Source: Curtobacterium sp. Leaf183 (GTDB lineage: Bacteria > Actinomycetota > Actinomycetes > Actinomycetales > Microbacteriaceae). From it: a stretch of 64,000 nt of DNA. The stretch spans positions 239,274 to 303,273 of the forward strand of contig NZ_LMPO01000007.1 of the NCBI RefSeq assembly GCF_001424385.1. Direction: 5' to 3'. Under the pieces are notes generated by a model. That model saw only the letters and a program-made list of their open reading frames with translations, had not been told where the DNA came from and ran no database searches. Position numbers and translations under genes: made by a program. Numbering within the stretch: the stretch's first letter is position 1; each line of letters starts with the position of its first letter. Shown here one piece after another: positions 1 to 64,000 of the stretch.

Positions 1-32
1 GACGCAGCGCACAGCGCGCCGCGCGCCGCGGC

Positions 33-1505
33 TCAGCCGACCCCGAGCACCGCCTCGAGCGGCCCGCGCGCGAAGTACAGCAGGAAGCCCGCGGCGACGA
101 CGTAGAGCAGCCACGAGACCTCGCGGCCCCGGCCGGACAGCGCCTTGATGAGCACCCAGCTGATGAAGCCGGCGCCGATGCCGTTCGCGATCGAGTAGGT
201 GAGCGGCATCACGACGATCGTCAGGAACGCGGGCAGGGCGGACCCGAAGTCCGTCCACGAGATGTCCGCGACCTGCGCCACCATGAGCGCCCCGACGACG
301 ACCAGTCCGGCGGCGGCGACCTCGAGCGGGACGACCTGCGTCAGCGGCGTCAGGAACATCGACGCCAGGAAGAGCAGACCGGTCACGACCGACGCCATGC
401 CGGTCCGGGCGCCCTCGCCGATGCCGGCGGCCGAGTCGATGAACACCGTGTTCGACGACACCGATGCGCCGCCACCCGCGATGGCTCCGGCGCCCTCGAC
501 CACGAGCGCCGCGCGCAGGCGGGGGAAGGTCCCGTCGGGCTTCGCGACACCGGCGGCCTTGGCCAGGCCGGTCATCGTGCCCATCGCGTCGAAGAAGTTC
601 GTGAAGACCAGCGTGAAGACGAGCATCGACGCGGCGAGCGGACCGATGCGACTGAACGCGCCAAACAGGTCGGCGTGGCCGACGAGCGACAGGTCGGGGA
701 AGGCGAACAGCGCGCTCGGCAGCCCCGGCGCGTTGAGGTTCCAGCCCGTCTTGGAATCGACCGAGGTCGGCACCTGGAAGACCGCCTGCAGGATGATCGC
801 GATGATCGTCGTCGCGACGATGCCGATGAGCAGCGCGCCCTTGACCTTGCGGGCCATGAGCGTGCCGATGATGACGAGCCCGATCAGGAACACGATCGTG
901 GGGAGTGCGCCGACGGAGCCGTCCTCACCGAGCTGCAGCGGCGGCGACGCGTTGTTCGTGGTGCGCACGAAGCCCGAGTCGACGAGTCCGATGAACGCGA
1001 TGAACAGGCCGATGCCGACCGTGATGGCGGCCTTGAGCTGCGCCGGCACCGCGGTGAAGATCATCGTCCGGATGCCGGTCAGCGCCAGCACGACGATCAC
1101 CACGCCGTTGATGACGACGAGCCCCATCGCCTCGGCCCAGGTGACCTGGTGCACGACGCTGACGGCCAGGAACGAGTTGATCCCGAGACCGGCCGCGATG
1201 CCGAACGGCAGGTTCGCGATCAGGCCCATCGCGATGGTCATGAGGCCGGCGACGAGCCCGGTGGCCGCAGCGACCTGGGCGTTCTCGAGCCAGCCGCCGG
1301 TGACGTCCTTGGCGGCCTGGTCGGCGTTGAACCCGCCGAGGATCAGCGGGTTGAGGATCACGATGTAGGCCATCGTCACGAAGGAGACGAGGCCACCACG
1401 GACCTCGCGGGGGATGGTCGATCCGCGCTGGGTGATGGAGAAGAAGCGGTCGAGGCCGGAAGCGACGCGGTTCCGGGGCGTTTCGGTTGTCTGCGGGGCG
1501 CTCAC
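33..1505 (-). CDS. NCS2/AzgA-type purine permease
   Basis: Predicted nucleobase permease of the AzgA/GhxP branch (COG2252), importing hypoxanthine, guanine, adenine or xanthine across the cytoplasmic membrane. The signature block 'FVTMAYIVILNPLIL' lies near residues 42-56, and hydrophobic segments continue to the C-terminus, fitting 12-14 helices. About 490 residues is normal for the family. The start is uncertain: GTG at 1505 or the adjacent TTG at 1508, neither with a clear ribosome-binding site. It is divergent from folE with under 65 bp between them. Exact substrate cannot be read from sequence. Confidence 0.9.
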   Translation of the reverse strand: MSAPQTTETPRNRVASGLDRFFSITQRGSTIPREVRGGLVSFVTMAYIVILNPLILGGFNADQAAKDVTGGWLENAQVAAATGLVAGLMTIAMGLIANLPFGIAAGLGINSFLAVSVVHQVTWAEAMGLVVINGVVIVVLALTGIRTMIFTAVPAQLKAAITVGIGLFIAFIGLVDSGFVRTTNNASPPLQLGEDGSVGALPTIVFLIGLVIIGTLMARKVKGALLIGIVATTIIAIILQAVFQVPTSVDSKTGWNLNAPGLPSALFAFPDLSLVGHADLFGAFSRIGPLAASMLVFTLVFTNFFDAMGTMTGLAKAAGVAKPDGTFPRLRAALVVEGAGAIAGGGASVSSNTVFIDSAAGIGEGARTGMASVVTGLLFLASMFLTPLTQVVPLEVAAAGLVVVGALMVAQVADISWTDFGSALPAFLTIVVMPLTYSIANGIGAGFISWVLIKALSGRGREVSWLLYVVAAGFLLYFARGPLEAVLGVG

Positions 1506-1565
1506 CAACGAAGTTTAAAGGAACCTGGGACCCGGTGACGCCGTACCCCGGGCTGCGTTCTCCGG

Positions 1566-2300
1566 ATGTTCCTGGTGTTGGATGATCCCGTGACACGTCC
1601 CTTCGACCGCGCTCGTGTGGAGGCAGCGGTCCGCGAACTGCTGCTCGGCATCGGCGACGACCCTGACCGTGCCGAACTCGCCCGCACGCCCGCCCGTGTC
1701 GCGGACGCCTACGCGGAGTTCTTCCACGGCATCGGCACCGACGCGGTCGAGATCACCCGGCAGGGCACCGTCCACGCCGAGGACGGCGACCGGGGCCAGC
1801 TCGTCGTCGTGCGGGACATCCGCTTCCGCTCCGTCTGCGAGCACCACCTGCTGCCCTTCATCGGGGTCGCGCACCTGGCGTACGCACCCGGTGCCGAGCT
1901 GATCGGCCTGGGCACGCTGTCCCGGGTGCTCGACGCGGTCGCGTCGCGCCCGCAGCTGCAGGAACGGCTCGGGGAACAGGTCGCGGGGACGATCGCCGAG
2001 GGGCTCGACGCGCAGGGGGTGCTGGTCGTCCTCGACGCGCAGCACCAGTGCGTCACGACGCGGGGCGAGCGGCAGAGCGGCTCGACGACCGTGACCGTCG
2101 CGGCCCGGGGAACCCTCGCCGAGCCAGCGGCCCGTGCCGAGGCGATCGCCCTCATCAGCGCCCGCGGCAGCGGCCCCGGGGCCGAGCACGCCGACCACGC
2201 CGACCACGAGCACGCCGACCACGAGCACGCCGAGCACGCCGACCACGACGGCGGACCCGGCCGCGGCACCCGGACCGACCACGAGGCGGACGCACGATGA
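1566..2300 (+). CDS. folE: GTP cyclohydrolase I with C-terminal His-rich tail
   Basis: Converts GTP to 7,8-dihydroneopterin triphosphate, the first step of pterin/folate synthesis. The zinc ligands of FolE are visible: C91 and H93/H94 in 'SVCEHHLLPF' and C162 in 'QCVTTRGER'. The enzyme core ends near residue 200. Beyond it is an unusual 40-residue tail in which eight histidines fall between residues 208 and 227, alternating with Ala, Asp and Glu. ATG at 1566 gives 244 residues; an in-frame GTG at 1590 is a possible alternative start. The stop overlaps the next start (ATGA), so the downstream synthase is probably translationally coupled. Confidence 0.93.
   Translation: MFLVLDDPVTRPFDRARVEAAVRELLLGIGDDPDRAELARTPARVADAYAEFFHGIGTDAVEITRQGTVHAEDGDRGQLVVVRDIRFRSVCEHHLLPFIGVAHLAYAPGAELIGLGTLSRVLDAVASRPQLQERLGEQVAGTIAEGLDAQGVLVVLDAQHQCVTTRGERQSGSTTVTVAARGTLAEPAARAEAIALISARGSGPGAEHADHADHEHADHEHAEHADHDGGPGRGTRTDHEADAR
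2181..2249 (+). repeat. degenerate tandem repeat encoding the His-rich FolE tail
   Basis: GACCACGCC/GAGCACGCC-type units repeat through this stretch and encode alternating Ala-Asp/Glu-His. The repeat lies in frame within folE, just before its overlap with the next gene, so unit gain or loss would change only the length of the tail. Confidence 0.8.
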
Positions 2301-3223
2301 CCGAACCGGCCGCGCCGAGCCTCCAGGCCGCCCCCGGCTGGGTCGTGCCCGTCCTGCGCCACCCGGTCCGCACGCTGGGCCGACGCACCATCGACTTCGA
2401 CCACCGCATCGCGGTGATGGCGATCATCAACCGCACCCCTGACTCGTTCCACGACCGGGGTGCCACGTTCGAGCTCGACCGGGCAGTGGCCGCGGCGGTC
2501 CGCGCCGCCGACCAAGGCGCCGACTGGGTCGACATCGGCGGCGTGAAGTTCGCGCCGGGTCCCGAGCTCCCCGCCGCGGACGAGGTCGAGCGCGTGGTGC
2601 CCGTCATCGCCCAGCTCAGCGCCGAGTCGGACGTCATCATCAGCGTCGACACGTTCCGCGCCGACGTCGCGCGGGCCGCGATCGATGCCGGCGCGAACGT
2701 CGTCAACGACACGACCGGGCTGTCCGACCCGCGGATGGCCGCGGTGGTCGCCGATTCGGACGCGACGATCGTGATCACCCACTCGACCGCGCCGCCCCGG
2801 ACGAGGCTGCCGGAGCCGCCGCACTACGACGACGTCACCGCGTCCGTCGTGGACTTCCTGCGGGAGCGGGTCGACCGCGCGCTCGCCGCGGGGGTCCCCG
2901 AGTCGCGGATCATCGTCGACCCGGGGCACGACCTCAACAAGAACACCGTGCACACGCTCGAGCTCACCCGGCGCCTGCCCGAGGTCGTCGCGCTCGGCCA
3001 CCCCGTGCTCGCCGCGGTGTCGAACAAGGACTTCGTGGGCGAGTCCCTCGGCCGGCCCCGCGGGGAGCGGCTGACCGGGTCGATCGCGGTCGCCACGGTC
3101 AGCGCGATGCTGGGCGCCCGGATCGTCCGCATGCACGACGTAGCCGAGTCGGTCGACGCGATGCGGATGGTCGAGGCCACCCTCGGATGGCGCGCGCCCC
3201 TGGAATCGAGGCACAACACGTGA
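2297..3223 (+). CDS. FolP2-type dihydropteroate synthase homologue
   Basis: TIM-barrel protein of the dihydropteroate synthase family, 308 residues from the ATG that overlaps the folE stop. The motifs are those I recall for mycobacterial FolP2 rather than canonical FolP: 'AIINRTPDSF' (N45-F51), 'DIGGVK' (79-84) instead of DIGGEST, 'DPGHDLNKNT' (from D208) instead of DPGxGF, and 'SNKDFVGE' (S242 onward) instead of SRKxF. Mycobacterial FolP2 is reported to lack dihydropteroate synthase activity, so whether this enzyme makes dihydropteroate is open. It sits between folE and a RibD-C reductase, which argues for a pterin substrate. No folB or folK is present in the window. Confidence 0.8.
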   Translation: MTEPAAPSLQAAPGWVVPVLRHPVRTLGRRTIDFDHRIAVMAIINRTPDSFHDRGATFELDRAVAAAVRAADQGADWVDIGGVKFAPGPELPAADEVERVVPVIAQLSAESDVIISVDTFRADVARAAIDAGANVVNDTTGLSDPRMAAVVADSDATIVITHSTAPPRTRLPEPPHYDDVTASVVDFLRERVDRALAAGVPESRIIVDPGHDLNKNTVHTLELTRRLPEVVALGHPVLAAVSNKDFVGESLGRPRGERLTGSIAVATVSAMLGARIVRMHDVAESVDAMRMVEATLGWRAPLESRHNT

Positions 3224-3984
3224 ACCAGCTGCCCGCCCCGATCGCTGACCTGTCCGACGACGACGTGGTCGCCCTGTACACCGCCGGTGTCGGCCTGGAG
3301 GCCCCACCCGCGTCCGCGACGTCGGCCGGCGGGTGGATCCGGGTCAACTTCGTCGCCACGGCCGACGGTGCCGCATCGACCGGCGGGGTGTCCGGCTCGC
3401 TCGGCGGCGACGACGACCTGCGGGTCTTCGAGCTGCTGCGCCGGTTCGCGGACGTGGTGCTCGTCGCCGCGGGGACGGTCCGCGACGAGGGGTACGGGCC
3501 GATGCGGCTGCGCGAGTCCGACGTCGCCTGGCGGCGGGCGCACGGCAAGCCCGACCACCCGGTGTTCGCCATCGTCACCGGTTCGCTGTCGCTCGACCCC
3601 GCGTCGAACGTCTTCACCGATGCGCCGGTGCGGCCCATCGTGCTGACGTCGGCATCAGCCCCTGCCGACCGTCGTGCGGCGCTGTCGGCGGTCGCGGAGG
3701 TCGTGTCCTGCGGCCAGGACTCGGTCGACGTGGCACTCGTGCGTGCTGCGCTCGTGTCGCGCGGACTCACGGCGATCCACTGCGAGGGCGGACCGTCCTT
3801 CCTCGGGGCGCTCGTGGCCGGGGACCAGGTCGACGAGCTCTGCCTGACGATCGACCCGTCGCTCGAGGGCGGTGCCGCACCGCGCATCGCCACGGGGTCC
3901 TCGCCCCAGCTGCGGCGGATGCGCCTGGCGCACGTGCTGCTCGGGGCGGACGACGTGCTGCTGACGCGCTACGTCCGCCGGTAG
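3220..3984 (+). CDS. RibD-C domain reductase (Rv2671-like, possible DHFR)
   Basis: A 254-residue NADPH-dependent reductase of the RibD C-terminal/dihydrofolate-reductase fold. 'VNFVATADGAAS' near the N-terminus, 'VLVAAGTVRDEGY', and 'EGGPSFLGALV' (E189 onward) are the family's cofactor and substrate elements. The end, 'RMRLAHVLLG...LLTRYVRR', resembles Mycobacterium Rv2671, a RibD paralogue shown to reduce dihydrofolate. No deaminase domain is present, so it is not a full RibD. The GTG at 3220 overlaps the previous stop (GTGA) with GAGG upstream; an in-frame ATG at 3187 inside the previous gene is less likely. Operon context favours a dihydrofolate or pterin reductase role over riboflavin synthesis, as an inference. 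Confidence 0.75.
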   Translation: MNQLPAPIADLSDDDVVALYTAGVGLEAPPASATSAGGWIRVNFVATADGAASTGGVSGSLGGDDDLRVFELLRRFADVVLVAAGTVRDEGYGPMRLRESDVAWRRAHGKPDHPVFAIVTGSLSLDPASNVFTDAPVRPIVLTSASAPADRRAALSAVAEVVSCGQDSVDVALVRAALVSRGLTAIHCEGGPSFLGALVAGDQVDELCLTIDPSLEGGAAPRIATGSSPQLRRMRLAHVLLGADDVLLTRYVRR

Positions 3985-3994
3985 GGTCGGGCAC

Positions 3995-4648
3995 GTGATC
4001 GACATCGTGGCGTCCGGGGTCCTCTTCGACATGGACGGCACCCTCGTCGACTCGACCTCGGTGGTCGAGGGCGCCTGGGGTCGCTTCGGCGCCGCGCACG
4101 ACATCGACCCGCGCACGATCCTGGCGTTCTCGCACGGTCGCCAGACGATCGACACGATCCGGCACTTCCTGCCCGACCTGCCGTCCGACGAACAGCGCCG
4201 AGTCGCCGAGGCGCTCGTCGCGGACGAGGTCGAGAACACCCACGGCATCGTCGAGGTGCCGGGTGCGGCGGCGTTCGTCCGCCGGCTGGTCGATGCCGGG
4301 GTGCCGGTCGCCCTCGTCACGAGCGCACCTCGCGACCTCGCCCTGAACCGGATGCGCGCTGCCGGGGTGCCGGTGCCCGCGGTCGTCGTGACCTCCGAGG
4401 ACACCGAGCAGGGCAAGCCGCACCCCGAGGGCTACCTGCGTGGCGCCGAGCTGCTCGGGCTGGGCGCGGAGGCGTGCCTGGCGTTCGAGGACGCCCCTGC
4501 CGGCGTCGAGTCCGCGCGGGCATCGGGCGCGACGACGGTCGTCGTCGGGACACTCGAGTCCGAGGCCACGGTCGGCATCCCGCGAGTGCACGGGTACGAC
4601 GGCGTCGAGGTCACGCGCGAGGGGTCCGCTTTCCGCATCCGCGGCTGA
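3995..4648 (+). CDS. HAD-superfamily phosphatase (subfamily IA)
   Basis: A 217-residue soluble phosphatase of the haloacid dehalogenase superfamily. All catalytic motifs are present: DMDGT at D12-T16 (nucleophile D12), 'TSAP' near 109-112, 'GKPHPEGY' with K141, and 'FEDAP' with E165/D166. The family acts on small phosphorylated sugars or metabolites. It begins 10 bp after the reductase, at a GTG, and is probably in the same transcript. In this context it could remove phosphate from dihydroneopterin phosphates, the step between folE and folP products, but sugar-phosphate substrates are equally compatible. Confidence 0.82.
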   Translation: MIDIVASGVLFDMDGTLVDSTSVVEGAWGRFGAAHDIDPRTILAFSHGRQTIDTIRHFLPDLPSDEQRRVAEALVADEVENTHGIVEVPGAAAFVRRLVDAGVPVALVTSAPRDLALNRMRAAGVPVPAVVVTSEDTEQGKPHPEGYLRGAELLGLGAEACLAFEDAPAGVESARASGATTVVVGTLESEATVGIPRVHGYDGVEVTREGSAFRIRG

Positions 4649-4737
4649 CCGGAGCCTGCGTCCTGCGAGCACGCCCAGCGCGGGGCGACGACCCTGGTCT
4701 GCGCGGCCGGAGACCCCGGCTCGTGGAAGGAGTCATC

Positions 4738-5286
4738 ATGGCAACCCTCGACGGCAAGACGATCCTGGTCATCGCGACCAACTACGGCGTGGAGCAGGAC
4801 GAGATCGTCGTCCCCACCGACCAGCTGCGCGAGCGCGGCGCGACCGTGACGGTCGCCGGGCAGGAGTCCGGCTCGATCGCGACCCTCGTCGGCGACAAGG
4901 ACCCCGGCAAGAGCGTCGACGTCGACACCACCTACGACGGTGTCAGCGCCGGCGACTTCGACGCACTGGTCGTCCCCGGCGGCACGATCAACGCCGACAC
5001 CATCCGCCAGGACGCGACGGCGGTCGCGCTGGTGAAGTCCTTCGTCGAGGCGGGCAAGCCCGTCGCCGCGATCTGCCACGGCCCGTGGACCCTCGTCGAG
5101 GCGGGTGTGCTGACCGGCCGCACGATCACGTCGTTCCCGTCGCTGCAGACCGACATCCGCAACGCCGGCGCCGAGTGGGTCGACCGCGAGGTCCAGGTCG
5201 ACGAGACGAACGGCACGATCATCACCTCGCGGAACCCCGACGACCTGCCGGCGTTCGTCGACGCGATCGAGGCCGCACTCCGCTAG
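4738..5286 (+). CDS. DJ-1/PfpI family protein
   Basis: A 182-residue class I glutamine-amidotransferase-fold protein of the PfpI/DJ-1 family, often annotated as protease, deglycase or stress chaperone. The nucleophile elbow 'AICHGPW' gives C113 and H114. 'DALVVPGG' and 'TSFPSLQTDIRNAGAEW' are typical of the bacterial PfpI subgroup. ATG at 4738 follows an AAGGAG ribosome-binding site. The 89-bp gap from the HAD gene could hold its own promoter. Biochemical activity of this family is disputed, so no substrate is assigned. Confidence 0.85.
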   Translation: MATLDGKTILVIATNYGVEQDEIVVPTDQLRERGATVTVAGQESGSIATLVGDKDPGKSVDVDTTYDGVSAGDFDALVVPGGTINADTIRQDATAVALVKSFVEAGKPVAAICHGPWTLVEAGVLTGRTITSFPSLQTDIRNAGAEWVDREVQVDETNGTIITSRNPDDLPAFVDAIEAALR

Positions 5287-5296
5287 TCCCCGGCGA

Positions 5297-5857
5297 TCAG
5301 CGCGTCGGCACGGGGCGGGCCGTGCGGAGCACCGCGGGTCCGAGGGTGAGCACACCGTCGGACTCCGGGTCGCACCGCACCCCGCCCCGTCCGCGCATCG
5401 CCCGGAAGGCACCCGGCGCGATCTCGTGGTCCATCCAGGCGCAGGGGTTCGCCGCCCGGTACCCGCGGAACGCCACCGTGCCCGCGCCGCTGTCGAGCGA
5501 GAACGGCTCGCCGCGCAGCGCCTCGACGTCGACCCCGCGCAGGAACACGTTGCGCCGGGTCGCGACCGGGTCCACCTCGACGCCGAGCTCGTCGGCGATG
5601 TCGTCCAGGTCCTCCAGGCCGATCACCGTCACCGACGCGTGGACGTGGGCCCGCGACGCGAAGTAGCGGTCGCCGACGATCCCCAGGCCTGCCCGGAGCT
5701 CGATGCGGTCGCGCCGTTCGTCCTCGTTCGCGGGAAGGGGCCCATCGGCTGGCCGCCCCTCGTAGCGGTGCCGCCGCGACACGAGCAGCAGCGCGACCTC
5801 CACCGCTGTCTCGTGCCTGAGAACGGTGGACGCCGGAGCGTCGTCAACTGCACCCAC
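5297..5857 (-). CDS. MOSC domain protein
   Basis: About 186 residues with a MOSC (molybdenum-cofactor sulfurase C-terminal) fold, the module found in MoaX/YiiM-type proteins that bind or transfer sulfur. Evidence is the pattern 'GIVGDRYFA', 'ATRRNVFLRGVDVEAL' and the conserved-Cys region 'NPCAWMDHEIAPGAF'. The chosen GTG start at 5857 lies downstream of an AAGGAGG tract about 19 nt away, longer than usual, so the start is uncertain. Its 3' end lies 10 bp from the DJ-1 gene in convergent orientation, and it is divergent from the Ada-AlkA gene. Confidence 0.75.
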   Translation of the reverse strand: MGAVDDAPASTVLRHETAVEVALLLVSRRHRYEGRPADGPLPANEDERRDRIELRAGLGIVGDRYFASRAHVHASVTVIGLEDLDDIADELGVEVDPVATRRNVFLRGVDVEALRGEPFSLDSGAGTVAFRGYRAANPCAWMDHEIAPGAFRAMRGRGGVRCDPESDGVLTLGPAVLRTARPVPTR

Positions 5858-5946
5858 GCACCCGACCGTAGCCGAGCCTCCTTCCCGCTCCCTGCCCCGT
5901 CCGATTCCCGCCAGTGGCTGACGGTGGCCCGTGTCAGGCTGACGGC

Positions 5947-7485
5947 ATGACCGACGCACTGCACGACGAGCGCTACCGCATCGCCGCCTCGCGCGACGCC
6001 CGGTTCGACGGCCAGTTCGTCACCGCGGTGCACTCCACGCGCATCTACTGCCGGCCGAGCTGCCCCGCGCGCACGCCCCGCTCGGCCGGCGTCACCTTCT
6101 ACCGGACCAGTGCCGCCGCCCACCTGGCTGGGTTCCGCGCGTGCAAGCGCTGCCTGCCCGAGGCCACACCGGGCAGCCCCGAGTGGGACCTCCGCGAGGA
6201 CGTCGCAGGCCGGGCGATGCGGCTCGTGCTCGACGGCGTGGTCGAGCGCGAGGGCGTCCCCGGCCTCGCCGCCCGGGTCGGGTACTCCGAGCGGCACCTC
6301 GGCCGCATCCTGACCGAGGAACTCGGCGCCGGCCCCAAGGCACTCAGCCGCGCACACCGGGCGCAGACGGCGCGGACCCTGCTGACCTCGTCGGACCTGC
6401 CCATCGCGGACGTCGCCTTCGCCGCGGGGTTCGCCAGCGTGCGCCAGTTCAACGACACCGTGCGCGAGGTCTTCGCGGTCACCCCGACCGAGCTCCGCGC
6501 GCGCCGTCGCGTCCCGCCCACGCCCGACGGCGGGCTGCACGTGCACCTGCCGGCCCGGGCGCCCTTCGATGCGCAGGGGCTGCTCGACTGGCACGCCCTG
6601 CACGCGCTCCCAGGGCTCGAGCACGTGGTGGTCGGTGACGACGGCACGGTGCGGTCGTACGGCCGGTCGGTGGACCTCCCAGGAGGGCCGGGCTGGTTCC
6701 GCGCGTCGGCCGCGGTCCCCGACGGCGCCGGCCGTGGTGCCGGGATCGACCTGGTCGTCCGGGTCGCGCAGCTGCGCGACCTGCCGACGCTGGTGGCGCG
6801 GGTGCGGGCGTTGTTCGACCTCGATGCCGACCCCGTCGCGGTCGACACCGTCCTCGGTGGTGTCCCCGCCCTCGCGCCGGCGGTGCAGCGCGTGCCGGGC
6901 ATCCGGTTGCCGGGCGCCGTCGACGCGCACGAGGTCGTGTTCCGCACCCTGATCGGCCAGCAGGTCTCGGTCGCTGCCGCACGGACCGCGCAGACGCGGC
7001 TGGTGGCGGCGCTCGGTGACCCGGTCCCGGCGGCCATCGACCCGGACGGGCTGCTGTTCCCGTCGGCCGAGCGCATCGCGGCCGACGGGGCCTCGGTGCT
7101 CCGCGGACCCGCTGCCCGCGTCGACACGATCCTGCGCGTCGCGGCGGCGCTCGCCGACGGGTCGCTCGTCGTGCACGGCGGGCAGTCGCTGGACGAGCTC
7201 CGCGCCGGGCTGCTCGCGGTCAAGGGGATCGGCCCGTGGACCGCCGACTACGTCGCGCTGCGGGTGCGGCACCACCCGGACGTCTTCCTCCACAGCGACC
7301 TCGCCGTGCGGAACGGTGCACAGGAACTCGGGCTGCCCGGGACGGCACGCGAGCTCTCCCTATGGTCGGGACAGGTGGCGCCCTGGCGGAGCTACCTCAC
7401 GATGCACTGCTGGCGGCCGATCGTCGACCGCGCCACCGCCGCTGCCCGTGCAGCCAACACGAACTCCCGGAAGGAAACCCCATGA
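5947..7485 (+). CDS. Ada-AlkA fusion: alkylation-response regulator and DNA glycosylase
   Basis: A 512-residue fusion of Ada-type regulator and AlkA-type glycosylase. Residues 1-80 are the Ada zinc domain with C35, C39, C66 and C69; methylation of the acceptor Cys (C35 by alignment with Ada C38) normally turns Ada into an activator. Residues 90-190 form an AraC-type helix-turn-helix. The rest is 3-methyladenine glycosylase with the hairpin 'GIGPWTADYV' (G427 onward) and a catalytic Asp at D451 in 'HSDLAVR'. ogt follows with an ATGA overlap. The same fusion-plus-ogt order occurs in Mycobacterium tuberculosis (Rv1317c-Rv1316c). The predicted role is an autoregulated adaptive response to methylating damage. 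Confidence 0.9.
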   Translation: MTDALHDERYRIAASRDARFDGQFVTAVHSTRIYCRPSCPARTPRSAGVTFYRTSAAAHLAGFRACKRCLPEATPGSPEWDLREDVAGRAMRLVLDGVVEREGVPGLAARVGYSERHLGRILTEELGAGPKALSRAHRAQTARTLLTSSDLPIADVAFAAGFASVRQFNDTVREVFAVTPTELRARRRVPPTPDGGLHVHLPARAPFDAQGLLDWHALHALPGLEHVVVGDDGTVRSYGRSVDLPGGPGWFRASAAVPDGAGRGAGIDLVVRVAQLRDLPTLVARVRALFDLDADPVAVDTVLGGVPALAPAVQRVPGIRLPGAVDAHEVVFRTLIGQQVSVAAARTAQTRLVAALGDPVPAAIDPDGLLFPSAERIAADGASVLRGPAARVDTILRVAAALADGSLVVHGGQSLDELRAGLLAVKGIGPWTADYVALRVRHHPDVFLHSDLAVRNGAQELGLPGTARELSLWSGQVAPWRSYLTMHCWRPIVDRATAAARAANTNSRKETP

Positions 7486-7994
7486 CCGACGCCGTGATCG
7501 CCACGCTCCAGACCCCCGACGGGTCGTTCACCGTCCTCGAAGACGACCAGGGCCGTGTCCTGGCCTCCGGGTGGACCGACTCGTTCGACCGGGTCGTCGC
7601 CCGGGTCCCCGCACGCCACCGTCCGGTCACCATCACCGAGGGCACGCTCTCCTCGGCCGACGCCGTCGACGCCTTCTACGCGGGCGACGTCGACCACGCG
7701 ATGCAGGTCCCGGTGCGACAGCTCGGCACCGAGCTCTTCGAAGAGGGCTGGCGACAGCTGCGCCGCATCCCCGCTGGCTCGACCCTGACCTACACCGAAC
7801 TCGCGGCCGCGATGGGCCGCCCGGAAGCGGTCCGGGCGGCCGCCAGCGTGTGCGCGCGCAACGCCCCGGCGCTGTTCGTGCCGTGCCACCGGGTGCTGCG
7901 GTCCGACGGGTCGCTCGGCGGGTTCGCGTGGGGGCTCGACGTCAAGCGGTCGCTGCTCGAACACGAGGCAGTCGGCTCCGGCGCGCTCGTCTGA
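7482..7994 (+). CDS. ogt: methylated-DNA-protein cysteine methyltransferase
   Basis: A 170-residue suicide repair protein that moves a methyl group from O6-methylguanine to its own Cys. The active site 'VPCHRVL' places the acceptor at C135, and the DNA-binding recognition helix lies in 'TYTELAAAMGRPEAVRAAA'. The ATG overlaps the stop of the Ada-AlkA gene, so the two are coupled. The Ada-AlkA protein lacks the O6-methyltransferase domain of E. coli Ada, and this gene supplies that function separately. Confidence 0.93.
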   Translation: MTDAVIATLQTPDGSFTVLEDDQGRVLASGWTDSFDRVVARVPARHRPVTITEGTLSSADAVDAFYAGDVDHAMQVPVRQLGTELFEEGWRQLRRIPAGSTLTYTELAAAMGRPEAVRAAASVCARNAPALFVPCHRVLRSDGSLGGFAWGLDVKRSLLEHEAVGSGALV

Positions 7995-8158
7995 CGGCGG
8001 CGCTGCCCGGTGCGGTTCCTGACCGCGCGCTGTGTCTGCCCCTGGAACCGGGGGGAGACGCGCGACGTGGGGACTGCCACACTCGACGCAACCGACGACG
8101 TGCGCCGTCCGACCCCGAGGGTCCGACACGTGCCGCCGTATCCACCCTGAAGGACGCC

Positions 8159-8968
8159 ATGCTCGCTCCAGTCGACCGAACGGTCGTCTCCGCTGACGGC
8201 ACCGTCCTCGCGGTGTCCGAAGCAGGCAGCGGTCCGGTGGTCGTGGTCGTCGGCGGAGCGTTCGACCACCGTGGCACGCCGTACCTCGACCGCGTCGTGC
8301 ACGCCCTCTCCGGCGACCACCGCGTCGTCACCTACGACCGACGGGGCCGCGGCGCCAGCGGCGACACCGACATGTGGGCGATCGACCGCGAAGCCGACGA
8401 CTTCCGCGCCGTGACCGAGAGCCTCGCGTCGCCCGTCACCGCCGTCGGGATCTGCGTCGGCGTCGGCGTCGTCCTGCACGGCATCGCCTCCGGTGCCCCG
8501 GTCGACGCCGCCCTGCTCTGGGAACCGCCGTACCGCGCCAGCGTCGACCCGCACGCCGAGGACGTCGTCTTCGCGGACGTGCTCGACGAGCACGTCGCGG
8601 CCGGACGTCGTGGCGCCGCAGTCCGGGCCTTCCTCGCGCAGGTCCTCGACGTGCCGATGGGGCAGATCGCCGGGCTGCGCCTCAAGCCCACGCTGTGGAA
8701 GGCATTGCTCGCCGACGCCCACGTCCTGGCGCGTGACGTCCGGATGCTCAACGGGCTCGCGATCCCGGAGCGGGCGCTCGCGTCCGTAGGGGTCCCCGTG
8801 CTCGTGGCGTCCGGCACCGAGTCCCCGAGCTGGATGGGTCCGGCCGCCCGCGCCGCGGCCGAGGCGATCCCCGGCTCCGAGCACACCGTCGTCCGCGGGC
8901 AGGGGCACGTCCCCGACCCCGAGGCCCTCGGAGCGCTGCTCGCGCGGGTCCGGACCGCCCAGCACTGA
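8159..8968 (+). CDS. alpha/beta hydrolase with Cys nucleophile elbow
   Basis: A 269-residue alpha/beta-hydrolase-fold protein. It opens with a beta sheet and 'TYDRRGRGASGDT', typical of small esterases and lipases. The elbow that should read GxSxG is 'GICVG', putting a cysteine (C99) at the nucleophile position; the terminal 'GQGHVPDPEAL' supplies the His. Cys nucleophiles are known in dienelactone hydrolases, but the overall length and motif pattern are closer to simple esterase-like proteins. The ATG at 8159 has GAAGGA just upstream. Substrate is not predictable. Confidence 0.75.
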   Translation: MLAPVDRTVVSADGTVLAVSEAGSGPVVVVVGGAFDHRGTPYLDRVVHALSGDHRVVTYDRRGRGASGDTDMWAIDREADDFRAVTESLASPVTAVGICVGVGVVLHGIASGAPVDAALLWEPPYRASVDPHAEDVVFADVLDEHVAAGRRGAAVRAFLAQVLDVPMGQIAGLRLKPTLWKALLADAHVLARDVRMLNGLAIPERALASVGVPVLVASGTESPSWMGPAARAAAEAIPGSEHTVVRGQGHVPDPEALGALLARVRTAQH

Positions 8969-9014
8969 CCACGGACCGCCCAGCACTGACCACGGGCCGC
9001 CCAGCACTGAACGC
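8952..9014 (+). repeat. three tandem 21-bp repeats spanning a stop codon
   Basis: Units at 8952-8972, 8973-8993 and 8994-9014 share GGACCGCCCAGCACTGACCA with only a few changes in the third. Because 21 bp is seven codons, each unit repeats the hydrolase C-terminus Arg-Thr/Ala-Ala-Gln-His followed by TGA, giving three consecutive in-frame stops. This looks like recent slippage duplication at the gene end. Confidence 0.9.
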
Positions 9015-9047
9015 GGCCCGTCTCGCCGAGTGCGAGAGGATGGTCCG

Positions 9048-9920
9048 GTGAGCGCACCCCGACTCGGACTCCTGCTGGACGTCGACGGCCCCATCGCCAG
9101 TCCCGTCTCCCGCACCATCGCGATCCCCGCCATCGTCGAGGACCTCGTCGCGCTCGCCGCCGAGGGCATCCCCGTCGTCTTCAATACGGGGCGGAGCGAC
9201 GCCTTCATCCGTGAACAGGTGGTCGGGCCCCTGCTCGCCGGCGGCCTCGCTGCCGGGGGCCGGGTCCACGCGGTGTGCGAGAAGGGCGCCGTGTGGTGCT
9301 CGATCGGGCCGCAGTACCCGGACGGCATGGGGGACCTCACCGTCGCCGAGGACCTCGCCCTGCCGCGGGACTACGCCGACGAGATGCGCGAACTCGTCCG
9401 GACCGACTACGCCGACCTGGTGTTCTTCGACGAGACCAAGCGCGCGATGGTGTCGATCGAGCAGCGCGTCGAGGTCCCGAACGCCACGTACCTGGCACGC
9501 CAGCCCGAGTTCGACGAGCGCGCGATGGCGGCCCTCGAGCGCCGAGGTCTCGGCGTGCGCCGGCTCGACGACGTCCGCCCCGACGCCGACGGTGCGGTGC
9601 AGTGGCGCATCGACCCGACGATCATCTCCACCGACGTCGAGTCCGACCGCAGCGGCAAGGACATGGGCGCCGAGCGGTCCCTCGAATTGCTGGCCGCGGA
9701 CGGCGAGCTCCCCCTCGCCTGGCGCACGATGGGCGACTCACGGAGCGACTACGCGATGGCCGACTGGCTCCACGCCAACGGGCACGACGTCGCGCACGTC
9801 GACGTCCGGCCGTCCGACGGGGTCCCGGCGACGCCCTACCCGGTGCTCACCGCTCCCGAGGGCGTCATCCACGACGAGGCGGGCGCGCGGTTCCTGGCGG
9901 ACTGGCGCGCGGGGCGCTGA
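9048..9920 (+). CDS. HAD hydrolase, Cof/sucrose-phosphatase-like
   Basis: A 290-residue protein with a HAD nucleophile motif at the N-terminus ('LLLDVDGPIAS', D11/D13), 'NTGR' as motif II near residue 48, and 'MGDSRSDYAMADWL' as motif III/IV near the C-terminus. The large middle insert fits subfamily IIB, which hydrolyses sugar phosphates or similar metabolites. The GTG at 9048 has GAGAGGA at 9033-9039; an earlier GTG at 9030 is possible. It is separated from the preceding hydrolase by the triplicated 21-bp repeat. Confidence 0.75.
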   Translation: MSAPRLGLLLDVDGPIASPVSRTIAIPAIVEDLVALAAEGIPVVFNTGRSDAFIREQVVGPLLAGGLAAGGRVHAVCEKGAVWCSIGPQYPDGMGDLTVAEDLALPRDYADEMRELVRTDYADLVFFDETKRAMVSIEQRVEVPNATYLARQPEFDERAMAALERRGLGVRRLDDVRPDADGAVQWRIDPTIISTDVESDRSGKDMGAERSLELLAADGELPLAWRTMGDSRSDYAMADWLHANGHDVAHVDVRPSDGVPATPYPVLTAPEGVIHDEAGARFLADWRAGR

Positions 9921-10044
9921 CCGGCACCGGGCCTCCCGACCGGTTCCGCATCGGAACCACCGTCCGTCCGGACGCTTTGCGTGACACGGTGGTACACCAG
10001 TACCCTTCCGGGGTCCACCGCCAGCCGATGACGGGATCCACCCC

Positions 10045-11520
10045 ATGGCAACGAAGCTCCGCACGAAGTCGATCGAGGCCTCCCTCGCCGATGCCGACGA
10101 GCAGGGTCGCTCCCTCAAGCGCTCCCTGAAGACCTTCGACATCGCCGCCATGGGGATCGCCGTGGCGGTGGGTGCGGGCATCTTCTCGGTCGGCGCGAAC
10201 GCCGCCGCGAACTTCGCCGGCCCCGGTGTCATCGTGTCCTTCCTGCTCGCCGCCGTCACGTGCGGCCTCGCGATCATGTGCTACGCCGAGTTCGCCTCGA
10301 CGATCCCGGTCGCCGGCTCGGCGTACACGTTCACCTACGCGACGATGGGCGAGCTGCTCGCCTGGATCGTCGGGTGGGACCTGATCCTCGAGACCCTGAC
10401 GGCCAGCGCCGTGATCGCGAAGTACTGGGGCATCTACCTCAGCACCGCCTTCGAGGTGTTCGGCATCTCGCTGCCGAGCACGATCGCGATCGGCCCGATC
10501 GGCTTCACCTGGGGGCCGGTGCTCATCGTCGGCATCTTCACGGCGCTGCTGGCGTTCGGCACGCGGCTGTCCAGCCGGGTGTCGGCCGTGATCACCGTCA
10601 TCAAGGTCGCCATCGTCCTGTTCGTCATCGTGGTCGGCGCGTTCTTCGTCAAGGCCGCGAACTTCACGCCCTTCATCCCCGCCGCCCAGCCGTCGAAGGG
10701 CGCCGAGGGCAGCGTCTGGACGCAGTCGCTCGTGTCCTTCGCCACCGGGTCCGAACCGGCGCAGTACGGCGTGTTCGGCCTGCTCGCTGCCGCGTCCCTG
10801 GTGTTCTTCGCGTTCATCGGCTTCGACGTCGTGGCGACCAGCGCCGAGGAGACCGAGAACCCGCAGAAGACCCTGCCCCGCGGCATCTTCATCGGGCTCG
10901 GCATCGTCACGCTGCTCTACGTCGGCGTCAGCATCGTGATCACCGGCATGGTGTCGTACAAGCGGCTCGCGCAGGAGGACGCACCCTCACTCGCCTCGGC
11001 CTTCAAGATCGTCGGGCTCGACTGGGCGTCCGGCATCATCGCGATCGGGTCCCTCATCGGCCTGACCACGGTCGTCATGGTGCTGCTGCTCGGCCTGTCG
11101 CGCATCGTGTTCTCGATGAGCCGTGACGGTCTGCTGCCCCGCTGGTTCTCGGTGACGAACCCGAAGACGCAGACGCCCGTGCGGGTGCAGGTCGTCGCCG
11201 GTGTCGTCGTGGCGCTGCTGGCCGGCTTCACCGCGGTGGACAAGCTCGAGGGCATGATCAACATCGGCACGCTCTCCGCCTTCGTGCTCGTGTCGATCGG
11301 CATCATCGTGCTGCGTCGCACCCGGCCGGATGCCCCGCGCTCGTTCCGTGTGCCGTGGTCGCCCGTGGTCCCGATCCTGTCGGCCGCGCTGTGCTTCTGG
11401 CTCATGCTCAACCTCGAGGTCGAGACCTGGCTGCGCTTCGTGGTCTGGCTGGTCATCGGCTTCGCGATCTACTTCGGGTACAGCCGTCGCAACAGCCGGG
11501 TCGGTCGCGGGCTGCAGTAG
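10045..11520 (+). CDS. APC-family amino acid permease
   Basis: A 491-residue secondary transporter of the APC superfamily, closest in appearance to the cationic amino acid/YfnA type. 'DIAAMGIAVAVGAGIF' near residue 35 is the unwound first helix that binds the amino-group/carboxylate of substrates. 'FFAFIGFDVVATSAEETENPQKTLPRGI' in the middle (helix 6 and following loop) is characteristic of amino acid permeases. About 12 helices are visible. ATG at 10045. It ends in a strong palindrome shared with the convergent lysE gene. The nearby basic-amino-acid exporter raises the possibility of a lysine/arginine substrate, but this is only context. Confidence 0.87.
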   Translation: MATKLRTKSIEASLADADEQGRSLKRSLKTFDIAAMGIAVAVGAGIFSVGANAAANFAGPGVIVSFLLAAVTCGLAIMCYAEFASTIPVAGSAYTFTYATMGELLAWIVGWDLILETLTASAVIAKYWGIYLSTAFEVFGISLPSTIAIGPIGFTWGPVLIVGIFTALLAFGTRLSSRVSAVITVIKVAIVLFVIVVGAFFVKAANFTPFIPAAQPSKGAEGSVWTQSLVSFATGSEPAQYGVFGLLAAASLVFFAFIGFDVVATSAEETENPQKTLPRGIFIGLGIVTLLYVGVSIVITGMVSYKRLAQEDAPSLASAFKIVGLDWASGIIAIGSLIGLTTVVMVLLLGLSRIVFSMSRDGLLPRWFSVTNPKTQTPVRVQVVAGVVVALLAGFTAVDKLEGMINIGTLSAFVLVSIGIIVLRRTRPDAPRSFRVPWSPVVPILSAALCFWLMLNLEVETWLRFVVWLVIGFAIYFGYSRRNSRVGRGLQ

Positions 11521-11550
11521 CGCTCCGGGTGCGAGACGCCGCCCGAGCGT

Positions 11551-11580
11551 CGAGACGCCGCCCCGTGGGGCGGCGTCTCG
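11551..11580. terminator. bidirectional terminator-like palindrome
   Basis: A perfect 14-bp stem (CGAGACGCCGCCCC) with a 2-nt centre lies between the convergent APC permease and lysE genes. There is no U-tract. Further copies of GAGACGCC/GGCGTCTC flank it on both sides. Suited to ending transcripts from both directions. Confidence 0.7.
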
Positions 11581-11617
11581 TGCGTTCCGCGGTGTCTCGG
11601 CTCGTCGGCCGGGCGTC

Positions 11618-12460
11618 TCAGGCACCGACGACCAGCAGGACGCCGAAGGCGAGCATGACGACGGCGACGCAGCCGTCGAACACCCGCCAGGTCAGCGGTC
11701 GCTCGAACAGCGGTCGGAGCAGCCGTCCGCCGAACCCGAGCGCGCCGAACCACAGGCAGCTCGCGGCGACCGCGCCGAGGGTCCACCACCAGCGGTCGTC
11801 GACACCCTGCTGGTTCGCCACCGAGCCGAGGAACACCAGCGTGTCGAGGTACACGTGCGGGTTCGCCCACGTGAACACGAGCATGGTCAGGACCGCGGTC
11901 CGCATGGTGGGCGCTGCCGTCCGGTCCGTCCGGTTCGTCCGGTCGGGAGGCCCGGCAACCGTCCGCCCCGTCGGCCTACCGGTGGCCGTGGTCGCCTCCA
12001 CCGCCGCGTCGCGCCCCGCCACGGACGTCGCGCCCGCGTGTGCCGGGGCGCCACGTTCGTCGCGGGGTGCGACGTGACCGTTGTGGACGGGGACGGCGGC
12101 GCCGTCGTCGTGGACGGGTACGGGAACCCCGTCGTCGTCCGCAGCGACTCGGATCGCCTCGTCCGAGGGCCGCAGCGCCCGTCGGGCCGCGAGCACGCCG
12201 TACGTCAGCAGGAAGGCCGCCCCGACGAACCGGACGACCACGAGTGCCACCGGGAACCGCTCGACGACGGCCCCGACGCCGAGGACCCCGGCGACGATGA
12301 GCACGGCATCGGACACCGCGCACACGAGCACCGCCGCGACGACGACCCGCAGACGCGCGGACACGGCCAGGCGGAGCAGGTAGGTGTTCTGCACGCCGAT
12401 CGCGACGATCAGCGCGAGCCCGGTACCGAGGCCTGACAGAGCGGGGAGCAGCGCGTTCAC
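11618..12460 (-). CDS. lysE: LysE/ArgO-family amino acid exporter
   Basis: A 280-residue exporter of basic amino acids (LysE/ArgO family). It begins with a glycine-rich first helix and 'AIGVQNTYLLR' near residues 20-30, and has the family motif 'WANPHVYLDT' in the second half. Family members are usually 200-235 residues. This one carries an extra long hydrophilic loop, about residues 97-185, between the third and fourth helices, and part of it is encoded by a 64-bp palindromic repeat. GTG at 12460 is the start that keeps the first helix. It is divergent from a LysG/ArgP-type regulator 69 bp away, matching the lysE-lysG pair of Corynebacterium, where intracellular lysine or arginine induces export. 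Confidence 0.9.
   Translation of the reverse strand: MNALLPALSGLGTGLALIVAIGVQNTYLLRLAVSARLRVVVAAVLVCAVSDAVLIVAGVLGVGAVVERFPVALVVVRFVGAAFLLTYGVLAARRALRPSDEAIRVAADDDGVPVPVHDDGAAVPVHNGHVAPRDERGAPAHAGATSVAGRDAAVEATTATGRPTGRTVAGPPDRTNRTDRTAAPTMRTAVLTMLVFTWANPHVYLDTLVFLGSVANQQGVDDRWWWTLGAVAASCLWFGALGFGGRLLRPLFERPLTWRVFDGCVAVVMLAFGVLLVVGA
12009..12072. repeat. 64-bp palindromic element, copy inside lysE
   Basis: Imperfect inverted repeat with ends TCGCGCCCC and GGGGTGCGA. It is 64 bp long, like the intergenic copy at 27475-27538, and matches it at about 52 of 64 positions by my hand alignment, including 22 consecutive bases. It is translated within the extra loop of LysE (about residues 130-151). 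Confidence 0.8.
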
Positions 12461-12529
12461 ACCCGTGACCGTACGGCGCGGCCGCCATGCAGTACAGCTC
12501 ACGTTCCTGACGTGCCGTAAGCTCCGCTC

Positions 12530-13447
12530 ATGCTCCGGCTGCAGCGTGACCACCTCGAGACCCTGCTGGCGGCGGTGGACTCCGGCACCTTCGACGCCGC
12601 CGCCCGCGCCCTGTCGATCACGCCCTCCGCGGTGTCGCAACGGGTGAAGGCGATGGAGTCGCAGGTCGGGCGCGTGCTCCTGCAGCGGACGACCCCGATC
12701 CTCCCGACGGCCGCCGGCGCCGTCGTGCTGCGGCACGCGCGCCAGGTCCGCTTGCTCGACGAGGAGACCGCCCGGTCCCTCGGCGACGCGACGGGACCCG
12801 ACGACGCGGTCCCGTCGATCCCGCTCGCGGTGAACGCGGACTCGCTCGGGACCTGGTTCCTCGATGCCCTGGCCCTGGTGCGCTCGGACACCGAGGTCGT
12901 CTTCGACCTGCACCGCGAGGACCAGGACCGGACCGCCGAGCTGCTGCGCTCCGGCACCGTGATGGCCGCGGTGACGGCGGAGTCCGAGCCCGTCCAGGGG
13001 TGCTCGTCGGTCCGCCTCGGCGTCGACCGGTACCGGGCCGTGGCCGCGCCGGCGTTCGTCGACCGCTACCTGGGCGGTGCCGACACCGAGCGACGGATGC
13101 TCCAGCGTCTCGACCGGGTGCCCCTCGTCGACTACGACCACGACGACGACCTGCAGCAGGGGTTCCTGCGCCGGGTGGTGGGTCACGCGCCCCGGGCGCC
13201 GCGGCACTTCGTCCCGACGTCGGCCGACTTCGCCCGCGCCGTCACGCTCGGGTTCGGATGGGGACTGCTCCCCGAGGCGCAGTGTCTCGCCGGGCTCGGG
13301 GACGGCACGCTGGTGGAACTGACCCCGGGCCGGCGGGCGGACGTGGCGCTCTGGTGGCAGCGCTGGAACCTGGCGTCACCGTTGCTCGAACGCGTGACCG
13401 AGGCCGTCCGGGCCACCGCGCAGGAGCGGTTGCACCAAGCGGAGTGA
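12530..13447 (+). CDS. lysG: LysR-family regulator, ArgP/LysG type
   Basis: A 305-residue LysR regulator of the IciA/ArgP/LysG group. The N-terminal winged helix ('TFDAAARALSITPSAVSQRV', residues about 20-39) binds DNA, and the rest is a periplasmic-binding-like effector domain. It is transcribed away from lysE, the target expected from the Corynebacterium system, and probably activates it when lysine or arginine accumulates. The 69-bp intergenic region must hold both promoters and the operator. ATG at 12530. Its 3' end converges on a TetR gene. Confidence 0.9.
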   Translation: MLRLQRDHLETLLAAVDSGTFDAAARALSITPSAVSQRVKAMESQVGRVLLQRTTPILPTAAGAVVLRHARQVRLLDEETARSLGDATGPDDAVPSIPLAVNADSLGTWFLDALALVRSDTEVVFDLHREDQDRTAELLRSGTVMAAVTAESEPVQGCSSVRLGVDRYRAVAAPAFVDRYLGGADTERRMLQRLDRVPLVDYDHDDDLQQGFLRRVVGHAPRAPRHFVPTSADFARAVTLGFGWGLLPEAQCLAGLGDGTLVELTPGRRADVALWWQRWNLASPLLERVTEAVRATAQERLHQAE

Positions 13448-13483
13448 CGACCTGCCCGCGGCGGACGTCGCCGGCGCCGGCGG

Positions 13484-14029
13484 TCAGGCCGTCGCGCGCC
13501 ACCGCAGTCCGTCGACCAGCAGGCCGACCAGGTGCTGGCTCTGCTCGACCGTCGGTGCCCCGTGGCACAGGTCCGCGACGGCGCGGAGCAGCTGCGGCGC
13601 GTCGAGGTCATTCCGGATGGTCCCGGCCGTCGATGCGGCGTCGAGCAGCCCGGTCAGCGCGCCCCCGAGTCGTTCCATGAGGTAGGGGTGCAGCCCCTCG
13701 AACGCCGGGTCGCCGGACTGCAGCGCGGCCGCGAGTCCCCGCTTGGTCGCGACGAACTCGGTGAACCGCTGGAGCCACAGGGCGAGGGCCTCGTCCGGGC
13801 CGTGGCCGGCACTGAGCTCGTCGGCGGCGTCGGCGCAGGCCTCGACCGCCTGGTGGAACACGGCGACGACCAGGTCCGAGCGCTGGGGGAAGTGCCGGTA
13901 GAGGGTGCCGACGCCGACTCCCGCCCGGTCGGCGATCACCTTCGCGGGTGCATCGACTCCCTGGTCCGCGAAGACCTGGCGTGCGGCGTCGACCAGGGCG
14001 TCGAGGTTGCGCCGGGCATCGGCTCGCAC
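13484..14029 (-). CDS. TetR-family repressor
   Basis: A 181-residue regulator with a TetR helix-turn-helix at residues about 10-50 ('RAGVGVGTLYRHFPQRSDLV') and a C-terminal ligand domain of the SbtR-like type. The GTG start at 14029 has AGGAGG four bases upstream (reverse strand 14034-14039). It is divergent from an aldo/keto reductase, with clustered inverted repeats between the two, so repression of both genes from one operator is likely. Confidence 0.88.
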   Translation of the reverse strand: MRADARRNLDALVDAARQVFADQGVDAPAKVIADRAGVGVGTLYRHFPQRSDLVVAVFHQAVEACADAADELSAGHGPDEALALWLQRFTEFVATKRGLAAALQSGDPAFEGLHPYLMERLGGALTGLLDAASTAGTIRNDLDAPQLLRAVADLCHGAPTVEQSQHLVGLLVDGLRWRATA

Positions 14030-14073
14030 GATTCCTCCTGGGATCGGTCGACGGATCGCTTGCGTAAACGGAA

Positions 14074-14112
14074 AAGCATTCCGTATGCTTTCGGAAGAGC
14101 ATTCCGCTTCCG
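14074..14112. promoter_or_regulatory. probable TetR operator, paired inverted repeats
   Basis: Two inverted repeats lie in the only AT-rich part of the divergent intergenic region: AAGCAT-5-ATGCTT (14074-14090) and CGGAAG-9-CTTCCG (14092-14112). The octamer GCATTCCG occurs twice, at 14076 and 14099. Spacing fits two repressor dimers bound side by side. Confidence 0.55.
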
Positions 14113-14163
14113 GTCTCCACACTGTACCGGACCGCGGGGTGCCACCGACAGGAGGAACCGCTC

Positions 14164-15201
14164 ATGCAGTACCGCACACTCGGCCGCACCGGCATCCAGG
14201 TCAGCCCGTTCGCCCTCGGCGCCATGATGCTCGGCACGGACGGCAGCATCGGGAACGGGGACGAACAGGACTCGATCCGGATCGTCCACCGCGCCCTCGA
14301 CGCCGGCATCAACCTCATCGACACGGCCGACCGCTACTCCCAGGGCGGATCGGAGTCCCTCGTGGGCAAGGCGATCGCCGGCCGCCGCGACGACGTCGTG
14401 CTCGCCACGAAGTTCAACGGCCCGATGGGCGACGACCCGAACCGGCGCGGCAACTCCCGGCGGTGGATCATGCGGGCGGTCGAGGACTCGCTCCGCCGTC
14501 TGCAGACCGACCACATCGACCTGTACCAGGCGCACCGCCCGGACGACTCCGTCGACCTCGAGGAGACTCTCTCCGCCCTGACCGACCTGGTCCGCAGCGG
14601 CAAGGTCCGTGCCATCGGCACGTCGGACTTCCCCGCGTCGATGCAGGTCGAAGCGCAGTGGACGTCGGAACGGCGCGGGTTCGAGCGCTTCCGCACCGAG
14701 CAGCCCACGTACTCGATCCTCAACCGCGGCATCGAACGCGAGGTCCTGCCGACCGCGCAGCGCCACGGCATGGGGACCCTCGTCTGGAGTCCCCTCGCCG
14801 GCGGCATGCTGACCGGCCGGTTCCGCAAGGGCCAGGAGAGCGACCTGGCCCGGGTCGACATGTTCCGGCACAACCGGGACGAGCGCCGGATCGACACCGT
14901 CGAACAGGTCGTGGCGCTGTCGGAGGACACCGGGATCCCGATGACCCACCTCGCCCTGGCGTTCGTCATCGCGCACCCCGGCGTGACCAGCGCGCTCATC
15001 GGTCCGCGGTCGATGGAACAGCTCGACGACCTGCTCGCCGGTGCCGACGTCGTGCTGTCCGACGAGGTCCTGGACCGGATCGACGCGATCGTCCCGCCCG
15101 GCACCGACGTGGGCCGCCTCGACCAGCAGTACTCCCCGCCGGCGCTGCTGCAGGCGCCGCTCCGTCGCCGTCCGGTCGCCGAGCGCCCCGCTTCCGCCTG
15201 A
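14164..15201 (+). CDS. aldo/keto reductase
   Basis: A 345-residue NADPH-dependent oxidoreductase of the aldo/keto reductase superfamily, a TIM barrel acting on aldehydes and ketones. The catalytic tetrad is visible as Asp in 'NLIDTADRYSQGGSE', Tyr in the same block, Lys in 'VLATKFN' and His in 'LYQAHRPDD'. C-terminal 'HPGVTSALIGPRSMEQLDD' is the usual cofactor-binding end. ATG at 14164 follows AGGAGG. The divergent TetR gene probably controls it, suggesting induction by a reactive carbonyl or xenobiotic. Confidence 0.9.
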   Translation: MQYRTLGRTGIQVSPFALGAMMLGTDGSIGNGDEQDSIRIVHRALDAGINLIDTADRYSQGGSESLVGKAIAGRRDDVVLATKFNGPMGDDPNRRGNSRRWIMRAVEDSLRRLQTDHIDLYQAHRPDDSVDLEETLSALTDLVRSGKVRAIGTSDFPASMQVEAQWTSERRGFERFRTEQPTYSILNRGIEREVLPTAQRHGMGTLVWSPLAGGMLTGRFRKGQESDLARVDMFRHNRDERRIDTVEQVVALSEDTGIPMTHLALAFVIAHPGVTSALIGPRSMEQLDDLLAGADVVLSDEVLDRIDAIVPPGTDVGRLDQQYSPPALLQAPLRRRPVAERPASA

Positions 15202-15243
15202 CAGCGCGCGAGCGTCTGCCGAGCCGGACCCAGGCGCACGGCG

Positions 15244-16023
15244 TCAGGACTGGCAGCGCGGGCACCAGTACGTGTCGCGGAGCGTCAGGTCGGACTCGCC
15301 GAGCGCACCCGCACGGATCGGTGTCCGGCACCGCAGACAGGGCTTGCCACGCCGGTTGTAGACCCAGAAGCGGGAACCCGGCCGGTCGACACCCGTCGTG
15401 ACCCGGGCGCTCCGGTCACGGTTGGTCAGGATGAGCCGGTGCGCCAGCGCGATCATCCGCGTGGGGTCCTGGACCTGCCCGACCGGTCTGGTCGGCAGCA
15501 CACCACGCAGGAAGCAGAGCTCGTTCCGGTAGACGTTGCCGAGACCGGCGAGCACGCGCTGGTCCAGCAGCGCGAGGCCGACCGGACGCTCGGGGTCGGC
15601 CGTCAGGTTCGCCTCGGCCAGCGAGGGGTCCCAGTCCGGCCCGAGCAGGTCCGGGCCGAGGTACCCGACGATCTCGGCCTCGTCGGCACGGGGGACGACC
15701 TCGAGCACGCCGAGGGTGAAGCCGACCGTCGAGACGTCGGCGGCGTCCAGGACCGCCCGGGCCTGGTGCGCGGGACGGCGCCAACGGTCACCCGGCCCGT
15801 AGACGTCCCACCGGCCCTCCATCTTCAGGTGTGAGTGCACGGTCAGGTCGCCGATGCGGTGCAGGATGTGCTTGCCGCGCGGGACGACCTCGTCGACGGT
15901 GCGCCCGACCAGGTCGAGCGTCGCGAAGGCCGGCACCCGGAAGTCGCTGCGCGTCAGGACCTTGCCCGCGAGCGCCGCGTGCAGACGGGCCGCGGCGCGG
16001 AAGACGGTGTCGCCCTCAGGCAC
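15244..16023 (-). CDS. Fpg/Nei-family DNA glycosylase (Nei2-like)
   Basis: A 259-residue base-excision enzyme that removes oxidised bases and nicks the strand. The start codon is followed by 'PEGDTV', providing the essential Pro2 nucleophile and Glu3. 'SHLKMEGRW' holds the conserved Lys region, and the C-terminal zinc finger uses C229, C232, C254 and C257. The GTG at 16023 must be the start because Pro2 has to be the N-terminal residue after processing. It lies 8 bp downstream of lhr on the same strand. The lhr-nei pair also occurs in Mycobacterium (Rv3296-Rv3297), implying joint action in repair. Confidence 0.92.
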   Translation of the reverse strand: MPEGDTVFRAAARLHAALAGKVLTRSDFRVPAFATLDLVGRTVDEVVPRGKHILHRIGDLTVHSHLKMEGRWDVYGPGDRWRRPAHQARAVLDAADVSTVGFTLGVLEVVPRADEAEIVGYLGPDLLGPDWDPSLAEANLTADPERPVGLALLDQRVLAGLGNVYRNELCFLRGVLPTRPVGQVQDPTRMIALAHRLILTNRDRSARVTTGVDRPGSRFWVYNRRGKPCLRCRTPIRAGALGESDLTLRDTYWCPRCQS

Positions 16024-16031
16024 GGTCGTCC

Positions 16032-19000
16032 CTAGGCACGCAGCCGCACCCCCTGCGGTGTCGCGGCGAACCCGGCGGCGCGCAGGGCGTCCCCGAGCGG
16101 CGACTCCAGCACGAAGACGCCGTCCACGCGTTCCACCGACAGCTTGCCGAGCCCGCTCCGGACGGTCGCCGCGATGGACGCAGCCGCGGCGGTGAGGTCG
16201 GCGGGGTCGTCGGTGAACGTCAGGACCGACTTGCCGCCGCGCTCGACGTAGACGCCGAGTTCGCCGTCGACGAGCACCACGAGTGCGCCGGCCTTGCGCC
16301 CCGGCCGGTGCCCGCGGGCCTTCGCGCCCTCGGTGGTGGGTGGTGCCGCGCTCGCCGCCGGGGGCACCGCCGTGTCCGGTTCGGGAGCGGCGTCCGTCGG
16401 CCACGGCAACGACGCACCGTAGGGGTTCGCCGGGTCGGTGGCGGCGAGTGTCAGGACCTCGCGCGCCCGGTCCTGGTTCGCCCGCTCGTCGTCGTCGAGG
16501 TCCCGGGCGTACGTGCGGAGCCGGTCGATCGTCGGGCTCGTCGCGAACTGCGCTGCGCCGAGTCCCTCGATGAAGTAGCCGCGTCGGGCCCGGCCGGACT
16601 CCTCGAACCGCGCGAGCACCCGGTACACCCCGGCGAACCCGCCCCGGACGCCCTCGACCTGGACGGCCCCGCGGGTGACCACGCCGTACCGCTCGAGGAG
16701 CTGTTCCGCGGTCGCCGCGGCGCGCACCGTCCCGTCGGCCTCGGCCAGGGGCAGCAGGGACCAGCGCCCGCCGACGCTCGGGGGTCCGGACTGCGTCGGC
16801 AGCGTGGGGCGTCGGCGACCTCGGTAGGCGCGGGTGCGCGGCGTCGTCGTGCTCTTGGCTCGTCCACCGAGCATCGCGCGGAGGGGCGCGAACGTGTCGT
16901 TCGTGATCTGGCCGCCCCAGACGAGGTCCCAGAGTGCGGTGGTCAGGGCCCCGTCGTCGGTGCTGCCCACCGCCTGGCCGAGCTGGCGGAAGAAGTAGGC
17001 ACCGCCACCGGCCAGCGCGCCGAGCACGTCCCGCTGGAGTTCGGTCGTGTCGTCGCCGGACGGTTCGGCGAGTGTCGTGGCGGCCGTGTCCGCCAGGTGC
17101 AGTCGGACCCAGCCGTCGTTGCCCGGCAGCGTGCCACCACCGGACCACAGGACCTCGCCGGTCGCGGTGAGCTCGTCGAGCATGCTCGGCGCGTAGTCGG
17201 ACACGCGCGCGGGCAGCACGAGCGCCTCCCATGCACTGGCGGGCAGGGCGACGCCGGCCAGTTGGTCGATGACCTGCAGCACGCCGTCGATGCCGCGCAG
17301 ACCTCCGCGCGTGCCGGGGACGCGCACGTGCTGCCACGCGGGCAGGAAGCGACCGAGGGTGTCGGTCGAGACCGGTTCGACCTCGTGCCGCAGGGCGGCG
17401 AGCGACCGCGTGCGGATCCGCCGGAGCACCTCGGAGTCGCACCACTCGGCCCCCTGGCGGTCGGGCCGGAACTCACCCTCGACCAGCCGACGGTCGGCCG
17501 CGAGCCGCCGCAGGGTGTCCTGCACGACGGCGATCCCGAGCCCCAGGCGGGACGCTGCCTCCTGTGCCGCGAACGGTCCGTGCGAGCGGGCGTACCGGCC
17601 GACCAGGTCGCCGAGCGGATCGGCCACGGGCTCGATGAACGCCGTGGGGACACCGATGGGCAGGGGCACGCCGAGGGCGTCCCGGAGTCGGGCGGCGTCC
17701 TCGATGACGGCGTAGCGCGTGGTGCCGGCGTGCGAGAAGGACAGCACGCGGCGGTCGCGCTCGAACGACTCGAGCGTGGTCCGGAGCGTCTCGCGCGCCG
17801 CGGTCCGGTCCTGGTCGTCGGCGAGCCAGCTCCGGTCGACCGCCTCGTCGAGGTCGAGCGCGCCGACCAGCCGGAGCACGTCGACCAGGCCCTCGGCGTC
17901 GCGCGCCCGGCGATCGGGCGACAGGCGCTGCAGGTCCCGTTCGGTCGCGGCGATCACCGCGGGGTCGAGGAGCTCCCGCAGCTCGGCGCGACCGAGCAGT
18001 TCGCTGAGCAGCGTCGAGTCGAGCGACAGGGCCGCGGCACGACGCTCGGCCAGGGGCGAGTCGCCCTCGTACATGAACGCCGCGACGTACCCGAACAGCA
18101 GCGACCGCGCGAAGGGCGACGGCGTCTCGGTCTCGGTCTCGACGATCCGGATGCCGCGGCGGTTGATCTCGTCCGCGATGCCGAGCAGGGCCGGGACGTC
18201 GTACACGTCCTGCAGGACCTCGCGCACGGTCTCGAGCACGATCGGGAACGTCGGGTACTTCTGCGCGACCTCGAGCAGCTGGGACGCCCGCTGGCGCTGC
18301 TGCCAGAGCGGCGAGCGACGACCGGGATCACGTCGGGGCAGCAGCAGTGCGCGGGCGGCGCACTCGCGGAACCGCGCGGCGAACAGGGCCGAACCGCCGA
18401 CCTCGTCGGTGACCAGGGCCTCGAGGTCGTCGCGCTCGAAGACGAACAGGTCGGCACCCGGTGGTTCGGCGTCGGTCTCGGGGATCCGGACCACGATGCC
18501 GTCGTCCGCGGCCATCGCGTCGCCGTCGATGCCGTGCCGTTCGCGCAGTCGTGCGGCGACGGCCAGCGCCCACGGCGCGTGCACCTGCATGCCGTACGGC
18601 GAGTGCAGGATCATCCGCCAGTCGCCGAGTTCGTCGCGGAACCGCTCGACCACCAGGGTCGTGTCGTTCGGCACGTGTCCGGTCGCTGCGCGCTGCTCGC
18701 GCAGGAACGTCAGCAGGTTCGTCACGGCCCGTTCGTCCAGGCCGCCGGCCGACACGCGGGCGCGGGCGTCCTCGTCCGAGGCACCCTCGACCTCGCGGAT
18801 GAACGCGCCGGTCGCGCGGCCGAGTTCGGCGGGACGCCCGATGCCGTCGCCCTTCCAGAACGGCACCCGCCCGGGCTGTCCGAACGCGGGGCTGACGATG
18901 ACGCGGTCGTGCGTGATCTCCTCGATGCGCCAGCTGGTGGCACCGAGCGCGAAGACGTCGCCGACGCGCGACTCGTAGACCATCTCCTCGTCGAGCTCAC

Positions 19001-20759
19001 CGACGCGCGAGGCCTTCTCGCCGACCATGAACACCCCGAACATGCCGCGGTCCGGGATCGTGCCACCGCTGGTCACCGCGAGCCGCTGGGCTCCGGGGCG
19101 CCCGGTCAGCGTGCCGTGCACACGGTCCCAGACCAGGCGGGGTCGGAGTTCCGCGAACTCGTCGCTGGGGTACCGACCCGTGACCAGGTCGAGCGTCGCT
19201 TCGAAGGCGGACCGCGGCAGCCCGCTGAACGGGGCACTGCGCCGCACCAGCTCGAACCAGTGCTCGACGTCGAGGGTGTCGACGGACCCCGCCGCCACCG
19301 TGTGCTGCGCGAGGACGTCGAGCGGGTTGGTGGGGACCGAGATGGACTCGATCTGCCCGGACACCATGCGCTCGACCGTGACGGCGCTGTGGACGAGGTC
19401 GGCGCGGTGCTTCGGGAACAGCACACCCCGGGAGATCTCCCCGACCTGGTGCCCCGCACGACCGACACGCTGCAGGCCGCTGGCGACCGACGGTGGGGCC
19501 TCGACCTGGACGACCAGGTCGACCTCGCCCATGTCGATGCCGAGCTCGAGGGAACTGGTGGCGACCACGCAGCGCAGCCGGCCGGACTTCAGGTCGTCCT
19601 CGATGATGGCGCGCTGGTCCTTCGACACCGAGCCGTGGTGGGCACGTGCCAGCACCGGCAGCGACCCGGCGGTCTGCCCCGAGGCCCCGATGACCTCGGC
19701 CGGGGGCCGCCTGGGCTGTGCGACCGGGGCGTGCGCCGAGGCCCGCGCCGGCGACTGCGCCCGGCCGCTCGGCAGCCCGACGTCGTCCGGCGTCACCCCG
19801 GCCGGCACGAGCACGCCGTCCCCGGCGGCGGCCGCCACGCGTTCCTCGTGGATCTCGTTGAGCCGCGCGGTGAGGCGTTCGGCCAACCGCCGCGAGTTCG
19901 CGAACACGATCGTCGAGCGGTGCTGCTCGACCAGGTCGACCACGCGTTCTTCGACGTGCGGCCAGATGGACCCGTTCGTGGGCGCCTCGGAGGAGTCGGC
20001 CCCGACGGGCGGCGCCCCGAGCTCGGACATGTCGTCCACCGGCACGACGACCCGCAGGTCGAACGTCTTCTGCGCGGGCGGAGCGATGATCTCGACGGGC
20101 GCGCGGCCGCCCAGGAACCGTGCGACCTCTTCCGCTGGTCGCACCGTCGCGGACAGACCGATGCGCTGGACGGGCTTGTCGAGCAGGTCGTCGAGCCGTT
20201 CGAGCGACACCGCCAGGTGCGCGCCGCGCTTGGTCGCTGCGACCGCGTGGACCTCGTCGATGATGACCGTGTCCACGTTGACGAGCGTCTCGCGCGCCTT
20301 CGACGTCAGCATCAGGTACAGCGACTCGGGCGTCGTGATGAGGATGTCCGGCGGCAGCCGCAGCAGCTTCTGTCGGTCGGACGACGGGGTGTCCCCGCTG
20401 CGGACCCCGACTGTGACGTCCGGGGGTTCGAGGCCGAGGCGACGGGCGGTCTGGGTGATGCCGACCAGGGGGCTGCGCAGGTTCCGCTCGACGTCGACCC
20501 CGAGCGCCTTGAGCGGTGAGACGTACAGCACGCGCGTGCGCTGCTTGGCCGGCGGGTGGTCCGTCGAGCTGATCAGCCGGTCGATCGACCACAGGAACGA
20601 CGCGAGCGTCTTGCCCGACCCGGTCGGGGCCACCACGAGCGCGTGCCGACCGGTCGAGATGGCGTCCCACGCCCCGGACTGTGCGGCCGTCGGTGCCGAG
20701 AACGCGCCGCGGAACCACGCGGCGGTGGCGGGGGAGAAGCGCTCGAGGACGTCCGTCAT
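16032..20759 (-). CDS. lhr: Lhr-type ATP-dependent DNA helicase
   Basis: A 1575-residue superfamily 2 helicase of the large Lhr type, a 3'-5' translocase linked to DNA repair. Walker A 'APTGSGKT' is at 44-51 and the DEVH box at 168-171. 'RVGRAGHQVGEIS' marks motif VI, followed by the winged-helix and Lhr core domains and a long C-terminal region. Length is close to mycobacterial Lhr (about 1510). An Ala/Pro-rich insertion lies between the two RecA domains, just before 'LARAHHGSVSKDQR'. ATG at 20759 is chosen over upstream in-frame ATGs because homologues begin with this helical segment. It is co-directional with nei2. Confidence 0.94.
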   Translation of the reverse strand: MTDVLERFSPATAAWFRGAFSAPTAAQSGAWDAISTGRHALVVAPTGSGKTLASFLWSIDRLISSTDHPPAKQRTRVLYVSPLKALGVDVERNLRSPLVGITQTARRLGLEPPDVTVGVRSGDTPSSDRQKLLRLPPDILITTPESLYLMLTSKARETLVNVDTVIIDEVHAVAATKRGAHLAVSLERLDDLLDKPVQRIGLSATVRPAEEVARFLGGRAPVEIIAPPAQKTFDLRVVVPVDDMSELGAPPVGADSSEAPTNGSIWPHVEERVVDLVEQHRSTIVFANSRRLAERLTARLNEIHEERVAAAAGDGVLVPAGVTPDDVGLPSGRAQSPARASAHAPVAQPRRPPAEVIGASGQTAGSLPVLARAHHGSVSKDQRAIIEDDLKSGRLRCVVATSSLELGIDMGEVDLVVQVEAPPSVASGLQRVGRAGHQVGEISRGVLFPKHRADLVHSAVTVERMVSGQIESISVPTNPLDVLAQHTVAAGSVDTLDVEHWFELVRRSAPFSGLPRSAFEATLDLVTGRYPSDEFAELRPRLVWDRVHGTLTGRPGAQRLAVTSGGTIPDRGMFGVFMVGEKASRVGELDEEMVYESRVGDVFALGATSWRIEEITHDRVIVSPAFGQPGRVPFWKGDGIGRPAELGRATGAFIREVEGASDEDARARVSAGGLDERAVTNLLTFLREQRAATGHVPNDTTLVVERFRDELGDWRMILHSPYGMQVHAPWALAVAARLRERHGIDGDAMAADDGIVVRIPETDAEPPGADLFVFERDDLEALVTDEVGGSALFAARFRECAARALLLPRRDPGRRSPLWQQRQRASQLLEVAQKYPTFPIVLETVREVLQDVYDVPALLGIADEINRRGIRIVETETETPSPFARSLLFGYVAAFMYEGDSPLAERRAAALSLDSTLLSELLGRAELRELLDPAVIAATERDLQRLSPDRRARDAEGLVDVLRLVGALDLDEAVDRSWLADDQDRTAARETLRTTLESFERDRRVLSFSHAGTTRYAVIEDAARLRDALGVPLPIGVPTAFIEPVADPLGDLVGRYARSHGPFAAQEAASRLGLGIAVVQDTLRRLAADRRLVEGEFRPDRQGAEWCDSEVLRRIRTRSLAALRHEVEPVSTDTLGRFLPAWQHVRVPGTRGGLRGIDGVLQVIDQLAGVALPASAWEALVLPARVSDYAPSMLDELTATGEVLWSGGGTLPGNDGWVRLHLADTAATTLAEPSGDDTTELQRDVLGALAGGGAYFFRQLGQAVGSTDDGALTTALWDLVWGGQITNDTFAPLRAMLGGRAKSTTTPRTRAYRGRRRPTLPTQSGPPSVGGRWSLLPLAEADGTVRAAATAEQLLERYGVVTRGAVQVEGVRGGFAGVYRVLARFEESGRARRGYFIEGLGAAQFATSPTIDRLRTYARDLDDDERANQDRAREVLTLAATDPANPYGASLPWPTDAAPEPDTAVPPAASAAPPTTEGAKARGHRPGRKAGALVVLVDGELGVYVERGGKSVLTFTDDPADLTAAAASIAATVRSGLGKLSVERVDGVFVLESPLGDALRAAGFAATPQGVRLRA

Positions 20760-20813
20760 GGTCCGTCCCATCCTGCCCGCCACCCCCGACAAGCAGCCCA
20801 GCACAGATCGGGG

Positions 20814-20843
20814 TTGACAGAACGATAGTTACCGATCTATCGT
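20814..20843 (+). promoter_or_regulatory. promoter with overlapping inverted repeat upstream of padR-like gene
   Basis: TTGACA (20814-20819), an 18-bp spacer and TATCGT (20838-20843) form a near-consensus vegetative promoter. ACGATAG (20822-20828) and CTATCGT (20837-20843) form an inverted repeat inside it, covering the spacer and the -10 box. This is the position expected for autorepression by the downstream PadR protein. Confidence 0.7.
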
Positions 20844-20918
20844 TGACCCATCGCGACACGGACGGAACAGTTCCGTAACGCGAGCTCACTTCGAACACGA
20901 ACCCAGGAAGGAGTCATC

Positions 20919-21554
20919 ATGCGCCCCATGACTGACTACTCGAACGACGAACACGACTCCACCCAGGACCGCGGCCACCGCGGCCAGCGCGGCTCCCGCT
21001 TCGGCGGCCCGCGCCACCACCACGCACCCGGCTTCGGCGGACGCGGGGGCTTCGGTCCCGGCATGGGCTTCGGCCCGGGCTTCGGCGGCCCCGGCGGTCC
21101 CGGCTTCGGCCGCGAGCGCCGCCGCCGCGGCGACGTCCGCCTCGCCATCCTCGGCCTGCTGGCCGAGGGCCCCCAGAACGGCTACGCCGTGATCAAGACG
21201 ATCGCCGAGCGCACCGGCGGCGCCTGGAAGCCGAGCCCCGGCTCGGTCTACCCGACGCTCCAGCAGCTCGTCGACGAAGACCTCGTCGTCTCGACGGGCG
21301 ACGGCCGCAAGACGCTCTTCGAGCTCACCGACGCCGGCAAGGCCGAGGCCGAGTCCAAGGCGGACGAGATCGCCGCGGCGTGGGAGTCCACGCCCGGCGT
21401 CCCGGACTCGCAGCGCGAGTTCGTCGAAGCGCTCCGCAAGACGATGGGCGTGCTCCACATGTACCGCACCAGTGCGACCGAGGAGCAGACCAAGGCGGCC
21501 GCCGCCAAGGTCGACCAGCTCCGCAAGGACCTGCTGCAGATCCTCGCCGACTGA
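20919..21554 (+). CDS. PadR-family transcriptional regulator with Gly-rich N-terminus
   Basis: A 211-residue regulator. Residues about 70-145 are the PadR winged helix ('LAILGLLAEGPQNGYAVIK', then 'SPGSVYPTLQQLVDEDLV'), and the end is a dimerising helix. The first 65 residues are low-complexity: charged, then rich in Gly, Phe, Pro and His ('GFGGRGGFGPGMGFGPGFGG'). The gene follows a strong promoter with an operator-like repeat, so autorepression is likely. GGAAGGAG precedes the ATG at 20919; a second ATG at 20928 is possible. Targets are unknown, since no exporter gene is adjacent. Confidence 0.88.
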   Translation: MRPMTDYSNDEHDSTQDRGHRGQRGSRFGGPRHHHAPGFGGRGGFGPGMGFGPGFGGPGGPGFGRERRRRGDVRLAILGLLAEGPQNGYAVIKTIAERTGGAWKPSPGSVYPTLQQLVDEDLVVSTGDGRKTLFELTDAGKAEAESKADEIAAAWESTPGVPDSQREFVEALRKTMGVLHMYRTSATEEQTKAAAAKVDQLRKDLLQILAD

Positions 21555-21572
21555 CGCGGCGACACACCGACA

Positions 21573-21604
21573 GGAGGCCCGGTGCCAGCTGGCACCGGGC
21601 CTCC
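21573..21604. terminator. 32-bp perfect palindrome, shared family with 46934-46967
   Basis: Two 16-base arms, GGAGGCCCGGTGCCAG and its complement, meet without a spacer, between the convergent padR-like and hydrolase genes. The palindrome after rpoC has the same sequence except that one C-G pair is reversed, keeping the pairing intact. Likely bidirectional terminator. Confidence 0.75.
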
Positions 21605-21633
21605 CGTCGTCCTCGTGGCGCTCCGACGCGCCG

Positions 21634-22251
21634 TCAGTCGCCGATGAAGGTGGCTACGTCCGCCAGCTCGGCGGCGGACACCGCGTGCGGCAGCCCGGCG
21701 TAGGTCCGGTCCGTCACGTCCGTGTGCGCCGCTGCCCAGGCGCTCGTGCGTGCGGTGGCGTCGGCGGGGATGACCTGGTCGGCATCCCCGTGCCCGAGGA
21801 ACACGCGCGGACGCACCGCGGCGACGGCCTCGTCGCGGGAGTCCGTCACACCGGGCACCACGAACCCGGACAGCGACACGGCGAAGGCGAACCCGGACGG
21901 TCGGGCGCGCAGCAGCTGCAGCGCCATGGACCCGCCCTGCGAGAACCCGAGCAGCCCGATCCGCGGGTGGTCCGGCGCGACGGTGTCGATCCAGTCGAGG
22001 ACACCCTGCACCGCGGCGTCGACCGGCTCGAGCGCCGGCGAGCCGGGGGTGCCGAGCGGGTACCAGCTGAAGCCGGGTCCCCATGCCGTCGGTGCCCGCA
22101 GCGACGCGATCGTCCACGTCGGCGGCAGCGCGGGTGCCAGCCCGAGCAGGTCGCGCTCGTTCGACCCGACCCCGTGCATGGTCACGAGCAGGGGGGTGCC
22201 GGCGCGCTCCCGCTCGGGGCGGGTCCACTGCACGATGTCCGTGTCGATCAT
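21634..22251 (-). CDS. alpha/beta hydrolase (carboxylesterase/phospholipase type)
   Basis: A 205-residue alpha/beta hydrolase of the phospholipase/carboxylesterase (Abhydrolase_2) type. 'LVTMHGVGSNERDL' forms the oxyanion region, 'LGFSQGGSMAL' contains the Ser nucleophile, 'GHGDADQVIP' the Asp and 'PHAVSAAEL' the His. These are soluble esterases acting on short acyl esters. ATG at 22251. Divergent from the Nudix-like gene with an inverted repeat at the start codon. Confidence 0.85.
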   Translation of the reverse strand: MIDTDIVQWTRPERERAGTPLLVTMHGVGSNERDLLGLAPALPPTWTIASLRAPTAWGPGFSWYPLGTPGSPALEPVDAAVQGVLDWIDTVAPDHPRIGLLGFSQGGSMALQLLRARPSGFAFAVSLSGFVVPGVTDSRDEAVAAVRPRVFLGHGDADQVIPADATARTSAWAAAHTDVTDRTYAGLPHAVSAAELADVATFIGD

Positions 22252-22274
22252 GTGGACGACGGTAGCCGTCCACA
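22251..22274. promoter_or_regulatory. inverted repeat between divergent hydrolase and Nudix-like genes
   Basis: TGTGGACG and CGTCCACA form 8-bp arms around an 8-base spacer in the 73-bp divergent gap, touching the hydrolase start codon. It could be an operator. No regulator gene lies beside it, so the call is weak. Confidence 0.3.
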
Positions 22275-22324
22275 ACCAGCGCGCGGCGCGCCGAACTCGC
22301 CGGACCGGCTGGTAGACACGGTGC

Positions 22325-22873
22325 ATGGCCTCGACGCGAACCCCCGACCCCGATCCCGACTCCGGCTGGCTGTCCGACGAAGAACTCGCGTCGGTCCGTC
22401 GTCGTCTGCCGATCTGCTACGTCGAGGCGATCCCGGTGCGCACCGACGGCCTCGGCGTCGTGACCGAGGTCGGCGTGCTGCTGCGCGTCGCCCCCAGTGG
22501 TTCGATCGCGCGCACCCTGGTGTCGGGCCGCGTGATGTTCGGCGAGTCCATCCGCACCGCGCTGTTCCGCCACCTCGAGAAGGACCTCGGGCCGATGGCG
22601 TTCCCGCAGCTGCCCTCCAACCCGGCACCGTTCACCGTCGCCGAGTACTTCCCGCTGCCCGGCGCCTCGGTCTACACCGACGAGCGGCAGCACGCGATCT
22701 CCCTGGCCTACGTCGTCCCGGTCACGGGCACGTGCGAACCGCGACAGGACGCCCTCGAGCTCACGTGGATGAGCCCGATGGAAGCCGCGTCCGTGGCGGT
22801 CTCCGACGAGATGGAAGGCGGCCGCGGCGCGCTCATGCGTGCGGGGCTGGCCTCGGTCGGCGCCCTGCTGTAG
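22325..22873 (+). CDS. Nudix-like protein (DUF4916 type)
   Basis: A 182-residue actinobacterial protein with a Nudix-like fold. The region 'GRVMFGESIRTALFRHLEKD' occupies the place of the Nudix box (GX5EX7REUXEEXGU) but several metal-binding acidic positions are altered, so pyrophosphatase activity is doubtful. Family members resemble DUF4916 proteins of unknown role. ATG at 22325. It ends before a GC-only tract and a 60-bp palindrome. Confidence 0.65.
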   Translation: MASTRTPDPDPDSGWLSDEELASVRRRLPICYVEAIPVRTDGLGVVTEVGVLLRVAPSGSIARTLVSGRVMFGESIRTALFRHLEKDLGPMAFPQLPSNPAPFTVAEYFPLPGASVYTDERQHAISLAYVVPVTGTCEPRQDALELTWMSPMEAASVAVSDEMEGGRGALMRAGLASVGALL

Positions 22874-22955
22874 CGCCCGCGCGCCGCGCCGCGCCGCGCC
22901 CGCCCGCCCCCCGCGCCGCGCCGCGCCCGCCCGCTGCGCCCGCCCGGCCGGCGCG
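22874..22955. repeat. GC-only low-complexity tract
   Basis: About 80 bases after the Nudix-like stop consist almost wholly of G and C, built from CGCGCCGCGCC and CGCCCGCCCG units that appear twice. No coding signal. It may arise by slippage and would be hard to sequence accurately. Confidence 0.8.
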
Positions 22956-22965
22956 AACCGGACCC

Positions 22966-23025
22966 GCACAACACAAACCGGCTCGAACCAGGGAAGTCCG
23001 TGGTTCGAGCCGGTTTCCGTTGTGC
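22966..23025. repeat. 60-bp palindromic element (GCACAAC family), copy 1
   Basis: Arms of 25 bases (22966-22990 and 23001-23025) differ at two positions and enclose a 10-base loop. Ends are GCACAAC and GTTGTGC. A second element of identical length with the same ends and inner AACCGG/CCGGT is at 29849-29908. Both sit between convergent genes, so termination is a likely function. Confidence 0.8.
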
Positions 23026-23065
23026 TCCGCCATCCGGCACCACGGCGCCCGCGCCACCACATGAC

Positions 23066-23100
23066 GAAGCCCCCGGGTCCACATGGGACCCGGGGGCTTC
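23066..23100 (-). terminator. terminator hairpin of the csbD-like gene
   Basis: A perfect 15-bp stem (GAAGCCCCCGGGTCC) with a 5-base loop lies 31 bp past the csbD stop, followed on the minus strand by TTCGTCAT. It is separate from the neighbouring 60-bp palindrome that would serve the plus-strand gene. Confidence 0.75.
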
Positions 23101-23130
23101 GCAGCGCGGTCGGGACGACCGCACTTGGTC

Positions 23131-23331
23131 TTACTTGTTGTCCTTGAAGCTGTCGGCCACGCCGTGCGCGGCGTCCTTGACGTCGGTCGCGCCCTGCTTG
23201 GTCGAGGCCTTCGCCTGGTCGGTCTGGCCTTCGGCCTTGAGACGGTCGTTGTCCGTCACGTTCCCGACGGCTTCCTTGGCCTTGCCGGCTGCCTTCTCGG
23301 CAGCGTTCTTGATGTCATCGATGCCAGCCAT
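23131..23331 (-). CDS. CsbD-family stress protein
   Basis: A 66-residue, highly charged, Ala/Lys-rich soluble protein of the CsbD family, general-stress proteins of unknown mechanism. The pattern 'MAGIDDIKNAAEKAAGKAKE' followed by 'DRLKAEGQTDQAKA' is characteristic. A clear GGAG ribosome-binding site lies upstream (reverse strand). It has its own terminator. Confidence 0.88.
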   Translation of the reverse strand: MAGIDDIKNAAEKAAGKAKEAVGNVTDNDRLKAEGQTDQAKASTKQGATDVKDAAHGVADSFKDNK

Positions 23332-23456
23332 AGGCGGCTCCTTCCGTCAACGGACATGTCACCGGCGACGCTCGCGCGTCCTCCGGTGACCAGAACCGTA
23401 CGCGCTCTGTGCACAGCCGTTCGCAGAGCGTGTCCAGGCTGGGACAGCGAGCAGGT

Positions 23457-25043
23457 TCAGCGACCGCTGCCGGCCGGACGGGATGCTCGGCGCGATCCAC
23501 CGCGACGGTTGCCGCTGGACTCGGTGCCGGCCGCACGACCGGGCGCGTAGCCACCATCGGAGGACCAGACCTGTGCCGAGCCGCCGCGGGGCGCGTCGCT
23601 GCTGGCGCGACGGGCACCGCCGCCGGAGCGGCGCTGACCGGTCGAGCCGGCCGACGAGGCGGACGCGCCCTCGATGGGACGGCCACCGCGACGACCCGAA
23701 CCCGAGCCGTTGCCGGCCGAGCTGGACTGCGTGGCCGCGACCGAGCCTCCGGTGCGGCCACCGCGGCCACGACCGCGACCTGCGGACGACGAGCCGGCGG
23801 TGGAGGACTGCTGGCGGCGGGGCTGCTGCTGCTGGACGGGGGCCTCGGCCACGTGGCGGATCGGGGCGATCTCGCCCACCAGCGACAGGACCGGGGCGGA
23901 GTTCGGGGTGACCTGCTGCGGGGTGACCGTGATCGCGGCCTTGCGCATCATCTGCGCGACGTCGCGACGCTCGGCGGGCATGACCACCGTGACGACGTCA
24001 CCGGACGAGCCGGCACGCGCGGTGCGGCCCGAGCGGTGCAGGTACGCCTTGTGCTCGGTCGGCGGGTCGACGTGCACGACGAGCTCGACGTTGTCGACGT
24101 GCACACCGCGGGCGGCGACGTCGGTGGCGACGAGGACGAGGGCCTCACCGGCGGAGAACTTCGCGAGGTTGCGCTCGCGGGCGCCCTGGGACAGGTTGCC
24201 CTGCAGGTCCACCGCGGGGATGCCCTGCGAGGAGAGCTGCTTGGCCAGGCGCTTGGCGTGGTGCTTCGTGCGCATGAACAGGATGCGGCGACCGGTGCCC
24301 GAGGCGAGGGTCCGGACGAGGTCCTTCTTGCCGTCGGCGTCGGCGACCTCGAACACGTGGTGGGTCATCGCCTCGACGGGGCTGGACTCGTCGTCGACGG
24401 AGTGCATCACCGGGTTGTGCAGGAACTTCTTGACGAGCTTGTCCACACCGTTGTCGAGCGTGGCCGAGAACAGCATGCGCTGCCCGCGCTCCGGCGTCGC
24501 CTGCATGATCTTCGTCACGCCGGGCAGGAAGCCCATGTCGGCCATGTGGTCGGCCTCGTCGAGGACGGTGACGTCGATCGCGTCGAGGTGGGCGTGGCCC
24601 TGCTGCATGAGGTCGGCGAGCCGACCGGGGCAGGCGACGACGATGTCGACGCCGCTGCGGAGGGCGTCGACCTGACGGCCCTGCGCGACGCCGCCGAAGA
24701 TCGTCGTCGTGGTGAGGCCCATGGCCTTGGCGAGGGGAGCGAGCACGGCGTCGATCTGCGTCGCGAGCTCACGGGTGGGGGCGAGGACCAGGGCGCGGGG
24801 GCGACCCGGGCGACGCTTCTGCGGGTTCGCCGCGAGCCGGGCGACGAGGGGGATCGCGAACGCGATGGTCTTGCCGGAGCCGGTGCGACCGCGGCCGAGC
24901 ACGTCCTTGCCCTTGAGGGAGTCGGGGAGCGTGTCCGCCTGGATCGGGAAGGCGTTCTCCTTGCCCTGGGCGACGAGCACGTCGACCATCGGGGCGGGGA
25001 CGCCGAGGTCGGAGAAACGGATGTCTTCGATGGGGTTGGTCAT
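23457..25043 (-). CDS. DEAD-box RNA helicase
   Basis: A 528-residue ATP-dependent RNA helicase. The Q motif 'FPIQADTLP' (32-40), Walker A 'GRTGSGKT' (52-59), 'VLDEADHMADMGF', 'SATL' and 'HRSGRTARAG' are all present within about 380 residues. The remaining 150 residues are a disordered Gly/Arg/Ser-rich tail with RGRGRGGR-type clusters that bind RNA non-specifically. Such helicases unwind structured mRNA and assist ribosome assembly, often in the cold. GAAAGG precedes the ATG. The upstream region of more than 300 bp may be a regulated leader. Confidence 0.92.
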   Translation of the reverse strand: MTNPIEDIRFSDLGVPAPMVDVLVAQGKENAFPIQADTLPDSLKGKDVLGRGRTGSGKTIAFAIPLVARLAANPQKRRPGRPRALVLAPTRELATQIDAVLAPLAKAMGLTTTTIFGGVAQGRQVDALRSGVDIVVACPGRLADLMQQGHAHLDAIDVTVLDEADHMADMGFLPGVTKIMQATPERGQRMLFSATLDNGVDKLVKKFLHNPVMHSVDDESSPVEAMTHHVFEVADADGKKDLVRTLASGTGRRILFMRTKHHAKRLAKQLSSQGIPAVDLQGNLSQGARERNLAKFSAGEALVLVATDVAARGVHVDNVELVVHVDPPTEHKAYLHRSGRTARAGSSGDVVTVVMPAERRDVAQMMRKAAITVTPQQVTPNSAPVLSLVGEIAPIRHVAEAPVQQQQPRRQQSSTAGSSSAGRGRGRGGRTGGSVAATQSSSAGNGSGSGRRGGRPIEGASASSAGSTGQRRSGGGARRASSDAPRGGSAQVWSSDGGYAPGRAAGTESSGNRRGGSRRASRPAGSGR

Positions 25044-25385
25044 GACGACCTTTCGGGCCGGATTCGGCCGTGGTGCGCGCTCGATCGGCGCGCGGGCGGG
25101 ATCGTGACCGCGTCCGTCGTCTGCTCATGGAGCGGACTCGCCCGCTGCTGGAGCGGGCGTGGAGGTGCGGGCACTGTCGCCGCAGCAGAGAGCCTGGCAC
25201 CGGTGCGCCGCCCGGACGGGTTCCGGGGGAGCGGTGGTGCGCGATACGCATCGGTCGAGTTCGACCGGGAGGTTTCGGGGGCGTCCGTACGACGCACGAG
25301 GCGATCGGCGCCTCGAGTACGACCAGTGTAGCGCTCCGACGGCGTCCGCCGGAAGAGGCGGCTCCGGCGTGCGAGGATTCGCTCC
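25044..25385. other. 342-bp divergent intergenic region
   Basis: Region between the start codons of the DEAD-box helicase and the GH114-like lipoprotein. It must contain both promoters. Short GC-rich inverted repeats are visible (for example CTCGATCGGCGCGCG near 25080 and GAGGCGATCGGCGCCTC near 25300). I see no gene, tRNA or convincing -35/-10 pair. Confidence 0.5.
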
Positions 25386-26207
25386 GTGTCGCACCGTTCC
25401 GTCCTGCCCCTCGTCGTCCTGTCGGTCGTGGCCGTCCTCGGCGTCAGCGGGTGCGCCGCTGCCGGTGGTGACGCGGTCCGGGCCTTCCCCACCTCGGGCG
25501 TGCCGGACTACCAGCTGGGCGGGGCGTACACACCGCCGTCGGGCGTGACGATCGTCGAGCGGGACAGCACCGCGCACCCGGCCTCGGACGCGTACGGCGT
25601 CTGCTACGTCAACGGGTTCCAGACCCAGCCCGAGGACGCCGCGATGTGGGAGGACGACCACCCCGCCGCACTGCTGCGGAACGACGACGGTGGGCCGGTC
25701 TCGGACCCGGGCTGGCCGGACGAGATGCTCCTCGACACGTCGCGCGCCGACGCACGGAAGACCATCGTGTCGGTGCTGACGAGGTCGATCGCTCGGTGCG
25801 CGGACCGGGGCTTCGACGCGGTCGAGTTCGACAACCTCGACTCGTGGACGCGGTCGCACGGAGCGCTGACCCGCTCCGGCAACCTGGCGCTCGCGACGGC
25901 TCTGGTCGACGTCGCCCACGAGCACGGGCTGGCCGCGGGACAGAAGAACACCCCGCAGCTCGGCAGTGCGGGCGAGCGTGACGCCGGGTTCGACTTCGCC
26001 GTCGCCGAGGAGTGCGTGACCTACGACGAGTGCGGTGCCTACACGCGGGTGTACGGCGACCGGGTCATCGACGTCGAGTACGCGGACGACTCCGACGGTG
26101 ACTGGTCGGACGTGTGCGCCCGACGTGACCGGCCCGCCATGACGATCCTGCGGGACCGCGACCTGGTGGCCCGGGGCGGTTCCGCGTACGTGTTCGAGCA
26201 CTGCTGA
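25386..26207 (+). CDS. GH114-like secreted glycosidase lipoprotein
   Basis: A 273-residue lipoprotein of the TM1410/endo-alpha-1,4-polygalactosaminidase (GH114) family. The N-terminus has a signal peptide ending in the lipobox 'LGVSGC', so the mature protein is lipid-anchored outside the cell. The catalytic-domain pattern 'YVNGFQTQ', 'GFDAVEFDNLDSW' and 'EECVTYDECGAY' supplies the acidic residues of a TIM-barrel hydrolase. Members cleave galactosamine polymers, as in biofilm polysaccharides or teichoic-type glycans. GTG at 25386. The substrate here is inferred from the family only. Confidence 0.78.
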   Translation: MSHRSVLPLVVLSVVAVLGVSGCAAAGGDAVRAFPTSGVPDYQLGGAYTPPSGVTIVERDSTAHPASDAYGVCYVNGFQTQPEDAAMWEDDHPAALLRNDDGGPVSDPGWPDEMLLDTSRADARKTIVSVLTRSIARCADRGFDAVEFDNLDSWTRSHGALTRSGNLALATALVDVAHEHGLAAGQKNTPQLGSAGERDAGFDFAVAEECVTYDECGAYTRVYGDRVIDVEYADDSDGDWSDVCARRDRPAMTILRDRDLVARGGSAYVFEHC

Positions 26208-26256
26208 CCGGCCGCACACGGTGTGTGGCTGGTCCTCCGTGCTGCCGTGGCCGGGC

Positions 26257-26316
26257 GGTGCGAGGTTGTTGCCTCGCACCACGCGATCAACCTCGCACGT
26301 ACCGGCGACCTCGCAC
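26257..26316. repeat. alternative-hairpin repeat between convergent genes
   Basis: GGTGCGAGG (26257-26265) can pair with CCTCGCACC (26272-26280) across a 6-base loop. The overlapping 11-base GTGCGAGGTTG (26258-26268) can instead pair with CAACCTCGCAC (26288-26298). A third ACCTCGCAC follows at 26308. It lies between the GH114-like and GntR gene ends; a terminator is the simplest reading. Confidence 0.65.
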
Positions 26317-26338
26317 CGTGCGCGGCAGCACCCCGGCG

Positions 26339-26725
26339 CTACGCGGGCCAGGCGTCCCGCAGCGCCGTGGCGGTCTGGTCCGCCGACAGCCCGGCTGCAC
26401 GCGCCGTGCCGACCAGCGCCCGGATCGCGTCGGCGACGTCCGCCGGCACGTCGGCCGGCCGCACGACCCGGGTGCCGGCGCCGCGTGCGGTGTGCACGAG
26501 CCCGGACTCCTCGAGCAGCGTGTAGGCCTTGGCCACGGTGCCGGGAGCGAGCCGGAGTTCCTCGGCCAGCGCCCGGACGCTCGGCAGACGCTGCCCGTCC
26601 ACCAGGTACCCGGCCGCGATCTGCGCCGCGATCTGCGACCGCACCTGTTCGAACGGGGGGATGCGCCCGCCGGCGTCGATCGCCACGAGGCCGCTCGTCG
26701 TCCCGGTTGCCGTCTTGGAAGACAT
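26339..26725 (-). CDS. GntR-family regulator, YtrA type
   Basis: A 128-residue regulator with a GntR winged helix at residues about 15-85 ('GQRLPSVRALAEELRLAPGT', 'LLEESGLVHTARGAGT') and a short C-terminal helix, the size typical of the YtrA subfamily. It starts 10 bp after the DUF1684 gene and is surely in the same transcript. YtrA regulators usually repress their own operon and neighbouring ABC genes; no ABC genes are present here. Confidence 0.88.
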   Translation of the reverse strand: MSSKTATGTTSGLVAIDAGGRIPPFEQVRSQIAAQIAAGYLVDGQRLPSVRALAEELRLAPGTVAKAYTLLEESGLVHTARGAGTRVVRPADVPADVADAIRALVGTARAAGLSADQTATALRDAWPA

Positions 26726-26735
26726 CGTGTCCGCC

Positions 26736-27383
26736 CTAGAAGTCGTACTGCTCGCCGACGGGGATCGCCACGGGCACGGTGTTCCCCGGAGGCGCCAACG
26801 GGCACGCCCACGCCGGGTCGTACGCGCACGAGGGGTTGTACGCGAAGTTGAAGTCGAGGACGAGCTCACCGTCGTCCCCTCCCAGGTCCGCGCCCTTGAT
26901 GGTGTCGAGCAGGTAGCGGCCGCCGCCGTAGGTGCCCCGCGCCTTGCCGGCACTGGCGTCCTTGACGGGCACGAACACACCGCCCGCGTAGCCGCCGTGC
27001 GACCACACGTCGAGCGTGCCGATCCCGGGCAGGCGCACGACACCCAGACGGTCGAAGTGGACGGTGCCGTCGGTGCCGGTCTCGACGTCCATCACCCGGG
27101 CTTCGGCCGGTTCGACACGAGCGCGGAAGCGCCACTCGGGGTCGTACGCCGGCACCGGGAGCTCCTCGAAGTCGACCGCGTCCTCGTCCAGCAGCGGGCT
27201 GGCCGGGTGCTCGGCGAACATCGCGTCGCGGGTCTCGCGCCACATCGCGTGTGCGGTCTCCGGATCGGCGGTCGCGCGGACACGGCGGTAGAGGTCGAAG
27301 GTCATCCGCCGCCAGTCCACGGTCGCCAGCGTGGTGTGCACGCGGTCGTCGGTCGTCGGCTCCTGGGGGCGCGTCTGGCTCAC
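26736..27383 (-). CDS. DUF1684 domain protein
   Basis: A 215-residue protein of the DUF1684 family. The C-terminal signature 'LDFNFAYNPSCAYDPAWACP' followed by 'LAPPGN' is diagnostic. The family is widespread, of unknown function, and has conserved Cys and Asn residues suggesting a small-molecule or metal site. No signal peptide. First gene of a two-gene unit with the GntR regulator. Confidence 0.85.
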   Translation of the reverse strand: MSQTRPQEPTTDDRVHTTLATVDWRRMTFDLYRRVRATADPETAHAMWRETRDAMFAEHPASPLLDEDAVDFEELPVPAYDPEWRFRARVEPAEARVMDVETGTDGTVHFDRLGVVRLPGIGTLDVWSHGGYAGGVFVPVKDASAGKARGTYGGGRYLLDTIKGADLGGDDGELVLDFNFAYNPSCAYDPAWACPLAPPGNTVPVAIPVGEQYDF

Positions 27384-27474
27384 GGGACGAGGCTACGCCC
27401 GCCCGGTGACGAACGGGAGGCCCGCCCCACCCCGGTACGGCGTGTCACCCGGCCGTACGCCGACACCGGGCGCA

Positions 27475-27538
27475 TCGCACCCCGCCACGGACGTCGCGCC
27501 CCGTCGCACCGGGGTGCGACGTCCGTCAGGGGGTGCGA
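27475..27538. repeat. 64-bp palindromic element, intergenic copy
   Basis: Arms 27475-27502 and 27511-27538 pair at 24 of 28 positions around an 8-base loop. Ends are TCGCACCCC and GGGGTGCGA. It has the same length and about 80% identity by hand alignment with the copy inside lysE (12009-12072). It lies in the 217-bp gap upstream of the DUF1684 gene and downstream of the SRPBCC-like gene. Confidence 0.8.
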
Positions 27539-27601
27539 CGCAGCACGCACCGCGTCCGGAGCGGACGGGAGGCGCGGCCGACGCCCGACGCGGTGCTCGC
27601 G

Positions 27602-28078
27602 TCAGGCGGGCGGCCAGGTCGGGGCCTGCTGCCGCATCCGCAGGGCACGCCACTGCCAGATGACCCACATCCCCGGCCAGAGCGCCAACCCGAGCGCCGC
27701 GGGACGCATCCGGTAGTCGAGGCGGTCGACGAACAGCGTGGTGCCGTCCGGCAGCGCCGACACGGCCATCCGGTGCCGCATGTCCATCCGCGCGAACAGG
27801 CCGCTCGTGCCACCGCCGTTGTCGCGCTGCACGGGGACGCCGTCGACCTCGTACAGGTCGATGTCGACGTGGCTCTCGCCGCTCGGCACGACGCCGAACG
27901 CGCTCGCGGCGATCGGGTGCGGCTGTCCCGGGGCCCAGCGGTGCGGGAAGCCCGCCGGGTCGAGCGAGCGGTACACCAGGAACGGCTTCGTCACCCCGAC
28001 CATCACCGCGGGCGACAGCAGGGCGTCGCGGACGACGTCGACGGGGGCATCGAGGACGAGACGGAGACCGACGTGCAT
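27602..28078 (-). CDS. SRPBCC-like hypothetical protein
   Basis: A 158-residue protein beginning 'MHVGLRLVLDAPVDVVRDAL', the opening of START/SRPBCC lipid-binding domains. It ends with a hydrophobic segment ('LGLALWPGMWVIWQWRALRM') that could be a membrane helix, so it may be membrane-attached. ATG at 28078. I do not recognise a specific function. Confidence 0.6.
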   Translation of the reverse strand: MHVGLRLVLDAPVDVVRDALLSPAVMVGVTKPFLVYRSLDPAGFPHRWAPGQPHPIAASAFGVVPSGESHVDIDLYEVDGVPVQRDNGGGTSGLFARMDMRHRMAVSALPDGTTLFVDRLDYRMRPAALGLALWPGMWVIWQWRALRMRQQAPTWPPA

Positions 28079-28137
28079 GCCGCGCACGCTACCCGGACGC
28101 CCCGGACCGGTCCCAGGCGCGCGGGGACCGCGGTGTG

Positions 28138-28770
28138 TCAGGCGTGGCGCGCGGACCGGCGCCGGGAACCCTCGGCCCGGTCGTGCTGGCGCAGGCGCTC
28201 GGCCAGCGACAGCCGGACGGTCGGCCACTCCGACGCGGTGATCGAGAAGACCACGGTGTCGCGCAGGGTGCCGTCACGACCGATCTGGTGGCTGCGGAGG
28301 ACGCCGTCCTGCTTCGCGCCGAGGCCCGCGATCGCGGTGCGCGACTGCACGTTGTGCCAGTGGGTCCGGAACTCGACCGCGATGCACTGCCAGGTCTCGA
28401 ACGCGTGCGACAGCATCAGCAGCTTGGACTCGGTGTTGATGCCGCTGCGCTGCGCCGACTTCGCCAGGAACGTGTGCCCGATCTCGACCCGTCGGTTGTC
28501 GGTGTCGATGTGCATGAACGTCGTCGCACCCACCACGCGGCCGGTGGGGCGGTCGCGCACCGCGAAGGGCACCATGCGGCCAGCGTCGTGCTCGGCCAGG
28601 CGGCGGTCGATCTCGGCGTCGACCTGGGCCGGAGCGGGGATCGAGCTGTACCAGGTGCGCCAGAGGTCCCCGTCCGCGACCGCAGCCCGCAGGTCGTCCG
28701 CGTGCTCGTGCGCGAGGGGCTCGAGCGTGACGCGGTCGCCGGTCAGCGTCGGAACGGGGTCGATCTCCAT
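28138..28770 (-). CDS. GNAT-family N-acetyltransferase (RimJ-like)
   Basis: A 210-residue acetyltransferase of the RimJ/RimL type, using acetyl-CoA to modify amino groups. The core 'VVGATTFMHIDTDNRRVEIGHTFL' and 'GINTESKLLMLSHAFE' carries the acetyl-CoA-binding loop region, in which the usual Q/RxxGxG/A signature is degenerate. 'EFRTHWHNVQSRTAIAGLGA' is the typical RimJ-like helix. ATG at 28770. Target unknown; ribosomal proteins, antibiotics or metabolites are all possible. Confidence 0.82.
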   Translation of the reverse strand: MEIDPVPTLTGDRVTLEPLAHEHADDLRAAVADGDLWRTWYSSIPAPAQVDAEIDRRLAEHDAGRMVPFAVRDRPTGRVVGATTFMHIDTDNRRVEIGHTFLAKSAQRSGINTESKLLMLSHAFETWQCIAVEFRTHWHNVQSRTAIAGLGAKQDGVLRSHQIGRDGTLRDTVVFSITASEWPTVRLSLAERLRQHDRAEGSRRRSARHA

Positions 28771-28865
28771 GGGACTCGATCGTACTGGCGGGCTCGTGGG
28801 GGATCGGCCGCAGGGTCCTCGCCTGTGGAAAGGGACAGGTGCTCCACAGCGGATATCGTGACGGC

Positions 28866-29462
28866 GTGCGTGAACGAGGCCAGCAGCAGTACCAGGTCCG
28901 GTTCGGGTGGGGCGTGGCCGGTGCCCGTCGGGTCGCGGTCGGCGCCCACGTGGTCGTCTGGGTGGACGTGCTCCCCGAGGGACCCGGCGTGGACCACCGG
29001 GCTGTCGGTCGGCAGCTGCCGGCCGGGCCCGAGGTCGTGCTCGGCCACCTGGCCAACGCGGCGGCGGTCGCGGACCGGGTGACGAGCCTCCAGGCCGCAC
29101 TGGGCGACCGCTGTGTCGTCGCGGTCGTGGCAGCCGGGACCCACCACGGGCCGGCGTTCGACGACGTCGCCGAGGCCGCGGGCGAGTCGGCCGACGTGCC
29201 GGACGCACCCGTCCCCGCGGTGGAGGACCTGCTCGGGGCCGGTGCGGTCGTCGACGCGCTGTCCGTTGTGGGGATCGACCACTGCTCGCCCGAGGCGGCT
29301 GCGGCATGTGCCGCCTACACGGGGCTTCGGGGCGCGGTGCGGCACCTCGTGAGTGCGTCCGAGACGGCGCGTGCCATCGGGCCGGACCGTGCTCGCGCGG
29401 CGCTCGCCGCAGGGCCGGAGCTCGTCGTGGTCCGACCGGGGGAACACAGCGCCCGCGCGTAG
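28866..29462 (+). CDS. 2-phosphosulfolactate phosphatase (ComB)-like protein
   Basis: A 198-residue protein resembling ComB: 'QYQVRFGWGVAGARRVA' and 'VVVWVDVLPEG' at the N-terminus, and 'DHCSPEAAAACAAY' near the C-terminus. ComB hydrolyses 2-phosphosulfolactate in coenzyme M synthesis, but bacterial homologues occur without that pathway and their role is unclear. No other coenzyme M gene is nearby. The start is uncertain: GTG at 28866 or GTG at 28839, the latter with AAAGGGA upstream. Confidence 0.6.
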   Translation: MRERGQQQYQVRFGWGVAGARRVAVGAHVVVWVDVLPEGPGVDHRAVGRQLPAGPEVVLGHLANAAAVADRVTSLQAALGDRCVVAVVAAGTHHGPAFDDVAEAAGESADVPDAPVPAVEDLLGAGAVVDALSVVGIDHCSPEAAAACAAYTGLRGAVRHLVSASETARAIGPDRARAALAAGPELVVVRPGEHSARA

Positions 29463-29508
29463 CGTTGCCGCTGGTCGAGCAGACCGCTCACGAGCGAAGG
29501 AGCACACC

Positions 29509-29811
29509 ATGAAGGCAGTCGCCGGCGACACCGTCATCGCAGAAGCACCCGAGGACGACCTGATCCAGATCGAGGGCAACTGGTACTTCCCGCCGTCGAG
29601 CGTGAAGACCGAGCTGTTCACCGAGAGCGACACCCAGTACCACTGCCCGTGGAAGGGCGACACGCAGTACTACACCGTGAACGTCGACGGTCAGGCGCTG
29701 CAGGACAGCGCATGGTCGTACCCCACGCCGATCCCGTCGTCCTTCGACCGCGTCGGCAAGGACTACAGCGGCTACGTGGCGTTCTGGAAGGGCGTCCGCG
29801 TCGTCGAGTAG
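29509..29811 (+). CDS. DUF427 domain protein
   Basis: A 100-residue DUF427 protein: 'GNWYFPPSSVKTELFTES', 'YHCPWKGDTQYYTV' and 'AWSYPTPIPS' match the family's compact beta fold. The family is common in actinobacteria and its function is unknown. GAAGGAG precedes the ATG at 29509. It ends before the second GCACAAC-family palindrome. Confidence 0.87.
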   Translation: MKAVAGDTVIAEAPEDDLIQIEGNWYFPPSSVKTELFTESDTQYHCPWKGDTQYYTVNVDGQALQDSAWSYPTPIPSSFDRVGKDYSGYVAFWKGVRVVE

Positions 29812-29848
29812 GACGCGCGCCGCGGCTGACGGCCGGCGGCTGTCGTTC

Positions 29849-29908
29849 GCACAACACCAACCGGTCCGCACCACGCAATCGCGTGGTGCGGACCGGTCCC
29901 CGTTGTGC
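29849..29908. repeat. 60-bp palindromic element (GCACAAC family), copy 2
   Basis: Arms of 28 bases (29849-29876 and 29881-29908) around a 4-base loop, mismatched only at positions 8-11. Ends and the AACCGG/CCGGT core match the element at 22966-23025, but the inner stem sequence differs while remaining self-complementary. It separates the convergent DUF427 and Nramp genes. Confidence 0.8.
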
Positions 29909-29951
29909 GAAGCCACTCCGCGCCGGCGCAATCGCGCGCCCGCGGCGCCGG

Positions 29952-31217
29952 TCACCCGCCGAGCGTCAGCACCACGAGGGCCACGTTCAGCGCGACGATG
30001 ACCGCGGCGATCACCCACGCGACCACCCGCGTGGGCACCGCGTTGACGTCCGAGCCCATCACGCTGCGCCGTGACGTGTAGGTCACCAGGGGGACGATCG
30101 CGAAGGCGATCCCGAAGCTCAGCACGACCTGGCTCACCACGAGCAGCATCGTCGCGTCGGCGTCCAGCGCGAGCAGCACGATCGCCGGCACGAGCGTCAC
30201 CAGGCGCCGTGCGAGCAGCGGCACCCGCACGTGCAGCAGCCCGTGCATGATCTCGGCGCCGGCCATGCAGCCGACCGAGGTCGAGGCCAGCCCGGACGCC
30301 AGCAGCCCGACGGCGAACAGCACGCCGATGACGGGCCCCACGTGCGTGGCGATCGCGGCCTGTGCGCCCGGGATGGAGTCCGTGCCCGGGACGCCGGGCA
30401 GCGTCGCCGCGGCGAGCACGAGCATGCAGACGTTCACGCCGCCGGCGACGATGAGCGCGAGGGCGACGTCCCAGCGCGTCATGTGGAGCACGTGGCGTCG
30501 TTCGGGACCGGCGGGGGTGTCGCCGTGCCGGTCGCGGGCGAGGGCCGAGTGCAGGTACACGGCGTGCGGCATGACCGTGGCGCCGAGCATCGACGCCGCG
30601 AGCAGCACCGACTCGGAGCCCTCGAAGCGCGGCACCAGGCCGGACACGAGCTCGCCGGGGGAGACCTGGGCGAACAGCAGGCCGGCGCAGAACCCGATCG
30701 TCAGGACCACGAGCATCGCCGTGACGACGACCTCGAAGGTGCGTGCGCCCCGCCGGCTCTGCAGCACCAGGATCGCCATCGACACCACGCCCGTGATGAC
30801 CCCGCCGACGACCAGGGGCAGCCCGAACAGCAGGTGCAGGGCGAGCGCGCCGCCGATCACCTCGGCGATGTCGGTCGCCGCGGCCACGACCTCGGCCTGC
30901 GCCCAGAACAGCAGCCGGGGTGCGCGCCGCATCCGCATGCCGAGCAGCTCTGGCAGCGACTTGCCCGTCACGACCCCGAGCTTGGCGGACAGGTACTGCA
31001 CGACGACGGCGCTCGCGTTCGCCGCGACCAGGACCCAGAGCAGCAGGTAGCCGTACTTCGCCCCCGCGGTCAGGTTCGCGGCGACGTTGCCGGGGTCGAC
31101 GTAGGCGATCGCCGCGACGAACGCCGGCCCGAGCAGGGTCAGCCCCGCTCCGCGCCGCCGCGGGGCGGACGGGGGAGCCACGCGTGGGGCGGCGGTGTCG
31201 GTCACGACGCCCAGCAT
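29952..31217 (-). CDS. Nramp-family divalent metal transporter
   Basis: A 421-residue Mn2+/Fe2+ importer of the Nramp (MntH) family. 'AYVDPGNVAANLTAGAKYGY' contains the DPGN metal site in helix 1 and 'ATVMPHAVYLHS' the MPH site in helix 6. About 11 helices, usual length. The start is ATG at 31217 or GTG at 31205, neither with a clear ribosome-binding site. A 14-bp perfect palindrome just upstream is a candidate metal-regulator operator. The gene ends at the GCACAAC palindrome. Confidence 0.92.
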   Translation of the reverse strand: MLGVVTDTAAPRVAPPSAPRRRGAGLTLLGPAFVAAIAYVDPGNVAANLTAGAKYGYLLLWVLVAANASAVVVQYLSAKLGVVTGKSLPELLGMRMRRAPRLLFWAQAEVVAAATDIAEVIGGALALHLLFGLPLVVGGVITGVVSMAILVLQSRRGARTFEVVVTAMLVVLTIGFCAGLLFAQVSPGELVSGLVPRFEGSESVLLAASMLGATVMPHAVYLHSALARDRHGDTPAGPERRHVLHMTRWDVALALIVAGGVNVCMLVLAAATLPGVPGTDSIPGAQAAIATHVGPVIGVLFAVGLLASGLASTSVGCMAGAEIMHGLLHVRVPLLARRLVTLVPAIVLLALDADATMLLVVSQVVLSFGIAFAIVPLVTYTSRRSVMGSDVNAVPTRVVAWVIAAVIVALNVALVVLTLGG

Positions 31218-31226
31218 GCCAGAGGA

Positions 31227-31240
31227 TTCGGCGCGCCGAA
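31227..31240. promoter_or_regulatory. 14-bp palindrome upstream of the Nramp gene
   Basis: TTCGGCGCGCCGAA is a perfect palindrome 10 bp upstream of the Nramp start codon. Metal importers of this family are commonly repressed by MntR/DtxR-type regulators at such sites. No regulator gene is in the window, so the assignment is inference. Confidence 0.45.
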
Positions 31241-31335
31241 AACAAGAGTTCGGGATGTGCGCGAACCGCAGTGCGTCCGGGCGGGGATCCGTGGTCGACG
31301 TGCCCCGGACCTCCCGGGTCCGTACCGTGGCGACC

Positions 31336-31905
31336 ATGCAGGGGACCAGAGGACGACTGACCACGGCGACCGTGCTGGCGGCCGTCGCCGTGCTGGGGCT
31401 GAGCGGGTGCGCGCAGGGCGGCCACGAGATGGGCGAGAGCGTCACCACGAGCCTCAACGGCTCGGCCTTCCACGGGCAGCTCGCCATCACCGCGACCGAG
31501 GTCGAGCGGGTGACCGACGACGCACTCGACCAGTTCGGGCTGCGCGCGCGGGGCGACGACGCCTACCTGGCGCACTTCACGGTCGAGCGGGTCCGCGGCA
31601 CGTTCGACCCCGATGCCGTGGGCGACCTCGCCAACGACGCCTGGGGGCTCCGTGCGGACGACCGGCTGCAGGCCGGACCGGAGCTCGCGGCGTCAGACCG
31701 CAACGCGGTGCTGCGGGACGCGTGCCCCTTCGACCGGACGGCGATCGCGGCGGCACTCACCGCCGACGGCACGGCCGACGTCTGCGCCGTGCTCCTCGCG
31801 CCGGCCGGCAGCACCGTCGACGCCGTCAGCTACCTGCGTGCCGCCCCGGTGGACGAGGGCCCGGCGGGCAACGCGACGATCACCTGGCGCGCATCGGACT
31901 CGTAG
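31336..31905 (+). CDS. hypothetical lipoprotein
   Basis: A 189-residue predicted lipoprotein. A signal peptide ends in the lipobox 'LGLSGC', after which the mature part is mainly beta/alpha and charged. I recognise no domain. Cys residues near the C-terminus ('DACPF', 'DVCAVLL') may form a disulfide outside the cell. ATG at 31336 gives a good signal peptide; upstream GTG codons are possible starts. The stop is only 7 bp from the convergent CGNR gene. Confidence 0.7.
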   Translation: MQGTRGRLTTATVLAAVAVLGLSGCAQGGHEMGESVTTSLNGSAFHGQLAITATEVERVTDDALDQFGLRARGDDAYLAHFTVERVRGTFDPDAVGDLANDAWGLRADDRLQAGPELAASDRNAVLRDACPFDRTAIAAALTADGTADVCAVLLAPAGSTVDAVSYLRAAPVDEGPAGNATITWRASDS

Positions 31906-31912
31906 GGACGCC

Positions 31913-32608
31913 TCAGGCGGCGGCCCGGCGTGCCCGGTGCGCCCGCACCTTGGCGCGGTTGCCGCACCGCTGCATCGCGCACCACCGACGCGTCCCGCCG
32001 CGCGAGGAGTCGTAGAACACGAGTCCGCAGTCCGGCGCCGAGCACCGGCTCAGCCGGGCGGGTCGGCCGTCGGCCTCGACGTCGTCGAAGCCGACCTCGG
32101 TGAACAGGGCGACGGCGTCGCGGGCCACGCTCGACAGCGCCTGCGCGAGCCGGACCCGGTTGGCTCCGGCCCGGCGACGTCCACCCGGGAGGCTCGGGGG
32201 CACGTCCGGCAGGGCGGCGAACAGGTTGACCGTGTCGATGTCGTCGGGCGCGGGGCGCGTGCGGCCGGTCCCGGCACGCAGGCCCGCCGCGACCGCGTTG
32301 CGCTCGGCCGCCGTCGACGCCGGGGCGGGTGCCGCCGCTGCCGCGAGTCGGCCGATCGCGGCGCGGAGCGCACGGGCGTCCTGCAGCTCGCGGGCACTGG
32401 CGCCGACGTCGATCGGCTCGGTGTGGTCGGTCAACCACTCGTCGAGGTCGGCCGGCGTCATCAGGAGCTCCCCGAGCTGGGCGCGCGGGCGACGGCCGTC
32501 GGGATCGTCGGCGAAGCCGCCCGTGTGCGCGAAGTCGAGGGCGATCCGTCCGGCGTCGAAGAACCACGACGACCCCGAGTCCGTGCGGATGTGCTGCCCC
32601 GTCTGCAT
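31913..32608 (-). CDS. ABATE/CGNR zinc-finger protein
   Basis: A 231-residue actinobacterial regulator-like protein. The N-terminal ABATE domain ('FFDAGRIALDFAHTGG') is a predicted stress or ligand-sensing module. The C-terminal CGNR zinc finger uses 'RCSAPDCGLVFYD' and 'RRWCAMQRCGNRAKVRAHR', a DNA-binding domain. Members are presumed transcription regulators; targets unknown. ATG at 32608. Confidence 0.88.
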   Translation of the reverse strand: MQTGQHIRTDSGSSWFFDAGRIALDFAHTGGFADDPDGRRPRAQLGELLMTPADLDEWLTDHTEPIDVGASARELQDARALRAAIGRLAAAAAPAPASTAAERNAVAAGLRAGTGRTRPAPDDIDTVNLFAALPDVPPSLPGGRRRAGANRVRLAQALSSVARDAVALFTEVGFDDVEADGRPARLSRCSAPDCGLVFYDSSRGGTRRWCAMQRCGNRAKVRAHRARRAAA

Positions 32609-32650
32609 CGGGCAAGGCTAACCGCTGCGCGACGCGCCGTGCAGGACGGG

Positions 32651-33124
32651 TCAGACGCTCGCCATGGTCCGCGCGTCCCGACGACGCCACGTGATGCGGT
32701 TCCGCTCGTCGAACCGGCGGGAGCACCGCGCGCACGCCAGCGGCCGGGTGGGCGTGCGGTACCGGAAGTGCTCGTGCCCGGCGGGGCAGGTGCCGACCCA
32801 CGGCGCGAGCTCGCTGGCGATGGGTCCGTCGTGCAGCCGCGAGCCGGTGTACCCGATCGCGGCGGCGGTGCGGCGCCAGGACGGTCCGTGTCCGGCGCGG
32901 GCACCGCTGAGCGCGTGCGCGATCTCGTGCAGCAGCACCTGGTCGACGTCCGCGTCCGAGAACCGTGCGGCCAGGTGGCGACTCACCGTGATCCGGCGCT
33001 TGGCGAAGTCGCACTGCCCGGCGCGGGTCTTGGCATGGTCGAAGGCGAACGTCCACGTGCCGTGACCGAGGTGTGCGCCCATGAGCTCGTCGGCCCGTGC
33101 CCGGACGAGGTCGAGCGCGGTCAC
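32651..33124 (-). CDS. SprT-like zinc metalloprotease-domain protein
   Basis: A 157-residue SprT-like protein. 'QVLLHEIAHALSG' carries the HExxH zinc motif, and the following His ('GHGPSW') supplies the third ligand. A small zinc ribbon follows ('TCPAGHEHF', 'LACARC'). Eukaryotic SprT relatives (Spartan) cut DNA-protein crosslinks; the bacterial role is uncertain. The GTG start overlaps the stop of the upstream gene (GTGA), so the two are co-translated. Confidence 0.85.
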   Translation of the reverse strand: MTALDLVRARADELMGAHLGHGTWTFAFDHAKTRAGQCDFAKRRITVSRHLAARFSDADVDQVLLHEIAHALSGARAGHGPSWRRTAAAIGYTGSRLHDGPIASELAPWVGTCPAGHEHFRYRTPTRPLACARCSRRFDERNRITWRRRDARTMASV

Positions 33125-34005
33125 TGGTCGCGGTCGGCGGGACGTCGTCGGTCGGTCAGCTTGCCCCACAGGGTGTCGGCCTCGGTGCGGGCGGCATCGG
33201 GGGCTCCGAGGACACGTCGGCGGACCGGCGGGATCTCCTTGACGGGCTCGGCGACGCGCGTCTCCGGGTCGGTCGCCCGGCGCATCGCGGCCTCGCGGGC
33301 GGTCCGGGGCCGGTCGGAGCCGTCGCGGTCGGTCCCGGCGGGCTCGGTCCGGGGTGCCTCGGTCCGCGCACCGTCGGGACGGGGTCGCTCGGCCTCGGCG
33401 GGGGGACGGGCGATCGAGGCGCGCATCGCTGCCTCGACGGCGGAACGCAGGGCCTCGGTCCGTTCGGCGGGGGCACCGGCGGCACGGAACGCGTCGTACG
33501 AGCGGCCCAGGGCCTGGCGGGCCTCGTCGAAGCGGTTCAGCTCGAACAGGGACCAGCCCTCGATCTCCGCCGCTGCGCCCTCGAGCTCGGGCCACTCCTC
33601 GGTCGTCGCGGTGTCACGCGCCAGGGCGGACTCGGTGGCGGCACGTTCGTACCGGCCGAGGTCGTGCAGGACGTGGGCGCGGCGGATGCGGGCGGCGACC
33701 TTGTCCGCGCGCTCGCCGGTGAACATGGTCAGTCGGAAGACCTCTTCCGCCACGACCAGGGCCTCGTCGAGGCGGCCGAGCAGCCGGAGCAGTTCGGCGC
33801 GGTCGGCGAGGGCTTCGGTCGAGCGGCTCTGGCCCAGGTCGCGCAGGCGGTCCTGGATCGCCTGTACGTCCACGGCGGGCCGCAGGCTGATCGGTGCGAA
33901 GGCGCTGCCGGGGGTGGCGCTCGCCGAACCCGGGGCGGCATGGCGGGGCTCCCGGGCGCGGTCGTCGCGGTCGGGGAGCTGGCGGTCGTCGGGCGGCAGG
34001 GACAT
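33121..34005 (-). CDS. helical-repeat (TPR-like) hypothetical protein
   Basis: A 294-residue protein with no membrane helix. Residues about 45-170 are repeated amphipathic helices of TPR character ('STEALADRAELLRLLGRLDE', 'RIRRAHVLHDLGRYERA', 'AAAEIEGWSLFELNRFDEA'). The rest is Pro/Arg/Glu-rich and probably disordered. It is co-translated with the SprT-like gene and may act as its partner or scaffold. I do not recognise a named family. ATG at 34005 lacks an obvious ribosome-binding site. Confidence 0.65.
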   Translation of the reverse strand: MSLPPDDRQLPDRDDRAREPRHAAPGSASATPGSAFAPISLRPAVDVQAIQDRLRDLGQSRSTEALADRAELLRLLGRLDEALVVAEEVFRLTMFTGERADKVAARIRRAHVLHDLGRYERAATESALARDTATTEEWPELEGAAAEIEGWSLFELNRFDEARQALGRSYDAFRAAGAPAERTEALRSAVEAAMRASIARPPAEAERPRPDGARTEAPRTEPAGTDRDGSDRPRTAREAAMRRATDPETRVAEPVKEIPPVRRRVLGAPDAARTEADTLWGKLTDRRRPADRDQ

Positions 34006-34084
34006 CAGGGTCGAGGGTATCCGCGCTCGGCCGGGAGGGAGCGGTGCCACACGCCGGTCATCTCCGGTCCGTTCAGCAGTGCGG

Positions 34085-34840
34085 TCAGGACGCGGCACCG
34101 GACATCGCGACGGCGACGCCGATGTACACCGAGAACGCGACGATCGCCGCGACGACGGCCAGGATGATCGCGACGACGCCCCACCCACGGCCGCGCTTCG
34201 TGGCGACGGCGACGATGCCCTGCACGATCGCCCACAGTCCGAAGAGCGTACCCGCGCCCATCAGGACGGAACCGAGCGTCAGCTGCCCCCGCACCCCGGG
34301 GTCGTTGGCCAGGTCGCGGCTCAGCTGCTGGGGGTCGGCGCCGGTCGTGCTGCCGTCGAGCACACCGCGCATCGCACCGCTCGACCCGAGGACGTTCCCC
34401 AGGACGAACCCGCCGACGATCCCGACGACGAGCGCGATGACCGCGACGAGCAGGGCGATGCGACCGACGGTCTTCTTCTTGGGCTTCTGCTCGTCGTGCG
34501 CCTGCCAGGCCGGGGCACCCGCGCCGTGGTGCTGCTGGCCGTACTGCTGCTGCGCGTACTGGTCGGGCTGCTGGCCGTACTGCTGCTGCTGCCCGTACTG
34601 CGGGGGCTGCTGGCCGTACTGCTGCTGACCGTACTGCTGCTGACCGTACTGCTGCTCTGTGGGCGCCTGCTCACCCCAGCGGGGCTGTCCACCGTGCTGC
34701 GGGGCCGACTCGCCGTACTGCGGAGCCGATGCCGGCGTGATGCGCTCGCCGTACCGGGGGGTGTCGCCCTGCGGCTGCCCCCAGCTCGGGGTCTGGCCGT
34801 CGGCCGTCCGGTCGTCGTGGTTCCGGTCGTCGTTCGTCAT
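34085..34840 (-). CDS. membrane protein with prion-like QYGQQ domain
   Basis: A 251-residue protein in two parts. Residues 1-115 are hydrophilic and low-complexity. Within 61-106 the unit Gln-Tyr-Gly-Gln-Gln recurs about seven times, a composition like prion-like, phase-separating domains. Residues 118-251 contain a Lys-rich stretch and three hydrophobic helices resembling DUF4190-type small membrane proteins. GGGGAAG precedes the ATG. Predicted topology puts the Gln/Tyr-rich part in the cytoplasm. Function unknown. Confidence 0.8.
   Translation of the reverse strand: MTNDDRNHDDRTADGQTPSWGQPQGDTPRYGERITPASAPQYGESAPQHGGQPRWGEQAPTEQQYGQQQYGQQQYGQQPPQYGQQQQYGQQPDQYAQQQYGQQHHGAGAPAWQAHDEQKPKKKTVGRIALLVAVIALVVGIVGGFVLGNVLGSSGAMRGVLDGSTTGADPQQLSRDLANDPGVRGQLTLGSVLMGAGTLFGLWAIVQGIVAVATKRGRGWGVVAIILAVVAAIVAFSVYIGVAVAMSGAAS
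34523..34660 (-). repeat. tandem repeat encoding QYGQQ units
   Basis: CAGTACGGTCAGCAG-type units (minus strand) repeat about seven times with variation, all in frame with 15-bp periodicity in the best-conserved part. Prone to expansion or contraction. Confidence 0.8.
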
Positions 34841-34955
34841 GACTTCCCCGTCTCGGCTCGGTCGCACGGTTGCGCGCTCGTTCGCAGCCCATCCTGGCAG
34901 CGCGACCCGCACGGTGCCCGGGAAGGGCGACTGCACCGAGCGGACGATGCAGCGG

Positions 34956-35807
34956 TCAGGCGCCGAAGACGGACCGGTTCGGCTCGGGCGACCCGATCGC
35001 GGTGGCGTCGGTGACGACGGGTGCCCCGGCGATGAACGCCCGCAGCTCGGCGCCGTGCACGACCTTCGCCGGCATCGGGTCCGAGGAGTACCGCCGCGGC
35101 ATGTCGGCCACGGGCAGGTCGGACGGGGACCCGAGCAGCACGATGTTGCCGAAGCGCCGGCCCTTGAGCATCCCGGTGTCCGCGACGGCCACCACAGAGG
35201 GCAGCACCGACTGCAGCGTCGCCGCCTGGCCCCGGGCGAACGCCAGCCCGGCGCCGTCGGCCACGTTCATCGCGACGATGCCGGTCGGCGACAGGAAGGC
35301 CGCGACCTCGCGGTGGAACTCGACGCTCGTCACGTGGGCGGGGGTCCGTGCGCCGGCGAACACGTCGACGACGGCCAGGTCCACCGTGCCGCGCAACCCG
35401 GCCGGCAGCTTCGACAGGACCTCGCGGGCGTCGCCGTACCGCACACGGATCGAGGCGCCCCGGGGGAAGGGCAGCACGTCGCGCACCTGGTCGACCAGGT
35501 CCCGCTCGAGCTCGATCACCTGCTGCCGCGAACCCGGACGGGTGACCGCGACGTAGCGGGGGAGCGTCAGGGCCCCGGCGCCGAGGTGCAGCGCCGTGAC
35601 GGGACCGTCGGGCAGCAGGTCGATCGCGTGCCCGATCCGCCGGATGTACTCGAACGCCAGGTGTGTCGGGTCCTCGAGGTCGACGTGCGACTGCGGGGTG
35701 CCGTCGACCACGAGGGTGAAGGACCCCGGTCGGTGTCGGTCCGGCTCGATCACCGCGAACCCGGTGCCGAGCTTGAACCCGTCGAACGCGTCAGCCATGG
35801 GGTCCAT
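34956..35807 (-). CDS. spermidine-synthase-like methyltransferase-fold protein
   Basis: A 283-residue protein with the spermidine synthase/SAM-methyltransferase fold. 'ALHLGAGALTLPRYVA' is the glycine loop, 'QQVIELERDLVDQVRDVL' the acidic strand-2 residue, and 'DLAVVDVFAGARTP' the active-site region. Actinobacterial genomes carry many such 'fused MFS/spermidine synthase' relatives that have not been shown to make polyamines. The start is ATG at 35807 or 35798. Confidence 0.8.
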   Translation of the reverse strand: MDPMADAFDGFKLGTGFAVIEPDRHRPGSFTLVVDGTPQSHVDLEDPTHLAFEYIRRIGHAIDLLPDGPVTALHLGAGALTLPRYVAVTRPGSRQQVIELERDLVDQVRDVLPFPRGASIRVRYGDAREVLSKLPAGLRGTVDLAVVDVFAGARTPAHVTSVEFHREVAAFLSPTGIVAMNVADGAGLAFARGQAATLQSVLPSVVAVADTGMLKGRRFGNIVLLGSPSDLPVADMPRRYSSDPMPAKVVHGAELRAFIAGAPVVTDATAIGSPEPNRSVFGA

Positions 35808-35835
35808 CGAACACCACCGCGATCCCCACCCGGGT

Positions 35836-35853
35836 CACCACCCCTGGGTGGTG
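35836..35853. promoter_or_regulatory. 18-bp palindrome upstream of the CcdC-HK-RR operon
   Basis: CACCACCC and GGGTGGTG form perfect 8-bp arms around CT, 76 bp before the CcdC-like start codon and just outside the divergent spermidine-synthase-like gene. A plausible binding site for the NarL-type regulator encoded in the operon. Confidence 0.45.
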
Positions 35854-35928
35854 GGGCCGCGGGCGACGCCGCACGAGCATGGGATCACCGGATCGGGACC
35901 GCCCCGATCTGCTCCAGGAAGGCACACC

Positions 35929-36429
35929 ATGTCCGTCCAGCTCCTCGCGAACATCGTCATCGGGCTCGCCCTCGTCGGGTTCCTCGCGTACCGCCAGGCG
36001 ACCTGGCAGTACCTCGACCCGGCGCGCATCTGGCGCATGCCGCTCGTCATGGCCGTCGTCGGCGTCGTCGTCCTGGCGCAGACGAAGGCGACCATCAGCA
36101 CGACCGACATCGTCTTCCTGGGCATCGAGGCGCTCATCTCGATCGGCATCGGCCTGACGATGGGCCGCATCACGACCTTCCGCACGGCCGGAGCGCCTGA
36201 CGACAAGGGGCGCACGCTGCAGTCGCGCACCGGTGGACTCGGCGCAGCGCTCTGGTTCGTGCTCATCGCCGTCCGTGTCGGTCTCGACGCGCTCGGCGGG
36301 CAGATGGGCGCCCACCTGCTCACCTCGACCGGCGCGATCCTGCTCATGCTCGCGATCAACCGCGCCGCCCGCGCCCTGGTGCTCGACCAGCGCATCCCGG
36401 GACGCACCCGCGGCATGATGGTCCGGTGA
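35929..36429 (+). CDS. CcdC/DUF1453-like membrane protein
   Basis: A 166-residue protein with four to five hydrophobic helices and the DUF1453/CcdC pattern ('LVGFLAYRQATWQYLDPARI', 'WRMPLVMAVVGVVVL'). The function of CcdC is not established, although it lies near cytochrome-c assembly genes in Bacillus. Here it is the first gene of an operon with a two-component system: its stop overlaps the kinase start (GTGA). It may sense or modulate the kinase in the membrane. AGGAAGG precedes the ATG. Confidence 0.78.
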   Translation: MSVQLLANIVIGLALVGFLAYRQATWQYLDPARIWRMPLVMAVVGVVVLAQTKATISTTDIVFLGIEALISIGIGLTMGRITTFRTAGAPDDKGRTLQSRTGGLGAALWFVLIAVRVGLDALGGQMGAHLLTSTGAILLMLAINRAARALVLDQRIPGRTRGMMVR

Positions 36430-37622
36430 CCCTGCTCTCCGGCGACGGACCGGCCGACCTCCCCGGAGGCCGGCCGCGGTCGCGTCTCGGGTGGGGGCTC
36501 AGCGCCGTCGGCGTCGTGGCGGTCACGTTCTGGTTCGTCAAGAACGGGCTCGCGCTCGAGCAGGCCGCCTGGGTCTGGGTCGTCGGGGGCGTGGCGCTCG
36601 CCGCGTGGGCCCTGCGCGAGTTCGTGCGGACGCCCGCCACGGTCGTGTGGACGGCGTCGGCGATGGTGCTCGCCGGCGCGCTGGTCGTCGTCCCCACCGA
36701 CGCCCTGATGCTCGTGCCCGTCATCATCGGGATCGTCGCGCTGCAGGCCGGGCAGCGGTTCCCGGCCTGGCTGGGTGCGGTCGCTGCGCTGGTCGCACTC
36801 GTGGTGATCGCCGTCGGCGCGGACGTCGCGGGCACCTCGGCCACCTTCGTCCTCGGCAGCGCAGGTGGGCTCGCCCTGGGCGTCCTGATCGGGGTCAACC
36901 GCCGGCAGTTCCGTCTGGCCGAGGAGCAGGCGCGGCAGGCCGAACAGGACCGGCAGCGGACGGCCCTGCTGGCGGACCGGTCACGGGCGGCGCGGGACGT
37001 CCACGACGTCCTCGCGCACTCGCTCGGCGGCCTGGTGCTGCAGCTCGACGCGGTCGAGGCGCTCCTCGAGGCGGGTCGCGTCGACGAGGCGACGCGGCGT
37101 GCCGCGGACGCCCGGACACTCGCCGTCGACGGCCTGGCCGAGGCCCGTCGGGCCGTCCACGCGCTGCGTGACGAGACGGGCGACACCGGGCCGGCCGTCC
37201 CGACCGCCGCAGCGGCCGCGCCGGAGCCGAGCCGGTCCTCCCGTCCCGACCTGTCCGCGCTCGTCGACGCGCACCGGTCGTTCGGCGGTGCCGTGCACGT
37301 CCAGGGCGACCTGGCGCTCCCCGACCTGGACGACGCCCACCGGTCCGCCGTGGTCGCAGCCACCCGGGAGGCCCTCAGCAACGCCCGCAGGCACGCGCCC
37401 GGCCGCCCCGTGTCCCTGTCCGTCACCCGCGACGGCGACGCCGTCGCGGTGGTCGTCGCGAACCCGCTCGCCGCCGGTGGCCACGGGCTGCTCGGCATGC
37501 GCGAGCGGTTCGCCGAACTCGACGGCGGCGCGTCCGTCGAGGCGTCCCGCTGCGAGGACGAGTTCGTCGTGGCGATGCACCTGCCGGTCGCGAGCGCCCC
37601 CGTGGACGGCGACGGCGCATGA
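36426..37622 (+). CDS. sensor histidine kinase (HisKA_3 type)
   Basis: A 398-residue membrane kinase of the NarL-partner class. Roughly residues 15-155 hold about five hydrophobic helices and no large extracellular domain, so the signal is probably sensed in the membrane. The phosphorylated His is H193 in 'ARDVHDVLAHSLGG'. The ATPase domain has an N-box ('REALSNARRHAPG') and a G-box ('GHGLLGMRERFAELDGG'). This layout resembles LiaS/DesK kinases for envelope stress. The GTG at 36426 overlaps the CcdC-like stop, and the gene overlaps the response regulator start by four bases. Confidence 0.93.
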   Translation: MTLLSGDGPADLPGGRPRSRLGWGLSAVGVVAVTFWFVKNGLALEQAAWVWVVGGVALAAWALREFVRTPATVVWTASAMVLAGALVVVPTDALMLVPVIIGIVALQAGQRFPAWLGAVAALVALVVIAVGADVAGTSATFVLGSAGGLALGVLIGVNRRQFRLAEEQARQAEQDRQRTALLADRSRAARDVHDVLAHSLGGLVLQLDAVEALLEAGRVDEATRRAADARTLAVDGLAEARRAVHALRDETGDTGPAVPTAAAAAPEPSRSSRPDLSALVDAHRSFGGAVHVQGDLALPDLDDAHRSAVVAATREALSNARRHAPGRPVSLSVTRDGDAVAVVVANPLAAGGHGLLGMRERFAELDGGASVEASRCEDEFVVAMHLPVASAPVDGDGA

Positions 37623-38275
37623 GCATCCGGGTCCTCGTGGTCGACGACCAGGCGATCGTGCGCGACGGCCTGGTGACGGTGCTGTCCCTGGTCCCCGACC
37701 TCGAGGTCGTCGGCGAGGCCGCGGACGGGGACCAGGCGGTCGCCGCGGTGGACGAGCACCTGCCCGACGTGGTGCTGATGGACCTGCGGATGCCCGTGCT
37801 CGACGGAGCCGCCGCAACGGCCCGCATCGCCGAGCGGCACCCGGACGTCGCCGTCCTCGTGCTGACCACGTACGCCGACGACGAGTCGATCATGACCGCG
37901 CTGCGGGCCGGCGCGCGGGGGTACCTGACGAAGGACGCCGGCCGGGTCGAGATCGCGACCGCGGTGCGGGCGGTCGCCTCGGGGCAGACGACCTTCGACG
38001 CCGCGGTCGGGGCGCGGCTCGTCGCGCAGCTCGCCGACCGGCCGGTGCCCGCCACAGCCGCACCCGCCGGTGTCGCGCCGGTCCGTGCGCGCTTCCCGGA
38101 CCTGACCCCGCGCGAGGCCGACGTGCTGGAGCGGATCGCCGAGGGCCGGACCAACCCGGAGATCGCCGCCGAGCTGTTCCTGACGGTGCCGACGGTCAAG
38201 TCGTACGTCAACCAGGTGTTCCAGAAGCTCGGCGTCCGGACCCGCGCCGAAGCGGTCGCCCTCGTCCTGCGCTGA
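37619..38275 (+). CDS. NarL/LuxR-family response regulator
   Basis: A 218-residue regulator. The receiver domain has D55 as phosphoacceptor ('VVLMDLRMPVLDG'), 'LTTYADD' and K105 ('YLTKDAG'). The C-terminal LuxR helix-turn-helix begins at 'LTPREADVLERIAEGRTNPE'. It is co-translated with the kinase. Targets probably include its own operon and perhaps the small membrane protein gene 276 bp downstream. Confidence 0.95.
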   Translation: MSIRVLVVDDQAIVRDGLVTVLSLVPDLEVVGEAADGDQAVAAVDEHLPDVVLMDLRMPVLDGAAATARIAERHPDVAVLVLTTYADDESIMTALRAGARGYLTKDAGRVEIATAVRAVASGQTTFDAAVGARLVAQLADRPVPATAAPAGVAPVRARFPDLTPREADVLERIAEGRTNPEIAAELFLTVPTVKSYVNQVFQKLGVRTRAEAVALVLR

Positions 38276-38551
38276 CGAGCCTCTCGTGTGGCACCCCGCG
38301 GGGGTGAACGAACAGTGAACGCCAAGCGTCGGCGCGTACCGTCGACGATCGTCGTCGTGCCGGACGCGTCGACCTCCGGGGTCCCCACTCCCGCTGGTCC
38401 GCGTCCCGACCGACCGTGACGGGCGTCACCACCGCCGTCACCCGTGGGTGTTCCCCGCCCACGCCCCTCGCGGACCACCGACGTGCCCGCCACCCCTCCG
38501 CGTGCCGCAGACCGCACCGGAGCACCGAACGAGCACCACCGCAGGAGACCG

Positions 38552-39133
38552 ATGTCCGCCGACACCATGAGCACCCAGACGCGCCGCCCCGCCCCGGTGC
38601 GCCGACCCACCCGGCCGACCCGGGCCTCCCGTCCGCTGCTCGCGGACCGCGAGGACGCGCCGGTGTGGATGCGCGCCACCGGCGCCGCACTGCTGGTCGC
38701 CGGCGGCGGCCTGACCGCGGCGGTGCTCGCGTGGCCGGGGGACGCGCCGGAGATCGCCCTCGTCGTCCCCGGACTGGTCGGCATGGTCGTCGGTCTGCTC
38801 CTGCTGGTCGCGCGGGCCGGGTTCACGATCACCGAACACGACGTCGTCCTGCACTTCCGACCGCTGCCGCCGCGTCGTGTCGCACGCCGTCGCATCACCG
38901 CAGCACGGCTGGTCGAGGCCGACGCCGCGACCTACGGCGGGATCGGGCTGCGTCGCCACCGCGGTGTCCGTGCCCTGCTGCTGACGCCCGGACTCGGCAT
39001 CGAACTCACCGACGACCGCGGCACGGTGACCTTCGTGCGGACCCGTCGTCCGGAGGACGCATTCCGGGCCCTGGCCGGGCATCGAGCACCCGCGGCCGGA
39101 GCGGGAGCGACATCGCGGGAACGGCTCGGCTGA
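38552..39133 (+). CDS. hypothetical membrane protein, PH-like
   Basis: A 193-residue protein. After a basic, Pro/Arg/Thr-rich N-terminus come two adjacent hydrophobic helices (about residues 40-85), then a soluble domain with a bacterial PH-like pattern ('FTITEHDVVLHFRPLPPRRV', 'GIELTDDRGTVTFVRTRRPE'). ATG at 38552 has CAGGAG upstream. Function unknown. Confidence 0.68.
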   Translation: MSADTMSTQTRRPAPVRRPTRPTRASRPLLADREDAPVWMRATGAALLVAGGGLTAAVLAWPGDAPEIALVVPGLVGMVVGLLLLVARAGFTITEHDVVLHFRPLPPRRVARRRITAARLVEADAATYGGIGLRRHRGVRALLLTPGLGIELTDDRGTVTFVRTRRPEDAFRALAGHRAPAAGAGATSRERLG

Positions 39134-39493
39134 GCGGATCCGCCGCGCGCACACTGCGGAATGCGAGCGGCCCGGCGGTGCTTATACACGTCGCCAGCGA
39201 ATTTGGTCAAGCCAGGACTGGACATCGTGCGCGGACGCTGCCTATGATGACAGTTCGCGCTCCCTGGCTGCGTGTCGTCATATTGCGGTCGACTCGACGT
39301 CCATCTCGGACGGGCCTGGTGCTGCCGCTCCCGCACATGACGGCGGGGGCCGCTCACACAGATCATCGCACACGCCTCTGTCCTGCGGACTCGAGCGTGC
39401 GTGCGTGTCATCGGGTCGCGCCGAGCGTCAATCCACTCACCTACATGCTGCCCGTCAGTACCGGCCCGACGGGGCCAACCGGAGGTCACACCC
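39134..39493 (+). other. rpoB promoter and leader region
   Basis: A 360-bp gap containing a recognisable promoter (39219-39248) and, after it, a leader of about 240 nt before the rpoB start. The segment around 39181-39300 is clearly less GC-rich than the surroundings. No small gene is evident. An unstable GC-rich pairing is possible near 39370-39420, but I cannot show an attenuator. Confidence 0.65.
39219..39248 (+). promoter_or_regulatory. rpoB promoter
   Basis: TGGACA (39219-39224), an 18-bp spacer and TATGAT (39243-39248) match the vegetative consensus closely and lie in a locally AT-rich stretch upstream of rpoB. The start point would be near 39255. Confidence 0.75.
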
Positions 39494-42400
39494 TTGGCTG
39501 CTGCGCCCAACGCATCCACCAACCCCAAGAACGGTCGCAACCACTCGCGACTCTCGTTCGCCAAGATCACGGACACCCTCACGGTTCCTGATCTGCTCGC
39601 TCTCCAGACGGAGAGCTTCGACTGGCTCGTCGGCAACGACGTCTGGAAGGCCCGACTGGCCGAGGGGCAGGAGCAGGGTCGCACCGACCTCGCGCTGCAC
39701 TCCGGCCTCGAGGAGATCTTCGAGGAGATCTCCCCGATCGAGGACCTCGGCGAGACGATGCAGCTCTCGTTCACGTCCCCGGAGCTCGAGGACCCGAAGT
39801 ACTCGATCGACGACTGCAAGGAACGCGGCAAGACCTACGCCGCGCCGCTGTACGTCAACGCCGAGTTCATGAACCACATGACCGGTGAGATCAAGACGCA
39901 GACAGTCTTCATGGGCGACTTCCCGCTCATGACCGAGCGCGGCACGTTCATCATCAACGGCACCGAGCGCGTCGTCGTCTCGCAGCTCGTCCGCTCGCCG
40001 GGCGTGTACTTCGAGCGCCAGCAGGAGAAGACGTCCGACAAGGACATCTACTCCGCTCGCGTCATCCCCTCGCGCGGTGCCTGGCTCGAGTTCGAGATCG
40101 ACAAGCGCGACCAGGTGGGCGTGCGCATCGACCGCAAGCGCAAGCAGTCGGTCACGGTCTTCCTCAAGGCCCTCGGCATGACGAGCGAGGAGATCCTCGA
40201 GGAGTTCCAGGGCTTCGCCTCCATCGAGTCGACCCTCGAGAAGGACGCCATCCTCACCAAGGAAGAGGCGCTCAAGGACATCTACCGCAAGCTCCGTCCG
40301 GGCGAGCAGGTCGCTGCCGAGGCCGCGCGTGCGCTCCTCGACAACTTCTACTTCAACTCGAAGCGCTACGACCTGGCGAAGGTGGGCCGCTACAAGCTCA
40401 ACCGCAAGCTCGGCATCGACGCGCAGCTGAGCGACTCGGTCCTGACCGTGCAGGACATCGTCCGCACGATCAAGTACCTGGTCTCGCTGCACGCCGAGAA
40501 GACCAACTTGGACGGCGTCCGCGACGGCGAGCCCGTGCAGCTGCGCCTCGACGTGGACGACATCGACCACTTCGGCAACCGTCGCATCCGCGCCGTCGGC
40601 GAGCTCATCCAGAACCAGGTCCGCACCGGTCTGTCCCGCATGGAGCGCGTCGTCCGCGAGCGCATGACCACGCAGGACATCGAGGCGATCACCCCGCAGA
40701 CCCTGATCAACGTGCGCCCCGTCGTCGCCGCGATCAAGGAGTTCTTCGGCACCTCGCAGCTGTCGCAGTTCATGGACCAGAACAACCCGCTCGCGGGCCT
40801 GACGCACAAGCGGCGTCTGTCGGCCCTCGGCCCGGGTGGTCTGTCCCGTGAGCGCGCCGGCGTCGAGGTCCGCGACGTCCACCCGTCGCACTACGGCCGC
40901 ATGTGCCCGATCGAGACCCCGGAAGGCCCGAACATCGGCCTGATCGGCTCGCTCGCGTCCTTCGGTCGGATCAACTCGTTCGGCTTCATCGAGACCCCGT
41001 ACCGTCGCGTCGTCAACGGCGAGGTCACGAAGACCATCGACTACCTGACCGCTTCGGAAGAGGACGAGTTCGTCGTCGCGCAGGCCAACGCCCCGCTGAC
41101 GGACACGTTCCACTTCCAGGACGACAAGGTCCTCGTCCGCAAGAAGGGCGGCGAGGTCGAACTGGTCGCCAAGGCCGAGGTCGACTACATGGACGTCTCC
41201 CCGCGCCAGATGGTGTCGGTCGCGACGTCGCTCATCCCGTTCCTCGAGCACGACGACGCGAACCGCGCCCTCATGGGTGCGAACATGCAGCGCCAGGCCG
41301 TGCCGCTCCTCCGCTCCGAGTCGCCGCTCGTCGGCACCGGCATGGAGGGCTACACCGCCATCGACGCCGGCGACGTCGTCATCGCCGACAAGGCCGGTGT
41401 CGTCTCCGAGGTCTCGGCCGACGCCGTGACCGTGCAGCTCGACGAGGGCGGGACGCAGTCCTACTACCTGCGCAAGTTCGACCGCTCGAACCAGGGCACC
41501 AGCTACAACCACCGTGTGGTCGTCAGCGCCGGTGAGCGGGTCGAGCAGGGCGAGGTCATCGCCGACGGCCCCGCGACGGAGAACGGCGAGCTCGCGCTCG
41601 GCAAGAACCTCCTCGTCGCGTTCATGCCGTGGGAGGGCTACAACTACGAGGACGCGATGATCCTGTCGCAGAACCTCGTGAAGGACGACACGCTCTCCTC
41701 GATCCACATCGAGGAGTACGAGGTCGACGCCCGCGACACGAAGCTCGGCAAGGAAGAGATCACCCGCGACCTGCCGAACGTCAGCCCGGACCTCCTGGCC
41801 GACCTCGACGAGCGTGGCATCATCCGCATCGGCGCCGAGGTCCGCCCCGGCGACATCCTGGTCGGCAAGGTCACGCCGAAGGGCGAGACCGAGCTCAGCG
41901 CCGAAGAGCGCCTGCTCCGGGCCATCTTCAACGAGAAGTCGCGCGAAGTCCGCGACACCTCGCTCAAGGTGCCCCACGGTGAAGAGGGCACGATCATCGG
42001 CGTCAAGGTGTTCGACGCGCAGGACGGCGACGACGAGCTCGGCTCGGGCGTCAACCAGCGCGTGGTCGTCTACATCGCCCAGAAGCGCAAGATCACCGCG
42101 GGCGACAAGCTCGCCGGTCGTCACGGCAACAAGGGCGTCATCTCGACGATCCTGCCGGTCGAGGACATGCCGTTCCTGGCGGACGGCACCCCGGTCGACA
42201 TCGTGCTGAACCCGCTCGGCGTCCCCGGCCGCATGAACTTCGGCCAGGTCCTCGAGATCCACCTCGGGTGGCTCGCGAAGCAGGGCTGGAACGTCGACGG
42301 CATCCAGGAGTGGGCTTCGGCTCTCCCCGAGGCTGCCCGCAGCGCGGAGCCCGGCACCAAGGTCGCGACCCCGGTGTTCGACGGCGCCTACGAGCGTGAG

Positions 42401-42982
42401 ATCGAGGGCCTCCTCGACTCGACGCTCCCGAACCGTGACGGCGAGCGTCTGATCGGTTCCTCCGGCAAGGCCCAGCTCTTCGACGGTCGCTCCGGCGAAC
42501 CGTTCCCGGAGCCGGTCTCGGTCGGGTACATGTACATCCTGAAGCTCCACCACCTGGTCGACGACAAGATCCACGCCCGTTCGACCGGCCCGTACTCGAT
42601 GATCACGCAGCAGCCGCTGGGTGGGAAGGCGCAGTTCGGTGGACAGCGTTTCGGCGAGATGGAGGTGTGGGCGCTCGAGGCATACGGTGCCGCCTACGCC
42701 CTGCAGGAACTCCTGACGATCAAGTCCGACGACATCCTCGGCCGCGTGAAGGTCTACGAGGCGATCGTCAAGGGCGAGAACATCCAGGAGCCCGGCATCC
42801 CCGAGAGTTTCAAGGTCCTCATGAAGGAGATGCAGTCCCTCTGCCTGAACGTCGAGGTCCTCTCGGCCGACGGCCAGGCGGTCAGCCTCCGCGACACGGA
42901 CGACGAGGTCTTCCGTGCCGCTGAAGAGCTCGGCATCAACATCTCCTCGCGGTTCGAGTCGTCCTCCGTCGACGACATCTGA
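39494..42982 (+). CDS. rpoB: RNA polymerase beta subunit
   Basis: Beta subunit of RNA polymerase, 1162 residues. The rifampicin-determining region runs from S424 to S443 ('[20 protein letters not shown]'), with D428, H438 and S443 equivalent to E. coli D516, H526 and S531, all wild-type, so rifampicin sensitivity is expected. '[20 protein letters not shown]' and '[21 protein letters not shown]' are further hallmarks. The start is TTG at 39494, which has GGAGG eight bases upstream and matches the usual actinobacterial N-terminus ('AAAPNAS...'). rpoC follows after a 46-bp gap. Confidence 0.97.
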
Positions 42983-43028
42983 TCCCGCCCCGCCCGTCAC
43001 GTCTCGAATTCAGCAAGAGAGAAGAACA

Positions 43029-46910
<3,882 letters not shown>

Positions 46911-46933
46911 GTCTGAAGTAACGCTCCACAGAC

Positions 46934-46967
46934 AGGAGGCGCGGTGCCAGCTGGCACCGCGCCTCCT
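46934..46967. terminator. 34-bp perfect palindrome after rpoC
   Basis: Two 17-base arms (AGGAGGCGCGGTGCCAG and its complement) join without a spacer and are followed by TTCTGTTGT. It lies between rpoC and the convergent VOC gene. It matches the palindrome at 21573-21604 except for a swapped base pair. Confidence 0.85.
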
Positions 46968-46986
46968 TTCTGTTGTCCGGTCGCGC

Positions 46987-47385
46987 TCAGCGCGCGCGGC
47001 CGGCGTCGCTGTCGTGGCCGCCGGACCCCCGCCCCGTCTCGTCGACGAGCGAGTACAGGCTGAGGACGTTGCCGTCGGGATCGTGGACGTCGAACCAGTC
47101 GACGGCTCCGTCGACGCGTTCCACCGGGCCGACGTCGATGCCGAGGGCCGCGATGCGGGTGCGCTGTGCGACCACGTCGTCGACGCCGAACCGCACGACG
47201 GCCGGGTTCTCCTCGGCGTCGGGGTCCTCGACCAGCTGGATCCAGATGCCGCCGATCTCGTACTCGGCGATGCCCGCGGCGGGCTCGAGGTCGGGGTCCA
47301 GCCGCTCGAACACGGCGCCGTACCACAGGCAGGACGCTTCGATGTCGGTGACGGGCAGCCCCACGGTCACGCTCGTGATGTCCAT
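46987..47385 (-). CDS. VOC/glyoxalase-superfamily protein
   Basis: A 132-residue vicinal-oxygen-chelate protein. The paired beta-alpha-beta-beta-beta modules appear as 'SVTVGLPVTDIEASCLWYGA' and 'FDVHDPDGNVLSLYSLV'. The final Glu or Gln metal ligand seen in true glyoxalases is not obvious, so it may bind rather than transform its ligand. Gly/Asp-rich tail. It converges on rpoC and is divergent from the pilus locus. Confidence 0.8.
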   Translation of the reverse strand: MDITSVTVGLPVTDIEASCLWYGAVFERLDPDLEPAAGIAEYEIGGIWIQLVEDPDAEENPAVVRFGVDDVVAQRTRIAALGIDVGPVERVDGAVDWFDVHDPDGNVLSLYSLVDETGRGSGGHDSDAGRAR

Positions 47386-47488
47386 GGCTCATCATGGCCC
47401 GAGCGCCCGGTCTGCGTCGAGGGGATTCCTGCCGTCCTGCGTTCCCTCCACGGCCACGCGCCACGGGGGACTTGTCCACCGACCCCTG

Positions 47489-47529
47489 TTCTGGGTGGGC
47501 GTCGACCCCCTCCGCCCCCTCATTCTGGG
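47489..47529 (+). promoter_or_regulatory. paired TTCTGGG motifs upstream of pilB
   Basis: TTCTGGG occurs at 47489-47495 and again at 47523-47529, each preceded by a CCCCT-type run, 104-144 bp upstream of the pilB start. Similar motifs in inverted arrangement precede pilA. A shared pilus regulator site is possible. Confidence 0.35.
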
Positions 47530-47632
47530 ACTGCGGGGCCGACTGGTCCCGGCCGTAGCGTGGACAGGCGTCGAACCCGAAGCTCGGCGCGGTCCACGCC
47601 CTGACGCGACCCAGAAGGAGGCTCCGAGGCAC

Positions 47633-49300
47633 ATGGCCACGCTCTCCGAGATCCTGATCCTCAACGGAGCCCTCCCCATCGAGCACCTCGACTCGCTCAC
47701 CGGCGACGAGGAGATCGACGAACGCTCGATCCGGACGCTCGTCGACCGCGGGGTCGTCAGCGAAGCGCAGTTCATCACCGCGCGGGCGGCGTCGAACAAC
47801 TCCAAGACCGTGCCCCTCACCGACTACCCGGTCGACGGCACCGCCGTGTCGATCCTGCCCGCGGCGCTCTGCCGGCGGCACGGGGTCCTCGGCGTCGGCT
47901 TCGAGGGCGACGTCCTCGTGCTCGCGATGGTCAACCCGTCGAACGTGCTCGCGATCGACGACGCCCGCGCCGCGTGCGGCCGCGCCATCCGTCCGCTGCA
48001 GGTCGACGAGCGTGACCTGGCGTCCGCGCTCGACCGCTACCTGCGCGCCGACGACGAGCTGAACGACCTGACCTCGTCGCTCGAAGAAGAAGCGTCGTCG
48101 ACCACCCAGCAGGCCGACATCTCCGAGGGGTCGCTCGACGACGTCCCGATCGTCCGCTTCGTGAACCTGCTCGTCTCGCAGGCCATCCAGGACCACGCCT
48201 CGGACATCCACATCGAGCCCGGTGAGCACGAGGTCCGGGTGCGCTACCGCATCGACGGCGTGCTGCACGAGATGGCGCCGGCGCCCAAGAACATCCAGAA
48301 CGGCGTCATCAGCCGCCTCAAGATCATGAGCGACATCGACATCGCGGAGCGACGCAAGCCGCAGGACGGCCGCATGTCCGTGCGGCACGGTGGCCGCCAG
48401 ATCGACCTCCGTGTAGCGACGCTGCCGACGGTGTGGGGCGAGAAGGTCGTCATGCGCATCCTCGACAACACCAACACGTCGCTGACCCTGACCGACCTCA
48501 ACCTGCTCGCGCAGAACGCGGCGGCGTACCAGCGTTCCTACTCCAAGCCGTACGGCATGATCCTGGTCACGGGGCCGACGGGGTCCGGCAAGTCGACCAC
48601 GCTGTACACGACCCTGAACGCGGTCGCCCGCCCCGAGATCAACGTCATCACCGTCGAGGACCCGGTCGAGTACCGGATGGCCGGCATCAACCAGGTGCAG
48701 GTCAACCCGAAGGCCGGCCTGACCTTCGCCTCGGCGCTGCGCTCCATCCTGCGGTCCGACCCCGACGTCGTCCTGCTCGGTGAGATCCGCGACCACGAGA
48801 CGGCGCAGATCGCGATCGAGGCCTCGCTCACCGGGCACCTGGTGCTCTCCACGCTGCACACCAACGACGCCCCCTCGGCGATCACCCGCCTGACCGAGAT
48901 GGACATCGAGCCGTTCCTGGTCGGCTCGGCGCTCGACTGTGTTGTGGCGCAGCGCCTCGCCCGCAAGCTCTGCGACCGCTGCAAGGCCCCTGCCGTGTAC
49001 GAGCCGGGGCAGCTCGCGGCGCTCGGCTTCATCCCGAGCGCCGACGCCCCGGTGCCGGACTTCTGGGCGCCGATCGGCTGTGCCGTGTGCTCGAACACCG
49101 GGTACCGCGGGCGCATCGCCCTGCACGAGGTCATGACGGTCACCGAGGAGATCGAGCGGCTCGCCGTCGCCCGTGCCTCGAGCGCCGAGATCAGCCGGGT
49201 GGCGCAGGACCAGGGCATGCTCACCCTCCGCCAGGACGGGTGGGAGAAAGTGAAGCTCGGTCTGACGAGCGTCGACGAGATCCTGCGCGTGGTCGCGTAG
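47633..49300 (+). CDS. pilB: type IV pilus extension ATPase
   Basis: Hexameric assembly motor on the cytoplasmic face of the pilus machine, 555 residues. The N-terminal MshEN/GspE domain covers about 1-150. Walker A 'GPTGSGKST' is at 314-322 and the Asp box and His box follow ('VITVEDPVEYRM', 'STLHTNDAPSAITRL'). The tetracysteine zinc site diagnostic of PilB/GspE motors is C447, C450, C483 and C486. ATG at 47633 follows AGAAGGAGG and GAGG tracts. First gene of the pilus locus, with pilT 15 bp downstream. Confidence 0.95.
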   Translation: MATLSEILILNGALPIEHLDSLTGDEEIDERSIRTLVDRGVVSEAQFITARAASNNSKTVPLTDYPVDGTAVSILPAALCRRHGVLGVGFEGDVLVLAMVNPSNVLAIDDARAACGRAIRPLQVDERDLASALDRYLRADDELNDLTSSLEEEASSTTQQADISEGSLDDVPIVRFVNLLVSQAIQDHASDIHIEPGEHEVRVRYRIDGVLHEMAPAPKNIQNGVISRLKIMSDIDIAERRKPQDGRMSVRHGGRQIDLRVATLPTVWGEKVVMRILDNTNTSLTLTDLNLLAQNAAAYQRSYSKPYGMILVTGPTGSGKSTTLYTTLNAVARPEINVITVEDPVEYRMAGINQVQVNPKAGLTFASALRSILRSDPDVVLLGEIRDHETAQIAIEASLTGHLVLSTLHTNDAPSAITRLTEMDIEPFLVGSALDCVVAQRLARKLCDRCKAPAVYEPGQLAALGFIPSADAPVPDFWAPIGCAVCSNTGYRGRIALHEVMTVTEEIERLAVARASSAEISRVAQDQGMLTLRQDGWEKVKLGLTSVDEILRVVA

Positions 49301-49315
49301 GCCGAGGAGAGAACG

Positions 49316-50923
49316 ATGACCGACTCCGTCTACGACATCACCGACGCGAACGAACCGATCGCTGGCTGGCACCCGGGCCGCCCGGGCACCGAGGTCGGCT
49401 CGCGTCGCGCGGCCCGTCTCGCCCAGGCAGCCGAGGGACACGCGCAGCCGTTCGCCGGACCGGCGGGTGGTCTGGCCGCGGCTCCGGCCGCACCAGCGGT
49501 TCCGGTGTACGACCTGGCCGACGACCTCGCCGCGTGGCCGGCTCCTTCCGGTGCGCCGGTGGCCGTCCCGGTCGCGCAGCCGTCCGGTGCCGCGACGCCG
49601 TCCGGTGCGGCGACGCCGTCCGCCGCGGTGCCGCCGTCCACTGCCAGCTACGGGTACGCCGACGCGGTGACCCAGCACCTGCCGACGGCGTCTGTGCAGG
49701 CGACCACGGTCCTCCCGACCGTCGGCGCCGCCGTCGGTGTGCAGGAGATCGACTTCAGCCGCCACGCGCGCGAGGTCGCGGATCCCGACCTGATCACCGC
49801 GCTGGCCCAGGTCGTCTACCAGGGGGCGTCCGACCTGCACGTCACCGCCGACGCACCGCCCACCGTCCGCGTCGACGGCTCGCTCCGACCGGCCGTCCCC
49901 GGCGGACCCTGGTCCCGCAACAAGGTCATCGCCGCGCTGAAGACCGTCATGACCGTCGAGCAGGCCGGCACGTTCGACCACGAGCAGGAACTCGACTTCG
50001 CGTACTCGCTGTCGCCCGAGTACCGCTTCCGCGTCAACTTCTACCAGCAGCGCGGCAACTGGGGCGCGGCGTTCCGCATCATCCCCACCAAGATCAAGAC
50101 GCTGAAGCAGCTGGGCATCCCCGAGCACGTCGGCGACTTCGCCAAGCTGCCCCGCGGACTCGTGCTCGTCACCGGGCCGACCGGTTCGGGCAAGTCGACC
50201 ACCCTCGCGGCGCTCATCGACCTGGTGAACGAGACGCGTGCCGACCACATCGTGACGGTCGAGGACCCGATCGAGTTCATGCACGACCACAAGCGGGCGA
50301 TCATCAACCAGCGCGAGGTCGGCGCGGACACGCACTCGTTCGCCCGGGCCCTGAAGCACGTGCTGCGGCAGGACCCCGACGTCATCCTGATCGGCGAGCT
50401 GCGCGACCTCGAGACCATCTCGGTGGCGCTCACCGCCGCCGAGACCGGGCACCTGGTGTTCGCGACCCTGCACACGCAGAGTGCCCCCGGCACCATCGAC
50501 CGCGTGATCGACGTGTTCCCGCCGCATCAGCAGGGCCAGATCCGCACCCAGCTCGCATCGACGCTCGAGGGCGTCGTCTGTCAGACCCTCGTGCCGAAGG
50601 CCACCGGCTCAGGCCGCGTCGTCGCGACCGAGATCATGACCACCACCCCCGCGATCGGCAACCTGATCCGCGAGGGCAAGACCTACCAGATCACCTCGGC
50701 GATGCAGGCCGGTCGTGACCTCGGCATGCACACGATGGACCAGGACCTCGCCGAGCTCGTCAACGTCGGCACCGTCACCCGCGCCGCCGCGATGGAGAAG
50801 GTCCACGACCACGAAGGGTTCGACCGGCTCGTCCAGCGCGTCGAGTCCCCGTCCGACTCGTCCGCCGCGGCCATCGCCGCGAGCGAGATCGACTTCGGCG
50901 ACAAGTTCTCCGGAGGCCACTGA
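49316..50923 (+). CDS. pilT: type IV pilus retraction ATPase with N-terminal extension
   Basis: Retraction motor, 535 residues; typical PilT is about 350. Residues 1-140 are an Ala/Pro/Ser/Val-rich, apparently disordered extension containing repeated 'PSGAAT' units. The normal PilT core follows: N-terminal PAS-like domain, Walker A 'GPTGSGKST' at 287-295, 'VEDPIEFMHDHKRAIINQRE', and the PilT signature AIRNLIRE as 'AIGNLIRE' at 446-453. There is no tetracysteine site, which separates it from PilB. ATG at 49316 has GAGGAGAG upstream. Its stop overlaps the pilC start by one base (TGATG). Confidence 0.94.
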   Translation: MTDSVYDITDANEPIAGWHPGRPGTEVGSRRAARLAQAAEGHAQPFAGPAGGLAAAPAAPAVPVYDLADDLAAWPAPSGAPVAVPVAQPSGAATPSGAATPSAAVPPSTASYGYADAVTQHLPTASVQATTVLPTVGAAVGVQEIDFSRHAREVADPDLITALAQVVYQGASDLHVTADAPPTVRVDGSLRPAVPGGPWSRNKVIAALKTVMTVEQAGTFDHEQELDFAYSLSPEYRFRVNFYQQRGNWGAAFRIIPTKIKTLKQLGIPEHVGDFAKLPRGLVLVTGPTGSGKSTTLAALIDLVNETRADHIVTVEDPIEFMHDHKRAIINQREVGADTHSFARALKHVLRQDPDVILIGELRDLETISVALTAAETGHLVFATLHTQSAPGTIDRVIDVFPPHQQGQIRTQLASTLEGVVCQTLVPKATGSGRVVATEIMTTTPAIGNLIREGKTYQITSAMQAGRDLGMHTMDQDLAELVNVGTVTRAAAMEKVHDHEGFDRLVQRVESPSDSSAAAIAASEIDFGDKFSGGH

Positions 50924-52146
50924 TGTCGCTCGCGTTCGACTACCGGGGCCGTGACGGGGGCGGCAAGCTCGTCAAGGGGCGGCTCGACGCAGCGTCCGAG
51001 GGTGCGGTCGTGCAGCGGCTGCGCACGATGGGGGTCTCGCCGATCGCCATCACCGAGGCCAAGGCCGGCACGGGGCTGCAGACCGAGATCCACATCCGCG
51101 CGCTCGAGAAGGGCGTCGGGCTCAAGGACCTGGCGATCATGTCGCGACAGGCCTCGACGATGCTGTCGTCCGGCCTGTCCCTGCTGCGTGCGCTGACGAT
51201 CCTCGCGGACCAGACCGAGAACAAGAAGCTCAAGGGCATCCTCGGCAAGGTGCGCGACGACGTCGAGCGCGGCGTCTCGTTCTCCGACGCCGTCGCGAAG
51301 TACCCCGTCGACTTCCCCCCGATCATGATCAACATGATCCGTGCCGGCGAGACCGGCGGTTTCCTCGACCAGGCGATGGACTCCATCGCCACGAACTTCG
51401 AGAAGGAGCACAAGCTCCGCTCGACGATCAAGTCGGCGATGACCTACCCCGTCGTCGTGCTCGTGATGTCACTCGTCGCGGTGGTCGTCATGCTCGTCTT
51501 CATCGTGCCGGTCTTCCAGGACATGTTCTCCTCGCTCGGCGGGCAGCTGCCGCTCCCGACGCAGATCCTGGTCACGCTGTCGCACGCCATGCGGTGGGGC
51601 GCGCCCGTCCTGGCCGTGGCGGTCGTCGTCGGGTGGCTCTGGTACCGGTCGAACAAGAACACCGACCGGTTCCGTGCGTTCCGCGACCCGATCATGCTGC
51701 GGATGCCGGTCTTCGGCGCATTGTCGAAGAAGATCGTGATCGCCCGGTTCGCCCGGAACTTCTCGAACATGATCGGCTCCGGCGTGCCCATTCTTCAAGC
51801 ACTGAAGATCGTCGGGGAAGTGTCGAACAACTTCGTCGTACAGAAAGCCGTCGAGCGCGTCGCAGAAAGCGTCCGGAAAGGCGAATCGATCGCCGAACCA
51901 CTCGCCAAGGAGAAAGTGTTCCCGAGCATGGTCGCGCAGATGGTCGCGGTCGGCGAGGACGCCGGTTCCCTCGAGGTGATGCTCGAGAAGATCGCGGTGT
52001 TCTACGACTCCGAAGTGGAATCGACCACCGAGGCACTGACCTCGCTCATCGAGCCGCTGCTCATCGCCTTCCTCGGCGTGGTGGTCGGCGGCATGATCAT
52101 CGCGCTCTACCTGCCGATCTTCCAGATCACGTCGTTGATCCACTGA
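50923..52146 (+). CDS. pilC: type IV pilus inner-membrane platform protein
   Basis: Platform protein that couples the motors to pilin insertion, 407 residues. Two repeated T2SSF cytoplasmic domains ('LKDLAIMSRQASTMLSSGLS', then 'IARFARNFSNMIGSGVPILQ') and three membrane helices (about 165-190, 215-235, 370-400) are visible. The section at 51780-51925 uses more A/T-ending codons than the rest. Followed by a rho-independent terminator before pilA. Confidence 0.95.
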   Translation: MSLAFDYRGRDGGGKLVKGRLDAASEGAVVQRLRTMGVSPIAITEAKAGTGLQTEIHIRALEKGVGLKDLAIMSRQASTMLSSGLSLLRALTILADQTENKKLKGILGKVRDDVERGVSFSDAVAKYPVDFPPIMINMIRAGETGGFLDQAMDSIATNFEKEHKLRSTIKSAMTYPVVVLVMSLVAVVVMLVFIVPVFQDMFSSLGGQLPLPTQILVTLSHAMRWGAPVLAVAVVVGWLWYRSNKNTDRFRAFRDPIMLRMPVFGALSKKIVIARFARNFSNMIGSGVPILQALKIVGEVSNNFVVQKAVERVAESVRKGESIAEPLAKEKVFPSMVAQMVAVGEDAGSLEVMLEKIAVFYDSEVESTTEALTSLIEPLLIAFLGVVVGGMIIALYLPIFQITSLIH

Positions 52147-52186
52147 ACCTCCGGGCACCCCTCTGTCGGGGGTGGCTGCGGTGACG

Positions 52187-52216
52187 AATGCCCCCGCTAC
52201 TGGGGGCATTTTGTTG
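52187..52216 (+). terminator. rho-independent terminator between pilC and pilA
   Basis: A 9-bp stem AATGCCCCC/GGGGGCATT with a 6-base loop is directly followed by TTTTGTTG, a classic intrinsic terminator, unusual in this window for having a T-tract. It separates the motor genes from the pilin genes. Confidence 0.88.
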
Positions 52217-52231
52217 CCCTCTCACCCCCCG

Positions 52232-52252
52232 TTCTCGGGATTACGCCCAGAA
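52232..52252. promoter_or_regulatory. inverted TTCTGGG-like motif upstream of pilA
   Basis: TTCTCGGG (52232-52239) and CCCAGAA (52246-52252) form a near-palindrome 81-101 bp before the pilA start codon. It matches the motif found twice upstream of pilB. Confidence 0.35.
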
Positions 52253-52332
52253 TGTGCCCCGAATACGCTTGTCACCGGCGGCGAGCAAAGCCCCACAATC
52301 CTCCACGACATTCCCAGAAGAATGGAACAACC

Positions 52333-52761
52333 ATGTACTTCGCTCTCATGGGCAAGCTCGACGCTCGCCGTAAGGGACTCCTCGCCGAGGAGGAGAAGGG
52401 CTTCACCCTGATCGAACTCCTCGTCGTCGTCATCATCATCGGCATCCTCGCGGCGATCGCGATCCCGGTGTACCTGAACGTGCAGAACAACGCGAAGGAC
52501 GCGACGGTCAAGTCCGACCTGGCGAACGCGAAGACCGCGGTCATCGCGTTCCAGACGGACAAGAACGGCAAGCTGCCGACCTCGACCGAGTTCAACACTC
52601 CCGCAACGATGACCCCGTACGGCTGGACCAAGAGCACGGACACGAGTTTCACGTACGCACCGGCAACCACCGGCTCGACGTTCTCGATCTGTGCCGTCGG
52701 TGCGACCACGACCAGCTACAAGATCACCGACACGACGGCTGCCGCCCCCGGAACCTGCTGA
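52333..52761 (+). CDS. pilA: major type IV pilin
   Basis: Major pilin subunit, 142 residues. The leader is 23 residues ('...AEEEKG') with cleavage after G23; the mature protein starts with Phe (F24), has Glu at +5 (E28) and the canonical helix 'FTLIELLVVVIIIGILAAIA'. The compact C-terminal domain has two Cys (in 'SICAVG' and the final residue), likely the D-region disulfide. ATG at 52333. Processed and N-methylated by the PilD encoded downstream. Own promoter expected, because a terminator precedes it. Confidence 0.95.
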   Translation: MYFALMGKLDARRKGLLAEEEKGFTLIELLVVVIIIGILAAIAIPVYLNVQNNAKDATVKSDLANAKTAVIAFQTDKNGKLPTSTEFNTPATMTPYGWTKSTDTSFTYAPATTGSTFSICAVGATTTSYKITDTTAAAPGTC

Positions 52762-52841
52762 TCCGAGTGACTCCCCGGGGGCGGTTCGTCTGACGACGGG
52801 CCGCCCCTTGCTCGAACCCGACGACGCCCGAGGAGGTGACC

Positions 52842-54302
52842 ATGTTCCAGCGCATCCACCGCGTGCTGCGACCGATCGACCCCGCCGACCGCGAGTCGGG
52901 CATGTCGATCATCGAGGTCATGGTCGCCATGATGGTCTTCGCGGTGATGTCCGTGGGGATCGCCTACGGCATCGCGAACACGCTCCAGCTCACCCAGACC
53001 AGCCGCGGTCGCGAGACCGCGGTGGCACTGGCGTCCCAGGACATCGACCAGCTGCGGCAGACCGCCGCGGGCTCGACGGCGGGCATCTTCAAGGTCGTCG
53101 GCGCGGCCGGGGCCGACAACACCAAGACCATCGGCGGGGTCACCTACCAGATCGACCGCACCGTGAAGTGGGTCCAGAGCGACGGCGCGAGCGGCGCCTG
53201 CGGCACGTCGAACGGCAAGCTCGCCTACAAGAGCGTCGTCGAGAAGGTGTCGTGGCCGAACCCGCGCACCGGCACGTCGTCGACGACGGTCTCGTCGGCG
53301 ATCGCGCCGAGCGACGCGGTGACGGACCCCGGGTACGGCACGGTGATCGTCTCCGTCGTGAACGCATCCGGAGCGCCCTTCGCCGGTGTCTCCATCACGA
53401 TCACGCCGGTGAGCGGCAGCGGCGGCGCGGCGCTGTCGACCCCGGCGCTGCCCACGGACACCCAGGGCTGCTCGTACGCCGTCAACGTCGTCCCGGGCGA
53501 CTACACCGTCACGGCGACCACCGCCGGCGGCATCGACACGAGCCAGGGGCAGCCGTCCAAGCAGTCGCCGATCACGGTCAGCGCCGGGGCGAGCTCACCC
53601 GTCCCCTTCGTCTACGACACCGCGAGCCCGCTCACCCTCCAGTACGCGGCCCCCTACGGCGCGACGCTCCCCTCGAACATGGTGACGGTGCTCTCGAGTT
53701 CGGTGGGCGGTCTGGACACGGTCAAGCCGTGGGACGTGACGAACACCGCACTCGTCGTCACGTCGGCATCCAGGCCGAGCCTGCCGGTCTTCCCGTTCAC
53801 GTCCGGGTACACCGTGTACGCCGGGCCGTACTCGAACAGCACGAGTTCGAGCACCTCATGCCTCAGCCCCAACCCCGCAGCATGGACGACCCCGGGACAG
53901 ACCGGCGCGATCGGCACGAGTCCGCCGGTCGTGACGACGAGTCCGGGAAGTCCCGCGAACGCCTCGGTGATGATGGGCGTCGCGACGGTCAAGGGCGTCA
54001 AGGGCCGGTACGTCACCGCCGTCTCGTCGGCGAGTGCCGGGGCCGGCGACCCGGGGTGCTCCGCCGGCATGACGATGAACTTCCCGGTGTCGACCGGTGA
54101 CACCGCCACGATCGCGCTGCCGTTCGGGACCTGGACGATCTCCTCCGGCACCAGCTTCGGCTCGACCACCAGGAACGAGATCGCGTCGAACGCGTCGAAC
54201 GTCAAGCCGGTCACCCCGGGCAACGTCAACCAGAAGACGGCCCTCATCATCATCAACTACGACAACACGCTGACGCTCGACCCGCGCGGGCAGACCTCGT
54301 GA
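52842..54302 (+). CDS. large minor pilin (PilV-like) with beta-sandwich domain
   Basis: A 486-residue prepilin-like protein. Cleavage site 'DRESG|MSIIEVMVAMMVF' after G20, with Glu at +5 (E25). It is far longer than usual minor pilins. The middle region ('GVSITITPVSG', 'VVPGDYTVTATTAGG') resembles a Cna-B/carboxypeptidase-regulatory beta-sandwich, and the C-terminal half is Ser/Thr-rich and beta-type. This suggests a pilus-tip or adhesive subunit. An excellent AGGAGG at 52831 supports ATG at 52842. Its stop overlaps the next start (GTGA). Confidence 0.85.
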   Translation: MFQRIHRVLRPIDPADRESGMSIIEVMVAMMVFAVMSVGIAYGIANTLQLTQTSRGRETAVALASQDIDQLRQTAAGSTAGIFKVVGAAGADNTKTIGGVTYQIDRTVKWVQSDGASGACGTSNGKLAYKSVVEKVSWPNPRTGTSSTTVSSAIAPSDAVTDPGYGTVIVSVVNASGAPFAGVSITITPVSGSGGAALSTPALPTDTQGCSYAVNVVPGDYTVTATTAGGIDTSQGQPSKQSPITVSAGASSPVPFVYDTASPLTLQYAAPYGATLPSNMVTVLSSSVGGLDTVKPWDVTNTALVVTSASRPSLPVFPFTSGYTVYAGPYSNSTSSSTSCLSPNPAAWTTPGQTGAIGTSPPVVTTSPGSPANASVMMGVATVKGVKGRYVTAVSSASAGAGDPGCSAGMTMNFPVSTGDTATIALPFGTWTISSGTSFGSTTRNEIASNASNVKPVTPGNVNQKTALIIINYDNTLTLDPRGQTS

Positions 54303-55003
54303 GCGCCCTCGGTCGGCGGGTCCACGACGACCAGGCGGGCGTCTCCCTCGTCGAGGTCATCGTGGCCGTGAGCATCTCGCTCGTCATCCTGCTGGCCGTC
54401 GGCGGGTTCTTCACCGCCACCCTCCGTGCCGGCTCGACGAACACGACGTCGGACCAGAACGCCCGATCGGCGTCGATCGTCATGAACTCCGTGACGCGCT
54501 ACGTCCACGCAGCGAGCCTGGTGCCGAAGGCCGACGGGTCCTACGCCGGAGCGGTGACCCAGGCGACGGGGACGCAGCTCACCTTCACCGCCTTCATCAA
54601 CCTCGACGGCAGCAGCACGGACAACCCGGTCCAGGTGCGCTACTCCCTCAACGCCGCACGACAGCTCGTGCAGGACCAGTGGGCGGGAACGGCGACCAAC
54701 GGGTTCTGGTCCTTCCCGCCTCCGACCCAGACACCGACCCGGTCCGTGGTCCTGGGCGGCCCGGTCGCCTCGCCCACGGCGGAGGGCGACTTGCTCTTCA
54801 CGTACCTGGGGGCTGACGGCAACGCGCTCCCGACGCAGGCGGACGGAGCCCTCACGGCGTCCCAGCTCGGCAGCATCCGCGCGGTCCGCACGAACCTCGA
54901 ACTCGGTTCGACGACCGCCGGCGCATCGGGGAACACCCGCATCCAGAACACGCTGTACCTCTTCAACGTGGTCTACGGCACGAACATCGGAGCCACACCG
55001 TGA
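54299..55003 (+). CDS. minor pilin (PilW-like)
   Basis: A 234-residue prepilin-like protein. Cleavage site 'DDQAG|VSLVEVIVAVSISLV' with Glu at +5. The C-terminal domain is beta-rich without a recognised name. GTG start overlaps the previous stop, and its own stop overlaps the next start (GTGA), giving tight coupling across the minor pilins. Minor pilins usually prime pilus assembly as a tip complex. Confidence 0.85.
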   Translation: MSALGRRVHDDQAGVSLVEVIVAVSISLVILLAVGGFFTATLRAGSTNTTSDQNARSASIVMNSVTRYVHAASLVPKADGSYAGAVTQATGTQLTFTAFINLDGSSTDNPVQVRYSLNAARQLVQDQWAGTATNGFWSFPPPTQTPTRSVVLGGPVASPTAEGDLLFTYLGADGNALPTQADGALTASQLGSIRAVRTNLELGSTTAGASGNTRIQNTLYLFNVVYGTNIGATP

Positions 55004-56904
55004 TCCGCTGGATCCACGACCGCCTCGTGCGCGGGCACCAGGACGAACGCGGCATGGTCCTGGCCAACGTCATCATCTTCGGCACGGTCATGATGCTGCT
55101 GGTCGCGACCATGGTGGCCGTCTCGACGTCGGGAGCGATCAAGTCCGCGACCGACCGCAACTTCCAGAACGCCATGACGGCCGCCTACGCCGGACTGGCC
55201 GACTACCAGGCCAAGCTCTCGAACGACAACGGGTACGCGCTGTACGGCGACGCGAACGCGCAGTTCAGCAAGACCAGCGGCTCCGCGTTCACCGGCAACG
55301 ACGACAACACGGCGTTCACGAGCAGTGGGTCGACGTGGGCGCCGGTCGTCGGCTCCACGGACCAGTGGTACCGGTACGAGGTCGACAACTCGAACTACTC
55401 CGCGAAGGGCGTCCTGCGTGTCCGGGTGACCGGCAAGTCGGGCGGCAGCGTGCGCTCCCTGGTCGCGAACCTCAAGGGCGACGGGTTCATCAACTACCTG
55501 TACTTCACGAACTACGAGTCGTCCAACCCCGCGATCTCGGGGAGCTCCTGCACCACTGCCTACCAGTGGCAGTCCGGCGTGGCGAACAAGTGCCAGGCGG
55601 TGCAGTTCGCCGGGACCGACGTGCTCAACGGCCCGATCCGTTCCAACGACGTGTTCACCGCGGCGTGCTCCACCACCTTCAACGGATCGGTGGAGCAGCA
55701 CGACGCCACGGTCCGCCCGTCGAGCGGCACCTGCGGCGGCACCTTCAACGGCGGTGCCGCGTCGGCCGTGCCGTACCTGGGGCTGCCGGCGCTGAACTCG
55801 AACATGTCGCAGGAGACCCGGACGGACATCCCGTCGACGGTCCCGCGACCCGGGTGTCTGTACACGGGCCCGACCCGCGTCGCGTTCCTCGGCAACGGGA
55901 AGATGACCGTCTGGTCGCCGTGGTCGAAGGCCACGCAGATCAAGGTGAGCTCCGGGTCCGGGGCTGTCACCGCCTCGGACGACACCGCGAAGGCGGCCTC
56001 GCTCTGCGGCGCGGTCGGTGACCTGCAGAGCGCGAACGGTGCGACGATCGCCACCCTGCCCTCGAACCTGATGTACGTCCAGGACGTGCCGTCCGCTGCG
56101 AACAACGTCAACACCTGGCCGACTGGGTCGTACCCGTCGAAGTACTCCAACACGTACTGCACGACGGCGGTCTCCGTGAAGAACGGCTCCGCGACCCTGA
56201 CGCCGAACCAGGCATTCAGCAACGGCCAGGGCTTCCCCGCATCGGGGGAGTGGGTGAACGGCGGCAAGTCCTCGTCGGGCTCGACCTACCAGACCGGGTC
56301 GGCCTCGGACACGTACTCGTGCACGGCCGGCGACGTCTTCGTCAACGGCGGGTTCTCCGGCGCGATGACCATCGCGTCCTCGGGCACCATCTGGGTGACG
56401 GGCGACGTCACCTACGTCGACGGCACCGCCGACATCCTCGGTCTCGTCGGACAGAACGCGGTCGAGGTGTACAACCCGTCCAAGTGCACCTCGTACCCGA
56501 TGACCGGTTCGTGGTGGGCCGGCTCCGTGACCGACTCCTCGCGCTGCAACAGCGCCGGCGTCGGGCTCCTGAACCGCTCCGGTGGGGTGGGGATCACAGT
56601 GAGTGCGGCGATCGCCAGCAACGCCGGGACCTTCTGGAACCAGAACTACGACATCGGACCGCAGCTCGGTGTCCTCAAGGTGATCGGCTCGATCGCGCAG
56701 AACTGGCGCGGTCCCGTCGCGACCACCGGCGGCACCGGGTTCTCCAAGAACTACGTCTACGACCAGCGGCTGCTGACGACGGCGCCGCCGAAGTTCCTGC
56801 AGCCGGTGTCGACGTCCTACGGGGTCACGACGCAGATCGAGGTGCAGTCCGCGTACCAGGTGGACGGGACCTGCGCGAAGACGAGCGCCGGGGTGTGTCG
56901 ATGA
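55000..56904 (+). CDS. PilX-like protein with large extracellular domain
   Basis: A 634-residue protein. The N-terminus 'DERGMVLANVIIFGTVMMLL' looks like a pilin helix after a Gly, but lacks the Glu at +5, as in PilX-type proteins. The remaining 590 residues are extracellular, rich in Ser, Gly, Thr, Asn and Tyr, with about a dozen Cys and repeating beta-strand segments ('GDVFVNGGFSGAMTIASSGT', 'IWVTGDVTYVDGTADILG') reminiscent of beta-helix proteins. A tip adhesin is the best guess. GTG overlaps the previous stop; pilD overlaps its stop. Confidence 0.78.
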   Translation: MIRWIHDRLVRGHQDERGMVLANVIIFGTVMMLLVATMVAVSTSGAIKSATDRNFQNAMTAAYAGLADYQAKLSNDNGYALYGDANAQFSKTSGSAFTGNDDNTAFTSSGSTWAPVVGSTDQWYRYEVDNSNYSAKGVLRVRVTGKSGGSVRSLVANLKGDGFINYLYFTNYESSNPAISGSSCTTAYQWQSGVANKCQAVQFAGTDVLNGPIRSNDVFTAACSTTFNGSVEQHDATVRPSSGTCGGTFNGGAASAVPYLGLPALNSNMSQETRTDIPSTVPRPGCLYTGPTRVAFLGNGKMTVWSPWSKATQIKVSSGSGAVTASDDTAKAASLCGAVGDLQSANGATIATLPSNLMYVQDVPSAANNVNTWPTGSYPSKYSNTYCTTAVSVKNGSATLTPNQAFSNGQGFPASGEWVNGGKSSSGSTYQTGSASDTYSCTAGDVFVNGGFSGAMTIASSGTIWVTGDVTYVDGTADILGLVGQNAVEVYNPSKCTSYPMTGSWWAGSVTDSSRCNSAGVGLLNRSGGVGITVSAAIASNAGTFWNQNYDIGPQLGVLKVIGSIAQNWRGPVATTGGTGFSKNYVYDQRLLTTAPPKFLQPVSTSYGVTTQIEVQSAYQVDGTCAKTSAGVCR

Positions 56905-57731
56905 GCGAGATGGCCTTCTCCACGCTCGTGGCCGGACTGTTCGGACTGGTGATCGGGTCGTTCCTCAACGTGGTCGTCTACCGGGTGCCGGCGGGGCTGT
57001 CCGTCGTCGCACCGGCGAGCGCCTGCCCCCGATGTGACCACGCCATCCGTCGCCGGGACAACGTGCCGGTCCTCTCGTGGCTGGTGCTCCGCGGTCGCTG
57101 TCGCGACTGCGGCGCCGGCATCTCGGCACGGTACCCCGCGGTGGAACTGGGGACGGCGCTGCTCTTCGCGCTCGTCGGGGCGACCGTTGCGTCCCCCTTC
57201 GCGGGCATCGACGCGACGCAGTCGACCGGGCGGGCGATCGTGCTGGTCGCCTTCCTGTACCTGATGGCGGTCAGCGTGGCGTTGGCCCTCATCGACCTCG
57301 ACGTCCATCGGCTCCCGAACGCGATCGTCTACCCGTCGTTCATCGTCCTCCTGGTCCTCTTCGCCGGTGCGAGTGCCGTGACCGGCGACTGGGAGGCGCT
57401 CTTGCGGGCGCTCGCGGGGAGCGCCGTGCTCGGCGTCGGCTACCTGGTGCTGGCGTTCACCGCACCCAACGCGATGGGCCTCGGCGACGTGAAGCTCGCC
57501 TTCGTCCTGGGTCTCGCACTCGCGTACCTCGGATGGGGACCCCTCGCAGTGGGTGCTTTCGGAGCGTTCATGGTCGGCGGTACCGTCGCGATCGCGCTCC
57601 TCACACTCCGCCTCGTGCGGTGGCGTGGGGGCGTGCCGTTCGGTCCGTCCATGCTCACCGGTGCCTGGATCGGGATCCTGTTCGGTGACCGGCTCTGGGC
57701 GTCGTACCTCGCGCTCCTCGGCCTCGCCTGA
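56901..57731 (+). CDS. pilD: prepilin peptidase/N-methyltransferase
   Basis: Membrane aspartyl protease that removes pilin leaders and methylates the new N-terminus, 276 residues. The catalytic Asps are D132 ('LIDLDVHRLPN') and D196 ('GLGDVKLA'), 64 residues apart as in the family. The N-terminal cytoplasmic zinc-type site has two CxxC pairs ('CPRCDHAI', 'CRDCGAGI'), marking the bifunctional form. Eight helices. The ATG overlaps the previous stop. Confidence 0.95.
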   Translation: MSEMAFSTLVAGLFGLVIGSFLNVVVYRVPAGLSVVAPASACPRCDHAIRRRDNVPVLSWLVLRGRCRDCGAGISARYPAVELGTALLFALVGATVASPFAGIDATQSTGRAIVLVAFLYLMAVSVALALIDLDVHRLPNAIVYPSFIVLLVLFAGASAVTGDWEALLRALAGSAVLGVGYLVLAFTAPNAMGLGDVKLAFVLGLALAYLGWGPLAVGAFGAFMVGGTVAIALLTLRLVRWRGGVPFGPSMLTGAWIGILFGDRLWASYLALLGLA

Positions 57732-57773
57732 GCACCCGGACCTCCGCAACCGACCAGCAAGGAGACCAGCATC

Positions 57774-58826
57774 ATGGGCAAGAGCATCGTCGGCCTCGAC
57801 ATCGCCGGGTCCTCCATCCGCGCTGTCGAGGTCGCGGACGCCGACCGTGCGCGACCCACGGTCGTCCGCTTCGCCGAGGTCCCGACTCCCGAGGGGTCCG
57901 TCAGCCGGGGTGAGGTCCTCGAGCCGAACACCGTCGCGAACGCGCTCAAGCAGCTCTGGTCGATCGGCAAGTTCCGCTCCCGCGACGTGATGCTCGGGAT
58001 GGGCAACCAGCGCGTCCTCTCCCGCGACCTGACCGTGCCTCGCGCACCGCTCGCACAGATCCGCGAGAGCCTGCCGTTCCAGGTGCAGGACATGCTGCCG
58101 GTGCCGGTGGGGGACGCCATCCTCGACTTCTACCCGATCTCCGAGGGGGAGAGCGAGGGCGGCCCGGTGCTGCACGGGCTCCTCATCGCGGCGATCAAGG
58201 ACGCGGTCCTGGCGAACGTCCGAGCGGCGCAGCTGGCCGGGCTGAACACGGTCGGCGTCGACCTGATCCCGTTCGCGCTCACCCGGGTGCTCGTCGGCCG
58301 GCAGCAGCACCGCGGGACCACCGCACTCGTCCAGCTGGGGGCCGACACCACCAGCGTCGTCCTGGTGACGGACGGAACACCGCAGTTCGTCCGCATCATC
58401 CCCAGCGGCGGCAACGACATCACGAAGGCCCTCGCGAACCGCCTCGAGATCTCGTTCGAGCAGGCCGAGTCCGTGAAGCGGCACCTGGGGATCGGACGTT
58501 CTGCCCGGACCCCCGACGACGCGAGGGCGATCGCCGCGACGTTCGACGCGGTCAACGAGCTCATGGCGAGCCTCCGGAACACGATCAGCTACTTCGTGAA
58601 CACCCGACCGAGCGACGCGGTGTCCCGCATCGTCGTCACCGGCGGCGGGTCACGGCTCATCGGTCTGCGCGAGGCGCTGGCGGACTACACGCACCTGCCG
58701 GTCGAGATCGGCGCCGCCTTCGCAGGCACGAGTCTCGGGCGGACGATCCGCGACGAGGACATCGCCGAACACGGCGACACGATCGCTGTGGCCTACGGCC
58801 TCGCAGTGGGAGGCAGAGCAGCATGA
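57774..58826 (+). CDS. pilM: type IV pilus assembly protein PilM
   Basis: Actin-like cytoplasmic ATPase-fold protein that links the motors to the PilN/PilO membrane complex, 350 residues. It opens with 'KSIVGLDIAGSSIRAVEV' (phosphate-1 loop) and has 'VQLGADTTSVVLV' and 'VVTGGGSRLIGLREAL' as the remaining nucleotide-binding elements. AAGGAG precedes the ATG. pilN overlaps its stop (ATGA). Confidence 0.94.
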   Translation: MGKSIVGLDIAGSSIRAVEVADADRARPTVVRFAEVPTPEGSVSRGEVLEPNTVANALKQLWSIGKFRSRDVMLGMGNQRVLSRDLTVPRAPLAQIRESLPFQVQDMLPVPVGDAILDFYPISEGESEGGPVLHGLLIAAIKDAVLANVRAAQLAGLNTVGVDLIPFALTRVLVGRQQHRGTTALVQLGADTTSVVLVTDGTPQFVRIIPSGGNDITKALANRLEISFEQAESVKRHLGIGRSARTPDDARAIAATFDAVNELMASLRNTISYFVNTRPSDAVSRIVVTGGGSRLIGLREALADYTHLPVEIGAAFAGTSLGRTIRDEDIAEHGDTIAVAYGLAVGGRAA

Positions 58827-59548
58827 CGACCACCGATGCACGCCCGGTGACGGTTCCCGACGCCGCTCCGGAGCGGCCCCGACGGGTGCGCGGCAAGTCC
58901 GCTGCGGCGGAGGTCGGCCGTGAACCCCACGTCGACCTCCTGCCCGCCGAAGTCCACGTCGACCGGCGTGCTCGAGGGATCGCACGTCGAGCATGGCTCG
59001 GCGTCGTCCTGGCGGCCGCGGTCGTCGTCCTCGGGGCCGGTGGGGCGGTGGCACACGAGATGGCCACTGCGGCCGACCTGCGATCGGCGCAGGCCGAGAC
59101 GTCGACGCTCCTCGCGCAGCAACAGCGGTTCGCCGAGGTCCGCGCTGCTGAACAGCAGACGCAGCTGCTCCGGGCCGGACAGGCCGTGGGTGGTGCGACC
59201 GAGATCAACTGGGGCGACACGCTCACGAGTCTGCAGACGGCGCTCCCGACGGACGTCGAGATCAGCGCGATGACGATCGCCGCCGCCGACGCGACCACCC
59301 CGTTCTCCCAGTCGACCGCCGCACTCGCGCAGTCGCGCGTCGCCACCCTCAGCATCACGGTGAAGTCGCCGGAGATCCCGGCCGTCCCGGACTGGAACGA
59401 ACGCCTGTCGTCCCTCACCGGGTACCTGGACTCGTCGATCTCCTCGATCTCGTACGAGAAGGAGAAGGCCCGGTACAGCTCGGTGATCGAGCTGCAGCTC
59501 GGCGAGAAGGCATTCGACGGCAAGTACACGAAGGACGCGGACCGATGA
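58823..59548 (+). CDS. pilN: type IV pilus assembly protein PilN
   Basis: Bitopic membrane protein, 241 residues. The N-terminal cytoplasmic part contains 'HVDLLPAEV', the PilM-binding INLLP-type motif, one membrane helix follows at about 60-80, then a coiled coil and a ferredoxin-like extracellular domain. Overlaps pilM and pilO by four bases each (ATGA). Confidence 0.92.
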   Translation: MTTTDARPVTVPDAAPERPRRVRGKSAAAEVGREPHVDLLPAEVHVDRRARGIARRAWLGVVLAAAVVVLGAGGAVAHEMATAADLRSAQAETSTLLAQQQRFAEVRAAEQQTQLLRAGQAVGGATEINWGDTLTSLQTALPTDVEISAMTIAAADATTPFSQSTAALAQSRVATLSITVKSPEIPAVPDWNERLSSLTGYLDSSISSISYEKEKARYSSVIELQLGEKAFDGKYTKDADR

Positions 59549-60273
59549 ACAAGAACCGTCTCTCGCTCGTCGTCGCCCTGGCGGTGTCCGCGGTCGTCCT
59601 CGCCGGCGGCTGGTTCCTGGGCGTGCAGCCGCAGCTCGCCATGGCCTCCGCGAACGGGACCCAGCAGCAGACGATCGACGCCACCAACGGCAAGAACCGC
59701 ATCGAGCTCGCGCGACTCGCGAAGGCATTCACGACGCTCGACAGCACCAAGGCGGAGCTGTCGGGGCTACAGGCGTCGATCCCGGCGACCACCGACACGG
59801 GCCCCTTCATCCGTTCGCTCTACTCCTATGCGGAGGCGACGGACGTGCGGATCACGAGCGTGACGTTCGCCGACCCGAAGCCCTACGCACCCGAGGCGAG
59901 CGCGGCAGGGGCTCCCGCGAGCGCAGCGTCGAGCGCGACCCCGAGCGCGACCCCGAGCCCGACCGCCAGCGCGACCCCGTCGGCGCCCGCGAGTGCCGCT
60001 GCCGCGTTGCCGCAGGCGGTCCTCCCCCACAGCGACCCCGAGATCACCGGCGCGAACTTCACCGTCATCGGCGTGGACCTGTCCGTCGACGGGTCGTACG
60101 ACCAGGCGCTCGCGTTCACGAAGGCAGTCCAGGGGGGAGACCGACTGTTCCTGGTCAGCGACATCGCCGCGGCCAGCACGGACGAACTCCCGCCGATGGA
60201 CGCGCAGTCGTGGTCGCTGACCGGTGAGATCTACGTGCTCACCGATCCCTCCGCGACCCCCGCCGCAGGCTGA
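59545..60273 (+). CDS. pilO: type IV pilus assembly protein PilO
   Basis: Bitopic partner of PilN, 242 residues. One N-terminal membrane helix, a helical stretch, and a ferredoxin-like domain split by an insertion of about 30 residues made of Ala/Ser/Thr/Pro repeats ('SATPSATPSPTASATPSAPA', about residues 130-150). The insertion is probably a flexible surface linker. No PilP or secretin gene follows, as expected for a monoderm. Confidence 0.9.
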   Translation: MNKNRLSLVVALAVSAVVLAGGWFLGVQPQLAMASANGTQQQTIDATNGKNRIELARLAKAFTTLDSTKAELSGLQASIPATTDTGPFIRSLYSYAEATDVRITSVTFADPKPYAPEASAAGAPASAASSATPSATPSPTASATPSAPASAAAALPQAVLPHSDPEITGANFTVIGVDLSVDGSYDQALAFTKAVQGGDRLFLVSDIAAASTDELPPMDAQSWSLTGEIYVLTDPSATPAAG

Positions 60274-60459
60274 CCCACCCGTCCACACCACCCCTCCACA
60301 GCACCCCGCCAACTGGGGCCGTCCACACCGCGCCGGGTCCTCTTCCGCAACGCCTGTCGCTGTGCGTACGATGCTCGTGATGCCGCGTCCCGCGGCTCAC
60401 CCCACCCTCGCGAACGGCCAGCTCGATCCGGTCGTTCCTCGTCGTGCCCGGAGTCGCGC

Positions 60460-61050
60460 GTGTTGTCTGGAATCGTGGAGTTCCTCGGCTGGTTCGGAGC
60501 CGTAACCGTATTAGCTGGTTACATTCTGTTCTCGACGGGCAAGCTCCCGAACGGCCCCGTCTACCAGTTGTTCAACCTGGTCGGAGGGGTCTCGGTCGCG
60601 ATCAACGTCGCCGCCCACCACGCCGTCCCGTCCACCATCGTGAACGGGATCTGGGCGATCGTAGCGGTCGTCGTCCTGGTCCGGATGGCCAGAGCACGCC
60701 GGGCCGCCCGACGGACCGGCCTCGAGCCCACCAGAGAACTGCACGCCGAGCCGCCGGCGACGACCGCGGTGCTGCCCGTGATCGGCCCTGCCGTCCACGC
60801 GCACGACGCCGCGGCGACGGCCGTGACGGACGCCACCCCGAGCCTCCAGGACGTGCCGGCGCTCACCGAATCGGAGCGAGCCCACCGTGAGCCAGCCGCC
60901 CCGATGACCGCGAGCGTCCCCGTCATCACCGCGACCATCGCACTGGCCCTCGTCAGCGCAGCCCAGGAGCAGCACCGCGCGCAGCGCGACGCGCAGCCCG
61001 GCGCCCGGCGGGACGACCAACAGGCCACGGCCGCAGACCGCGTCGGCTGA
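60460..61050 (+). CDS. membrane protein, CBU_0592-like domain
   Basis: A 196-residue protein. Residues 1-75 contain three hydrophobic helices with the CBU_0592-like pattern ('GWFGAVTVLAGYILFSTGKL', 'LFNLVGGVSVAINVAAHHA'). The remainder is Ala/Glu/Arg-rich and probably disordered and cytoplasmic. GTG at 60460 starts the gene. A run of A/T-ending codons including a TTA leucine codon occurs at 60502-60526. Function unknown. Confidence 0.75.
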   Translation: MLSGIVEFLGWFGAVTVLAGYILFSTGKLPNGPVYQLFNLVGGVSVAINVAAHHAVPSTIVNGIWAIVAVVVLVRMARARRAARRTGLEPTRELHAEPPATTAVLPVIGPAVHAHDAAATAVTDATPSLQDVPALTESERAHREPAAPMTASVPVITATIALALVSAAQEQHRAQRDAQPGARRDDQQATAADRVG

Positions 61051-61093
61051 CCATCCGGCAGCACCCGCCCCTCCCCGGCGATACGATCACCCC

Positions 61094-61531
61094 ATGTCCC
61101 GATGGCTCGTGGCGACGATGACGTCCGTCCTCTTCATCGCCCTCGTGATCGCGGTGACCGGCTTCGAGGCGCTGCTCGCGAACGTCGAGGTCATCGCGCA
61201 GACCGACGCCACCCCCTACCTCGGCCCCGCGATGGTCGTGGGCGGCGCCGTCGTGGTGTTCATCGCGACGGCGCTCGGCGTGCGCGAGGGCAACCCCGGC
61301 GTCACCGGGCTCGTCGCCGCCGCGACCACGTACCTCGTCATGCTCGGCGTCGGCGCCGTCGGCTACGCCCTGATCCGCCGTGACGTGACGGAGCTGCTCG
61401 TCTTCCCCGCCGGCTACGCACTCGGGCCGTTCGTCGTCGGTTCGGTCGTGGTCGCGATCCTGTCCGTGGTCGGCGGTGTCACGGTCGCCAGGCACCAGCG
61501 CGACAGTCCGGGTGACGCGGGTCGTCGCTAG
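61094..61531 (+). CDS. hypothetical four-helix membrane protein
   Basis: A 145-residue protein consisting of four hydrophobic helices with short loops and a charged C-terminus. I do not recognise a family. ATG at 61094. It lies between the pilus locus and rpsL on the same strand as both. Confidence 0.72.
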   Translation: MSRWLVATMTSVLFIALVIAVTGFEALLANVEVIAQTDATPYLGPAMVVGGAVVVFIATALGVREGNPGVTGLVAAATTYLVMLGVGAVGYALIRRDVTELLVFPAGYALGPFVVGSVVVAILSVVGGVTVARHQRDSPGDAGRR

Positions 61532-61580
61532 GCTGCAGGATGCCGGAGCGCGACTCCGGCGACGACGCAACGGGGGACCG

Positions 61581-62750
61581 ATGACCGATCAGCAGCACAC
61601 GCCGGACAACCCCGGCGCCGGGGACGCACACGACCGCGACGGGTGGGGGTCCGTCCCGGAGGTGTCCTCGATCAGCGGCGCTCACGACGTCCCGCAGCCC
61701 CTCGCCGGACCGGCGTCACGACCGCGCCGTCGCCTCGGACGCGGCGCCCTGGTCGGCATCGTCGCCGGGGGCGCGGCCGTCGTCCTCCTGCTGGTCGCCG
61801 GTGTCGTCGGGTACGCCGTCGGCACAGACTCGCACTCTGCCGACCGTCCGGTCCGGGCCTTCCTCGACGACCTGTCGGCCGGCCGGGTCGACGACGCGCT
61901 CACCGCGGCCGGCGTCCGGCACACCAAGTCCGACGTCCTGCTGACCGACGCCGCCTACCGCAAGGCGAACGACCGCGTGACCGGGTACCGCATCACCGCC
62001 GTGCGACAGGACGGCGACACCGCCACGGTGGGCGCGTACATGACACAGGCCGGCCGACAGGTCCCCGCGACCTTCACGCTCGACAAGACCGGCACCGACT
62101 GGGGCGTGTTCCCGAAGTGGCAGCTGCAGGCTCCGCGTCTCGGCGCGGTCGACGTCCAGGTCCAGGGGCCGCCGAAGTCGACGGTCACCGTCGCCGGGCA
62201 GCGGGCGACCACCGACGCGTCCGGTGCGTTGACGCTCACGGCCCTGCCGGGCTCCTACCCGGTGGCGGTCGACGGCGGCAAGTGGTTCACCGCCGACACC
62301 CAGACCGCGGCGGTCCGGGGCTTCTCCGGCACGGCGAGCAGTCCGGTGTCGCTCAGCACCACGCTGACCGACGCGGGCAGACAGGCCGCCACGGACGCGG
62401 TCAACGCCTGGGTGGACGGCTGTGTCGCGTCGACGTCGACCAAGCCCGACGGCTGCAGCTTCTACGCGTACGGCGAGAACCCGGCGAACACGTACACCAA
62501 CCAGAAGTGGACGCTCGACTCCCGACCCACGATCTCCGTCGACGGCTGGCTGTCCAAGGGGTGGGCCGTCACGACCTCGTCCTTCGGTTCCGCCACGTAC
62601 ACCGCGGACTTCACCGGACCCGCCGGAGCCGGCACCGCCACTGCCGGGCCCATCAACGTCAACGCCAGCGGCTACGTCACCGGCTTCTCGGACACCGGCG
62701 CCACGTTCGAGTCCGCGATCGGCAACGGGTCCTCAGACACCGGTTCCTGA
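61581..62750 (+). CDS. hypothetical membrane-anchored extracellular protein
   Basis: A 389-residue protein. An N-terminal acidic/Pro-rich cytoplasmic part of about 55 residues is followed by a basic stretch and one membrane helix (about 56-78). The outer part begins with an NTF2-like domain of the kind in DUF4878 lipoproteins ('RPVRAFLDDLSAGRVDDALT'), then a middle domain with a beta-rich carboxypeptidase-regulatory-like segment ('GPPKSTVTVAGQRATTDASG'). It ends with a Ser/Thr/Gly-rich domain containing two Cys. ATG at 61581. Role unknown; cell-envelope location is likely. Confidence 0.72.
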   Translation: MTDQQHTPDNPGAGDAHDRDGWGSVPEVSSISGAHDVPQPLAGPASRPRRRLGRGALVGIVAGGAAVVLLLVAGVVGYAVGTDSHSADRPVRAFLDDLSAGRVDDALTAAGVRHTKSDVLLTDAAYRKANDRVTGYRITAVRQDGDTATVGAYMTQAGRQVPATFTLDKTGTDWGVFPKWQLQAPRLGAVDVQVQGPPKSTVTVAGQRATTDASGALTLTALPGSYPVAVDGGKWFTADTQTAAVRGFSGTASSPVSLSTTLTDAGRQAATDAVNAWVDGCVASTSTKPDGCSFYAYGENPANTYTNQKWTLDSRPTISVDGWLSKGWAVTTSSFGSATYTADFTGPAGAGTATAGPINVNASGYVTGFSDTGATFESAIGNGSSDTGS

Positions 62751-62844
62751 GTCCGGCCCACGCGCCCGGCCCACCGGCCTGGGCACCGCACAGGAGGCCC
62801 GGCTCCGCTCCCGGCGGACAGTCACCGTGGGCGGGTGCCCGGGA

Positions 62845-62873
62845 TTGATTTCGCCGGGTCCCACAGGTAGGCT
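62845..62873 (+). promoter_or_regulatory. rpsL promoter
   Basis: TTGATT (62845-62850), a 17-bp spacer and TAGGCT (62868-62873) form a good vegetative promoter in a 290-bp gap. The start point would be near 62880, giving a leader of about 160 nt before rpsL. Confidence 0.75.
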
Positions 62874-63041
62874 CTCTCGGGTGTGCGCCTTCGGGCGCGC
62901 CGCGAAGTCCGGCGGGTCGAAGACCTCGATCCGGACAGTCCGCCCCCAATCCACGTCCGCCGGTTCGGCGGTCGTCTGCGTGGGCGAGGATGCCGACGGT
63001 CCGCGTCGGCCAGAGAACACGAGCGAGAACCAGGAGAACAG

Positions 63042-63410
63042 TTGCCTACCATCCAGCAGCTCGTTCGCAAGGGTCGGAGCCCCAAGGTCGTCAAGACCAA
63101 GGCACCGGCGCTGAAGGCGAACCCCCAGCAGCGTGGCGTGTGCACCCGCGTCTACACCACCACCCCCAAGAAGCCGAACTCGGCACTGCGCAAGGTCGCT
63201 CGTGTCAAGCTCTCGAACGGCACCGAGGTCACGGCCTACATCCCGGGTGAGGGCCACAACCTGCAGGAGCACTCGATGGTGCTCGTCCGCGGCGGTCGTG
63301 TGAAGGACCTCCCCGGCGTGCGCTACAAGATCATCCGCGGCGCCCTCGACACGCAGGCCGTCAAGAACCGCAAGCAGGCCCGTAGCCGCTACGGCGCGAA
63401 GAAGGGTTGA
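63042..63410 (+). CDS. rpsL: 30S ribosomal protein S12
   Basis: Decoding-centre protein S12, 122 residues. '[18 protein letters not shown]' holds K43 and '[20 protein letters not shown]' follows, all wild-type at the streptomycin-resistance positions, so sensitivity is expected. TTG at 63042 with AGGAGA before it matches the normal S12 N-terminus (M-PTIQQLVR). Four bases separate its stop from the rpsG start. Confidence 0.98.
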
Positions 63411-63414
63411 TCAC

Positions 63415-63885
63415 ATGCCTCGTAAGGGACCGGCCCCCAAGCGCCCCGTCGTCGCAGACCCCGTCTACGGCGCACCGATCGTCAGCCAGCTCGTCAACAA
63501 GATCCTGCTGGACGGCAAGAAGGGTCTCGCTGAGCGCATCGTCTACGACGCACTCGAAGGCGTGACCGCCAAGAACCAGCAGGACGCCGTCGTCACGCTC
63601 AAGAAGGCGCTCGACAACGTCCGACCGACCCTCGAGGTCCGCAGCCGCCGTGTCGGTGGCTCGACCTACCAGGTCCCGGTCGAGGTCAAGCCGCACCGTG
63701 CGAACACGCTGGCCCTGCGCTGGCTGACCTCGTACGCCAAGGCCCGCCGCGAGAAGACGATGACCGAGCGTCTCATGAACGAGATCCTCGACGCGTCGAA
63801 CGGTCTCGGCGCCGCTGTCAAGCGTCGTGAAGACACCCACAAGATGGCCGAGTCGAACAAGGCCTTCGCGCACTACCGCTGGTAG
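63415..63885 (+). CDS. rpsG: 30S ribosomal protein S7
   Basis: Primary 16S rRNA-binding protein of the small-subunit head, 156 residues, standard length. '[19 protein letters not shown]' and '[20 protein letters not shown]' are the normal actinobacterial sequence. Translated in the str operon with rpsL; S7 is often the operon's autoregulator. Confidence 0.98.
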
Positions 63886-63895
63886 TCACCGGCAT

Positions 63896-63935
63896 CGTCC
63901 GGGCGCCGGCGGTCAAGAACCCCGGCGCCCGGACG
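63896..63935 (+). terminator. 14-bp-stem hairpin between rpsG and fusA
   Basis: CGTCCGGGCGCCGG pairs perfectly with CCGGCGCCCGGACG across a 12-base loop. There is no U-tract, and fusA starts 37 bp later, so partial termination, mRNA processing or S7 feedback is more likely than complete termination. Confidence 0.65.
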
Positions 63936-63972
63936 GACGCCATCTCTCCTACAACTCTTCCGGAGGAACCCT

Positions 63973-64000
63973 GTGGCACAGGACGTGCTCACCGACCTGA
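63973..64000 (+). CDS. fusA: elongation factor G, N-terminus only (cut by the window edge)
   Basis: GTG at 63973 after CGGAGGA begins M-AQDVLTDL, the usual opening of actinobacterial EF-G, the GTPase that translocates the ribosome. Nine codons are visible. Gene order rpsL-rpsG-fusA supports the call. Confidence 0.85.

Follow-up and report, generated by a model that had tools for sequence, protein, structure and literature searches.

Type IVa pilus genes in the rpoC-rpsL interval of Curtobacterium: motor genes that stay in place and a pilus cassette that is exchanged between strains

What machine is encoded by the pil genes between rpoC and rpsL in Curtobacterium, and do these genes descend together with the chromosome around them? 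The DNA analysed is a stretch of 64,000 nt (the window) from Curtobacterium sp. Leaf183 (assembly GCF_001424385.1, contig NZ_LMPO01000007.1, positions 239,274-303,273 of the forward strand). Positions 47633-60273 on the + strand hold an intact co-directional type IVa pilus (T4aP) locus, pilB-T-C-A-V-W-X-D-M-N-O. The preliminary description had listed a full pil gene set on one strand of the rpoC-rpsL interval, and every gene that it named is present there on the + strand. The left flank is rpoC (42915..46910, +), conserved also in relatives, and the right anchor of the synteny is rpsL (63036..63410, +). Between rpoC and pilB lies a gene of the VOC/glyoxalase superfamily (46987..47385, -; PF00903, E 1.7e-4); among the maps of Curtobacterium and unnamed Microbacteriaceae loci it was recognised in 36 of 44, and among those of other genera in none (both counted by eye). 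Between pilO and rpsL there are a variable ORF (60460-61050; 75-89% identity in the five close pairs having it), a DUF6121 gene (61094..61531, +; PF19616, E 3e-64) and another ORF (61575-62750). With the VOC gene on the left and these three ORFs on the right, the pil genes therefore do not directly abut rpoC or rpsL.

PilB (47633..49300, +) is the extension ATPase with its N-terminal MshEN domain (PF00437, E 7.7e-137). Its closest solved relative is PilB 5zfr (E 6.5e-148), and the best solved relatives are PilB; the score against TIGR02538 is 608 bits, under the strict cut-off of 675.65, while PF00437 and MshEN are above theirs. The dedicated retraction ATPase PilT (49316..50923, +) reaches 462.5 bits against TIGR01420 (cut-off 319) and carries an N-terminal low-complexity extension of about 160 aa. 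The Walker A, acidic and histidine motifs of both ATPases are matched exactly by all 41 Curtobacterium proteins; the exact pattern of an additional C-terminal PilT motif is matched in 23 of 41 only. The platform is a single protein, PilC (50923..52146, +), with two T2SSF stretches and a hydrophobic segment at 177-195.

The prepilin peptidase/methylase is encoded by pilD (56901..57731, +; PF06750, E 3e-34; PF01478, E 7.5e-11), whose GDVK and cysteine motifs are found in 41/41. The alignment complex PilM-N-O is firm for PilM and PilO and weak for PilN. The actin-like PilM (57774..58826, +) matches PF11104 (E 8e-38), TIGR01175 (151 bits, cut-off 133) and the solved PilM 2ych (E 8e-34), and PilO (59545..60273, +) is recognised by PF04350 in 20/20 members and by Myxococcus PilO 3jc8 (E 1.3e-11). 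PilN (58823..59548, +) is assigned from its position, from PF05137 in 6 of 20 members (best E 0.002) and from an xxDLLP motif in 39/41. As single sequences, the PilN and PilO of the window gave no Pfam match at E 0.01, and both were placed afterwards by alignments. The lack of a secretin noted in the preliminary description was borne out by a PF00263 search of the whole genome, which gave no match (the control matched in 6 of 14), so that the outer-membrane secretin of diderm T4aP is missing. The locus also differs from Tad (T4cP) systems, with a 142-aa FTLIEL pilin in place of a small Flp and one PilC with two T2SSF domains in place of two single-domain platforms. Gene content, synteny and the exact PilB and PilT motifs thus support the reading of a secretin-less monoderm and probably retractable T4aP at a conserved site.

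The major pilin PilA (52333..52761, +; N_methyl, E 1.2e-7) has a class III signal peptide, Gly-1 and Glu5 (41/41), and in an alignment of 23 its N-terminal helix is near-invariant and its head hypervariable. Three minor pilins were found within the locus, with no fourth (H-type) one. The first is a modular PilV-like protein (52836..54302, +) with a modelled CnaB/transthyretin-like beta domain at residues ~165-263; its VIA rows cover mainly residues 161-264, and residues 264-440 carry no fold assignment. The second is PilW-like (54299..55003, +; N_methyl, E 5e-5), with Glu5 in 41/41. The third is a PilX/GspK-like tip pilin (55000..56904, +) that lacks Glu5 in 41/41. PilX gave no Pfam or family match at E 0.01, and searching PDB sequences with profiles of PilX and of PilN returned weak, unrelated-looking matches only. 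A PilY1 (PF05567) profile search of the genome gave no match, with the control matching in no genome either.

In its structure model, PilX is a pilin joined to a large beta-solenoid, as in the ComZ type. The best solved match is ComZ (6qvi), with a further match to FfIBP, and the solenoid is probably inserted in the pilin head as it is in ComZ. Since ComZ is the proposed tip DNA receptor of Thermus (PMC6561018), this modelled tip tilts the predicted function toward DNA uptake. The fold match does not by itself demonstrate DNA binding, because PilX and ComZ share only 10-15% identity in the structural alignment, at an rmsd of 11.6-17.9 A over the chain. HHH_3 domains exist in the genome of the window, and their ComEA type is our own reading. 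We rejected the co-occurrence of ComEC as an argument for uptake: nearly all family genomes have ComEC (245 of 249), those lacking PilM just as much as the others, and its presence therefore does not point to the T4aP in particular.

We give almost an even chance to a different use, namely adhesion or twitching. The solenoid and the CnaB-like domain would then act as adhesins for plants or surfaces, and DNA would not be taken up or would enter by another pilus. The domain modelled in PilV is of a kind found in Gram-positive surface adhesins and pilins, and Streptococcus sanguinis has modular tip pilins with grafted adhesive domains, as described in the available text of PMC10191384. In Micrococcus luteus, an actinobacterium, it is a Tad-type pilus that serves transformation, according to the corresponding part of PMC6916266, and a third PF00437 ATPase is encoded elsewhere in the genome of the window. 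Against this stands the tip pilin itself, whose closest solved fold is that of the proposed DNA receptor ComZ. The reading that we favour is a retractable pilus whose tip is interchangeable and would serve to capture DNA or to adhere.

The preliminary description had placed the locus in a group not generally known for twitching or DNA uptake by pili. That such loci are rare is not supported: of 249 Microbacteriaceae genomes, 123 have PilM, and this marker is also common elsewhere in the phylum; the 126 family genomes without a PilM match include some incomplete drafts. Gram-positive pil operons bearing pilT were already reported in 2011 (PMC3244431, in the part available), and 12 type IV pilus genes appear in the genome note of a Curtobacterium (PMC5054313, likewise). 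The comparison of the rpoC-rpsL site across the family that had been suggested shows a conserved site: rpsL lies 1.7-40 kb downstream of PilM on the same strand in 93 of 94 testable cases, counting the best PilM match per genome and leaving out 26 of the 123 genomes for which the place of rpsL was not listed and 3 with the two genes on different contigs. The rpoC-rpsL interval is complete in 9 of 20 genomes. Outside the family, 72 hand-picked PilM-positive genomes were compared by eye, and rpsL was near, on the same contig and strand, in only two, both from one family (f91); 70 of the 72 had an rpsL match, in many of them the two genes were on different contigs, and for one genome (G259) the place of PilM was not listed.

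That the whole locus is a recently acquired horizontal island was considered and rejected. Its G+C content (64-71%) shows no step from the neighbouring rpoC (66-67%), the site is common across the family, and the PilC tree largely follows taxonomy (70 rows, with 6 of 75 chosen loci lacking pilC and 10 of 13 loci from outside the phylum used).

The locus had been expected to be inherited vertically. This stands for the site and for pilB-pilT, and fails for the stretch from the 3' half of pilC to pilO, which gene trees and close pairs show to be repeatedly exchanged. The half of the locus that encodes the pilus proper swaps between strains, while the motor genes remain in place. The exchangeable cassette occupies 51403..60273 (+), about 8.8 kb from mid-pilC to the pilO stop codon; its left edge is approximate (pilC codons ~160-260, and earlier in one pair). 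Trees were built for 37 Curtobacterium genomes, the window and 36 others. From the 46 Microbacteriaceae loci L045-L090, we dropped L047, L058, L070, L079, L087 and L089, and left out L049, L066, L078 and L085, which fail the whole-rpoC rule. Five PilX types were distinguished, for which a tree needs at minimum 4 changes. The rpoC, pilB and pilT trees and that of pilC codons 1-160 need 19 changes each, and the DUF6121 tree on the right flank, again with the non-cassette genealogy, also needs 19 (35 rows). The count is 8 for whole pilC and 5 for its codons 190-407, which follow the cassette; it is 4 for pilV, pilW and pilX, 8 for pilA and pilD, 6 for pilM, and 5 for pilN and pilO. Linkage within the block is imperfect, with 10 changes for pilA codons 1-70 and 6-10 for windows in pilD and pilM. 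The tree of the rpoB 3' end needs 6 (minimum 4), with only 13 rows.

Ordinary fast divergence of surface proteins by vertical descent, free of exchange, is very improbable as an explanation of this pattern. The pilins, PilN and PilO do evolve fast (median dN/dS 0.57-0.91), and the cassette has high third-position distances (0.44-0.50), which weakens rank correlations and leaves the close-pair comparisons unaffected. It is these pairs that contradict divergence alone. In six close pairs, identity is 98-99% in rpoC, 91-97% in pilB and 51-73% from pilV to pilO, and it is back at 84-100% by the second 50-nt window past the pilO stop. Pairs with 99% rpoC identity have a pilX identity of 57-59%, while other equally close pairs have 90-98%. 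The edges within pilC and at the pilO stop are sharp, and the PilX types conflict, with their 19 changes, with the rpoC tree, on which 26 of 34 branches are starred. On that tree the type labels are slightly better than random, with 19 or fewer changes in 3.3% of 1000 shuffles, and so some vertical signal is left. One pair (L067/L069) is a reverse mosaic with cassettes alike and flanks unlike; the flanks may thus sometimes be the moving part. Swaps also appear in two of three other closely checked genera, similar in g48 (L220/L221) and with a smaller unit in g35 (L223/L225, among three pairs compared); genera g5, g58 and g74 have no pair close enough for judging exchange. Among the matches listed from the open literature, with subscription papers mostly outside the scope, there was no report of pilins or cassettes being exchanged in Curtobacterium or Microbacteriaceae.

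Just as improbable as divergence alone is a protein-exporting pseudopilus of the type II secretion kind in place of a surface pilus. PilB, PilC and PilA do score against the GspE, GspF and GspG models, below cut-off, and PilX is GspK-like without Glu5; PilT and PilM are above their curated cut-offs, and a secretin match is lacking. The frames, which the preliminary description had proposed to check for frameshifts in relatives, are open at the loci compared. Coverage of the window protein reaches at least 90% for pilC at 46/46 loci, for pilD and pilM at 44/44 each, and for pilB at 44/46, the two exceptions being contigs that start after pilB. The fast genes reach this coverage less often (pilA 36/46, pilV 32/43, pilN 24/44), with frames open but divergent. 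At locus L079, the pilT, pilX and pilO frames are shortened and rpoC is broken as well. That the locus is silent or decaying baggage, as its absence (by PilM) from about half of the family genomes could suggest, is the least credible reading, given the open frames, catalytic motifs intact in 41/41 and purifying selection on pilB, T, C, D and M (median dN/dS 0.13-0.37 across the genus).

We consider it highly likely that this is a complete monoderm T4aP at a family-specific site, built from two genetic halves, fixed motors and a block-exchanged remainder. Gene content, site, mosaic genealogy and breakpoints are direct observations, and from them and the modelled tip folds of PilX and PilV we infer piliation, retraction, a ligand and selection for diversity. 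The locus would have been at its rpoC-rpsL station since early Microbacteriaceae, and about half of the genomes lack it. The two ATPases PilB and PilT, along with the beginning of PilC, remain with the chromosome. What travels, as deeply diverged alleles, is the membrane-spanning part of PilC and its second cytoplasmic part, the PilA head, V-W-X, PilD and PilM-N-O; strains exchange these mostly as one block, and the conserved flanks presumably allow this by homologous recombination. The parts contacting the pilins may travel together because they must fit, while the ATPases would work with any set. PilB would extend and PilT retract a PilA fibre primed and capped by PilV-W-X, with the Glu5-less PilX ending the fibre and displaying the ComZ-like solenoid, and PilV displaying its CnaB-like domain. 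In the most likely use, the solenoid tip would catch DNA (or a surface) and the pilus would then retract, and the diversity of types may be selected by pilus-using phages, ligand specificity, or both. A more specific proposal for Microbacteriaceae pili, rather unlikely to hold in full, joins chromosome-bound motors and PilC start to a travelling pilus type at a recurrent pilC breakpoint, with a ComZ-like DNA-receptor tip and type diversity kept by phages or ligand specificity; a pilus with such a tip could itself bring in the DNA that replaces its cassette.

Actinobacterial type IVa pili are little studied, and a 2019 review, in the part available, assigns every actinobacterial pilus studied until then to the Tad (T4c) type (PMC6916266). 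The present locus is a compact system with natural near-sisters differing sharply in the cassette, so which pilus parts must match and what the solenoid tip pilin binds become testable. The pilC breakpoint shows where the parts must match, and if the tip does take up DNA, actinobacteria would have a way of being transformed through a T4aP. When compared with the monoderm T4aP of Streptococcus sanguinis and Clostridium, as described in the available text of PMC10191384 and PMC6916266, the locus is alike in being a single one without secretin, with a long-leader major pilin, PilB, PilC, PilD and PilM-N-O, and the S. sanguinis tip pilins are likewise modular. It differs in being actinobacterial, in its ribosomal/RNA-polymerase site, in its V-W-X (I-J-K type) minor pilins and in its modelled solenoid tip pilin. 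The pil operons of the 2011 Gram-positive survey similarly have pilB, pilC, pilD, pilM, pilN and often pilT (PMC3244431); its main text has zero occurrences of Clavibacter, Leifsonia, Microbacterium or Micrococcales, and its available part mentions neither the rpoC-rpsL site nor allelic exchange. The tip of Thermus thermophilus ComZ/PilA2 (PDB 6qvi) is also a large beta-solenoid joined to a GspK-like pilin, with FfIBP as the nearest other solenoid for both ComZ and the PilX model (PMC6561018, part available); the low structural-alignment identity and the monoderm host set PilX apart, the likeness being one of modelled fold. Finally, the pilin groups I-V of Pseudomonas aeruginosa are discrete exchangeable alleles linked to minor-pilin type, and evasion of pilus-specific phages has been suggested as a driver of their diversity (PMC4628258 and PMC11841053, in the parts available). 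In Curtobacterium, by comparison, one contiguous block is exchanged that also contains pilD, pilM-N-O and half of pilC, with its breakpoint in the platform gene.

All genes named in the preliminary description (pilB, pilT, pilC, pilA, the pilV-, pilW- and pilX-like genes, pilD, pilM, pilN and pilO; 47633-60273, forward strand) were found in the claimed order and in one direction. In the family model search PilT and PilM exceeded the curated cut-offs, and PilB, at 608 bits, fell short of its strict cut-off (675.65), though its top solved-structure relatives are PilB proteins. The identity of PilO was secured through alignment; that of PilN is more tentative, being based on weak family matches, its position and an xxDLLP motif, which we take to be a PilN hallmark, in 39 of 41 sequences. 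A search of the whole 3.58 Mb genome gave no match to a secretin, in agreement with the claimed absence. The locus does lie between rpoC (42915-46910) and rpsL (63036-63410), but it abuts neither: a VOC-family gene on the minus strand (46987-47385), opposite to the pil genes, separates rpoC from pilB, and three ORFs separate pilO from rpsL. By an eye count, this VOC gene occupies that place in 36 of 44 maps of Curtobacterium and its kin; the maps of other genera showed no recognisable copy. PilT carries a Pro/Ala-rich N-terminal extension of about 160 residues (49316-49800) ahead of the ATPase core, and its frame length varies widely among relatives.

Such a pilus is not rare in the group. With PilM (PF11104) as the marker of the locus, 123 of the 249 Microbacteriaceae genomes gave a match, 122 of them above the cut-off; these come from 50 of 85 genera and include 5 of 5 Curtobacterium genomes in this family survey. 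The counts for the sampled genomes of the order, class and phylum were 79/198, 63/197 and 240/396, respectively. Earlier surveys already describe pil operons with pilT in Gram-positives (PMC3244431) and type IVa pili in some Actinobacteria (PMC6668835), and a Curtobacterium genome note (PMC5054313) puts the number of type IV pilus genes at 12. Carrying the locus is ordinary in Microbacteriaceae. Several variant loci were also observed. Three Curtobacterium loci (L078, L083 and L085) have two pilA-like genes in tandem ahead of pilV. In genus g78, genomes G078 and G193 have several PilM matches each, and G078 has second or third pil gene sets close by (L156, L157). Locus L079 (CP121450.1) has a split rpoC and shortened pilT, pilX and pilO frames, a combination more suggestive of sequencing errors than of decay. 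The reduced 1.4 Mb genome G092 keeps pilB-T-C-A-D-M-N (L158); pilV, pilW and pilX were not recognised in this map, where divergent tip genes could have escaped.

Of the 94 PilM-positive family genomes with both genes placed on one contig, 93 carry rpsL downstream of PilM and on its strand, at a distance of up to 8 kb in 72 genomes and of 8-40 kb in the other 21; only G119 departs from this. Outside the family, 72 PilM-positive genomes were hand-picked and compared by eye, many of them with PilM and rpsL on different contigs, and in only two genomes, both of family f91, did the genes lie near each other (about 22 kb) on one contig and one strand. The operon order is much alike in other families of the order (pilB-T-C-A-V...D-M-N in L188, L189, L191 and L193); pilT of L191 was detected by search, and pilO was identified in L188 and L193. 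At 20 PilM-less sites in the family (those of G119 and of 19 genomes with no PilM match at all), tblastn detected no pil gene within 16 kb upstream of rpsL; the full rpoC-rpsL interval is 0.25-9.7 kb in nine, and rpoC is more distant in 11. In the 70-row PilC tree, the 60 Actinomycetota rows form one group (support 81, on a branch that is not starred), and the 44 Microbacteriaceae rows come close to doing the same (3 changes). L200, a locus of another family (G915), nests within Microbacteriaceae and is likely a transfer out of them. Taken together, the rpsL synteny, the pil-less intervals and the PilC tree make the site and the machine look old within the family, with many losses since. The proposed vertical inheritance at a conserved site holds for the site and for pilB-pilT, but not for the block from the pilC 3' half to pilO (about 51403 to 60273), which is exchanged between strains.

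Over 41 Curtobacterium sequences (40 for rpoC), the median protein identity is 97.7% for rpoC, 91% for pilB, 85% for pilT and 84% for pilC, and then 57% for pilA, 37% for pilV, 33% for pilW, 45% for pilX, 65% for both pilD and pilM, 46% for pilN and 45% for pilO. Median dN/dS is 0.09 for rpoC, 0.13-0.20 for pilB, pilT and pilC and 0.70-0.91 for the pilins, values that serve only as a relative guide since the distances are large. Average-linkage clustering at 45% distance divided PilX of 37 genomes among five types, and the type changes were counted on each gene tree, the minimum being 4. There are 19 changes for each of rpoC, pilB and pilT, 8 for pilC, pilA and pilD, 4 for pilV, pilW and pilX, 6 for pilM and 5 for pilN and pilO; the downstream DUF6121 gene (61094-61531) again gives 19, in 35 rows. 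The rpoC tree has 26 of its 34 inner branches starred; shuffled labels average 22.3 changes on it, with 19 or fewer in 3.3% of 1000 shuffles. Codons 1-160 of pilC give 19 changes and codons 190-407 give 5, and in a sliding-window scan the shift falls at roughly codons 160-260. Codons 1-70 of pilA give 10 and its head 8, and short windows inside pilD, pilM, pilN and pilO give 5-10. In fast trees, PilX of type X1 clusters with its counterparts from other genera (PilX was found in 30 of the 56 other loci), and Curtobacterium PilB and PilM stay together.

The same edges appear in six close pairs (L051/L055, L048/L080, L056/L071, L052/L059, L046/L083 and L061/L086). At the nucleotide level, the partners are 98-99% identical in rpoC, 91-97% in pilB, 88-95% in pilT, 79-88% in pilC and 64-72% in pilA; identity falls to 51-73% over pilV to pilO and reaches 84-100% by the second 50-nt window past the pilO stop. 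The following gene brings another dip, to 75-89% in five pairs, and DUF6121 stands at 94-95% in the four pairs possessing it. The PilX type differs in five pairs; L046/L083, where the drop starts at the pilC start, share one broad type. PilX types differ in six of the 12 pairs whose rpoC genes are 98.5% identical or more. L067/L069 is the mirror case, with pilX at 97.8%, pilB at 89.9%, pilT at 85% and DUF6121 at 84%. In genus g48, L220/L221 match at 89% through pilB-pilC (pilB 97%, pilT 91%, pilC 75%) and at 97.6% downstream, with only pieces matching from pilA to pilO (75-79%); L220/L222 match continuously at 85%. In genus g35, L223/L225 are 89.8% identical over pilD-pilO, with no match found from the pilA head through pilX. 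In genus g80, L144/L216 showed no swap.

The observation in the preliminary description is confirmed and its interpretation supported in part. The best reading is a probably retractable type IVa pilus in which the motors stay with the chromosome and the pilin-contacting parts move as one set, and we infer that these parts have to fit one another. PilC physically connects the ATPase with the pilin (PMC10191384). Its first strong hydrophobic segment is at residues 177-195, and an exchange point near this segment would leave the motor-facing start with the motors and the pilin-facing remainder with the pilins. The modelled ComZ-like fold of the tip pilin PilX speaks for DNA as the ligand, and the CnaB-like domain carried by PilV speaks for adhesion; ComEC is near-universal in the family, which does not decide among DNA, plant surface or other cell as the tip ligand.

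A known parallel is Pseudomonas aeruginosa, whose pilin groups come with matching minor-pilin sets and are suggested to evade pilus-specific phages (PMC4628258, PMC11841053). By comparison, the Curtobacterium block is larger and takes in half of the platform gene. As a pilus locus of a known type, it is set apart by the cassette exchange together with the predicted solenoid tip pilin.
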